In this document: positions 1-35,928 of the stretch, in pieces | Numbering within the stretch: the first letter of the stretch is position 1 | Layout of the letters: each line of letters begins with the position of its first letter | Virus record (IMG/VR): IMGVR_UViG_3300036846_000155 | Location: 1 to 35,928 of that record | Reading direction: 5' to 3' (one strand) | DNA length: 35,928 bases | Source: a virus | Program-made: the position numbers and the translations under genes | Notes under the pieces: generated by a model | Told to the model about the DNA's origin: nothing | What the model saw: the letters and a program-made list of their open reading frames with translations, nothing else | The model's database searches: none

Positions 1-2
1 CG

Positions 3-1634
3 GGCGCCCTGTTCACCGTGATCAGCCTCGCGTGGCTGCTCACCTACCACCACCGGGGCACCATCGAGACGCTGTACGCCGCCGCGGCGCTGCTGATGAC
101 GCTCATGGCCATACAGGTGTACCGGCGCGCGCCTGACATTCCCCACCATCTGCGCCTCGTCCGCCCCGCCCGCCGCAAGATCAGTTACGAACTCGGCCAG
201 CCGGCGCGACTGCAGGTGAAACTGGAGCACCGCCGGATCGCGCATGAGTACCGGCCGCTGGGCAAGTTCACGCTCACTGTCCACCGCCGCGAGGCCGCCG
301 TCCGTGCGGCAACGGTCGTCTTCCCTGACCACCGGATCCTGTCCGGGAAAGAGCAGGAGGCCCTGACGCATGTGGTGACGACAGCACTGGCGCTGCCCGC
401 CGGGTCGAGAGAAGACTGGCGGCAGCGCGGCAGCCAGCATGACGCCACCTGGACGCGCTGCGAGCCGCCTCCACCGTTCGTGTCGCTCGCCGACATCCGG
501 CGGTTCATTGATCGCGCCGCCGAGCATGAGGTGATCCTCGGCCTGGATGCGGGACGTGAGCCGGTCAGGGTATCCCTGCACGTCGACAACCCGCATCTGG
601 GTTTCTGCATGAAGAGCGGCCGGGGAAAGTCGCAGGCTGCGGGTGGTGCCGCTGCGCAAGTCCTGTACCACGGCGGCCAGGTGGTGTTCCTTGACTGGAA
701 GCTCACTTCGCACATGTGGGCGCGTGGCCTGCCGAACGTCGCCTACGGCGGCACCATCGAGGAGATCCACCTGCTGCTGTGCTGGCTCGCCGCTGACGAC
801 TACGACGGCGACGGGAACGTCATCCGCAAGTGCGAGCTGACACGGCGGAAGGAGATCGTCCGCGCCACCGGGAACCTCGCCGGGGAAGTCCCAGCCGGGG
901 TGAACCTCGGCCCACGCACGCTGATCGTCGCCGAGGAACTCAACGCGCTGCAGGGGCAGCTGAAACGGCTCTGGCGCCGCATGGGCGGCAAAGGCCCCTC
1001 GCCAGCCGCCGAGGCGCTCGATGAGCTGATGTTCACCGGCCGTGAGTTCCAGATCCACGTGCTGCAGATCGGGCAGCGCCTGTCCGCTAAGGCCACCAGC
1101 GGCAGCGGCTCGGCTGACAGCCGGGAGAACCTGGGCGGGATCTTGTTCTCCAACCCGTCTGACTCAACCTGGGATCTGCTCACCGATCGTGCGCCAAAGC
1201 CGCCGGCGTCGGCTCACCCCGGCCGGCACCAGTGGTTCACCAACGACACGGTCACCGAATTGCAGGGCGTCATGTACGACCGGGACAAGCTGCGCGCGGC
1301 GGAGATGATGCGGGAGCTGGCGGTCGCCGGGACGGTCGCGGGACTGCCACTGGACATGCCGTGCGTGACGCGGCCGGCGGCTGTCGCAGTCCTAGTCTCA
1401 GGGGGCGAACCACGCGCCATGGATGCCCCTGACCAGGGGAATGTCGTAGGACAACCGGCGCTGCCACCCGCCAGGCCGCCGGGGACAGTGACCTTGCGGG
1501 AGGCCGTCGACGGCCAGATGTTCCCGTCGCTGGCCGCGGCACGCAAGTACGCGCAGCGGAACCTTGAACCGGTGGGGTCCAATGGCGCGGCGCACCTGTA
1601 CCGGATCAGCGATCTAGCCAAAAGGGACAAGTAA
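3..1634 (+). CDS. FtsK/SpoIIIE-like DNA translocase, 5' partial
   Basis: Putative membrane-anchored ATP-driven DNA pump. The frame is open to the window edge; a GTG at 18 exists, but the hydrophobic stretch already begins before it, so the true start is probably outside. Two membrane segments lie in the first ~40 residues, followed by a basic region. A Walker A motif SGRGKS is near residue 205 and a Walker B-like LIVAEELN near residue 307, with the spacing expected of the FtsK/TraB ATPase family. The C-terminus (after about residue 420) is Pro/Ala-rich and ends in a short domain that could bind DNA. The stop is directly followed by the next start (TAA-ATG), so the two genes form an operon. 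FtsK-like genes occur in some actinophages and in actinobacterial conjugative elements (TraB-type); the phage genes nearby favour the former, but an integrative element origin is not excluded. Confidence 0.8.
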   Translation, partial: GALFTVISLAWLLTYHHRGTIETLYAAAALLMTLMAIQVYRRAPDIPHHLRLVRPARRKISYELGQPARLQVKLEHRRIAHEYRPLGKFTLTVHRREAAVRAATVVFPDHRILSGKEQEALTHVVTTALALPAGSREDWRQRGSQHDATWTRCEPPPPFVSLADIRRFIDRAAEHEVILGLDAGREPVRVSLHVDNPHLGFCMKSGRGKSQAAGGAAAQVLYHGGQVVFLDWKLTSHMWARGLPNVAYGGTIEEIHLLLCWLAADDYDGDGNVIRKCELTRRKEIVRATGNLAGEVPAGVNLGPRTLIVAEELNALQGQLKRLWRRMGGKGPSPAAEALDELMFTGREFQIHVLQIGQRLSAKATSGSGSADSRENLGGILFSNPSDSTWDLLTDRAPKPPASAHPGRHQWFTNDTVTELQGVMYDRDKLRAAEMMRELAVAGTVAGLPLDMPCVTRPAAVAVLVSGGEPRAMDAPDQGNVVGQPALPPARPPGTVTLREAVDGQMFPSLAAARKYAQRNLEPVGSNGAAHLYRISDLAKRDK

Positions 1635-2111
1635 ATGCCAACCCGGGATCTGGACAGGAAACGCGAGCGAGAGCGCCGGTACCGAGAGGCGAACCGGGAG
1701 AAACTGCGCAAGTATCACCGTGAGTACAAGCGCTCCTGGGACAAGGCGAACCGGGAGAAGACGCGCAGTTATCAGCGGCGCCATGATCTGAAACGCCGGC
1801 ACGGGCTCGATGCAGCCGCGCTGGCGGCAATGTGGCAGGCGCAGGGCGAACGCTGTTATCTCTGCATCCAGCCGCTGGCCCTCTCCCAGGTTGTCATCGA
1901 TCACGACCACGCCTGCTGCCCGCCGAAGTTCTCCTGCACTTACTGCCGACGTGGGCTCGCATGTAACCGGTGCAACTCGCTCATTGGCTACGTGGATGAG
2001 GACATGAACCTGCTGCGGGTGATCGCCGGCAACCTGGACCGGGTATCAGCCGCGACTAGGCACCGTACTGCCGCTAAGCCGCAGCAAACTGAACTGGAGG
2101 CGACCCGATGA
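1635..2111 (+). CDS. Endonuclease VII-like (recombination endonuclease VII family) protein
   Basis: 158-residue putative structure-resolving or homing-type endonuclease. The first ~60 residues are a highly basic helical stretch built from repeated Y-R-E/NREK motifs, probably a DNA-binding arm. The C-terminal half carries the Endo VII zinc/catalytic signature: CYLC, then DHDHACC, then RGLACNRCNSLIGY, that is two CxxC pairs flanking a DHDH. The start abuts the stop of the translocase gene, and the end overlaps the next gene by ATGA, so all three are translationally coupled. A clear paralogue lies at 16190-16753. The biological role (mobile homing gene or genuine phage recombination nuclease) cannot be decided from sequence. 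Confidence 0.85.
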   Translation: MPTRDLDRKRERERRYREANREKLRKYHREYKRSWDKANREKTRSYQRRHDLKRRHGLDAAALAAMWQAQGERCYLCIQPLALSQVVIDHDHACCPPKFSCTYCRRGLACNRCNSLIGYVDEDMNLLRVIAGNLDRVSAATRHRTAAKPQQTELEATR

Positions 2112-2779
2112 CAGATAGTGACACGCGCGTGGAGACGTTCAAGACGATCCCCGGGTTCTCCTGGTACGAGTTCGGCGACCGCGGCACCATCCGCTCAATC
2201 GACCGGACCGTCAACGGGAAGCCTTACCGGGGCACCACGCTCAGCCCGAGCAGCCAGAACCAGGGATACCTGAAGCTCGGTATCGTCCACGACGAGTACG
2301 GGAAGGTCACCCGCACCGTCCACACCCTCATCTGTGAGGCGTTCCACGGGCCCCGGCCGCCTGGGCTGGAGGCGCGGCACCTGAATGACGACCCGCTGGA
2401 CAACCGGGCGGAGAACCTGGCGTGGGGCACGAAGGCGGACAATGTGGCCGACCGGATGCGCAACCACCCGGCCACGCCGAAGCCGCCTAAAGTGTGCGTC
2501 CGCTGCAGCCAGCCCTTCGAGGGCAGCGGGAAGCGCTGCCATCCGTGCGTGACGGAGATCGGCGAGAAGGCGGCGACCCTGCTGGAAGCCGGGGTGGATC
2601 TGGACGAGGCGTGCCGCCGGCTGAGCTATCCGAGCGAGACCGGGCTGCACAAGCTGGCGCGCCGGTACGGCGGCTACGGCGTGTCATCACAGCCCGCTCC
2701 GCCGCTGCCATCACAGACGGTGACGGACCGCCGGGGCGCGCTCGCTACCCTGCGTGACAGGCTGCGGGGCCAGCGGTGA
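2108..2779 (+). CDS. NUMOD4-type HNH endonuclease with zinc ribbon and HTH-like tail
   Basis: 223 residues. The N-terminus (IPGFSWYEFGDRGTIRSIDR, about residues 14-33) matches the NUMOD4 DNA-binding module that precedes homing HNH nucleases. The HNH core follows at about residues 75-105: HTLICEAFHG, then ARHLNDDPLDNRAENLAWG, which has the conserved His and paired Asn of the HNH_3 type. After it come a four-cysteine knuckle (CVRC...CHPC, about 129-145) and a helix-turn-helix-like segment (about 150-185). The start overlaps the upstream Endo VII-like gene by ATGA. The family acts on double-stranded DNA as a site-specific or nicking nuclease; the target is unknown. Confidence 0.82.
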   Translation: MTDSDTRVETFKTIPGFSWYEFGDRGTIRSIDRTVNGKPYRGTTLSPSSQNQGYLKLGIVHDEYGKVTRTVHTLICEAFHGPRPPGLEARHLNDDPLDNRAENLAWGTKADNVADRMRNHPATPKPPKVCVRCSQPFEGSGKRCHPCVTEIGEKAATLLEAGVDLDEACRRLSYPSETGLHKLARRYGGYGVSSQPAPPLPSQTVTDRRGALATLRDRLRGQR

Positions 2780-2916
2780 TGACAGAGCGTGACCAAAGGA
2801 GAAGGACCAGAGGAAACCCCGCACGGCTCTTCGAGGCGCTTCGCGCCTCTGTTCCCCCTGGTCATGGGACACGTAGGACATCGGCGTCACACCCTGTGAC
2901 AGTTGACGGAGGGTGA
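2779..2916 (+). CDS. Possible 45-residue basic protein
   Basis: An ATG overlaps the upstream stop as TGATG and opens a 45-codon frame ending just before the GTG of the next gene. The peptide starts MTERDQRRRTRGNPARLFEA and is strongly basic; I recognise no family. Support is only the coupled start and the tight fit between neighbours. Within it, positions 2833-2849 form a perfect 7-bp hairpin with a TTC loop (GAGGCGC/GCGCCTC), so the stretch may instead be untranslated leader or a weak terminator. The ribosome binding site of the next gene (GGAGGGTG) lies at its end. Confidence 0.35.
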   Translation: MTERDQRRRTRGNPARLFEALRASVPPGHGTRRTSASHPVTVDGG

Positions 2917-2919
2917 CGG

Positions 2920-3174
2920 GTGGCGTGGCAGTGGGTGTTACTGGGAGTAGCCGTCGTCGTCTTCGTTGCGGCTGGGTATCGTCGCTCGCTGTCACGGAAC
3001 GACACGCGGGCCTGCCACCACTGCGGCGGCGGCGGGAAACACCGCGCCTGGGTGTGGAGGTACGCCGCTGGCCCGTGCAAGGCGCGGACGTGGCTGCCAC
3101 CGCGGGCCGCGTGTGACGGCGGCCGGGTGCCCCGCTACGGTCGGCGGGTGCTCGGCCTCGATAAGGAGAGATGA
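2920..3174 (+). CDS. Small membrane protein with CxxC-x-G cysteine motif
   Basis: 84 residues from a GTG start with GGAGGGTG about 5 bases upstream. One N-terminal transmembrane helix (about residues 3-18, WQWVLLGVAVVVFVAA) is followed by CHHCGGGGKH, which resembles half of a DnaJ-type zinc-binding arm (CxxCxGxG); two further cysteines downstream could complete a metal site. No function is assigned. It overlaps the next gene by ATGA, in a small plus-strand operon of accessory genes. Confidence 0.65.
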   Translation: MAWQWVLLGVAVVVFVAAGYRRSLSRNDTRACHHCGGGGKHRAWVWRYAAGPCKARTWLPPRAACDGGRVPRYGRRVLGLDKER

Positions 3175-3377
3175 CTATGAATTGGAAGCCAGGAGATCGG
3201 GTGTGGGTGAATCCGACCACGGAGCGGAGTGACTTGGTTCAGGCCACCGTCCGGGAGGTTGATCCAGACGGAAGGCCCGGGGTGCTTCTGGACCTAGACC
3301 ATCCGATCCGTGGCCTATCCACCTGCACCGCCACTCACGCCGAGTTGCGGCCTATTGACGTCGATGACGATGTGTGA
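3171..3377 (+). CDS. Small SH3/KOW-like hypothetical protein
   Basis: 68 residues with the look of a small beta barrel: a GDRVWV opening, then ATVREVD, VLLDLDHPI and a final LRPI strand. This resembles SH3- or KOW-like domains seen in many small phage proteins. It begins at the ATGA overlap with the preceding gene; an ATG two codons later, spaced better from GGAGAG, is an alternative start. Its stop overlaps the next plus-strand gene. No function is proposed. Confidence 0.65.
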   Translation: MTMNWKPGDRVWVNPTTERSDLVQATVREVDPDGRPGVLLDLDHPIRGLSTCTATHAELRPIDVDDDV

Positions 3378-3795
3378 GCCAAGCAACCTGCGCGAGTTCT
3401 GCACCTGCGCCGTGATGGGCCGCGCGGCGTCCACGTTCACCGGCGCGGCGGGGCTGGCGCTCGTCGCGGGCGTGGCGCTGGCTGGCCGGGCTGCCCCCGT
3501 GATGCACGAGGCGGGGCACCTGCTGCTGCTGTGCGGGGTGGGAGTGACTGCCGCGGCGTGGGCGGTGCTGGGGGTGACGCTGACCGTCAGCAGCTACCGG
3601 ATGCGTTCACGGCCAGATGTGGCGGGTGAGCCACACAAGCACCTGCAGCAGCGCCGCGTCCACCAGCACGAGGCCGAGGCCCACGAGGAACCACAGCACG
3701 CGGTGCTCCGGGCGCCGTGGCCTGGGGACGGGCGCCAGGTGCTGCGTGGCCGGGGCCTGGGTGATGGTGTCAGCGTCGGCGAGAGGCATGGGTGA
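3364..3795 (+). CDS. Hypothetical two-span membrane protein, 3' half overlapping an antisense gene
   Basis: 143 codons from ATG 3364 (ATG 3370 is equally possible; neither has a strong ribosome binding site). Residues about 20-45 and 55-80 are hydrophobic and look like two transmembrane helices; the remainder is His/Glu/Arg-rich and low in complexity. The final ~183 nucleotides lie opposite the minus-strand membrane protein at 3607-3789, which looks more protein-like there, so the true C-terminus is uncertain (for example a sequencing indel or a fast-evolving tail). An HEAGH string occurs between the helices but nothing else supports a metalloprotease. Confidence 0.45.
   Translation: MTMCEPSNLREFCTCAVMGRAASTFTGAAGLALVAGVALAGRAAPVMHEAGHLLLLCGVGVTAAAWAVLGVTLTVSSYRMRSRPDVAGEPHKHLQQRRVHQHEAEAHEEPQHAVLRAPWPGDGRQVLRGRGLGDGVSVGERHG
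3607..3789 (-). CDS. Small single-span membrane protein, last gene of the lysis side
   Basis: 60 residues from an ATG at 3789: a Pro/Arg-rich N-terminal half, then a strong transmembrane segment (about residues 31-54; VLWFLVGLGLVLVDAALLQV is part of it) and a short C-terminal tail ending in HIWP. The size, single span and place after the endolysin-like and holin-like genes fit a second holin, antiholin or similar lysis accessory, but that is inference. It is separated from the endolysin by a terminator-like hairpin, so it may have its own promoter or depend on read-through. It is wholly antisense to the 3' part of the plus-strand gene ending at 3795. Confidence 0.5.
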   Translation of the reverse strand: MPLADADTITQAPATQHLAPVPRPRRPEHRVLWFLVGLGLVLVDAALLQVLVWLTRHIWP

Positions 3796-3871
3796 ACCCG
3801 TCCGGGAGGGCGTGGAAGGGCGGCGAACGCCGCTGGGTATGACCCTACCGGGCTTCCCCTGAACGCAAAGA

Positions 3872-3913
3872 ACCGCCCCGCCCCCGGCTGTGCGGCGCGG
3901 GAGGCGGGGCGGT
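3872..3913 (-). terminator. Terminator-like hairpin after the endolysin gene
   Basis: A perfect 11-bp inverted repeat (ACCGCCCCGCC / GGCGGGGCGGT) encloses a 20-nt GC-rich loop. On the minus strand it is followed by TTCTTT, a short T-rich tract, and it lies about 60 bases past the stop of the GH25-like gene. This fits a rho-independent terminator of the long minus-strand operon, although the T-tract is weak, as is common in high-GC actinobacteria. Confidence 0.6.
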
Positions 3914-3974
3914 CCATGACAGAAAGCGCCAGCAGGCACCCTCGTAGCGTCTTACACGGTAGCAGCCGGCTCTG

Positions 3975-4742
3975 TCACCCGACCCAGATGCGCACGCCGG
4001 GCGTGTTGCCCGACGGGCCGGGTAGCGGCGCGTTCCAGTCGCCGGCGGCCACGTAGGCGGCCTGGCGGGGCTGGGAGAACCCGTTCGGCTGGTTGTGGAG
4101 GACGGTGAGCGTGAGGCTGTGCACGACGGTGCAGCCGTGGGCGTTGGCGAGTTCCCGCCACGACTGCTGGCCGTTAGCCTCAACCTGCCGGGGTGCGGCC
4201 GGTGGAACGTGGACCGGCACCATGGACACCTCGCGGAGCCATGTGGACGAGAACATGTTGGTGTCGTAGAACGTGCCGGGTGCGAACTGGGCGCCGATGA
4301 TGGGGTAGGGCCCGGACGCAGCGACGATCTCGGCGATGGCGTTGGCCTGGCTGAAGTCCCACCGGGCGACCCACAGCCGGGGGCCGTTGTCCACCCCGCC
4401 GGCCTTGAGGGCGTCCACCAGCGGCGTCACGTTCGATGCGCTGGTGTAGATGGCGGGGAGCCGCTGCCCGGGGCGGGTGCCGGCGTCCCAGGAGCCCTGC
4501 GCCATCCGGTACCAGTGGGCGGCTTCGCCGTTGGTGGCGGCGCCGTTTTCGACGTCGAGCACGTCTGCGGTGAGGTCGCTGCTGGCGGCGTCCTGGTCGA
4601 TGCGGACGGCGCCGGGGTGGGCGGCCCAGTCTGCTGGCGTCCACCTGATGTCCGGCGACCCGGTGGTGTACCCGGCGGACTGGCCGGCGGGGAGGTGGGA
4701 GACGTTCGCGTGGATACTGTCATGGGCGACGGTGATCGCCAT
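3975..4742 (-). CDS. GH25-like putative endolysin/lysozyme with C-terminal LysM-like region
   Basis: 255 residues from ATG 4742, preceded by AAAGG at a suitable distance; the frame extends further upstream but lacks protein-like character there. Residues about 1-178 show the pattern of the GH25/DUF1906-type TIM barrel: an acidic first strand (AHDSIHAN), RIDQD near 48, DVLDVENG near 60, AIYTS near 97, LWVARWD near 123, IIGAQF near 148 and a closing YDTNMF. Asp8, Asp49 and the DVE acidic pair are candidate catalytic residues. After a Pro-rich hinge, residues about 190-255 (SWRELANAHGC...) resemble a LysM-like cell-wall-binding module. Next to a holin-like gene and before a terminator, it most likely cleaves peptidoglycan during lysis. 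No signal peptide is visible, so holin-dependent release is inferred. Confidence 0.68.
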   Translation of the reverse strand: MAITVAHDSIHANVSHLPAGQSAGYTTGSPDIRWTPADWAAHPGAVRIDQDAASSDLTADVLDVENGAATNGEAAHWYRMAQGSWDAGTRPGQRLPAIYTSASNVTPLVDALKAGGVDNGPRLWVARWDFSQANAIAEIVAASGPYPIIGAQFAPGTFYDTNMFSSTWLREVSMVPVHVPPAAPRQVEANGQQSWRELANAHGCTVVHSLTLTVLHNQPNGFSQPRQAAYVAAGDWNAPLPGPSGNTPGVRIWVG

Positions 4743-4789
4743 CAGATGCCTTTCGCTAGACTGACCGTGACTCCCATTAGGGGGATCGC

Positions 4790-5035
4790 TCAGGGATGGG
4801 TGTGCGGGTGTGTGCCTTGAGTCCCGCCCGGCGGCCAGAGCCGATCTGACTGGCTCCCTGATCCCCCGCCAGCGATGGAGTACCCCGGTCCTGTAGCACA
4901 CGCAGGGCCGGGTCTCTCATGCTGTACCTGCCATGGAGCGGGCACCGCCTGCTGAAGCCAATGCCCTCTCTCGTCGCATTGCTTATTGCAGTTAGGCATG
5001 TGCGCGTAGCGGCCGTCATCAAAGTGGATAATCAT
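4790..5035 (-). CDS. Hypothetical protein, coupled to upstream mini-gene
   Basis: 81 codons from ATG 5035, whose ATG overlaps the stop of the 41-residue gene upstream (ATGA). The N-terminal third (MIIHFDDGRYAHMPNCNKQC) looks protein-like and has a Cys/His cluster; the rest is Gly/Pro-rich and of low confidence. No ribosome binding site is obvious, so translation would depend on coupling. I do not recognise a family. It sits between the holin and endolysin genes, where small lysis-accessory genes are common. Confidence 0.4.
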   Translation of the reverse strand: MIIHFDDGRYAHMPNCNKQCDERGHWLQQAVPAPWQVQHERPGPACATGPGYSIAGGGSGSQSDRLWPPGGTQGTHPHTHP

Positions 5036-5157
5036 GATTTCTGCCGGGAGTTGGCTGCCTGGTCGGCGAGTTCGGCGGCGATGCGGGCGACCAGGTCCGC
5101 GCCGTAGTCGTCGCCGAGCGAGATCAGGAACCGGCGGGCCGTCTCCTCATCGCTCAT
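5032..5157 (-). CDS. Small acidic hypothetical protein
   Basis: 41 residues from ATG 5157 with GCGAGG upstream (MSDEETARRF...), mostly helical, with an Ala-rich amphipathic stretch. It ends with an ATGA overlap into the next gene. The same frame stays open upstream as far as a TAA near 5304 and encodes plausible sequence (VRVTRYQDPLHHQTSEAD), but it has no ATG, GTG or TTG start. The gene might therefore be longer, with a rare start, or be a shortened relic. No function is assigned. Confidence 0.55.
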   Translation of the reverse strand: MSDEETARRFLISLGDDYGADLVARIAAELADQAANSRQKS

Positions 5158-5300
5158 GTCAGCCTCGCTAGTCTGGTGGTGCAGCGGGTCCTGGTACCGG
5201 GTGACGCGGACGGCCAGAACCGGCGGGGTGGAGACACCCGGCCTATCCCGCGCAGGCGGCCCACACAGCCGGACTTGGGGGACCGTCCCCGCTGCCTCAT
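5154..5300 (-). CDS. Possible 48-residue Arg-rich coupled ORF
   Basis: This frame is joined at both ends by ATGA overlaps: its ATG overlaps the stop of the holin-like gene, and its stop overlaps the ATG of the 41-residue gene. The product is very basic (MRQRGRSPKSGC...; mostly Arg, Pro, Ser) and looks like an out-of-frame translation of the better frame described for the neighbour. It could be a coupling peptide that carries ribosomes from the holin to the downstream gene. Evidence is positional only. Confidence 0.3.
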   Translation of the reverse strand: MRQRGRSPKSGCVGRLRGIGRVSPPRRFWPSASPGTRTRCTTRLARLT

Positions 5301-5536
5301 GGCTTTACGACCACGTTCGACGGCTCCACGGGCGCCACGGTGGCCGGGCGCGGGGTGTGCTTCGCCATGTACCCGGCGGCGAACGCGAGCACAGCCGGGG
5401 TGAGGGTGTAGATCCACGACGCGAGCACCGGGTCCACGTCGCCGTGGAACACGAACCGCTGCAGCAGGTAGATGGTGAGCCCAGCGACCGCCGCCGCCGC
5501 GGTGGACGCGCTTACCTTGGCTTCAACTGGGGCCAT
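5297..5536 (-). CDS. Holin-like small membrane protein
   Basis: 79 residues from ATG 5536 with a good AAGGAG 7 bases upstream. Two hydrophobic segments (about residues 10-30 and 38-58) are joined by a short turn containing Phe-His-Gly-Asp, and a hydrophilic Pro/Val/Lys tail follows. Length, two spans, charged tail and position two to three genes before the GH25-like endolysin fit a class II-type phage holin, which would permeabilise the cytoplasmic membrane. Assignment is by topology and context; small phage membrane proteins diverge too fast for a family call. Confidence 0.62.
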   Translation of the reverse strand: MAPVEAKVSASTAAAAVAGLTIYLLQRFVFHGDVDPVLASWIYTLTPAVLAFAAGYMAKHTPRPATVAPVEPSNVVVKP

Positions 5537-5598
5537 GTGGTGCTCCTTAACTCGCCGTTGGCGCAGCGGCGCGTTTCGCGACGGTTGCGGTATCTCAC
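5512..5598 (-). CDS. Possible 28-residue leader ORF ahead of the holin gene
   Basis: Immediately after the DUF1996 stop, a near-perfect ribosome binding site (TAGGAGG) stands 5 bases before a GTG that opens 28 codons of basic peptide, ending inside the holin gene in another frame. The strong site would otherwise have no gene to serve, because the holin has its own AAGGAG. A translated leader that tunes holin expression is conceivable; it may equally be chance. Confidence 0.25.
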   Translation of the reverse strand: MRYRNRRETRRCANGELRSTTWPQLKPR

Positions 5599-5607
5599 GG
5601 CCGCCTC

Positions 5608-6606
5608 CTAAGTGGGCATGTTGCTGTGGGGGCTGGTGTGCGGGTTCACCGGGCAGGGCAGTGCGAGCTTGAGACAGTCGGTCAGCAGGTCCGTCAGGCC
5701 GCCGTCACCCGCTTGCCAGCCGTCGAGGAAGTCGCCGTGCGCCTGGTACCACGGCATCTCCGTCCCACCGGCGGCCTCGAACCCGAACGCCGGTGCGACC
5801 TGTGACCCGGCTGGGCACACCGCGCCGGGGCAGGGGGTGACGATCCCGGTGTGGAACCGGACGTTCAGCAGCGGCAGGACCCGGCTGAACGGGGCCACGC
5901 ACTTAGGCCCGAGGACGTTACCTGCCGGGTAGGCGAAGTCCGCGGGCGTGGTGCCGGTGCCGTCCCAGCAGCGGGGGAAGATGACCCGCAGCACGATGCC
6001 GTCCTGGTCGGCGTTCCCGCTGGTGCTGATCCAGTGCGTGCAGTCGTACGGGTACTGCTCAAACGGGGAAGAGCCGCCGCACGCCCACGCGATGTTCCCC
6101 ACGGGCTGTGGCCCGGTGGCGTCGTGGCTGCCGCCGACCGCTTCCTCGCCGGCGGGGATGACGGTGAGCGCGGCCCGGGACGCGCCCTGCAGCCCGTAGT
6201 AGGCGCGGAGGTTGGTGTAATGGCACACCTGTGTGCCGTCCGGCTGAGTGCTACATGGCATCCCCGCCGGGCTGTAGGTCTGCGTCTCACCCGCATGCAG
6301 GAGCAGGGTGGGCGCCCAGTACGCGGCGGTGTCGGTGGCCGTGGTGCAGGACGTCGCACCGGGCCCGGCGGCTTGCAGACTGGCCGGGGTGGAGTTCTCG
6401 TCCAGGCCGGTGGCGCCGAAGAAGTCGTGATAGTGGGCGGTGGTGGTGCTGCCAGGGTCAATGATCGGGTCGATGGTGGCGCTGGCCCGCGATGGCAGGC
6501 AGTGGATCCAGAAGTTGTCCGTCGCCGCTGCGGCTGGCTGCGCCTGCGCGAAGACGGCCCCCGCGGCCAGGGCCAGTGCCGCCGCGAGGCAAGCGAGGCG
6601 GCGCAT
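5608..6606 (-). CDS. Secreted DUF1996-domain protein
   Basis: 332 residues from ATG 6606, which overlaps the upstream stop (ATGA). A clear Sec signal peptide is present: basic MRR, a hydrophobic Ala/Leu core and an AAAA-T cleavage region near residues 27-29. The mature part shows DUF1996 features: NFWIHC, the HYHDFFGA signature near residue 65, AYWAPTLL near 105, and twelve cysteines, consistent with disulfide bonds in an exported protein. DUF1996 proteins are known from fungi and actinobacteria and are presumed extracellular; their activity is not established. Here it is expressed from the tail-fibre/lysis boundary, so it is probably made late and exported before lysis. It could be a host gene captured by the phage. 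Confidence 0.78.
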   Translation of the reverse strand: MRRLACLAAALALAAGAVFAQAQPAAAATDNFWIHCLPSRASATIDPIIDPGSTTTAHYHDFFGATGLDENSTPASLQAAGPGATSCTTATDTAAYWAPTLLLHAGETQTYSPAGMPCSTQPDGTQVCHYTNLRAYYGLQGASRAALTVIPAGEEAVGGSHDATGPQPVGNIAWACGGSSPFEQYPYDCTHWISTSGNADQDGIVLRVIFPRCWDGTGTTPADFAYPAGNVLGPKCVAPFSRVLPLLNVRFHTGIVTPCPGAVCPAGSQVAPAFGFEAAGGTEMPWYQAHGDFLDGWQAGDGGLTDLLTDCLKLALPCPVNPHTSPHSNMPT

Positions 6607-7316
6607 CACGCGACTCGCACGGGCCACGCCGTACGGCAGGTGATCGTCGGCGCACCAGTGGTGGCAGCCCACTTCGCCTGGAAGGTGAGCGCCTCGCTGA
6701 CGGTGGAGTCGGCGGTGATGGCGGCAGACCCGTTGCCGGAGGAGACGCCGACCGTGTTGTTCGCTGCCGTGCCTGGGATGATGTTGTTCGTGATCTGGGT
6801 GGCGTTGAACTGCCAGCCCACGTTCCAGGAACCTGAGGCGCCGGGGGCGTTGACTTCAAGCCAGACGGCGGCGTTCCACCGGAACGCGGCGGAGATCGCG
6901 AACACGGTGGCGTCAATCACCTGCGCGGACCCGATCGTGACGCCACCGAGCTGCGGCTGAAGTGACAGCGCCTGCTGCGTCGATCCCCATGTGCCATACC
7001 CGAACATGGTGAACTGGTAGATGCTGCCCGCCTGTGCGTCGGCGCCGGGGACCGTGTAGCTCGCGAGGTTCGTGAAGGCGGCAGCGGTGACGGTGACGGC
7101 GGACGTGGCCGCCAGCTGGCCGCCCATCTGCCGCCACGTCCCCGGTGAGCCCCCAGCGGAGCAGATGAACACCTTCCCGTAGATGTCCACCACGAAATCA
7201 CCAGTGGCGTAAGGGCCGGCGGTGGGAGCACCGCCGAGGGTGCCGCCGATCCACCGGGCTGGCCAGTCGGCCCCCGGCAGTGCCGCCGGTATCCCATCCC
7301 GCGCGAAACTGGGCAC
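6606..7316 (-). CDS. Putative minor tail/fibre tip protein
   Basis: 236 residues from GTG 7316, directly after the upstream TAG, with GGCGGTGA as a possible ribosome binding site. It contains a short early motif (YATGDFVVDIYGKVFICSAG, about 38-57) typical of actinophage fibre proteins, followed by a ~170-residue beta-rich, Gly/Ala/Thr-rich domain without charged clusters. This composition and its place in a run of ATGA-linked appendage genes suggest a trimeric fibre or tip domain that contacts the host. The exact role is unknown. It overlaps the DUF1996 gene by ATGA. Confidence 0.55.
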   Translation of the reverse strand: MPSFARDGIPAALPGADWPARWIGGTLGGAPTAGPYATGDFVVDIYGKVFICSAGGSPGTWRQMGGQLAATSAVTVTAAAFTNLASYTVPGADAQAGSIYQFTMFGYGTWGSTQQALSLQPQLGGVTIGSAQVIDATVFAISAAFRWNAAVWLEVNAPGASGSWNVGWQFNATQITNNIIPGTAANNTVGVSSGNGSAAITADSTVSEALTFQAKWAATTGAPTITCRTAWPVRVA

Positions 7317-7688
7317 CTACATCACCGCCCATCCTGCGCCGAAACCCGACGTGGCAGCAGCAGCACCGACGGGGAAATATTTGTGCGCCGCGGCGGTGAC
7401 AGTGGACACCGGCGGCACCACCGTGTCTGTGCTGGCACCCTCGAGCGTTTCCCCGCTGCCAGCGGCGACGGTGACGTTGCTGCCGGTAACGGCGCCGCCC
7501 ATCTGGAAGCCGCTGGCCGGTGCGTTCTGGACGACGATCCAGTGCCCGATAGCTATACCAGATGGCAGTGTGATGGTCACGGCGGCCGTGGCGGTGTCCA
7601 CTATGTAATAAGTGTCCGCCGCCGCGGTCAGGGAAGCCGTGCTGGCGGAATCGACGTAGACCAGGGTGAGCGCTTGCAGGTAGCGCAT
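7317..7688 (-). CDS. Small appendage protein, paralogue 3
   Basis: 123 residues from ATG 7688, which overlaps the upstream stop (ATGA) and has GGATGGAG about 9 bases before it; an earlier in-frame ATG at 7703 is less likely. The core pattern YYIVDTATAAVTITLPSGIA, then HWIVVQN and VTVAAGSGETLEG, is shared with the next two upstream genes: a Tyr-x-Val-Asp-Thr strand, a T-x-x-L-P strand, a W/L-V-V/I-K/Q-N strand and a closing Thr/Val strand with Gly. It is probably a small beta-structured tail appendage or fibre-head domain made as a separate chain. Function is inferred from context only. Confidence 0.6.
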   Translation of the reverse strand: MRYLQALTLVYVDSASTASLTAAADTYYIVDTATAAVTITLPSGIAIGHWIVVQNAPASGFQMGGAVTGSNVTVAAGSGETLEGASTDTVVPPVSTVTAAAHKYFPVGAAAATSGFGAGWAVM

Positions 7689-8017
7689 CAGAAACTGCTC
7701 CATCCTGGCGTCGGGTAGAACCCCGGCGCCGAGGCGGGGAAATACTGCCGCCGCTGGCCGGCGGTGAGCGTGTTCGTCGTGATCAGATCGATATATTCCT
7801 GCGTGTTCCCCGACGCGTAAGCGGTCACGATCACACTGTTGGCCCCGGACACGTTCTTGAAGATCACCCAGTCGCCGGGCTGGCACGACGCGGCCGGTGG
7901 CAGATTCGCGGTCACCGATGCCGCGGTCGTGTCCACCCGGTAGAACACGCCCGGGATGGCGGTGAACGAGGTGACCCCGGTGACGTAATACACCCGCAGG
8001 GCGCACAGCTGGCTCAT
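7688..8017 (-). CDS. Small appendage protein, paralogue 2
   Basis: 109 residues from ATG 8017 at an ATGA overlap, with GGATGGA spaced as in the neighbouring paralogue; ATG 8032 is an alternative. The sequence follows the same scheme: VFYRVDTTAASVTANLP, GDWVIFKN, NSVIVTAYASGNTQEYID. Both this and the downstream paralogue begin with a short M-x-x-L-x-AL-x-x-x-YV segment, supporting tandem duplication. A likely role is a minor tail or baseplate appendage; no enzyme motif is present. Confidence 0.58.
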   Translation of the reverse strand: MSQLCALRVYYVTGVTSFTAIPGVFYRVDTTAASVTANLPPAASCQPGDWVIFKNVSGANSVIVTAYASGNTQEYIDLITTNTLTAGQRRQYFPASAPGFYPTPGWSSF

Positions 8018-8499
8018 CAGAAGCTCATCCATCCGGTGCCAGCCGCGGCACCTGCGGGTGCGCCTGGCATGAACCAGCGGCCCTGTCCCTGCTGCGACAG
8101 GACGACGCCCGCGGTCAGGCCGTTGACTTTCTCACCGGTCACCGGGGCGACGGTGACGGTGTTCCCGGAACTGTCGACCCGTTTCACCACCAGTGCCGAC
8201 CCGGGCTGCACTGAAGCGGCTGCGGGGAGCTGCATGGTGATGTTGCCACCGGCCGCTGATGCCAGGTGCAGTACCCCGGGGACCGCGGGGAACGTGTTCG
8301 CCGCGGCGGACCATTGCACGAACTGCTGGATCAGGCCGGGGGTGATGTCCACGGCGGTGACGGCGGCTACCAGGTTCGCGACCGTGATCTTCTTCGTGCT
8401 GCCGGTGCCGGCCTGCGTGAAGTCGTGGACGTCGACGATCGGCAGCAGGTCATCCGGCTGCGTGGTGGTGAGGGCGGTGTAGTCGGTGATGCGCGCCAT
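8017..8499 (-). CDS. Appendage protein with tail-fibre N-terminal motif, paralogue 1
   Basis: 160 residues from ATG 8499 (ATGA overlap with the gene before). The N-terminus MARITDYTALTTTQPDDLLP, followed by IVDVHDFTQAGTGSTKKITV, is a motif I associate with actinophage fibre proteins and probably docks them to the tail. The C-terminal ~100 residues repeat the small beta module of the two following genes (VLHLASAAGGNITMQLPAAA, SALVVKRVDSSGNTVTVAP). So the module appears once with the docking motif and twice without it. No catalytic motif is visible. Confidence 0.62.
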   Translation of the reverse strand: MARITDYTALTTTQPDDLLPIVDVHDFTQAGTGSTKKITVANLVAAVTAVDITPGLIQQFVQWSAAANTFPAVPGVLHLASAAGGNITMQLPAAASVQPGSALVVKRVDSSGNTVTVAPVTGEKVNGLTAGVVLSQQGQGRWFMPGAPAGAAAGTGWMSF

Positions 8500-9005
8500 C
8501 AGGAGATCCGCTGCGCGGTGAGGAACGACTGCGCTTTGACGTGGGTGTTGGTGGTGGGGTTGGCCGTGTTCTGCGCCCAGCTGAGCCGCAGGCTTCCCGC
8601 GGTGCTGGTGGTCTGGAGGAGGCCCTGGACGCCGATGACCATGATGGTGCCGGTGCCGCTGGTGTTGGCGGTGACGGTGTCTCCCCAGCTGAACGCGAAC
8701 GCCCCCACATAAGACGCGGACAGGTTCTGCCTGGCGGCGGCGTACTGCCCGGACGCGCCGGACGGGATGGTGAATGTCCATTTGATGTCGGATGATCCGG
8801 CCGCGGGCCCGTCGTAGAAGATGACACCGCCGATGTAGTACGAGGCGGCGGCGACTACGGGCAGGAGGAGGTCGGGGTCACCGGTCATGCTGGTCGTGTT
8901 GACGCGGCCCGTGTCGGCGGGTTTGATGACGGCGAGCGGCACAAACCAGGTGTTGACGTCTGCACTGGCGAGGACTTGCCCGACCGACCAGGTGGGGATA
9001 GGCAA
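8499..9005 (-). CDS. Putative minor tail protein
   Basis: 168 residues from a TTG at 9005 with GAGAGG seven bases upstream; the frame continues upstream, but that part mirrors the preceding tail gene and is not protein-like. The N-terminus (LPIPTWSVGQVLASADVNTW) is a recurrent opening of actinophage minor tail proteins. The rest is a beta-rich domain ending KAQSFLTAQRIS. It is one of a series of small virion proteins after the large tail proteins and probably belongs to the tail tip. Confidence rests on context and the N-terminal motif. Confidence 0.58.
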   Translation of the reverse strand: MPIPTWSVGQVLASADVNTWFVPLAVIKPADTGRVNTTSMTGDPDLLLPVVAAASYYIGGVIFYDGPAAGSSDIKWTFTIPSGASGQYAAARQNLSASYVGAFAFSWGDTVTANTSGTGTIMVIGVQGLLQTTSTAGSLRLSWAQNTANPTTNTHVKAQSFLTAQRIS

Positions 9006-9019
9006 TGCAAGTCCTCTCG

Positions 9020-10495
9020 TTAAAGGCTGAGCGCGTTGAAGTCGAGACGCCCCGCTACCGGGTCGTCGAGGGTGAGGAACCCGGTCCCGGAGACTGGGTT
9101 GCCGTAGCGGGACGCGTCGGTGAGGTTCCACACCGTCTGCCACGCCGACGACGCCGTGTCGAACGTGTGGCTGATCCCGGTGATGAACTCGCCCTTGGTG
9201 ATCACCAGCGCCCCGGCTGTGGTGGTCAGCGATTCGGACGCGATGCCGGTGCCGCCCTGGTCGGTGATGGTGGTTATCACCTGGTCAAGGATCAGGTCCC
9301 CCGGGGTCGCTGGGGCGAACGCGTGGGGCCGTTTGGTCACCTGGATGCGGTCGCCCATGTCGCGGCCCAGCACCTGCGGCCACAGGTCGTCAGGCTGCGC
9401 GGCCGGGTCGATCGTGACCGTGTCGAACCTGTTCTCATTTGATTTGGAGATGAACAGGATCCACTGCGCCCAGGTGAGGGCGTCGGAGTCGGCGACGAGG
9501 ATCAGGTCGGTGCGGCTGTAGGTACGGGGGAACAGGTATTTCGCGATCGACGCGGCGTCGGTGACTTCCTGCACCACACCCCCTACGCGGGTGGCCTGGA
9601 TGTCGTTGGCGAGGGTCGTGTCGTCGTCGGCGCGGCCGATGCCCGCGAGCGGCAGCTCGGCGCCGCCCGGCTGGTCGCCGAAGAATGCCTGGATGGTGGT
9701 GGACGCGGGGAGGGTCGTGAGGGCTCTGCGGTTGCGGTACACCACCGCGCCGGCGGGGCTCGCGTACAGCCAGCCGACCTCGGAGTCGGATGTGATCTGC
9801 ATGAGGTTGAGCGGGCTGTCGCCGTACAGGGTGCCCTGGACGGCGGTGTCCCCGGTGGCGATGGTGCGCTTGTCGGTGGAGGTGTACCAGCCGGCCGAGT
9901 TGAGGATGCGGGTGATGCGTGCGCCGCTGAGCTCGCCCGTGCCGAGGGCACTGGACAGCGGCGGGAGGGTGATCCCGGCGAGGACTTTGAACAGGTCCGT
10001 CGCCGACAGGGTGACTTCGGAGTACCCGGCCTCGTAATCGGTGGCGGTTTCGAGCCACCCGTCGGCGAACCCGGAGAACAGCGGGTAGGTGATCCCGGCG
10101 TAGACGGCGCGGATCCGCACCGGCACCATCGCCGTCAGCCGCGTCGCCCCCCCGGCGACGTAGGGCCCGTTGAGGTTGTCGGGATCGAAGCGGGCGTCGG
10201 AGTTGTCGAGGGTGATGGTGGCGGTCCCGGCCTGGAACTGGATCAGCGGGCCCTGCAGCCGCGTTGAGGGCCGGGTGGTGGTGAAGGCGAGGACATAGGG
10301 CGAGATGTCGGTCCAGATGTCGTTCGTGCCGAGGACGTTGACGTCTAGCCGCCCGCTGGTGGGGTCGTCGAGGATGAACGTGCCCGGCCCGGTGACCGGT
10401 GTCGCGGGGACGAGCGCGGCCTCAGCGATGATCTGCGGCAGGACGACCGTGGCGCTGGGGACGAAGGGCGACCTCTGGCCCGCGAGGAGCGGCAC
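9020..10495 (-). CDS. Minor tail protein (tip complex)
   Basis: 491 residues from GTG 10495, just inside the 3' end of the large fibre gene's intergenic gap. It opens and closes with two copies of a similar segment: FILDDPTSGRLDVNVLGTND near residue 44 and FLTLDDPVAGRLDFNALSL at the very C-terminus, which suggests that equivalent strands bracket the protein. The middle contains features of actinophage minor tail proteins of the tip complex (IQFQAGTATITLDNSDARFD; ITSDSEVGWLYASPAGAVVY). I propose a distal tail or baseplate hub-like component. No lytic enzyme motif is seen. Confidence 0.65.
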   Translation of the reverse strand: MPLLAGQRSPFVPSATVVLPQIIAEAALVPATPVTGPGTFILDDPTSGRLDVNVLGTNDIWTDISPYVLAFTTTRPSTRLQGPLIQFQAGTATITLDNSDARFDPDNLNGPYVAGGATRLTAMVPVRIRAVYAGITYPLFSGFADGWLETATDYEAGYSEVTLSATDLFKVLAGITLPPLSSALGTGELSGARITRILNSAGWYTSTDKRTIATGDTAVQGTLYGDSPLNLMQITSDSEVGWLYASPAGAVVYRNRRALTTLPASTTIQAFFGDQPGGAELPLAGIGRADDDTTLANDIQATRVGGVVQEVTDAASIAKYLFPRTYSRTDLILVADSDALTWAQWILFISKSNENRFDTVTIDPAAQPDDLWPQVLGRDMGDRIQVTKRPHAFAPATPGDLILDQVITTITDQGGTGIASESLTTTAGALVITKGEFITGISHTFDTASSAWQTVWNLTDASRYGNPVSGTGFLTLDDPVAGRLDFNALSL

Positions 10496-10497
10496 CG

Positions 10498-13400
10498 CTA
10501 TCCGCCGAGGTTGACGAGCGAGGTGTAGACGGCGCCGAGGAAGTCGCCGAAGTCGGACGCCACCACCCACCGGCGTGTGCCACCACCGGCGTCGGCGGCC
10601 ATCTTCCAGACCCCGGCGGGGCCGAACAGTTCCGGCAGTTCCCCGTTCGCATCCGTCACGACGGAGGTGATGGCGCCACCGCCGGTGTTCTGCAGGTCGG
10701 TGTACTGGCTGCCGCCGATGAGCGCCGTCCAGAACGTGACCGTCGCCCCGGGTGCGCGCAGCAGGCTATCGGCGGAGAACCCGCCGAATGTGAACGTCCA
10801 GTCAGCCTGCGTGCCGCCGAACTTCCGCCGCCCGGGCGCCTGGATACCGCCGCTGGACGCGATCGATATGGTGAACACTTTCGATGCCGTCGCGGCGCCA
10901 CCGGGCGAACTGTCAGCGACCGCGATCGTGAATGTGGACACCCCGGCGGCGGTGGGTGTGCCGGTGATCGTCCCCGCGGCCGGGTCGAGTGCCAGCCCAG
11001 CGGGCAGGCTCCCGGCGGTTATCCCCCACGCGTACGGGGGGGTGCCGTTCGCCGCGGTCAGCGTCGCCGTGTAGGCCGTCCCGGTGGTGCCGTTCGGCAG
11101 CGTCGCGGTCGTGATCGTCAGCGCGCTGGAGATGGTGATCGACAGCGCGGCGGTCGCGGTCGCGGATACATTGTCAGTCACACGGACCGTGAACGATGAC
11201 GTGCCCGGCGTCGTCGGCGTCCCCGCGATGACACCGGTCCCGGGCGTCAGCGACAGCCCAGCCGGGAGCGTGCCGACCGTGACGGCCCACGTGTAGGGGA
11301 CGGCGCCGCCGGTCGCCTCAAGGATGTTGCTGTAGGAGGCGCCGGTGGTGCCAGGGTCGAGCGCGGCGGTGGTGACAGCCAGCGCCGACGACGAGGTGAC
11401 CGTCAGGGAGAACGCCTTGGTGCCGAACGCGGGTGTCGGGGTCGCTGAGTCGGTCGCTTTCGCGGTGAACGAGAACGGCGAGCCGGCGGTCGTGGACGGG
11501 GTGCCGATGAGCAGGCCACCACCGCCCGTGCCAGTGCCGCCAGAGCCGCTTTGTGTGCCGGCGATACCCTTCCACGTCGCCTTCGTCAGCGGGCCGAGGA
11601 AGTCGTTGATCGACCCGCCGCCGCCGTTAATGCCCGTCGCCCAGTACAGCCAGATGTAAAGCGGCAGCTGCGAGAGGGTGCCCCCGGGGCCGAACGCGGT
11701 CTTCAGGTACGCCAGGTCAGCCTGCAGCCTGGTGTTCTGCGCCGCGTCAGTCCCATACCCGGACAGGCCGAACTCAGTGATTGCCAGTGGCTTCCCCAGG
11801 TTCCTGACATACCCCGTCCACACCCTCCAGCCGTTCGTTGAGCCCATGTCGGGGCCGACGTTGTAGGTGTGCCGGTCGTAGAAGTCGAACCCATACACGT
11901 CGGTCGTGTCGGTCGGCGGTATCCACGCGTTGCTGCCGCCCTGCTGATACCAGGCGAGGTAGGAGGTGGAGATCGTGACGAGCTGCACCGGGGTGACGGA
12001 CTGGGCGTTGTGGACCTTCGTCATCTGATCCCGCCAGCCCGACTGGAACGTCGAGGCGGACAGGCCGCTGCCGCCGGTGTTCTCAGGTTCGGAGTTCCAG
12101 CAGAACCCGACCGCCTGCACCGAATGGGGGATCGACGCGGCGAAGTTGTTGAACGTCGCCTGGCTGGCCAGGTCGTTCCAGCAGATGTAGGTGAACGTTC
12201 CCGGTTTCGCCTGCGTGATCTGGTCCATCAGCGTCCCGGACCAGGAGGACGGCATGCTGGAGAAGAACACTTTGTAGGCGCCGATCGGCCCGATGGTGGG
12301 ATAGGCGGTGGTGAACCCGCCGACGGTCGGGGCGCCCTGCGGTCCCGTGTTCGCGCCGACGAAAGTGAAGTCACCTGAGCCGCCGCCGCCGCCGCCAGGT
12401 TCGAGGGTGAGCCCCGGTGGCAGGCTCCCCGCCGACACGGACCATGTGTACGGCGGTGCGCCGCCGGTGACGTTCAGCTGGTTCGTGTAGGCGACACCCA
12501 CCTGCCCGGCGGTCAGCGGGGACGTGTTGGTGATCGTGACCGTCCCCGCCGGGCCGATCGGCGGGTCCGGCAGCAGCGTGACCAGCAACTCGCCCCACAC
12601 GGCGGTCGCGCCGAGCGTCGCGCCAGCGGTCACCGCGGCCGTCGAGTTGGTGATGACCTGCGTGCCTACCGACATGTAGACGCCGCCGGACACGTGGAGC
12701 CCAGCGTCCATCGCCACCATCGGCGATGCCCACGTGATCCCCGCCGACGCCGACCCGGACGTGATCACCGCCAGGACGAGCTCGTTGTTGTTCGCCAGGC
12801 CCATCGAGGTGGTCGCCGACGGGGCGCTGCTCGTCCGCAATGCGGTCCCGGTCTGGTCGAGCGCTACGGTCTGGTTGATCCCGGCACAGGCGATGACCTC
12901 AACGAACTTCGCATACGTCGTCCCCGACCACGTGACCGTCACCGTCGAGACGCCGCTCGTCAGGACCGCTGTCGCGTGCAGCGACTGGTAGATGTAGCAC
13001 GCCATCCCGTTAGCCGCGGCAAAACTGCCGATCTGCGTCCACGTATGCGAGCCCGTGTCGGTGACGCCGGTGGGGGTGACGGCGGACCCGGCACCGCAGC
13101 CGACGCAGCAGAACAGCGCGTCGCCGGAGTTCGTCGTCTTGGTGATGTTCACCACGGTCGAGCTGCTGCCCGCGGCCTGCGCGGTTGAGCCGATCGCGTA
13201 GGGGACGCCGACACCCGCGTTCTGCAGCCCGACCGTCTCGGTCGCCGACACCTGGCTGCTCGAGTCGGTCCAGGTGGACGCGAACGTGGACGTGCCGTCG
13301 GCGGAGGCGAAGCCGATCGCCACACTCGTGCCCGCCGACGACACCGCGGACCCGGCGGTGAACGCGCCACCCGGCGTCAGGGTGCCCGTCACCGCGCCGT

Positions 13401-13857
13401 CGAACGTGAGGACCAGGTTCCCGATCGCCGGCGCCGCACCCAGCGCCGGGGCGGCCTGTGACGTGGACGCGGTGTTCGAGTTGCCCACCGCGGCATTGGT
13501 GACGGTGCCGAGGGCGTAGCGGAAGATGTCGACGCAGATCGCCGTGACCGTGGCGGCCGCGAACGGGGTGAGGGTGATCGTCGCGCCATCAGGCACATTC
13601 GCCGCGGCCACGTAAAAGAACGTCTGGATCCAGCGGGCGTTCGCCGACCCGAGCTGCTGCTCCTTGATCGTCGTGAAGTTCGTAAGGTTCGTGGAGTCCT
13701 GCACCACCATGCCGTTCGCCACGTGGGTGCCGTCGGACATGCAGCAGGCGACGATCACATCACCGGCGATGATCCCCGTACCGGCGGGGATCGTCGCGGC
13801 GAGCGCGCCGCCGCTGCCGGTGGCGCCGATGGAGACCGTGTTGACGCGGACGCTCAA
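10498..13857 (-). CDS. Large modular fibre-like protein with glycosidase-like domain nested in an Ig-like domain
   Basis: 1119 residues from TTG 13857 (GAGGAG upstream). Order of modules: two related ~210-residue beta domains (about 1-215 and 216-440); the first half of a putative Ig (He_PIG-type) domain ending in GSLPPGLTLEP (about 450-487); a Gly-rich linker; a ~280-residue TIM-barrel-like domain (about 495-770) with clan GH-A-like features, WNSEPEN near 592 as acid/base candidate and ITEFG near 693 as nucleophile candidate; a second Gly-rich linker; the second half of the Ig domain (IGTPSTTAGSPFSF); two intact He_PIG domains (about 830-1000); and a ~115-residue C-terminal beta domain (ADWTFTFGG...). 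It follows the tape measure gene, so it is likely a tail fibre or spike that binds or trims host glycans. The substrate is unknown. Confidence 0.72.
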   Translation of the reverse strand: MSVRVNTVSIGATGSGGALAATIPAGTGIIAGDVIVACCMSDGTHVANGMVVQDSTNLTNFTTIKEQQLGSANARWIQTFFYVAAANVPDGATITLTPFAAATVTAICVDIFRYALGTVTNAAVGNSNTASTSQAAPALGAAPAIGNLVLTFDGAVTGTLTPGGAFTAGSAVSSAGTSVAIGFASADGTSTFASTWTDSSSQVSATETVGLQNAGVGVPYAIGSTAQAAGSSSTVVNITKTTNSGDALFCCVGCGAGSAVTPTGVTDTGSHTWTQIGSFAAANGMACYIYQSLHATAVLTSGVSTVTVTWSGTTYAKFVEVIACAGINQTVALDQTGTALRTSSAPSATTSMGLANNNELVLAVITSGSASAGITWASPMVAMDAGLHVSGGVYMSVGTQVITNSTAAVTAGATLGATAVWGELLVTLLPDPPIGPAGTVTITNTSPLTAGQVGVAYTNQLNVTGGAPPYTWSVSAGSLPPGLTLEPGGGGGGSGDFTFVGANTGPQGAPTVGGFTTAYPTIGPIGAYKVFFSSMPSSWSGTLMDQITQAKPGTFTYICWNDLASQATFNNFAASIPHSVQAVGFCWNSEPENTGGSGLSASTFQSGWRDQMTKVHNAQSVTPVQLVTISTSYLAWYQQGGSNAWIPPTDTTDVYGFDFYDRHTYNVGPDMGSTNGWRVWTGYVRNLGKPLAITEFGLSGYGTDAAQNTRLQADLAYLKTAFGPGGTLSQLPLYIWLYWATGINGGGGSINDFLGPLTKATWKGIAGTQSGSGGTGTGGGGLLIGTPSTTAGSPFSFTAKATDSATPTPAFGTKAFSLTVTSSSALAVTTAALDPGTTGASYSNILEATGGAVPYTWAVTVGTLPAGLSLTPGTGVIAGTPTTPGTSSFTVRVTDNVSATATAALSITISSALTITTATLPNGTTGTAYTATLTAANGTPPYAWGITAGSLPAGLALDPAAGTITGTPTAAGVSTFTIAVADSSPGGAATASKVFTISIASSGGIQAPGRRKFGGTQADWTFTFGGFSADSLLRAPGATVTFWTALIGGSQYTDLQNTGGGAITSVVTDANGELPELFGPAGVWKMAADAGGGTRRWVVASDFGDFLGAVYTSLVNLGG

Positions 13858-13867
13858 GACTCACTCC

Positions 13868-16150
13868 TCATGTGCGCCACGACTTCCCGGCCCCCTTCTC
13901 GAACTCTTTGATCGCGTTGACGACGCGGCGGCCGGCTTCCCGTTCACCGCCGGGGAGGACACCGATGTTGATGACGTACGTGGAACCCCCGCCGCCGCCA
14001 ACGCGCTCGGGCTTGCCGGTGGTATTCAGCGCCATCGACAGCCCGACCGGGAGATAACCGCCCTGGTCGTACCAGTTGAAGGCTGCCTCGTGCCGGGCGG
14101 CGCCGATCGGGTCGCCGTAACCGGGCGTGGACCGGATGTAGCCGATCATCCACGAGATCTGCGCGGCCGGGTTCGACTGCGGCGGATTCGCCGCTGGGCC
14201 CATCTTCCCTGGTGGGAGGGCCTGGGGGATGCCGTACGCGCCGGAGGACGGGTTGCGGGCGAACTGGTTCCAGCCCGATTCCCGCATGGCTACGTAGTTC
14301 CACGCCGCCCACTCCGCGCCGGATCCCCACGCAGGCATCATGCGCCGCGCCAGCGCCGCGTTAGCGCCGGCGTTGCCGCCGCCGGGCCCGGGGGTGCCGA
14401 AACCGCTGCTGCTTGAGATGGCGCTCTGCATGGCGCCCGTCATCGCCTTCTCCATCGCGGATGTGAACTGCGACTGGAACTGCGCGCCGAACGCCGACGT
14501 CTGCCCCGGCAGGCCGGCGAGACCGCCAGCGGCGAAGCCGGGGATCATCCCGCGCAGGTGATCGGTGAGGCCCGCACTGACCATCTTCGCCGGGACGATC
14601 AGCTCGCCTTTACTCGCGCGGATCAGCACATCATCAGCGGTCGGCCCGGTGCCCCGGTTGACGTAGTACCCGGTTGCGGCCGGCCGGGCCAGCGACGGCG
14701 TGCTGGATGTGTTCGACCCGAAGATCGAGAAGTGGCCGACGCCCTTCTCGGTGATCGTGACCGCTTTGCTCTTCAGCTTGTCCAGCGCACCCCGCAGCGC
14801 ATCCACCTCGGCTGCCGCGAACTTACTGTGAGCAGCGTGCGACTGCAGCCAGCGGATCTGATCCTGGATGATCCGGCTAGCAGCATCGACGTTGTGGTGG
14901 ACGTTCACTTCCTGCTGCGCGAACGTCAGCGCCGACGCCGTCGACTGGATGATCGCCGACCGTGCGGCGAGCGCAGAGTTCCGGTTGGAGTCCAGGGAAG
15001 CGGTATTCGCGATGAGCGCCTGGTTGGCGGCGTGCTGCGCCTGCCGCCACGCGATCTGATCCTGTTCGCTGGTCAACAGCCCCGTGGACAGGCCCTTCAG
15101 CGCGGCGGTCAGCAGCGTGACGGCTGTCTGCTCGCTCATGGTCGCGGCATGAGCGGCCTGCAAGCCGCCGGTGAACGTGCCGAGCGGGTGGATCAGATCC
15201 GCGGTCGCCGCATGCCCCTGGATGAGTCGCTGGTTCAGCGCCGCCTGCTGCGCCGCCATCGCCATCGCGGTCTTCTCGGCCTTGTCACCGGCGTAGCCGT
15301 ACTTCAGGAAATCTTGCGCCGCATCGAGGATCGAGTTGGTGGTGTTAGCTTTGTGCGCCTGCGCCTGGATGAACCGCGCATATGCATCCGCGGCCTTCAC
15401 CGCGCCGTCAGCAATGGCGAGGAACCCGTGCGCGACCGGCTGCAGGTCCTGCAGCAGCGTGGGGAGCGTCTTCAGCAGATCGATCGCCAGGTTGCCGATC
15501 TGCTGGAAATCGGGCCCGACGTTCGCGGCCATCCATGAGAAGAACGACTGCCACTGCCCCGACTGGAACTCCTTGTCCACCCGGTTCAGGAGGGTACCGA
15601 GCGCGACCCCAGTCGCCTTGGCGATCGGCTCTACGTCTTTCATCAGGTGTCCGGCGATCCGTATCCCATCGCCGAACACGGACAGCACCTGCGGCTGCAG
15701 CGCCTGCTCAAACGCGTGATACTGCTTGCCCAGGCCCAGGATCGACACGGCTAGTTTCTGCTGCTCCGGGTTCAGCTTCGCCATGTTCGCCTGCAGGCCA
15801 CCCGCGGCCTTTGACGCTTTCAGCACCGGAGCGACCGCACCTGCGGCGGCGGCGCCGAACCCGAGCAGCCCGGTGCCGACGGTGACAAGGATCGGCGACA
15901 GGGCAACGCCAGCGCCGATGAGCAGGCCCATGCCCGACGCGCCGCCCAGGCCGCCGAGCAGCGGTGTCGCGGTGCTGGCGCTCTTGCCCACGTTGTCGAT
16001 GGACTTCGCGTTCTTGTCCATCGACTTGCTGTTGTCATCGACCGACTTAGACGTCTGGTCGACCTTCTGCCGGAACCGGTCAAACGCAGCGGAAGCGTTC
16101 TTGTCCGTGGCTATAATTTCGAATATGAGCTGCTCGAAGTTGGATGGCAA
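13868..16150 (-). CDS. Tape measure protein with soluble lytic transglycosylase domain
   Basis: 760 residues from TTG 16150 with GGGGGATGA upstream. The N-terminus is a charged helical segment (IIATDKNASAAFDRF..., with many Lys-Ser repeats), followed by hydrophobic Gly/Ala stretches (about 65-115), both typical of tape measure proteins, then long helical regions. Near the C-terminus (about 600-715) is an SLT-like domain: AWNYVAMRESGWNQ, with Glu near 623 as catalytic acid, and SGAYGIPQ, the usual GxxGxxQ neighbourhood. Such domains cut peptidoglycan locally during DNA entry. By the usual ratio of about 0.15 nm per residue the tail would be roughly 110 nm long. It is the largest gene between the tail chaperones and the tip proteins. 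Confidence 0.88.
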   Translation of the reverse strand: MPSNFEQLIFEIIATDKNASAAFDRFRQKVDQTSKSVDDNSKSMDKNAKSIDNVGKSASTATPLLGGLGGASGMGLLIGAGVALSPILVTVGTGLLGFGAAAAGAVAPVLKASKAAGGLQANMAKLNPEQQKLAVSILGLGKQYHAFEQALQPQVLSVFGDGIRIAGHLMKDVEPIAKATGVALGTLLNRVDKEFQSGQWQSFFSWMAANVGPDFQQIGNLAIDLLKTLPTLLQDLQPVAHGFLAIADGAVKAADAYARFIQAQAHKANTTNSILDAAQDFLKYGYAGDKAEKTAMAMAAQQAALNQRLIQGHAATADLIHPLGTFTGGLQAAHAATMSEQTAVTLLTAALKGLSTGLLTSEQDQIAWRQAQHAANQALIANTASLDSNRNSALAARSAIIQSTASALTFAQQEVNVHHNVDAASRIIQDQIRWLQSHAAHSKFAAAEVDALRGALDKLKSKAVTITEKGVGHFSIFGSNTSSTPSLARPAATGYYVNRGTGPTADDVLIRASKGELIVPAKMVSAGLTDHLRGMIPGFAAGGLAGLPGQTSAFGAQFQSQFTSAMEKAMTGAMQSAISSSSGFGTPGPGGGNAGANAALARRMMPAWGSGAEWAAWNYVAMRESGWNQFARNPSSGAYGIPQALPPGKMGPAANPPQSNPAAQISWMIGYIRSTPGYGDPIGAARHEAAFNWYDQGGYLPVGLSMALNTTGKPERVGGGGGSTYVINIGVLPGGEREAGRRVVNAIKEFEKGAGKSWRT

Positions 16151-16189
16151 CAGTCATCCCCCTTCGGCAGCACGATCGAGTGAGCACAG

Positions 16190-16753
16190 ATGACAAACAG
16201 AGATCCAGAGGCCCAGCGGCAGTATCAGCGCGAGTACCGCGCCAGGAACCGCGAGCGCAAGAACGCCCAGCAACGCGCCAGCTACGCCAGGAACCGGGAT
16301 AAGCGGCTGGCGTACATGCGCGAGTACAACGCCCGGAACCGCGAGACCGTACTACAGCGGCAGTCCACATGGCGGGCAGCCAACCCCAGCTATCAACGCG
16401 ACTGGTACCAGCGCAACCGCGAGACCGTCCGTATCAACGGCATCCGCAGGCGGCACGGGCTGCGGCCAGAGGACTGGACCGCGCTATGGGACGCGCAGGG
16501 CGGCCGGTGTTACCTCTGCGGCGACGAGCTGGCCGCAGGCAAAACTGACGTTGAACATGACCATGCGTGCTGCCCGCAGGGTGCTTCGTGCCCAGCATGC
16601 CGACGGGGACTCGCTTGCCGGTACTGCAACAGCCTTATCGGATATGCGAATGAAGACCCAGTGCGCCTGCGGCGGATCGCGGATGCACTGGAGGCAGCCC
16701 AGGCCCTTGTTCAGCAATGGCAGGCCGCATCTGCACATGAGCCCTTGTTCTAG
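16190..16753 (+). CDS. Endonuclease VII-like gene inserted antisense in the tail operon
   Basis: 187 residues on the plus strand, between two minus-strand tail genes. The first ~95 residues are a basic region with several copies of a Y-x-x-R-N-R-E/D motif (ARNRE, ARNRD, QRNRE), presumably DNA-binding helices. The Endo VII core follows: GGRCYLCGDEL, EHDHACCP, CRRGLACRYCNSLIGY. It is clearly paralogous to 1635-2111 (both share HDHACCP, CRRGLAC and CNSLIGY). Its stop shares CTAG with the convergent gp10-like gene, and its start is 39 bases from the divergent tape measure start, so the insertion is exact and leaves both neighbours intact. It is probably a homing gene, expressed from its own signals; GAGTGAG may serve as ribosome binding site. 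Confidence 0.85.
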   Translation: MTNRDPEAQRQYQREYRARNRERKNAQQRASYARNRDKRLAYMREYNARNRETVLQRQSTWRAANPSYQRDWYQRNRETVRINGIRRRHGLRPEDWTALWDAQGGRCYLCGDELAAGKTDVEHDHACCPQGASCPACRRGLACRYCNSLIGYANEDPVRLRRIADALEAAQALVQQWQAASAHEPLF

Positions 16754-17238
16754 CTTGTGATCTTCTTCCCGACGTCATGCACGGCAGCCAGTACCTTCTC
16801 CCGGATGTCAGGCGCCTGCGACCGGACCGCATCGGTGAAGAACCCGGACCGCATCCCCTTCGTCTGGACCACCCAGTGCCAGTCGCGGCGCGGCGTCCCC
16901 TTGCGGGCGAACACGGGGTGCTTGATCAGGCCCGCGTTCAGCCGCGTCACCTGCCGGTCGCGTGTACGTCCACGGGCACGGATGAGGACACTGGCCCGCT
17001 GGCCACCGCGTTTCACCGTCGTCACCGCCAGGTCAGGGGCGAGGTCGTCGCGGGCGTACCGGTTAGGCATGTACGGGTACAGCCACGCCGGATCCACGAT
17101 CTGCTTCGTGAGCGGGGCGGCCGCATCGTTGATCGCCCGGTACAGCTCCCGCCGCAGCCCCTTGCCCTCGGTGCCCATCTCCCGCAGCCGCAGAGACAGG
17201 TCGCGCAACTGCTGATCCCCGCGGACCTGCGCTACCAT
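16750..17238 (-). CDS. HK97 gp10-like tail completion protein
   Basis: 162 residues from ATG 17238 with GGAGG six bases upstream. An N-terminal amphipathic helical region (REMGTEGKGLRRELYRAIND) precedes a basic beta section with KHPVFARKGTPRRDWHWVVQ and GFFTDAV. This is the layout of HK97 gp10-type tail completion proteins, in which a K/G-H-P-V/L-F...W...Q motif recurs. In HK97 the gene lies before the major tail protein; here it follows the chaperone. It overlaps the convergent Endo VII gene by four bases. Role: probably finishing the head-proximal end of the tail. Confidence 0.65.
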   Translation of the reverse strand: MVAQVRGDQQLRDLSLRLREMGTEGKGLRRELYRAINDAAAPLTKQIVDPAWLYPYMPNRYARDDLAPDLAVTTVKRGGQRASVLIRARGRTRDRQVTRLNAGLIKHPVFARKGTPRRDWHWVVQTKGMRSGFFTDAVRSQAPDIREKVLAAVHDVGKKITS

Positions 17239-17265
17239 CGCGGCCTCCGGGGTTAACCTGTCCCT

Positions 17266-17361
17266 ATGCGCTACCGGACCGAACTAGCCATCACGGCCGT
17301 CGCCACCACGTGGACGATCGGCGTGTTCCTCGTGCTGCTGATGATGCACGCCTGGTCCTAG
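17266..17361 (+). CDS. Possible 31-residue membrane peptide on the opposite strand
   Basis: A plus-strand ATG opens 31 codons: a short basic N-terminus (MRYRTE) followed by one hydrophobic helix of about 20 residues and a His-Ala-Trp-Ser end. There is no Shine-Dalgarno site, but TAACCT at 17254-17259 lies 6 bases before the ATG, the arrangement of actinobacterial leaderless promoters (TANNNT). The ORF fills the only sizeable gap in the tail operon and its stop shares CTAG with the stop of the frameshifted tail chaperone. It could be a real leaderless gene or a coincidence. Confidence 0.33.
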   Translation: MRYRTELAITAVATTWTIGVFLVLLMMHAWS

Positions 17362-17902
17362 CCGGCCTGTTTCGCCTGCGCTATCTGCGCGTCGATGTAC
17401 GCCTTGCAGGCACAGAAGTCGGCCCAGGTGAGCCGTTCCCACTCCCACGGCCTGATCCCGAGCCGTTCGGCGAAGACAGGCTTGTACCAGTCGTAACCGG
17501 GTTTGTCTCCGGTGCCACGGCGCGGGCGACCGCGGCGAGGGTAGGGTCCGCCCCGTTGCCCTCGCTCGCTTTGCGGACCCGTTCCGTCAGGTCCGCCGCC
17601 ACCTCCGCCGGCGTGAACTCGCTGCCGTCGTCATGCAACGGGACCACGTCGAGGTCGGCGACGTTGAACTGCAGCGACCCGAAGTCGCTGGGCTGGCCGT
17701 CACGTTTGCGGAGGATGTGCAGCAGCGCCGCGACAGCGGTGATCGAGTACTTGCCGAGCTGCTCGGCCCACTCGGCGTACGACTGGCCGGTGACCCGTTC
17801 TATCTCAGCGACCTCTGTGAACATGAGGCGGCCTCGGTCGAAGACGTGCGACTCGTCCGCGCCGAGCTTCACGAGAACGCGACTGTAGAGGTTAAATATC
17901 AA
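17358..17902 (-). CDS. Tail assembly chaperone, long form by -1 frameshift
   Basis: Predicted 181-residue fusion. Translation starts at TTG 17902, whose T-T-G-A overlaps the HNH stop (an internal GTG at codon 11, giving MKLGADES, is an alternative), runs to Asn134-Pro135, then slips back one base at 17498-17504 into a frame coding GYDWYKPVFAERLGIRPWEW and 26 further residues, ending TAG at 17358. The extension (ERLTWADF, AYIDAQIAQA) has the W-x-x-L-T-W-x-x-F pattern of the second reading frame in tail assembly chaperones. Such G/GT-like protein pairs bind the tape measure protein during tail assembly. The position between major tail and tape measure genes is the conserved one for this family. 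Confidence 0.85.
17381..17902 (-). CDS. Tail assembly chaperone, short form (zero frame)
   Basis: 173 codons without frameshifting. Residues 1-135 are protein-like (DRGRLMFTEVAEIERVTGQS; HILRKRDGQPSDFGSLQFNV). After the slip site the zero frame turns into a Gly/Ser/Pro/Arg low-complexity tail, as expected if only the upstream part is under selection. The short form is normally made in large excess over the fusion. The start is unusual: no ribosome binding site is visible before the TTG, and the HNH gene abuts it, so translation may depend on coupling to the HNH stop. Confidence 0.75.
   Translation of the reverse strand: MIFNLYSRVLVKLGADESHVFDRGRLMFTEVAEIERVTGQSYAEWAEQLGKYSITAVAALLHILRKRDGQPSDFGSLQFNVADLDVVPLHDDGSEFTPAEVAADLTERVRKASEGNGADPTLAAVARAVAPETNPVTTGTSLSSPNGSGSGRGSGNGSPGPTSVPARRTSTRR
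17498..17504 (-). promoter_or_regulatory. -1 ribosomal frameshift heptamer A-AAC-CCG
   Basis: Read on the minus strand, the seven bases are AAACCCG, a perfect X-XXY-YYZ heptamer. In the zero frame the codons are AAC (134) and CCG (135); after slippage the tRNAs sit on AAA and CCC and the next codon GGT enters the conserved second frame. The site lies about 140 bases before the end of the alternative frame, as in other tail chaperone genes. Confidence 0.85.
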
Positions 17903-18384
17903 CGCTTCGCTGCCGCCTTCGCTCGTTTGCGGTCCCGGTCACACGCCTTGCAGATCCGCTGGCCCGTGGGTGCCCAGACGTAGGTGTTCTCAGGCGAGTA
18001 CTCGTGGCCCTGCGGGCAGTGCGTCTTCGACCGCTGCCGGGTGCCGTTGATGTCGCCAGCGATACCACGCTGGCAGTTCACTTCACGGCTTACTGGTTCC
18101 AGGTGCGCTGGGTTTACGCAGGCCCGGTTACGGCATAGATGATCCAAGTCAAGGCCCTCAGGAATCGGCCCGACCATCTCCTCATACGCCCAGCGGTGCG
18201 CCAGGATCCGCCGCGGTGGCGTTCCCGGAAGCTGCGTACGGGAGAAGTGGCCATAACCCTGCGGGATCCGGGCACCCACCCAGACCCAGCACTGGCCAAG
18301 CTCAGGATGCTCAGGGCCGTTCTTGCTGACCTTCGGCCAGAACCGTTCTGCTTCCGTCTTGAAGACATGCCGTACGCGTCGCAT
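17899..18384 (-). CDS. HNH endonuclease (HNH_3 type), free-standing
   Basis: 161 residues from ATG 18384 with GGGGAC upstream. The N-terminal part (AERFWPKVSKN; CWVWVGARIPQGYGHF) is the usual AP2/NUMOD-like lead-in of phage HNH genes. The core is LAHRWAYE followed by LDLDHLCRNRACVNPAHLEP, with the conserved Asp-His, Cys and Asn-Pro-xx-Leu residues. Two zinc pairs (HCPQGH and CKACDRDRK) follow at the C-terminus. It sits between the major tail gene and the tail chaperone and its stop overlaps the chaperone start. It is probably a mobile homing nuclease rather than a virion gene. Confidence 0.85.
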   Translation of the reverse strand: MRRVRHVFKTEAERFWPKVSKNGPEHPELGQCWVWVGARIPQGYGHFSRTQLPGTPPRRILAHRWAYEEMVGPIPEGLDLDHLCRNRACVNPAHLEPVSREVNCQRGIAGDINGTRQRSKTHCPQGHEYSPENTYVWAPTGQRICKACDRDRKRAKAAAKR

Positions 18385-18410
18385 GTCCCCAGTCTACCAG
18401 CGGTTTTAAC

Positions 18411-19505
18411 CTAGATGGCCGACGATTCACGGCTCACGAGCTTCACCTGGATCACGGGGTTCGTGGTGCCGTCGTCATAAGCCTGGAAGCCGATCGACTG
18501 GGGCACAACGTCTGGGCCGTTGACGTTGACGGCCGCAGTTTTGAACCGAACGGCAGGCAAAATGAAGCTGAGCCGGTACGGGTTCGCCCCGGCCGCGGCG
18601 CCGTTCGCGTCGTTGCCGGCCGAGTCGAACTTGGTGAAGTCGATCTGCATTGGCTGCGTTGTATTCGCCTTAAAAACGTCGTACAGCTCGGTCCGGGAGA
18701 AGAACTCCGTCGAGAGCGTGCCGGTGATGGTGGGGATCGCGTTCTCGATCGGCTCCCCCTTCAGGCCCAGGTTCCCGAGCCCGTACCGGTCCACCTTCAT
18801 CGGCGTGGTGCCGGTGATGACGATCCCGTTGACCAGCGACCCGAGCGACGACCCGCCGGCGACGGTCGTCTCACCCGCCGCCGTGCTCGCGGTCCCGCCG
18901 AGAGTCATGACCGAGGCGTTGGCGAACGAGAACAGGCCGTTCGGCGTCGGGTACGATGCGGCAGCCAGCCCGGTGCCGGTGCCCTCGTTGCGCCCGTCGC
19001 AGGTCACCTTCAGCTGCGCGATCTGGTTGTCGTTGCAGGAGAACTCCCAGTCCGTCACCTTGACCCCCGTGTAGGTGAACGGCTGGACGGTGGGGCCGGA
19101 GATCTGGGGGCGGCCGACCTGGACGGTGATGAACTGGCCCGCCTTCGACCCGTTCGTGTGGACCTGCTTGAACGCGGTCCCCACGATCACCGTCGGCGTG
19201 GTCAGCGTGGACCCGAGGGCGAACTTCCACCAGAACCCCATCGAGTCGGCGACCGCGTTCGCGGCCTCACCCGAGGTGTGTTCCATCGTGAGGTCGCCGT
19301 TGACGTCGGACTGGCTGATGACGGTGCGGGTGGCGCGGTTGTACGCCTGCCCGGACTTGAGCCCCATGCCGTCAAGGAACGTCGGGTTGAACACGAAGTT
19401 CTCAGACAGGAACTCGTAAAAATGCGTGACCGTGACCGGGGTGCCGTAGGTGACTTCGGCGACGGCGCCGACCTGCCCGGACAGTCCTGATGCGTACGTT
19501 GGCAT
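18411..19505 (-). CDS. Major tail tube protein
   Basis: 364 residues from ATG 19505 (TAATG overlap with the preceding gene). The order (connector, terminator-like, this gene, tail chaperone, tape measure) identifies it. The sequence is beta-rich with features of tail tube proteins: an N-terminal AEVTYGTPVTVTHFYEFLSE, a central VKVTDWEFSCNDNQIAQLKV beta pair, and a late FTKFDSAGND...YRLSFILPAV segment. It should polymerise into the tail tube around the tape measure protein. It is longer than many tube proteins; residues around 200-230 (Gly/Ser/Thr-rich) may be a surface insertion. Confidence 0.83.
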   Translation of the reverse strand: MPTYASGLSGQVGAVAEVTYGTPVTVTHFYEFLSENFVFNPTFLDGMGLKSGQAYNRATRTVISQSDVNGDLTMEHTSGEAANAVADSMGFWWKFALGSTLTTPTVIVGTAFKQVHTNGSKAGQFITVQVGRPQISGPTVQPFTYTGVKVTDWEFSCNDNQIAQLKVTCDGRNEGTGTGLAAASYPTPNGLFSFANASVMTLGGTASTAAGETTVAGGSSLGSLVNGIVITGTTPMKVDRYGLGNLGLKGEPIENAIPTITGTLSTEFFSRTELYDVFKANTTQPMQIDFTKFDSAGNDANGAAAGANPYRLSFILPAVRFKTAAVNVNGPDVVPQSIGFQAYDDGTTNPVIQVKLVSRESSAI

Positions 19506-19699
19506 TACTCAGCCGCCTTCGCTGCCGTCTCGGGCTTGACCTGGTCGCTGACGGGTTCCCACCGGTTGCCCGGCCACACGATCGGCGACTCGCCGTCGCC
19601 CTGGTCGTCGGGGACCTCGACCGTCTCCCCGTCCTCGACAAGGCGGCCGAGCAGCGGCACGTCAAGCGGACCGCCGGAGATGTTGCGGACCTTGCTCAT
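19505..19699 (-). CDS. Small conserved connector-region protein
   Basis: 64 residues from ATG 19699. It begins MSKVRNISGGPLDVPLLGRL and continues with VEDGETVEVPDD, a pattern I associate with short proteins encoded just upstream of the major tail gene in actinophages; the fold is probably a small beta domain. The stop overlaps the next ATG (TAATG), tying its translation to the major tail protein. The function is not known; a head-tail joining or stopper role is possible because no separate stopper gene is evident. Confidence 0.6.
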   Translation of the reverse strand: MSKVRNISGGPLDVPLLGRLVEDGETVEVPDDQGDGESPIVWPGNRWEPVSDQVKPETAAKAAE

Positions 19700-19708
19700 G
19701 GTTCCCTC

Positions 19709-20197
19709 TCAGCCGCCGATCCTGGCCTGTGCGGTGATCTCGAACGAGACGCGCGCGATCGTCCCGTCCGTCGTGTTGTTCTGCGACAGCGTCATCGCCG
19801 TGACCGCGGCGTTGCCCGGCACGGTGACGGTGTTCCCGAGCGTCGCGTCGTTGCGGACGATGTCCTCCACAGCGGAGGTGATCGCGTAGGCGGCGAGACG
19901 CTGCGTGCGGATGTCATCGGACCCGGCCCACGCTTCGGCGACGCAGTGGATGACGATCTGCTCGTTGCGGGCCTGGTGGCCGAGCCCGGCCCACACCTGC
20001 GCCGAGTCGGCGGCCGTCTCTACCGAGGTCGAGTCGGGATCGGTCAGGCCGACGTACAGCGCGAGTTGCGCGGGTGCGCCGGTGGCGACGGGGCCGTCGA
20101 AGATGAGCACCGGCGGCGTGGCGGCACCGAGGAGCGCCGAGGCGGTGAACGTGGCGACCAAGTAGTCGATGACCGCCGGGACACGGGATGTGGTCAC
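19709..20197 (-). CDS. Tail terminator-like protein
   Basis: 162 residues from GTG 20197 at a GTGA overlap. Features are an N-terminal helix (RVPAVIDYLVATFTASALLG), a central strand with EQIVIHCVAEAWAGSDD, a helix with RLAAYAITSAVEDIVRND and a final beta strand with GTIARVSFEITAQARIGG. This alpha/beta order and the position one gene before the major tail region match tail terminator (lambda U-like) proteins, which cap the tail tube. The assignment relies on gene order. Confidence 0.58.
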   Translation of the reverse strand: MTTSRVPAVIDYLVATFTASALLGAATPPVLIFDGPVATGAPAQLALYVGLTDPDSTSVETAADSAQVWAGLGHQARNEQIVIHCVAEAWAGSDDIRTQRLAAYAITSAVEDIVRNDATLGNTVTVPGNAAVTAMTLSQNNTTDGTIARVSFEITAQARIGG

Positions 20198-21069
20198 GCG
20201 GCGAACACCTGGTCGGCGAACATGAGCCCGTTCAGCGAGCCGTTCAGCAGCTCCACCGCCCGGTTCGGGACGGCGAACCCGAACCCGGGCAGTGTCGCCA
20301 GGTCAGCACCGGCCATCGATGGCCGCGTCGACGGCCCGTGCTGCGTTTCCCACAGATGCTGCAGGATGATCCGCGCCGCCAGATTGAACGCCGGCGGGAC
20401 CGATGTGCCCCACCCGGCCACGTAGACGACGGTCACGACGGACGAGTCGGATGCGAACGGGGCGAAGTACGGGTAGCCGGTGATCGTGCGGGCCGTACGG
20501 CCACCCGGGCTGATGTCGAGGCCGGCGGAAATGTCCACCGCCATCCCCGTGACCGACGTGATCGACGTGACCGACACCAGGGGCCGCTGCCGCACTTTCA
20601 GGATCCTCCGCCACGACTGGAGGACGGACCGTTCGGTGATGGTGCGGTTGACCAGCGGGCCGCCGGTCATGCTTTCGAGCGAGGTTTCGATCGTGGCGAC
20701 GTACAGGCCGATCTCGGCGTCGTAGGTGGTGGTGGCCTGCGAGATGTTCAGCTGATCTTTCGCGTCCTGCAGCGGCAGGACCGCAGGCTCGCGGCGGTCG
20801 TAGACGTCGAAGTCGCCGATGGATTCGCCCGCGCCGGCGCCGGTGGATGTCCACCAGTACTGGTAGTGCCCGATCTGCCCCAGGTCGGCGACCGGGATGT
20901 CCTGGTGGTAGGTGCCGAGGCTGTCGTGGGTGGGCGAGTTGTAGACCTGGGTGGTGGCGTCCGGTTTTGAGACGGTCAGGCTGATCGCGCCCGCATCGGT
21001 GAGGGCGCCGGTGACATCGCGGACGGTGGTCTTGACCTGAACGGGCTGGCCCTGGCTGTAACGCGCCAC
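20194..21069 (-). CDS. gp6-like head-tail connector with N-terminal Ig-like domain
   Basis: 291 residues from GTG 21069, overlapping the upstream TAG (TAGTG). The first ~95 residues form a small beta domain (VQVKTTVRDVTGALTDAGAI; SLGTYHQDIPV; HYQYWWTSTG) similar to Ig-like carbohydrate-surface modules. The rest has the helical start of gp6-like connectors (LPLQDAKDQLNI, DAEIGLYVATIETSLESMTG), a central beta strip, and a C-terminal helix bundle (FNLAARIILQHLWETQHG). It should sit under the portal as DNA-packaging adaptor. The Ig-like extension is uncommon for this protein and could decorate the neck. Confidence 0.7.
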   Translation of the reverse strand: MARYSQGQPVQVKTTVRDVTGALTDAGAISLTVSKPDATTQVYNSPTHDSLGTYHQDIPVADLGQIGHYQYWWTSTGAGAGESIGDFDVYDRREPAVLPLQDAKDQLNISQATTTYDAEIGLYVATIETSLESMTGGPLVNRTITERSVLQSWRRILKVRQRPLVSVTSITSVTGMAVDISAGLDISPGGRTARTITGYPYFAPFASDSSVVTVVYVAGWGTSVPPAFNLAARIILQHLWETQHGPSTRPSMAGADLATLPGFGFAVPNRAVELLNGSLNGLMFADQVFAA

Positions 21070-24000
21070 TAGCTGGGTCCTCCTGTCCGCTGGTCGGTCG
21101 CTGTGAGAGTGCCGCCGCTGCCCCCGCCGCTGGCCGTCGCCGCGGTCAGTGCCGCCGTGGGGACGTCGCTGGCGGTGAGCGCGCCGACGGTGAACGGCAC
21201 GACGAACACCGGTGCGCCGGCGTTCCACGCCGCCCGTCCTCCCCGTGGCCGGGTGGGAATCCGCGCCCGGGACGGTTTGCGCAGCGGGTAGAACGGCGGC
21301 CCCGCCTGGGCGAACGTGCCGCGGCTCCAGGCGCACCGGCCAGCCCGGAACGGGCCGGGGCGGAACGCCGCCACGGGACCCCGCAGGGGGGACACAGGGG
21401 GGCCTGTTTGGCTGCGGGTGCCGCGGTTCCCAGCGCAGCGGCCCCGTGGCGGCGGCTGTGGATGGCACCTGACCGGCCCGTGGAGCGGGTAGACCGGCGG
21501 TCCGGACAGGACACCGGTGAACGTGAACGTGCCGGCGCGGCCCTGGGCGCGGCCGCCGGGGAGCTGGCTGGGCCGCGTGGCGCGGCACGGGCCGCGCAGC
21601 GGCGTGACCGGCGGCCCGGCCTGGGCGAAAGTGCCGGCGCTGTGCTGAACCTGGCCACGGCGCGACGGCGGCGGCAGGTACGCCCGCACCGGCCCGTGCA
21701 GCGGGTAGACGGGTGGCCCGGACGTGGGGGCCGTCGATGTGAACGTGCCGGCGCGGCCCTGGGCCCGGCCACGCGGTGGCAGCGGCCTGATGACTGCGGC
21801 GACGGGGCCGCGGAGCGGGGTGAGCCGTGGCCCGGCCTGGGCGTAGACGCCGCTGCGGCCGGCGGTGTGGCCTTTGACGAACGGCCCCGGCCTGCGGGCG
21901 GTGACCGGGCCTTCCAGCGGCGTGACCGGCGGCCCGGCCTGGTTACGGACGCCCGCGCTGACGCCAGTGACCCGGCCTTTACGCTGCGGCCCCGGGAGCC
22001 GCGCCTGAACCGGGCCGTGGAGCGGGTACACCGGCGGGCCGGCCTGCGCGGCTGGGGCGGTGAAGGCGGCGTAACCGGGCTGCGGCCACGTCTGGAACGG
22101 GATCCCGCCCGGCATCCCCGGCGCACCGGGGAACCAGCCCGGCGGCATGTAGACCGCGCTCGCCGGTGGCGAGGATGGGACCGCCGGGGCCTGGAACACC
22201 AGCACCCAGTCCGCGCCGCCGCCAGCGTTCGTGGTGGAGTTGCTCCACGTCGGCCCGCCGGTCGCCGACGTCTGCGCACCGGAGACAGGGTCGGCCCACG
22301 TCGCGAACCAGCCCGGCGCCAGGAGCGCCGTGTTGACCGTGACCGCGCTCGCGCCGTTCGGCATGTAGACGACGGCGAGGGTGCCGTCCTGCGTTTTCGA
22401 CGCGGTGACGTAGGTGTTGACGGTCGCGCCGCCGAACCCGCCGGTCCGCCCGGTGTACTCCAGCCCGGTATCCGACGTTGCGAGACCCAGCGCCGTCCCG
22501 CGCCCCGCCGTGACGAACACCGAGTTCAGGTCGGGGACTAGCTTGTTCCACCCCACCCACGAGGAGAACGTGTCCCAGATGACCTTGATGTCGGCGTTGT
22601 CGAACTGGTTCGTCGTCAGCCCAGCGGACGCGCCAGCGGTCCACGGGTGGAGCGGCTGGTTGCCGTAAACAGTGCCCCGCGACCCGCTGGACAGCGCCCA
22701 CCAGTGCAGGTTCCGCTCATAGTCGCGCGACGTCTGCGCGTAGGCGGTGTCGCCTTCGTAGTCGCCGTCGCCGTACAGGACCAGCAGCGGGTTCGCCTCG
22801 GTGTAGGACTGCTGTACCTCGGGGTAGCCGCCGCAGTAGGAGTAGATCCAGTTGAACTGCGCGTTCCCGGTGCCCCAGGTTTGCGCGGTGCCGGAAAGGC
22901 CGAGGAACCGCGAGTCGCCCTCGGTCAGGTTCTCGATGGACATCAGGTGCGTGTCACCTGCGGCGCGGATCGCGGCGGCGACGTTGCTGAGGATCGCGTC
23001 GTTACCGGTGATCGACTGATCCCAGTCGTTGCCCATCAGCCAGATCACGTTCGGCGCCGACGCATACCTGCCCGCGAGGGCGGTGCCGTAGGTGGTGGCC
23101 TGGGCGAGCGTGATCCCGTTGAGCATCGCCCCGGTGTTCGTGATCGCCCACCGGTTCGTCGGGGTGAGGATCACCGTCAGGCCGTGCGCCTGCGCGCTGG
23201 TGACGCAGTAATCGAGCCGCTGCCACCAGGCGTTGTTCATGTTCCCGATGACGCCACTCACCCATGGGCTGATCCCATCCCATGTGAAGCCGTTCACCGG
23301 GCAGCCGGGGACATCGGAGCTGACCGACGCGCCGACGATCGCGGCGTTGAACCCCTGCCGCGCGCGGGTGGAGAAGTACAGGTCGATGTCGGACTGCCAC
23401 GTCGTCCCGCCGCCGTTGACGCCGGCGTTGATCGCCAGGCCCCAGATCGAGTCGCCGCGCATGATGATCGGCGCATTGAACTGGTCGGTGAAATACTGCT
23501 GCGCCCCGGACCCGGCGACAGATGTGATGAACCGGGGGACGACCGGCTGCACAAGCGAATGCTCGGGCTGCGGCTTGCGGACGAACGGGCTGTTACCCGG
23601 TTCCGAGACCTGGATGGCGCCGGGGAACCAGCCCGGCGGAACCGGCGGCGGCGGCGTCGCATACGGCGGGGTGAACCCGACGACAGGCGGGCTGACCTCG
23701 ACCGCCATGGCGCACCACGGGACGTTGGCCGAGGCCCACGCCATCGTCACCGTAGAACCGGTGGACGGTGAGGTGGCGCCAGCCGCGTTCCCGACGTCGT
23801 CGCCGGCGAGGCCGCGCTGGTTGATGATAAACCGCGACGTGGACGGGGCCGTGGCCGAGGTGATGTTCCCGCCGGCCGCAGCACCGCCGACGCACAGCCC
23901 ACCGGTCGTGGTGGTTGCGGTCGTGACTGAGGGGGCCGCAGAAGACCCGGTGGCCGTGGCTGCCGTGCTGTGGCTGGCCGCGCCCGTGAAGGCGATCGAC

Positions 24001-24326
24001 CCGCCTTCCATGTCGTCGGGCGTGCCGCCGGACGGGGTGACCGTGACCGTGTTCGCGCCGGTCGCGACGTTCAGCAGCCACCACGCCTGCAGAAACCCCT
24101 GCGTCGTGGCGTTCGAGTGGACGGTGCCGAGCGACGTCATCGACACGCCGCCGAACGTGGCGGTCATCGAGAACCCGCCGTCGGGGTTCGCGTCCAGCGC
24201 GGCGAGAACGATGACGCCCGTGTTCGCGCCACCAGCGACGATGGTGTGGGTCCACGTCAGGGTCGTGCCGCCGGTGGTGCCCTGACCGGCCGAGGAGGGC
24301 CCTACCGAGTCAAACGCGACTGCCAC
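21069..24326 (-). CDS. Giant modular protein: beta domain, DUF4038 apiosidase-like domain, collagen-binding-like domain, 8 repeats
   Basis: 1085 residues from GTG 24326 (GAGGGG upstream). Residues 1-215 form a beta domain similar to those at the N-terminus of the 10498-13857 protein. A Pro-rich hinge with PPGWFPGA (about 230) follows. Residues about 288-600 fit the DUF4038/GH140 apiosidase-like TIM barrel: RGDSIWGLA, DLYFSTRARQGFNA, ILTPTNRWA, NVIWLMGNDWD, VLYGDGDYEGD. Residues about 600-712 fit the putative collagen-binding domain often paired with DUF4038 (VNTYVTASKTQDGTLAVVYM). A second PPGWFPGA hinge comes next, then eight ~34-residue repeats (762-1037) and a Thr/Ala/Gly tail. It is encoded between head and connector genes, so it is probably a virion surface protein, perhaps on the capsid or neck, acting on or binding glycans. 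No signal peptide is present. Confidence 0.75.
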   Translation of the reverse strand: MAVAFDSVGPSSAGQGTTGGTTLTWTHTIVAGGANTGVIVLAALDANPDGGFSMTATFGGVSMTSLGTVHSNATTQGFLQAWWLLNVATGANTVTVTPSGGTPDDMEGGSIAFTGAASHSTAATATGSSAAPSVTTATTTTGGLCVGGAAAGGNITSATAPSTSRFIINQRGLAGDDVGNAAGATSPSTGSTVTMAWASANVPWCAMAVEVSPPVVGFTPPYATPPPPVPPGWFPGAIQVSEPGNSPFVRKPQPEHSLVQPVVPRFITSVAGSGAQQYFTDQFNAPIIMRGDSIWGLAINAGVNGGGTTWQSDIDLYFSTRARQGFNAAIVGASVSSDVPGCPVNGFTWDGISPWVSGVIGNMNNAWWQRLDYCVTSAQAHGLTVILTPTNRWAITNTGAMLNGITLAQATTYGTALAGRYASAPNVIWLMGNDWDQSITGNDAILSNVAAAIRAAGDTHLMSIENLTEGDSRFLGLSGTAQTWGTGNAQFNWIYSYCGGYPEVQQSYTEANPLLVLYGDGDYEGDTAYAQTSRDYERNLHWWALSSGSRGTVYGNQPLHPWTAGASAGLTTNQFDNADIKVIWDTFSSWVGWNKLVPDLNSVFVTAGRGTALGLATSDTGLEYTGRTGGFGGATVNTYVTASKTQDGTLAVVYMPNGASAVTVNTALLAPGWFATWADPVSGAQTSATGGPTWSNSTTNAGGGADWVLVFQAPAVPSSPPASAVYMPPGWFPGAPGMPGGIPFQTWPQPGYAAFTAPAAQAGPPVYPLHGPVQARLPGPQRKGRVTGVSAGVRNQAGPPVTPLEGPVTARRPGPFVKGHTAGRSGVYAQAGPRLTPLRGPVAAVIRPLPPRGRAQGRAGTFTSTAPTSGPPVYPLHGPVRAYLPPPSRRGQVQHSAGTFAQAGPPVTPLRGPCRATRPSQLPGGRAQGRAGTFTFTGVLSGPPVYPLHGPVRCHPQPPPRGRCAGNRGTRSQTGPPVSPLRGPVAAFRPGPFRAGRCAWSRGTFAQAGPPFYPLRKPSRARIPTRPRGGRAAWNAGAPVFVVPFTVGALTASDVPTAALTAATASGGGSGGTLTATDQRTGGPS
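21216..22043 (-). repeat. Eight in-frame coding repeats of 32-38 residues
   Basis: Each unit follows the pattern (A)GPP-V-x-PL-x-GPV-x-A-x-x-P-x-P-x-x-x-GR-x-x-G-x-x-G-T-F-x-Q. Units 1, 4 and 6 carry VYPLHGPV; units 2, 5 and 7 carry V(T/S)PL(E/R)GP. Units 3 and 5 end in a longer TFT-x-T spacer. The repeats are Pro/Gly/Arg-rich and very basic, so an extended, possibly polyanion-binding stalk is likely. Confidence 0.85.
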
Positions 24327-24358
24327 GGATCAACCGCCCCTCTAGGGGCCGGGCGCGG

Positions 24359-24940
24359 TTAACCCAGCAGCTCGCAGGTGAATTCCTGGCAGGTGAACGA
24401 CGTGACACCGGTAGCGGTCGACCAGGTGGTGCCGACCATCACCTTCTGCGAGGTGGTCGTGAGGAGCCCGGTCGCGGTCTGCGTCACGGTCCGCAGCGCG
24501 GCGGTCAGCGGCATCGGGTTGTGCGCCCACGCGGTCAGCGACGACGGCCACGTGACCTCACCCTGCCCGTAGACGACGGCGTTCGCGCCGTCCGCCGGGC
24601 CGGTGAGGGCGGTGACCCGGCCGTTCCACCACATCGACCACGGCCACGACGTCGAGGCCGCCGTGACAGCCTGGGTGGTTGTCGCCGCGAGCGTCGCACC
24701 GGTCGTGCCGATCGCCGTCCCGACCTGGTTCATGTAGAACCCGGTGATGATCGTCGGCGTCGCCGAGGTGGTGGTGTGCTCGCCGCACGCGAACAGGCGG
24801 ATCCGGGTGCCGAGCTGCAGCTGCCCCGGCAGGATGATCACTTCGGCGGGGCTGACATCGGTCAGGGCCGCCGCGATCGACGGGCTGACCGATGCGACGT
24901 TCAGCGGCTGAGCCGGGGCCGACCACAAGGTCGTTGGCAT
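24359..24940 (-). CDS. Putative beta-rich virion protein
   Basis: 193 residues from ATG 24940, six bases after the upstream stop. No recognised domain. It is rich in Thr, Ala and Val with alternating hydrophobic strands (AEVIILPGQLQLGTRIRLFA; TPTIITGFYMNQVGTAIG; VTSFTCQEFTCELLG), and two central tryptophans (WPWSMWW). It has no signal peptide or membrane segment. Composition and place in the late operon suggest a structural or decoration protein, possibly the capsid decoration protein missing elsewhere, but this is inference. Confidence 0.55.
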   Translation of the reverse strand: MPTTLWSAPAQPLNVASVSPSIAAALTDVSPAEVIILPGQLQLGTRIRLFACGEHTTTSATPTIITGFYMNQVGTAIGTTGATLAATTTQAVTAASTSWPWSMWWNGRVTALTGPADGANAVVYGQGEVTWPSSLTAWAHNPMPLTAALRTVTQTATGLLTTTSQKVMVGTTWSTATGVTSFTCQEFTCELLG

Positions 24941-24946
24941 GTCAGG

Positions 24947-25465
24947 TCACTCCGAGTATTCGATCTCGCCGGAGAACGTGGTCGCCGTGCCCGCCGACGA
25001 CGCGGTGATGTACAGCGCGACCTGCGTGCTCGCGGGGACGTTGATCTCGAACCCGGGGGTGAACCATTCGCCCCAGTTCGCGCCGGCGGTGAACGGGATC
25101 TCCTGCGACCACAGATACGTGGACAGCACCAGGGATGCGAGCGCCGCCGCCGACGTGCCGCCGGCGGTCTTCCACGTCGTCTGGCCGGCGAGCGCCGAAC
25201 CACCGGACAGGAGCCGCGGCGACGCCGTCTGCCCGCCGGTGACGGTCGTGGTCGCGATGTTCAGCGACGCGACGATGGACGCGTTCGCCGGGAACGTCGC
25301 CGCGCCGAGCACACCCACGCGGATCGCGGAGATGTTCAGGTCGTTCGTCGCCAGGGTCGTGCCGCACAGGATCGCGGTCGGGCTGGTCGTGGTGACCGTC
25401 GCGCCCGTGCCGAGAGGGGTCGCCGTGTCGAACACGCTGACCACGTAGTACCGGCCAACAGCCAT
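24947..25465 (-). CDS. Putative beta-rich virion protein
   Basis: 172 residues from ATG 25465 with GAAGGGC upstream. A Thr/Ala/Gly-rich beta protein (GRYYVVSVFDTATPLGTGAT; NLNIATTT-like strands; EWFTPGFEINVPASTQVALY; a final FSGEIEYSE strand) that looks like a jelly-roll or sandwich fold. It lies six bases before the next beta-rich gene and the two are probably cotranscribed partners. No catalytic motif. A role as head decoration or fibre component is possible but unproven. Confidence 0.55.
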   Translation of the reverse strand: MAVGRYYVVSVFDTATPLGTGATVTTTSPTAILCGTTLATNDLNISAIRVGVLGAATFPANASIVASLNIATTTVTGGQTASPRLLSGGSALAGQTTWKTAGGTSAAALASLVLSTYLWSQEIPFTAGANWGEWFTPGFEINVPASTQVALYITASSAGTATTFSGEIEYSE

Positions 25466-25494
25466 CTTTCAGCCCTTCGCTTGTTCCGGTTGTT

Positions 25495-25881
25495 TCAGTG
25501 GCTGATCGTCAGCCCGTACTTCGCCGCCAGCCGCCGCAGTCCCGCTGGCGGCGGCGGCAGCGGCGGCCGGCAGTCCAGGCCCGCGTAACGGTCCCGCGAA
25601 TCGAGGATGATCTTCACGCCGAGCGCTTTCGCGTCAGCCGGGAGCGGTGCCGTCCCGAGGTCATAGTTGAACGCGCACGCGGTCGCCTCGATGCGGAACA
25701 CCTCAGCCTCGACCCGGCCACGTTCCGTCACCGACTGGTGCAGCAGGTACCCGGACACCGCCAGTGACGCCAGCAGCAGCAGCACCAGCACCGCCGCGAT
25801 CCCCCGGACGAGCCACCGCGACTGACGCAGCGCCGCCGCGAGCTGGGAGTCGAGGTCGGCGGCATGCTGCGCCGCGGTCAC
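25495..25881 (-). CDS. Single-span membrane protein with Pro-rich C-terminus
   Basis: 128 residues from GTG 25881 at a GTGA overlap. A cytoplasmic N-terminal helix (about 1-25) with Gln/Arg, then one strong transmembrane helix (about 26-47, GIAAVLVLLLLASLAVSGYL), then an external domain with two cysteines (TACAFNYDLG and LDCRPP) and a PPLPPPPAG stretch. Nothing identifies a family with certainty; similar one-span proteins occur in actinophages. Coupled to the coiled-coil membrane protein before it, the two may form a pair. Membrane genes amid virion genes are unusual, so a lysis, entry or exclusion role should be considered. Confidence 0.6.
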   Translation of the reverse strand: MTAAQHAADLDSQLAAALRQSRWLVRGIAAVLVLLLLASLAVSGYLLHQSVTERGRVEAEVFRIEATACAFNYDLGTAPLPADAKALGVKIILDSRDRYAGLDCRPPLPPPPAGLRRLAAKYGLTISH

Positions 25882-26228
25882 CCGGCCCCCTTCGCGATCA
25901 GTTCCCGGGTCAGCCGGAACTCTTCCAGCACCTCAGCGCGCAGCGCCGCCATCGCGTTGGTGCCCGTCACCATCTCCTGCATGACAGCGATCTTGGTGTC
26001 CTGCGTGGCGATCCGCGCCAGCGCCTCACCCAGCTGCGTCTTCAGCTGGGTGATCTCCGCCGCCTGCGCCTCCGCCGACGCCTGCCACGACTCGGCCGCG
26101 TTGCGGAAATTCGCCAGCGTCTGCGCCGTCTTCCCCGTCCGCAGACCGGCCCACGTGCCGACGGTGATCGCCGCGACGAGCAGCACCGACACGAGGGTGC
26201 CGACGATGAACGTCAGGGTGCCGCTCAC
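25878..26228 (-). CDS. Membrane-anchored coiled-coil protein
   Basis: 116 residues from GTG 26228 (GGGGGGCGG just upstream). Residues about 4-28 form one transmembrane helix (LTFIVGTLVSVLLVAAITVG), followed by a long charged heptad region (about 35-105) with Gln, Ala, Leu and Glu in coiled-coil spacing (AEITQLKTQLGEALARIATQ). The layout resembles phage Rz-type or holin-accessory proteins, but also generic membrane tethers. It overlaps the next membrane gene by GTGA, so the two are likely partners. Confidence 0.6.
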   Translation of the reverse strand: MSGTLTFIVGTLVSVLLVAAITVGTWAGLRTGKTAQTLANFRNAAESWQASAEAQAAEITQLKTQLGEALARIATQDTKIAVMQEMVTGTNAMAALRAEVLEEFRLTRELIAKGAG

Positions 26229-26243
26229 CCGCCCCCCGCCTTC

Positions 26244-26747
26244 CTATGCGTCAGGCTTCACCGCGGCGGCCCGGACGTCCGCCGGGTACGGCTGCGCATC
26301 CACCACCACCTGTTCCCACCCGGCGTCACGCAGGACGCGGCCGAGCTCGGCGGGGCGGATGTTCGCGTAATGCTCACCGGGCAGCAGCCGGAACTCCCCA
26401 TCCACCGCCGAGTGCGGCGGCCGTCCCGGCGCGGCGGTCGTAACGATGAACCGGCCACCCGGTTTGCACGCCCTGTAGGCGGTGCGGACGATCGCCCGCC
26501 ACGCCGCCGTGTGCTCGAACGTCTCAGCGCAGATCACCACATCCCAGAGTCCCCCGGCGGGATCCCAGGTGGCCGCGTCGGCGGTGATGTCCACGCCGGG
26601 GCCGCTGCGCAGGTCCAGGGTGGTCCACTTCGCGGCGGGGAACAGCGGCTCCGGGGAGCCGTTGATGTCGCGGCCGCCAAGATCAAGCACCGACACGGGT
26701 TCGGTGGTGGCGTACCGGGCTATCCACGCCATCGCCTGCTCATGCAT
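26244..26747 (-). CDS. Class I SAM-dependent methyltransferase
   Basis: 167 residues from ATG 26747; the frame is open upstream, but the part before overlaps the glycosyltransferase gene. Motif I is VLDLGGRD (about 21-28), motif II TLDLRSGPG (about 45), acidic motif III DAATWDP, motif IV DVVICAETFEH (about 72-82) and motif V KPGGRFIVTTAAPG. This is the Methyltransf_11/25 fold, with a variant GGRD in place of the usual GCGTG. Such genes commonly sit with glycosyltransferases in actinophages. It most likely methylates a sugar or protein on the virion. It overlaps the glycosyltransferase gene by eight bases, so the products are probably co-expressed. Confidence 0.8.
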   Translation of the reverse strand: MHEQAMAWIARYATTEPVSVLDLGGRDINGSPEPLFPAAKWTTLDLRSGPGVDITADAATWDPAGGLWDVVICAETFEHTAAWRAIVRTAYRACKPGGRFIVTTAAPGRPPHSAVDGEFRLLPGEHYANIRPAELGRVLRDAGWEQVVVDAQPYPADVRAAAVKPDA

Positions 26748-28272
26748 GGGCGGCAAGCCTGGCCGCGAACAGCGCCTCGTCCTCATCCACGTGCTCACGG
26801 CCGAGTTCGTACGTGTCGTCGTCGGGCGCGAGGCCCCACAGCGGGTGACGGTGCTCCACCTTCGCATGCTGGGCGGCGACCCACGCGCCGCGCTGCTTCG
26901 CCACCGTCACCAGCTCGTCGTCCACAAACCAGTGGGCGTACCCCTCGTGCGCGACCACTTCCGGGCCGTCCCACGATGCGCCCACCTCGTCCACGTAGGC
27001 GCGGCGGACCAGCAGGTGGGTGGCGTGCTCACCGGAAGTTACCCGCGGGTTGTGCAGGTCGTTCGTGCCGATCACGTCGGCGCCGTCGCGGGCGGCGTGC
27101 TGTGCGTGATCCAGCCACCCCGGCTGGAACCGGACGTCATCACCGGTGAGGAACAGCCACGGCTCGGACGTGTGGGCGTAGCCGAGGTTCACCTTCTCCG
27201 CGAACGTCCCCGGCCGGTCAATGGCCGGCCACGGGATGACGGTCGCGCCCGCGTCCATCCACGCCTGCTGCGTCTCCAGGTCGTTGTCGTCAGCGACCGC
27301 ATACACCTGCGCCAGCTCGGCACCCGACGCGGCGAGCGACTCCATGAACGGCGCCGCGTTCTGCGGCCGCCACAGCACCGGGACGATGACCGCTGTCTTC
27401 TCGGTCGCCGCCGGCACCGGTGGGGTCAGCTGCGCGAGTGTCAGCTGCCCGTAGTAGTCCGCCTCGCCGAGCCACAGATGTTTCATGTGGCTCGTCCGCA
27501 CCCCGGTATGGACATACACGGGGATGGCGAGCGGGTCAGCAGCAGCACGCAGGCACAGCGCCAGATCCTCCGACAGGATCTTCCCCGTCGTCGTGTTCGG
27601 GATCCGGTCATACCAGACCGGCCCGTACTGCGCGGCGATGCGCTCGAACACTGACCGGTGGATCAGGACACACGCCGACCCGGTCCCCGAGCACCTGGTG
27701 AGCTGGTCCGGCGGGTATTTCCACCGGACCATGAACCCCATCTCGCCGTCATCGGTGATGTGCCAGTCGAAGATCGTCGGCACGGCGCGGGTCCGCCACC
27801 CGCCGAGCCCGTCGGGCTCGTCTTCCCGCTGGGTGAACGCCAGGGCGCCCACGATCGGCCGTTCCACCGGGTCGGCGGCGGCGAACAGCCGGTCCACCGT
27901 GTCCGGGCCGAACCCCATGTCGGTGTCGATCCAGAACAGCCAGTCAGTCTCGTCCTGTTCGAGGAACAGTTTCACGACCCTGTTCCGCGCCTCGGGGAGC
28001 CCGTCGGTGCCGCATGTCATGGCGATGGGCTTGCTGCGCATGATCCGGCCTTCGCGGACGAGGTCCCAGCCGATCATCTCGATCATGCAGTGGTGCCACG
28101 AGTAGGCGACGTCGTGCCGGTTGTGGACGTAGGCGACGGTGACCGCGCCGTCCCGCTCGTCAACGTTGCCCCCAGACGGCCCCAGGACGGCCCCAGACGG
28201 CTTCCCCGCCTCGACCTGGTGTAGCGCGTCCTGGGGCCGCGTCCGGTCAGCCACGGCCGTCTGCGCGGGCAT
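26740..28272 (-). CDS. Two-domain GT-A glycosyltransferase fusion
   Basis: 510 residues from ATG 28272; GTG 28254 is an alternative, and neither has a strong ribosome binding site. The first domain (about 30-265) has the GT-A signature WIDTDMGF near 116 with a DxD, and SEDLALCLRAA near 230. The second (about 280-480) is GT2-like: AVIVPVLWRP, FLTGDDVRFQPGW with acidic DDV near 378, FVDDELVTVAKQRGAW and a late HRHPLWG...DDTY. Each domain has its own DxD-type motif, so one chain may add two sugars or act on two acceptors. No membrane segment is present, so it is cytoplasmic. Located within the head-gene region, it may glycosylate capsid or tail proteins, as is known for some mycobacteriophages; the acceptor is not shown by sequence. 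Confidence 0.8.
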   Translation of the reverse strand: MPAQTAVADRTRPQDALHQVEAGKPSGAVLGPSGGNVDERDGAVTVAYVHNRHDVAYSWHHCMIEMIGWDLVREGRIMRSKPIAMTCGTDGLPEARNRVVKLFLEQDETDWLFWIDTDMGFGPDTVDRLFAAADPVERPIVGALAFTQREDEPDGLGGWRTRAVPTIFDWHITDDGEMGFMVRWKYPPDQLTRCSGTGSACVLIHRSVFERIAAQYGPVWYDRIPNTTTGKILSEDLALCLRAAADPLAIPVYVHTGVRTSHMKHLWLGEADYYGQLTLAQLTPPVPAATEKTAVIVPVLWRPQNAAPFMESLAASGAELAQVYAVADDNDLETQQAWMDAGATVIPWPAIDRPGTFAEKVNLGYAHTSEPWLFLTGDDVRFQPGWLDHAQHAARDGADVIGTNDLHNPRVTSGEHATHLLVRRAYVDEVGASWDGPEVVAHEGYAHWFVDDELVTVAKQRGAWVAAQHAKVEHRHPLWGLAPDDDTYELGREHVDEDEALFAARLAAHA

Positions 28273-28444
28273 CGGTTGGGCGCCGGTGATAGCCGGAGAA
28301 TCCCATCCCAGTTGATGCCGAGGTGTTGTTGATCTCCGTCTTAGGCGGCGGTGGCGGTTCCGGCGGCGGCGCATCAAGGCGGCGGTATTCGGTGATCGCC
28401 TCATGCAGTGCCTTGACGGCTAGCCGTATAAGCGGGTTAGCCAC
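28247..28444 (-). CDS. Small hypothetical protein with polyproline stretch
   Basis: 65 residues from GTG 28444, overlapping the upstream stop by eight bases. A helical N-terminus (NPLIRLAVKALHEAITEYRR) leads to a run of prolines (APPPEPPPPPK) and a polar tail. No family is recognised. The same kind of small helix-proline protein occurs next to virion genes in actinophages. Its 3' end overlaps the glycosyltransferase start. Confidence 0.5.
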   Translation of the reverse strand: MANPLIRLAVKALHEAITEYRRLDAPPPEPPPPPKTEINNTSASTGMGFSGYHRRPTDARADGRG

Positions 28445-28688
28445 GGCGCACCGCGCCCCGCCGCTCGCCTGGTGCGCTCGTGGCCTGCTCCACCGGCGGC
28501 TCAGCCATCTCCGGCGGCGGCGGCCCGTACCAGTTCAGCCCATACCGCGGGTCCGGGCTGAACATGCCAGCCGGCGCGGCCTTCACCACCGGGTCATCAG
28601 CGCGCCAGTGCGTCCCCGCGCCCACGCCGGCGGTCCCGCCGTCAGGCAACGGCACCGACGCCGAGACCGTCGCGTAAACGATGTCCAT
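28437..28688 (-). CDS. Small hypothetical protein
   Basis: 83 residues from ATG 28688 with AGGGAG seven bases upstream, a good site. The N-terminus is strand-like (MDIVYATVSASVPLPDGGTA), then HWRADDPVVKAAPAGMFSPD and a short Tyr/Pro segment (YGLNWYGPPPPEM). The HWxADDPVV pattern suggests a capsid-associated or connector accessory protein, common in actinophages near the capsid gene. The function is unknown. Confidence 0.6.
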   Translation of the reverse strand: MDIVYATVSASVPLPDGGTAGVGAGTHWRADDPVVKAAPAGMFSPDPRYGLNWYGPPPPEMAEPPVEQATSAPGERRGAVRRG

Positions 28689-28705
28689 GTGTTCTCCCTG
28701 TTAGG

Positions 28706-28744
28706 CGGCGGCCACCGGGGAACAGGGGGCCCCGGTGGCCGCCG
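28706..28744 (-). terminator. Strong intergenic hairpin
   Basis: A perfect 15-bp inverted repeat (CGGCGGCCACCGGGG and its complement) with a 9-base loop lies directly after the stop of the 62-residue gene on the minus strand. There is no T-run, so it may be an attenuator or RNA-processing site rather than a full terminator. Confidence 0.5.
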
Positions 28745-28747
28745 GTA

Positions 28748-28936
28748 TCACTCGACGCCCAGGTCCGCCAGTTCGGCGGTGAACCCGTCGGCCGCTTTCT
28801 TGTCGCCGTTGAGGACGGCGATCTCCCGGCGGGCGAGCAGATCCTGCACCACCGGGTCGGACGATTCGCCGGCCTTCCCCAGCACCGGCGCGGCGGGTGG
28901 GGCTTCCCTCTTCGCCGCAGGCTTGTCGTCGGCCAT
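28748..28936 (-). CDS. Small hypothetical protein
   Basis: 62 residues from ATG 28936 with AGGGAG six bases upstream. Charged and helical, with a Pro/Ala N-terminus (ADDKPAAKREAPPAAPVLGK) and an amphipathic C-terminal helix (QDLLARREIAVLNGDKKAAD). It might be a small scaffold-like or capsid accessory protein, but there is no motif to confirm this. Its start overlaps the stop of the Endo VII-like gene, and a strong hairpin follows it. Confidence 0.55.
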   Translation of the reverse strand: MADDKPAAKREAPPAAPVLGKAGESSDPVVQDLLARREIAVLNGDKKAADGFTAELADLGVE

Positions 28937-28937
28937 G

Positions 28938-29564
28938 TCACTCCCTGGTTTGCGTGATGTAACGGATGGCGGCGGAGAGGATCTCCGGGTCATCCTGGAG
29001 CAACCCGACAGCACGGTTGCAATGCGAGCAGAGCAGGCCACGGAACCGGCCCGTCACATGATCGTGGTCAACGCACAGCAGGCGGTTCCGCGCCGTCCGC
29101 TCAGGCCGGCCGCAGACCGCGCATGTACCGTCCTGCCGGTACCACGCCTCGCGGTAGTCATCGCGGGTGATCCCATATTTGCCCAAGTTCCACAGGCTCT
29201 TGACGAACCAGGCGCACTCGGCCGAGCAGTACATGCGGCGGCCGTCCAGCAGGCTGAACCCTGCGTGACACCACCAGCACTTCCCGGCCAGACCCGGATC
29301 GGCGATACCCAGCCGCTTCCGGGTCTGTATCCGCTTGCCGCAGCGCATCGAGCAGAACCTCTGGCGGCCGACCGGCTCGAATCTCGCCCCGCAGCCAGGG
29401 CATTCCCGGAGAACAATCGGCGTGTTATCACGCTTGGTTCTTTTCCTTGTCCGGGCCGCACTGGCCGCGCAGGCTACGCCGCAATATCTTTTATTAGGCC
29501 GGGTATCCGGGAACTGCTTAAGGCAGACCGGGCAAACGCGCGCTGGACGGGTATCCTTGTGCAC
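28938..29564 (-). CDS. Endonuclease VII-like protein with three zinc-ribbon modules
   Basis: 208 residues from GTG 29564 (AAGGCG upstream). The N-terminal half has three tandem Cys modules of the same type: CPVCLKQF...RYCGVAC, CPGCGARF...RFCSMRC and CWWCHAGF...MYCSAEC. The Endo VII domain follows (about 145-205): TCAVCGRP, LCVDHDHVTG, FRGLLCSHCNRAVGLL. Probably a DNA-binding nuclease of the homing type. It lies directly after the major capsid gene, separated from it by a strong hairpin, and it differs in architecture from the two other Endo VII genes here. Confidence 0.82.
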   Translation of the reverse strand: MHKDTRPARVCPVCLKQFPDTRPNKRYCGVACAASAARTRKRTKRDNTPIVLRECPGCGARFEPVGRQRFCSMRCGKRIQTRKRLGIADPGLAGKCWWCHAGFSLLDGRRMYCSAECAWFVKSLWNLGKYGITRDDYREAWYRQDGTCAVCGRPERTARNRLLCVDHDHVTGRFRGLLCSHCNRAVGLLQDDPEILSAAIRYITQTRE

Positions 29565-29595
29565 TGTCAGACGCCTTCACGGTAGGTGTTCTGGC

Positions 29596-29627
29596 TGAGG
29601 CCAGGGAGTTCGCCCTCCCTGGCCTCA
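29596..29627. terminator. Perfect hairpin between capsid and Endo VII genes
   Basis: A 13-bp perfect inverted repeat (GAGGCCAGGGAG/CTCCCTGGCCTC plus one flanking pair) with loop TTCGCC lies 15 bases after the capsid stop. There is no clear T-run on the minus strand; on the plus strand it is followed by ACTATTCTATT. Probably a terminator or attenuator that limits expression past the capsid gene. Confidence 0.6.
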
Positions 29628-29642
29628 CTATTCTATTACGAA

Positions 29643-31124
29643 TCAGGACGAACCCTGGGACAACAGCCTGAACCCTGAGGTGTTGACAACATTCGAGCCT
29701 ATCCTTGCGTATGCGAACCAGCCCCTTTGACCTGTGGGTGTGGCTGGTCCCGAGCCCGCAGTCACTTGTTGCACCAACTGTGGAATAAGCTCAACACTCA
29801 TTCCGCCATTTCTGGCGATGACGAAGTTGCTGAAGTCACCGACGATGCAGTCGGCCTCGGCGGTGGTCGTCCAGGTGGTCGTGTCCGGCATGTACGGCGA
29901 CTCGTACACCGGCGAGTTGAACAGCTGGTCCATCCACCCGACAGGCAGGTTCACGGTGTAGCCGTGGAACACGTTCGCCGCGCCGAGCTGCCGGATCGAG
30001 TTGTTCACACCCACCGACATCAGCCACGACGCGTTGTGCCGGTACTTCTGCGGGAGCGCCTTCCACAGCTTGTACGGGTCGGACGCGGCGATCGTCCCCG
30101 GCGTGGCCATGATCACCCGGTCACCCGCCGTCGCCGAGATGGAGGTCAGGACACCGAACGGCTCCGCGGTCCCCGAGCCGTTGGTGAACTTGGTCACCAG
30201 CAGCTCGTTGTAGCCCTGCGCGAGGAGCATCTGCATCTCCGACGCGAACGACGGGTAGTCCATCCCGACCTCGATCGAGTACGGGATGAAACCGCGCGCC
30301 ATGTGGACCAGGACCGACGGCTGCGCCAGAGTCGGCGAACCGTCGGTGACGGTCGATGCCTCAGTCTGGAACACCCACGACACACCAGCGGAGGAGACGC
30401 CCTTCCACTGGTTCGTGTTGACCGTCACCTGCTTGGCGATCGACAGGAACGGGTTCTGGGATTCCTGCGCCGTGAGGATGATCGACGGATCAATGAATAC
30501 AGGAATTCCGAACCCGCCGGCGGAGCCGGTGACGTCGCCCAGGGCGCGGAACTCGTACCACGCCTGGATCGCCCGGTTCTCCTCCTGCGTGAGGACCGGG
30601 TGCGGGTCGGTGACGAGCTTCATCCACGCCGACCGGTAGTCCTCAGTCTCGGTGACCAGCAGCCGCCGGGCGACGATCGTGTCGCGGCGGACCATCTTGT
30701 CGATCTGGTCCTTCTGCGGGCCGGACAGTTCGCCAGCGTCGCGGGAGTCCAGGACGCGCAGCGCCCGGTCCCGCGCCTCAGGGTTCGTCAGCCGCCGCGT
30801 GTCGCCGGCGGGGTCGTCGAGGCCGTAGCGGATGTTCGTCATCGCCTGCTGCACCGCGGCCGGGCGCCGGCGGAACACTTCGGCGATCTTCGCGTGCTTG
30901 TCCAGCCGGTTCATGATCTCTTCGCGGATCTCCAGGCCGCCGTCGAACGCGGCCTGCTCGGCGGCGTCGAGGTCGCGGAGTTCGCCTTCGTCGGTCTGAT
31001 GCAGCGACCGCAGGTGCGCGTCGAGCACCTCCAGCATCATCCGCAGCTCGTCGGGGGTGCGGCCCCGCAAGTCGTCCAGGCTCCCGGGCAGGAGCCTCTC
31101 TTCGTGGATCTCGGTGTCAGCCAT
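29643..31124 (-). CDS. Major capsid protein (HK97 fold)
   Basis: 493 residues from ATG 31124 with AGGAG eight bases upstream; the start overlaps the protease stop by eight bases. Residues 1 to about 190 are helical and charged (LRMMLEVLDAHLRSLHQTDE), as in the delta or scaffold domain that the protease removes. The rest is the HK97-like shell domain: AGGFGIPVFIDPSI, FLSIAKQVTVNTNQW, VSWVFQTEAS, QMLLAQGYNELLVTKFTNGS, YTVNLPVGWMDQLF and a final GWFAYARIGSNVVNTSGFRL. No separate scaffold gene is present, consistent with a fused delta domain. It should form the icosahedral head. Confidence 0.9.
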   Translation of the reverse strand: MADTEIHEERLLPGSLDDLRGRTPDELRMMLEVLDAHLRSLHQTDEGELRDLDAAEQAAFDGGLEIREEIMNRLDKHAKIAEVFRRRPAAVQQAMTNIRYGLDDPAGDTRRLTNPEARDRALRVLDSRDAGELSGPQKDQIDKMVRRDTIVARRLLVTETEDYRSAWMKLVTDPHPVLTQEENRAIQAWYEFRALGDVTGSAGGFGIPVFIDPSIILTAQESQNPFLSIAKQVTVNTNQWKGVSSAGVSWVFQTEASTVTDGSPTLAQPSVLVHMARGFIPYSIEVGMDYPSFASEMQMLLAQGYNELLVTKFTNGSGTAEPFGVLTSISATAGDRVIMATPGTIAASDPYKLWKALPQKYRHNASWLMSVGVNNSIRQLGAANVFHGYTVNLPVGWMDQLFNSPVYESPYMPDTTTWTTTAEADCIVGDFSNFVIARNGGMSVELIPQLVQQVTAGSGPATPTGQRGWFAYARIGSNVVNTSGFRLLSQGSS

Positions 31125-32349
31125 GGAGCTGTCTCCTCATGCGCCAGGCCCTGTCACGCAGGACCGTCCGGGGGTTGGGTGACGGCCCGCCTTTTCCTGG
31201 CTGCACGTCTACTTGCTCACCGCCGGCGGCGCTTCGCGCGGCCGCCCGCCCGGTGAAATCTGGGGGGAACCTGTCCAGCGCCGACCGGACACTGGCCGTC
31301 GTCGGCTCATAGGCGGGGAACACCACCGGCCCGAGCTCAGGCACCGACACTGACGTCAAAGTCCGCAGCGGCACGTCGCCCTGCCGGTCGAGCCACGTGT
31401 CGCCGCCGTCGTCCACGGAGAACCGGAACGACATGCCGGTGACAGCCTGGTCGCGGACCGCGTCCCGCACCGGCTGGATCAGCCAGTTGTCCGTGAGCCG
31501 CGCCGTGATGTGCAGGCCGCGCGGGTCCTCGCGGGCGGCGGTGATCCGGCCGAGGGGCATCGTCCCGATCAGCGGATGCTTCCCGTGGTCGAACATCAGC
31601 GCCGGGTACTTCCCGGCGGCGATGGCACGGAACGCACCCGGGGCGATCTGCTCATCGAAGTCGTCGTCCCAGCCCTGGATCCGGGTCGGCGTGTTGTAGA
31701 CGGCGGCGTAACCCTCGAACGTCAGTCCGTCGCCGTTGCCGTCGCGGACCGCGAGCGGATCCGCGAGCGTCACCGTCCGGTACTCGCCACCCGGCGCGGC
31801 CGAGTTGGTGTCGTCGGTGTCGTTGCCCGCGTTGCCCCACGACGCGGGAACACTGCCGGCGAGGCCGATCGCGGCGGCGCGGCGCATGATGTGACGACGG
31901 GCGCCGTCGTTGTAGCCGCCGCTGGTCGCCTTCGCGATGGCAGCGTCGAGGTCGGCGGCGCCGTGCCAGTTCAGCGGCCGGATCGGGTACGTGCCGTCCT
32001 GCATCGCCCAGCCCTGCGAGGCGCAATACTGCCGCGCGACGTCGTCCAGGCCGCCCGCAGCGGCGGTCATGACGTTCCCCATGTCGTCGCGGAACTCACC
32101 GGACAGGGGGGCACTGTTGCCCTGGCTGATCGTGATGCCGAACTTCTTGCAGGCCGCCATGATCCGGGATTTCACCGACGACAGCGACACCCCGTTCTTC
32201 GGGTACTTCGCCGCGTTCTTCGGCATGTTGATGTACGACCAGGCCGCTTTCGCGTGCGCGGCCGTGTCGATCGGGTACGCCCCGTTCTTCGGGTCCGCGT
32301 AGGCCACGTTGCCGTACGGCTTGGTGGCGCGGTCACTTTCCGCTGCCAT
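31117..32349 (-). CDS. Prohead protease (S78) with duplicated N-terminal helical domain
   Basis: 410 residues from ATG 32349. Two related N-terminal modules come first: about 10-75 (KPYGNVAYADPKNGAYPIDT ... VKSRIMAACKKFGI, DUF6582-like) and about 98-170 (GTYPIRP ... ARRHIMRRAAAIGL). The C-terminal S78 protease spans about 205-345, with GLTFEGYAAVYNTP, candidate His near 253 (FDHGKHPL), Ser near 306 (GMSFRF) and Glu near 337 (VPELGP); the spacing is close to the HK97 triad. It should cleave the delta domain of the capsid protein and itself during maturation. It lies between portal and capsid genes as in other HK97-type phages. Confidence 0.87.
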   Translation of the reverse strand: MAAESDRATKPYGNVAYADPKNGAYPIDTAAHAKAAWSYINMPKNAAKYPKNGVSLSSVKSRIMAACKKFGITISQGNSAPLSGEFRDDMGNVMTAAAGGLDDVARQYCASQGWAMQDGTYPIRPLNWHGAADLDAAIAKATSGGYNDGARRHIMRRAAAIGLAGSVPASWGNAGNDTDDTNSAAPGGEYRTVTLADPLAVRDGNGDGLTFEGYAAVYNTPTRIQGWDDDFDEQIAPGAFRAIAAGKYPALMFDHGKHPLIGTMPLGRITAAREDPRGLHITARLTDNWLIQPVRDAVRDQAVTGMSFRFSVDDGGDTWLDRQGDVPLRTLTSVSVPELGPVVFPAYEPTTASVRSALDRFPPDFTGRAAARSAAGGEQVDVQPGKGGPSPNPRTVLRDRAWRMRRQLHG

Positions 32350-32437
32350 TGCTTCCTCCGCTGGCTACCGGGGCTTCATATGATGGGTGCGAGCACCGCA
32401 CGCGGCCCGTCTTTGATGTACAGGCGAAAGCTCACCC

Positions 32438-32463
32438 GCCCCGCCCTTGGGTAAGGCCGGGGC
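32438..32463. terminator. Hairpin between portal and protease genes
   Basis: An 11-bp stem with one mismatch (GCCCCGCCCTT / AAGGCCGGGGC) and a 4-base loop sits immediately after the portal stop on the minus strand. A T-run is lacking, so it may slow or process the transcript rather than end it. Confidence 0.45.
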
Positions 32464-32465
32464 TT

Positions 32466-33965
32466 TCAATTTCCGCTGCCACTAGCGGCCGGGGCGTTAC
32501 CGTTCGCCTTCGCCGCGTCCTTAGCCGCCGCCGGGTCCGGCACCGGGTTGTACACGCCCCCAGCCGGCTGCGACGGGCTCTCAGCGGCCGGGTCAGGCTT
32601 GCGGGGCGACTGGGTTCCCGGTATCCAAAGCTGCACCGACAGCAGGCCCGTGTGCTTCAGCAGCGTGATGTCCTGCCCACGCACCGCCGCGACCGCCGAC
32701 TCCGGCGTGAAACCTTCCTTCACATACGCGTTGATCGTCTGTGCCTTCACCTGCTCGATGTCCGCGGCGTCTTTCGCGTCCTCCCGCAGGATCGGCATGT
32801 CGGCGCCGTCGAACCACAGTTCCGCGTCCGCCGGGACGTTGACGATCGATGCCAGCGCCGCCGACATGTCCTGCAAAGCGGGGAACACCCACGTGTCGGC
32901 GAACAGGCGCCGCGCCGCTGAGAAGTTCCCCGTGTTCAGCGACGACCCCTGCAAACCGGCGCGGATCCCCAGCAAAGCCGCGGGCACCCGCGACAGCATC
33001 GACAGGCGCGTCTCCCCCGCGTCCTGCACGCCTTCCAGGTCCAGGTCACGCAGATTCGACCCGATCACCGTCGCGTCCGCGCCCGCCGTCAGGTACAGCG
33101 TCCGGTACGCGTTCGCCACACCCGCGTGCCGCGACTCCATGTCCTCGACCAGCTGCTCGAACGCTTCCCGCGACACCGCCGGGACACCCTTGATGACCAG
33201 GTTCGGCGTCGCCCCATGCTCGAAATACCGGATCTTGTGCTCGGTCGCGAGCCGGTCCGCCTGCATCTCCCGGATCGACGGCGTCAGCCACGACATGCCC
33301 AGACCGGCCATCTCCGGGTCCGGGATCGGCGCCCAGTGCGCCACATCCACCGGATCGAGAATCTGCGGCTTACCCGCGCCGCGTCCCTGATTCCAGTACA
33401 CGTAGCCGATCAGCTCCGCGTCGATCGCACCCGTCGGGTACTCCGGGTCCACATGCGACCCGAACAGGACCGCCGTCCAGTCCGGGCGCAGCACCTGCAG
33501 ACGGTCCGGCCGCCGGTACACGTACGAGTTCCCCGCCAGGCCGGCGTGCCACTCCATCCGCGACGCCAGCTGCCCCGTTGTCCCGTTCGGCCACGGCGGG
33601 TCAAGCACCTTCAGCCCGGCCGCGCCGAACGTCCGCCGCGGCGTCGACGGATGCCACGGCGGGTTGCGGAACACGAACCGCGCACCCGACACGACCAGCG
33701 CCCGCACCATCTGCGCCGCGAACGCCGGCGGGCACGTCTGCAGCGCCGCCCGGTACCCCGGGATGCTGTTGGCGATCTCCGCGGCGCGGTTCCCCGCCAG
33801 CGTCTGGTTCAGCCCCGGCCCGGCCCCATACGGGTACGTCTGCCCCGCATAGGCGAACTGGCCGTACGACGGGATCAGGTAGTCGCTGATCCACGTGTCG
33901 ATGCTGTACCGCTGCTCGGTGCGGCCCGCGTATGCCTGATTAACCCGCTGGAGCAGGCTTGCCAC
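32466..33965 (-). CDS. Portal protein (HK97-type)
   Basis: 499 residues from GTG 33965. Features of HK97-family portals are visible: FAAQMVRALVVSGARFVF, a central LDPVDVAHWAPIPDPEMAGL wing segment, LTPSIREMQADRLATEHKIR, then HGATPNLVIKGVPAVSREAF and the long helix with VPAALLGIRAGLQGSSLNTG, which is diagnostic. The C-terminal ~60 residues are Pro/Ala-rich and probably disordered. It forms the ring at the unique head vertex through which DNA passes, next to the terminase gene in the conserved order. It overlaps the end of the small upstream membrane gene by 26 bases. Confidence 0.9.
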   Translation of the reverse strand: MASLLQRVNQAYAGRTEQRYSIDTWISDYLIPSYGQFAYAGQTYPYGAGPGLNQTLAGNRAAEIANSIPGYRAALQTCPPAFAAQMVRALVVSGARFVFRNPPWHPSTPRRTFGAAGLKVLDPPWPNGTTGQLASRMEWHAGLAGNSYVYRRPDRLQVLRPDWTAVLFGSHVDPEYPTGAIDAELIGYVYWNQGRGAGKPQILDPVDVAHWAPIPDPEMAGLGMSWLTPSIREMQADRLATEHKIRYFEHGATPNLVIKGVPAVSREAFEQLVEDMESRHAGVANAYRTLYLTAGADATVIGSNLRDLDLEGVQDAGETRLSMLSRVPAALLGIRAGLQGSSLNTGNFSAARRLFADTWVFPALQDMSAALASIVNVPADAELWFDGADMPILREDAKDAADIEQVKAQTINAYVKEGFTPESAVAAVRGQDITLLKHTGLLSVQLWIPGTQSPRKPDPAAESPSQPAGGVYNPVPDPAAAKDAAKANGNAPAASGSGN

Positions 33966-34158
33966 GAGCCGCTCCCGCCTGCCAGCCGACCTTCACTGCG
34001 ACCGCGCACCACACGACACCGAGGAACACCCGCGCCACCGTCCACCCGATCGCGAAGAACACCGCAGCCAGGGCGGTCAGCAGGACCCGGCCGACCCGGA
34101 TGTCTGATGCCTGGCGGGTGATTTCATCGACGGGGAGGCGCTGCGTGATGCTGGTCAC
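33940..34158 (-). CDS. Small membrane protein between terminase and portal
   Basis: 72 residues from GTG 34158 with GAGAGGAG upstream. A short polar N-terminus (about 1-22) is followed by two hydrophobic segments (about 23-42 and 43-60; VLLTALAAVFFAIGW) and a basic tail. Its 3' end overlaps the portal start. Such a gene occurs at this position in other actinophages, but its function is unknown; it is unlikely to be a virion protein. Confidence 0.6.
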   Translation of the reverse strand: MTSITQRLPVDEITRQASDIRVGRVLLTALAAVFFAIGWTVARVFLGVVWCAVAVKVGWQAGAARGKPAPAG

Positions 34159-34176
34159 CGGGTCCCGCTCCTCTCG

Positions 34177-35613
34177 TTACCGCCATGAGGCGAAGAACTG
34201 CTGCGTCCCGGCTGCGGCCGCCCACGCGGCCAGAGTGACCGCCACCAGCGGCGAAATGTCCACGCCGCGGGGTGCGTCCCACGCCCACGACCCCGCCAGC
34301 TCGCGTTTCACCGCCCGCGACAGCGCGAAGTCAAGCGGCGGCTGCCCCAGATGCACCAGGTTCCCGGTGTCACACGCCGCGACGTACAGGCCGCCGCACG
34401 CCTGCGCCATCTCCCGCGCCGACGGCTGCCGCACCTCCACCCCGAGCCGCTCGATCTCGGTGATGTGCGGCGACGCTTCCCGCTTCGGGTCGATCACCAC
34501 CGCACCGCTGCCCCATTTCGCGGTCAGTTCAGCGAGCCGGGCGGGAATCCACGCCGTATCCCGGTGGTGATCGACCACCTCAACATGCAGGCGGCCATCC
34601 GGCCGGAACCCAGCCGCCGCGATCGCCCCGTGCGACTGGCTCGGCGTCGCGTCCGCCGCGAACACCACCACCGCGCCATCAGGGATCACGCTCGCCGGAT
34701 CCGCCAGATCCGCCCACGTCCCCGCCGGGATCACCGCCCACGCGGCGTCCCCAGCCGGATAGTTCCCGACACCCAGCCGCTCCCGCGCGAACTCATCCGG
34801 CGCCAGCGCCGCGCGTTCCTTCGCGATGTACTCCGGCGAGATGCGGATACCCAGCCCCGGGTTCGCCTGCGCCCACGCCACCGGATCCGCCGGGTCATAA
34901 TCGTCCGGGTCCACCGACCACTCGAAAAACGCCAGCGACGCCGCATCTCCAGCCAGCGCCCGCGCCCGCACCGCCCCCAGCTGCTCCGACGTCGGCAGCC
35001 CGGCCGTCGAGGTGTACCAGATCTGCGGATTCGGCCGCGCGCTCAGCGTCGGCAGCAGCGCCGCCATCTCCTTATCGCCCAGGTTGTACGCCTCATCCAG
35101 GATCACCAGATCCGCCGAGAACCCACGCCCGGACCCGCCGCTGCGGGCGATGAACCGCAGCCGCTTCCCGTTCTTCAGCTCAATCGACTCCGCGCCCCGC
35201 TGCAAATACACCTGACGCACCCGGCGCCGGAACGACGGATGGCTGTCGATACGGCCCTGCACCCGGCGGAACGCCTCGCTCGCGGTCTTGAACTCGTGCG
35301 CGCTGTGCAGGATCAGGTCAGCGCCGAAGTCGTCCAGGAACAGCGCCGCCAGCTCGAGCGCCTCAAGGATCGCGCCCTTCCCGTTCTGCCGGCTGACGAT
35401 CAGCGCCGCCTCAAACGCCGACCACCGGCCCGACGCCGCCCGGCCAAGCCCCTCCGCCAGGACCCACCGCTCCCAGTCGTCCAGCTTGAGGCCCACCGCC
35501 GCCGCCAGATCGGCGACCCGGTCACCCTCCGACGACACCGACGGCGGCACCGTGCAGATACGGGGCCGCTGATCACCCAGCAGCGCGCTTGGCGCGTCGA
35601 GCGTTGAGGTCAT
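34177..35613 (-). CDS. Terminase large subunit
   Basis: 478 residues from ATG 35613 (GGGAC upstream). The upstream frame is open but mirrors the small subunit gene. Walker A is SRQNGKGA near residue 76, Walker B LVILDEAYN near 172, both as in actinophage terminases. A C-terminal RNase H-like nuclease domain follows, with acidic residues in VVFAADATPS near 315 and VVIDPKREA near 373. It packages and cuts genomic DNA into the head through the portal. Its start overlaps the small subunit gene by 41 bases, so translation is coupled. Confidence 0.92.
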   Translation of the reverse strand: MTSTLDAPSALLGDQRPRICTVPPSVSSEGDRVADLAAAVGLKLDDWERWVLAEGLGRAASGRWSAFEAALIVSRQNGKGAILEALELAALFLDDFGADLILHSAHEFKTASEAFRRVQGRIDSHPSFRRRVRQVYLQRGAESIELKNGKRLRFIARSGGSGRGFSADLVILDEAYNLGDKEMAALLPTLSARPNPQIWYTSTAGLPTSEQLGAVRARALAGDAASLAFFEWSVDPDDYDPADPVAWAQANPGLGIRISPEYIAKERAALAPDEFARERLGVGNYPAGDAAWAVIPAGTWADLADPASVIPDGAVVVFAADATPSQSHGAIAAAGFRPDGRLHVEVVDHHRDTAWIPARLAELTAKWGSGAVVIDPKREASPHITEIERLGVEVRQPSAREMAQACGGLYVAACDTGNLVHLGQPPLDFALSRAVKRELAGSWAWDAPRGVDISPLVAVTLAAWAAAAGTQQFFASWR

Positions 35614-35842
35614 CGATAACGTCCCGTTCCGGCTGCTCAGCGGCCAGTGTCCGCAGGTCACCCAGCAGCGCCCGCAACTGCCCAGCCGCTGCGGCGGCCG
35701 CGACCGCGCCGCGTGCCGTGTCGATCTGGTGCGCCAGCGACACCGCCAGCGCCGCCGAACCATCCGCCTGGACGCTCACACGCAGTGACCGCAGCTCGGC
35801 GCGGACCGCGCGCTCCACCGGGCCGATGCTGGTGCGCTTCAT
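35573..35842 (-). CDS. Terminase small subunit-like protein
   Basis: 89 residues from ATG 35842 with GAGGA upstream. Helical and rich in Ala, Arg and Leu (GPVERAVRAELRSLRV; AVAAAAAAGQLRALLGDL; DDLNARRAKRAAG), matching the short terminase small subunits of actinophages that precede the large subunit. It would recognise the packaging site and recruit the large subunit. It lacks an obvious HTH in this reading, so it might be another small packaging accessory protein. The last 86 bases of the window (35843-35928) hold only short frames and show no clear promoter. Confidence 0.65.
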   Translation of the reverse strand: MKRTSIGPVERAVRAELRSLRVSVQADGSAALAVSLAHQIDTARGAVAAAAAAGQLRALLGDLRTLAAEQPERDVIDDLNARRAKRAAG

Positions 35843-35928
35843 GGCAATCCTCGCGTTTGCGCAGGTCAGAGCCTAAATGCGATTCAGACACACACGGATT
35901 TTTGGCTTGGGGGTCATGGCCGACCATC

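Follow-up and report, generated by a model that had tools for sequence, protein, structure and literature searches.

In the 35,928-bp IMG/VR virus record analysed here (the whole of this stretch is called the window), one gene of a soil phage encodes a predicted tail protein in which an immunoglobulin-like (Ig) domain of the He_PIG type is split at one loop by an enzyme-type domain. Sequence comparison shows that this nested architecture of Ig half, predicted glycosidase (GH) barrel and Ig half recurs in six sequences (the window protein and those from L218, L082, L083, L170 and L177) and that two enzyme lineages, as defined by the sequences of the inserts, occupy the same Ig loop. Profile searches and structural models support the assignment of the insert to clan GH-A, as a GH26-like TIM barrel of predicted glycosidase type. 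We consider it fairly probable that the protein is a phage tail-tip protein with its GH-A (GH26-like) domain plugged into a loop of an Ig stalk, where the putative enzyme would cleave a host surface polysaccharide and as such aid adsorption.

Gene context and domain organization

The window carries a siphovirus-like structural module on the minus strand, the gene products of which include terminase, portal, protease, capsid, tail tube and tape measure. The gene under study (13857..10498, minus strand) runs from a TTG start at 13857 to a stop at 10498 and encodes 1119 aa, in agreement with the coordinates 10498-13857 given in a first-pass annotation made by a model from the sequence alone. It is located directly after the tape-measure gene (13868..16150, minus strand), the product of which has a transglycosylase-like C-terminus, and before a gene for a hub/minor-tail protein matching phrog_5313 (9020..10498, minus strand), to which relatives fuse the fibre modules of the window protein. 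The 1119-aa protein itself had no PHROG match. The first-pass annotation had named it a tail fibre protein; a tail-tip protein adjoining the hub fits better, gene order and the hub fusion in relatives both pointing to a virion location at the tail tip.

All domains described here are encoded on the minus strand. The protein starts with two beta-rich segments of ~215 aa each (aa 1-438; 12544..13857). The first segment shares 51% identity over aa 3-214 with a protein of phage record G013 and 48% identity (aa 22-227) with the start of L218, a full-length relative. Next come the N half of the split He_PIG domain (aa 439-487, ending in SLPPGLTLEP; 12397..12543), a Gly-rich linker GGGGGGSG (aa 488-495; 12373..12396), the barrel (aa 496-769; 11551..12372), a second Gly-rich linker SGSGGTGTGGGG (aa 770-781; 11515..11550) and the C half of the split domain (aa 782-822, LLIGTPSTTAG...; 11392..11514). 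Two intact He_PIG domains follow, D2 (aa 825-910; 11128..11385) with 109.8 bits and D3 (aa 912-1001; 10855..11124) with 109.2 bits, the profile matches themselves covering aa 826-910 and 913-1000. The C-terminal domain (aa 1003-1119; 10501..10851) recurs in the Streptomyces phages Kromp, Ponzi (where it occurs together with GH46) and Success, in tail proteins that carry it close to their N-terminus.

The split Ig domain

The insert within the first Ig domain covers aa 488-781, which is 294 residues counting both linkers and thus close to the 'about 285' estimated before; the Gly-rich linkers at both junctions and the two intact Ig copies after the split one (~109 bits each) had likewise been recognized correctly. 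Against the Pfam He_PIG profile (PF05345, curated cut-off 24 bits), the N half aligned to profile positions 3-55 with 23.8 bits and the C half to positions 59-96 with 18.4 bits, so that the halves are complementary, with ~3 profile positions absent. Each half alone remains below the cut-off, which the artificially joined halves (an empty-site construct) pass with 34.4 bits (E = 3.1e-8) over positions 3-96 of 96. The halves are complementary as well in L082 (4-58 / 59-95) and L177 (7-58 / 58-96). The earlier claim that a He_PIG domain is interrupted and then resumed is hereby confirmed, and for six sequences instead of one.

AlphaFold2 was applied to aa 438-911; in the resulting model, the strands of both Ig halves are predicted with confidence (pLDDT ~77-85 for the N half and ~71-89 for the C half), and their order is that of the intact domain D2. 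A Foldseek search with the window model returned Ig and cadherin-like domains only, in alignments too short to cover the insert, and hence does not prove the pairing of the halves. A splice test with a home-made HMM of six He_PIG sequences yielded 66.0 bits for the joined halves and 74.9 bits when three linker Gly were retained, compared to a mean of 53.0 and a maximum of 69.5 bits for other segments of the window protein. Since this test is not clean, weight is put on the Pfam complementarity and on recurrence.

The two halves might not constitute one domain at all, the N half being a truncated relic and the C half capping a barrel that lies in line in the fibre. We judge this improbable. It would agree with the observation that both halves and the barrel are never confident together in one model, with the poor Ig part of the L082 model (pLDDT ~40-50) and with the in-line position of the GH domain in other relatives (L050, L080, L171, L183 and L047); however, the halves are closely complementary on the He_PIG profile and are retained in six sequences despite divergent barrels, and the strands of the window model are confident in both halves and ordered as in an intact domain. 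With the halves read as one domain, the barrel would presumably project as a side arm; the Ig halves and the barrel are confident in separate predictions.

Fold and family of the inserted barrel

When searched alone, the insert scores above the gathering cut-off of Pfam Glyco_hydro_cc (PF11790; 22.3 bits vs 21), as a likeness that is limited in two ways, the match spanning only part of the profile and the score in a search with the whole protein (18.6 bits) falling under the cut-off. The barrels of L082, L177, L080, L171 and L105 have no Glyco_hydro_cc match. The insert scored 27.3 bits against a profile made from TIM barrels of related phages, from which it had itself been left out. As this score was obtained with the HMMER filters off (default filters leave the whole window protein unreported), a shuffle control was added, in which shuffled copies reached at most 5.6 bits. 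A phmmer search of the insert against the PDB gave no match, and tblastn with the insert gave no phage match and plasmid matches by chance only.

The barrel of L082, modelled with an 11-row alignment, is a regular (beta/alpha)8 barrel (pLDDT 70-94) in which two conserved Glu are found just past strand 4 (E161) and in or at the end of strand 7 (E251). The window barrel, with ~20% identity to the better-modelled barrels, was modelled with low confidence (pLDDT ~45-70), with alternating helices and strands. A profile of 12 barrels searched against the PDB was led by GH26 mannanases (4yn5, E = 7e-6; 4zxo, E = 2e-4), and a fold search with the L082 model returned GH26 first (2x2y, E = 1.4e-7), followed by GH164, GH113 and GH5. 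In the window protein, the corresponding residues are the predicted acid/base Glu590 in the motif WNSEPEN (12088..12090, minus strand) and the predicted nucleophile Glu695 in ITEFG (11773..11775, minus strand), both invariant in our alignments A5 and A6; their columns are invariant in 12 distantly related barrels and L218, down to ~15-20% identity. The first-pass annotation had read these two motifs as the mark of a GH-A TIM barrel and had proposed a profile search against glycoside hydrolase families; the relatives' profile, together with the invariance of both Glu, bears this out.

The closest enzymes of known structure are the GH26 endo-beta-mannanases (4yn5, 2x2y, 3cbw, 4zxo), which the phage barrels match best by profile as well as by fold. 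Shared features are the (beta/alpha)8 fold of clan GH-A, an acid/base Glu at strand 4 and a nucleophile Glu at strand 7. Identity is 10-15%, and the window barrel is set apart by the lack of a Pfam GH26 match, a Ser in place of a His and its nesting in a tail-tip protein. More specifically, the residue preceding the acid/base Glu is Ser589 in the window protein and likewise Ser in L218, and it is His in L080 and L167; a search with the GH26 profile PF02156 left the window insert unmatched even at a limit of E = 10 and gave a weak match to the relative L167 (E = 0.042). Because neither the family profile nor the His before the acid/base Glu was found in the insert, it was kept out of GH26. The tail genes of uncultured soil actinophages thus hold many predicted glycosidases that standard family searches overlook.

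Recurrence in related phages and prophages

Peptide-pattern scans of viral contigs and of genome contigs, either with the whole protein or with the insert alone, did not detect any relative. Hub-based scans yielded tail modules from >100 viral contigs and from prophages of Streptosporangium, Actinomadura and Planobispora, which suggest an actinobacterial host for the window phage. Four of the phage contigs (L082, L083, L170 and L177) possess the split Ig domain with the barrel at the same loop cut, and in each a single reading frame leads from a beta domain through the barrel-bearing split Ig domain to an intact Ig domain and the hub. Gly-rich junctions are present at this loop in all four and also in L218, which was found by a barrel-profile search of 299 genomes from the order of Streptosporangium carneum (Streptosporangiales). 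The L218 protein, encoded on a 10-kb contig together with a tape-measure gene and a Dit-like gene, shares 43% identity with the window protein along 719 collinear aa, a span that comprises the split Ig domain with its barrel, the two Ig domains after it and the C-terminal domain. Barrels positioned in line, not nested, were found in L050, L080, L047, L167, L171 and L183, and stand-alone cellular homologues of the barrel in L213, L216 and L217.

The failure of the peptide-pattern scans to detect a close relative in viral and genome collections could be taken as a sign of an assembly chimera or of a recent, non-functional insertion, an explanation to which we attach next to no probability: four further contigs are alike, the frame is intact and the active site conserved. 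An assembly chimera in particular is ruled out by L218, which is full-length and collinear.

One loop, two enzyme lineages

Trees were inferred for carrier and cargo, both comprising distant sequences and long branches. The six split Ig domains group in the Ig-domain tree with moderate support (89/83). The six inserted barrels do not group in the barrel tree, in which those of the window and L218 are placed with the L105 barrel (100/99); the AU test rejected trees that unite every Ig-nested barrel in one group (p = 1.2e-5; p = 0.0005 without L218). The L105 barrel has a different carrier: it interrupts an N-terminal beta domain, the break lying near position 66 on a profile 212 positions long. 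The Ig domains of L105 are intact and directly follow its N-terminal beta domains, the GH being elsewhere, and they thereby supply the uninterrupted Ig domain in a homologous phage protein for which the first-pass annotation had proposed to search.

Either the enzyme was exchanged within one split Ig domain, or two insertions struck the same loop. We infer that cargo exchange gave rise to the two lineages. Several other phages hold enzymes of a different lineage in this loop, which suggests a socket that can be used again and again to mount enzymes on viruses. In its broadest form, to which we give even chances, this reading holds that the Ig-stalk loop is a standing socket in which glycosidase lineages were swapped over evolution, as part of a wider system of these actinophages, with enzymes or lectins plugged into loops of three kinds of carrier: the Ig domains, the N-terminal beta domains and the tail hub. 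Quite conceivable as well, if short of an even chance, is that two GH lineages were inserted separately in the same favourable loop, which would leave the present function the same: a rejected single origin of the cargo and the occurrence of the window lineage in the other carrier of L105 are both in line with such a history, whereas the grouping of the split Ig domains, at its moderate support, fits one split carrier.

The hub protein of relatives, related forms of which are present in Streptosporangium, Actinomadura and Planobispora genomes, has nested inserts at three loops. These inserts are CBM_4_9 domains in L105 and L117, Laminin_G_3 in L124 and, in G015, a domain of ~245 aa that is TIM-barrel-like in appearance and matches no Pfam family. 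A glycine-rich domain in G002 is seemingly broken by two Ig domains and a GH26-like barrel, with hardly any gain upon joining (27.7 vs 26.6 bits).

For a socket of this kind, the split Ig domain would offer a naturally tested insertion site, that is a position in an Ig stalk tolerating ~290 residues, along with working linkers. It also makes testable how phages exchange their surface-glycan enzymes without rebuilding the tail.

Proposed function and comparison with known systems

In the mechanism we propose, the two Gly-rich linkers would join the GH-A barrel into one loop of a He_PIG stalk domain, and the split Ig domain would fold from both halves to serve as the socket. The stalk would continue as D1-D2-D3, and the enzyme would be suspended from it at either end. 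Once the phage meets an actinobacterial host, the barrel would cut surface polysaccharide, and this cleavage would help the tail tip to reach its receptor. Both the hydrolytic activity and the glycan target are presumed.

With the same nested architecture, the barrel might act as a module for glycan binding or receptor recognition without turnover, which we regard as rather unlikely. Recognizable binding modules do occur as inserts in related hubs (the CBM_4_9 domains of L105 and L117 and the Laminin_G_3 domain of L124), inserts in evolved Dit proteins promote adsorption (PMC10688798), and the window protein has a Ser where the GH26 acid/base motif has a His. Yet both catalytic Glu are invariant in the 12 distant barrels and in L218, which would be unexpected in a dead enzyme, and their strict conservation speaks for catalysis.

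For this putative enzyme arm, the nearest known principle is the evolved Dit described from phages of lactococci, lactobacilli and Bacillus (PMC10688798, PMC6669499, PMC9863714), whose extra binding modules improve adsorption to hosts covered in exopolysaccharide (PMC10688798; PMC6669499). In both systems a foreign module that is sugar-active, here by prediction, lies inside a structural tail-tip protein; flexible loops join it, its two flanks align with a relative that lacks the interruption, and the types of insert are interchangeable. They differ in the carrier, being Dit there and a He_PIG stalk here (the window carrier has no Dit core), and in the cargo, being a carbohydrate-binding module there and a TIM barrel of glycosidase type here, in which the catalytic Glu are conserved. 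Domain insertion in tail-tip proteins had been documented chiefly for Dit and its carbohydrate-binding modules; the present case has a catalytic-type TIM barrel in an Ig domain, the use of the same loop by two enzyme lineages and the use of further carriers within the same tail module. In the literature, of which few subscription journals were covered, we found no phage protein with a glycosidase nested in one of its Ig domains, so that novelty is unproven.

In mycobacteriophage Douge, Ig-like domains on the virion bind mycobacterial surface glycans (PMC13033339). These too are Ig-like domains of an actinophage, with virion display seen in Douge and presumed here; they are appended and uninterrupted, whereas one of ours is broken open to accommodate a putative enzyme. 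The tail protein gp58 of Streptomyces phage Ponzi has the C-terminal adaptor domain in common with the window protein, and each carries a GH, predicted in our case, in a tail operon downstream of the tape-measure gene, but the GH of gp58 is GH46 and the protein has no Pfam He_PIG match. Elsewhere in its genome, the window phage encodes a second probable virion glycosidase, with an apiosidase-like domain (24326..21069).

Nested inserts in hub homologues and other carrier domains

Nested domains were also found in relatives of the hub/minor-tail protein encoded next to the tail-tip gene. The hub homologue of relative G015 (L048:16744-18849) carries a nested TIM-barrel-like domain of ~245 aa, preceded by ...NLAGPYVTGAS and followed by ATQVQPMVPIRV, for which a Pfam search returned no match. 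Thirteen other hub homologues (in the related loci L087, L091, L105, L113, L115, L117, L120, L123, L124, L128, L130, L131 and L137) contain nested inserts of about 75-400 aa, among them CBM_4_9 and Laminin_G_3, located at three recurrent loops; the single hub of L131 appears to hold three inserts. The window hub itself (9020-10498, minus strand) has an extra stretch of ~35 aa (LILDQVITTITDQGGTGIASESLTTTAGALVITKGEF) that is missing from its relatives and seems to be an incomplete repeat of the segment after it.

The GH26-like barrel of L105 (L105:6022-10761), which belongs to the window's lineage, is nested within an N-terminal beta domain and not within an Ig domain. A glycine-rich domain of the relative G002 (L044:6984-12305), the first half of which matches Gly_rich_2, appears to be interrupted by two He_PIG domains together with a barrel bearing the motifs WHEADH and IPELN; when joined, the pieces of the glycine-rich domain scored 27.7 against 26.6 bits, which is hardly any gain. 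Compared to the window tape measure, the tape-measure homologue in G012 (L050:5612-8329) possesses an insertion of ~177 aa.

Stand-alone barrels and hub loci in Actinomadura

A stand-alone homologue of the phage barrels, with HEP and AEWG motifs, was identified at L213:1429-2223 (minus strand); the Actinomadura genome concerned holds two copies of it, which lie about 15 kb and 30 kb away from the ends of the chromosome. Actinomadura sp. WMMA1423 has two related prophage hub loci (L135 and L136), far apart on the chromosome and each 39% identical to the query in the hub-based scan.

Other genes of the window

A probable second virion glycosidase is encoded at 21069-24326 (minus strand), matching the apiosidase-like GH family PF13204 (E = 6e-27) and also GH5 cellulase. 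It consists of an N-terminal minor-tail-like domain, the apiosidase-like GH and a long Pro-rich repeat tail resembling that of the related locus L041. The structural module also includes a glycosyltransferase-like gene (26740-28404, minus strand; phrog_34859, with PF00535 slightly below the cut-off), and a DUF1996 protein that appears to have a signal peptide is encoded downstream of the tail genes (5608-6672, minus strand; PF09362, E = 2e-26). At the left end, an HNH homing endonuclease with NUMOD4 is encoded on the opposite strand (2108-2779, plus strand).
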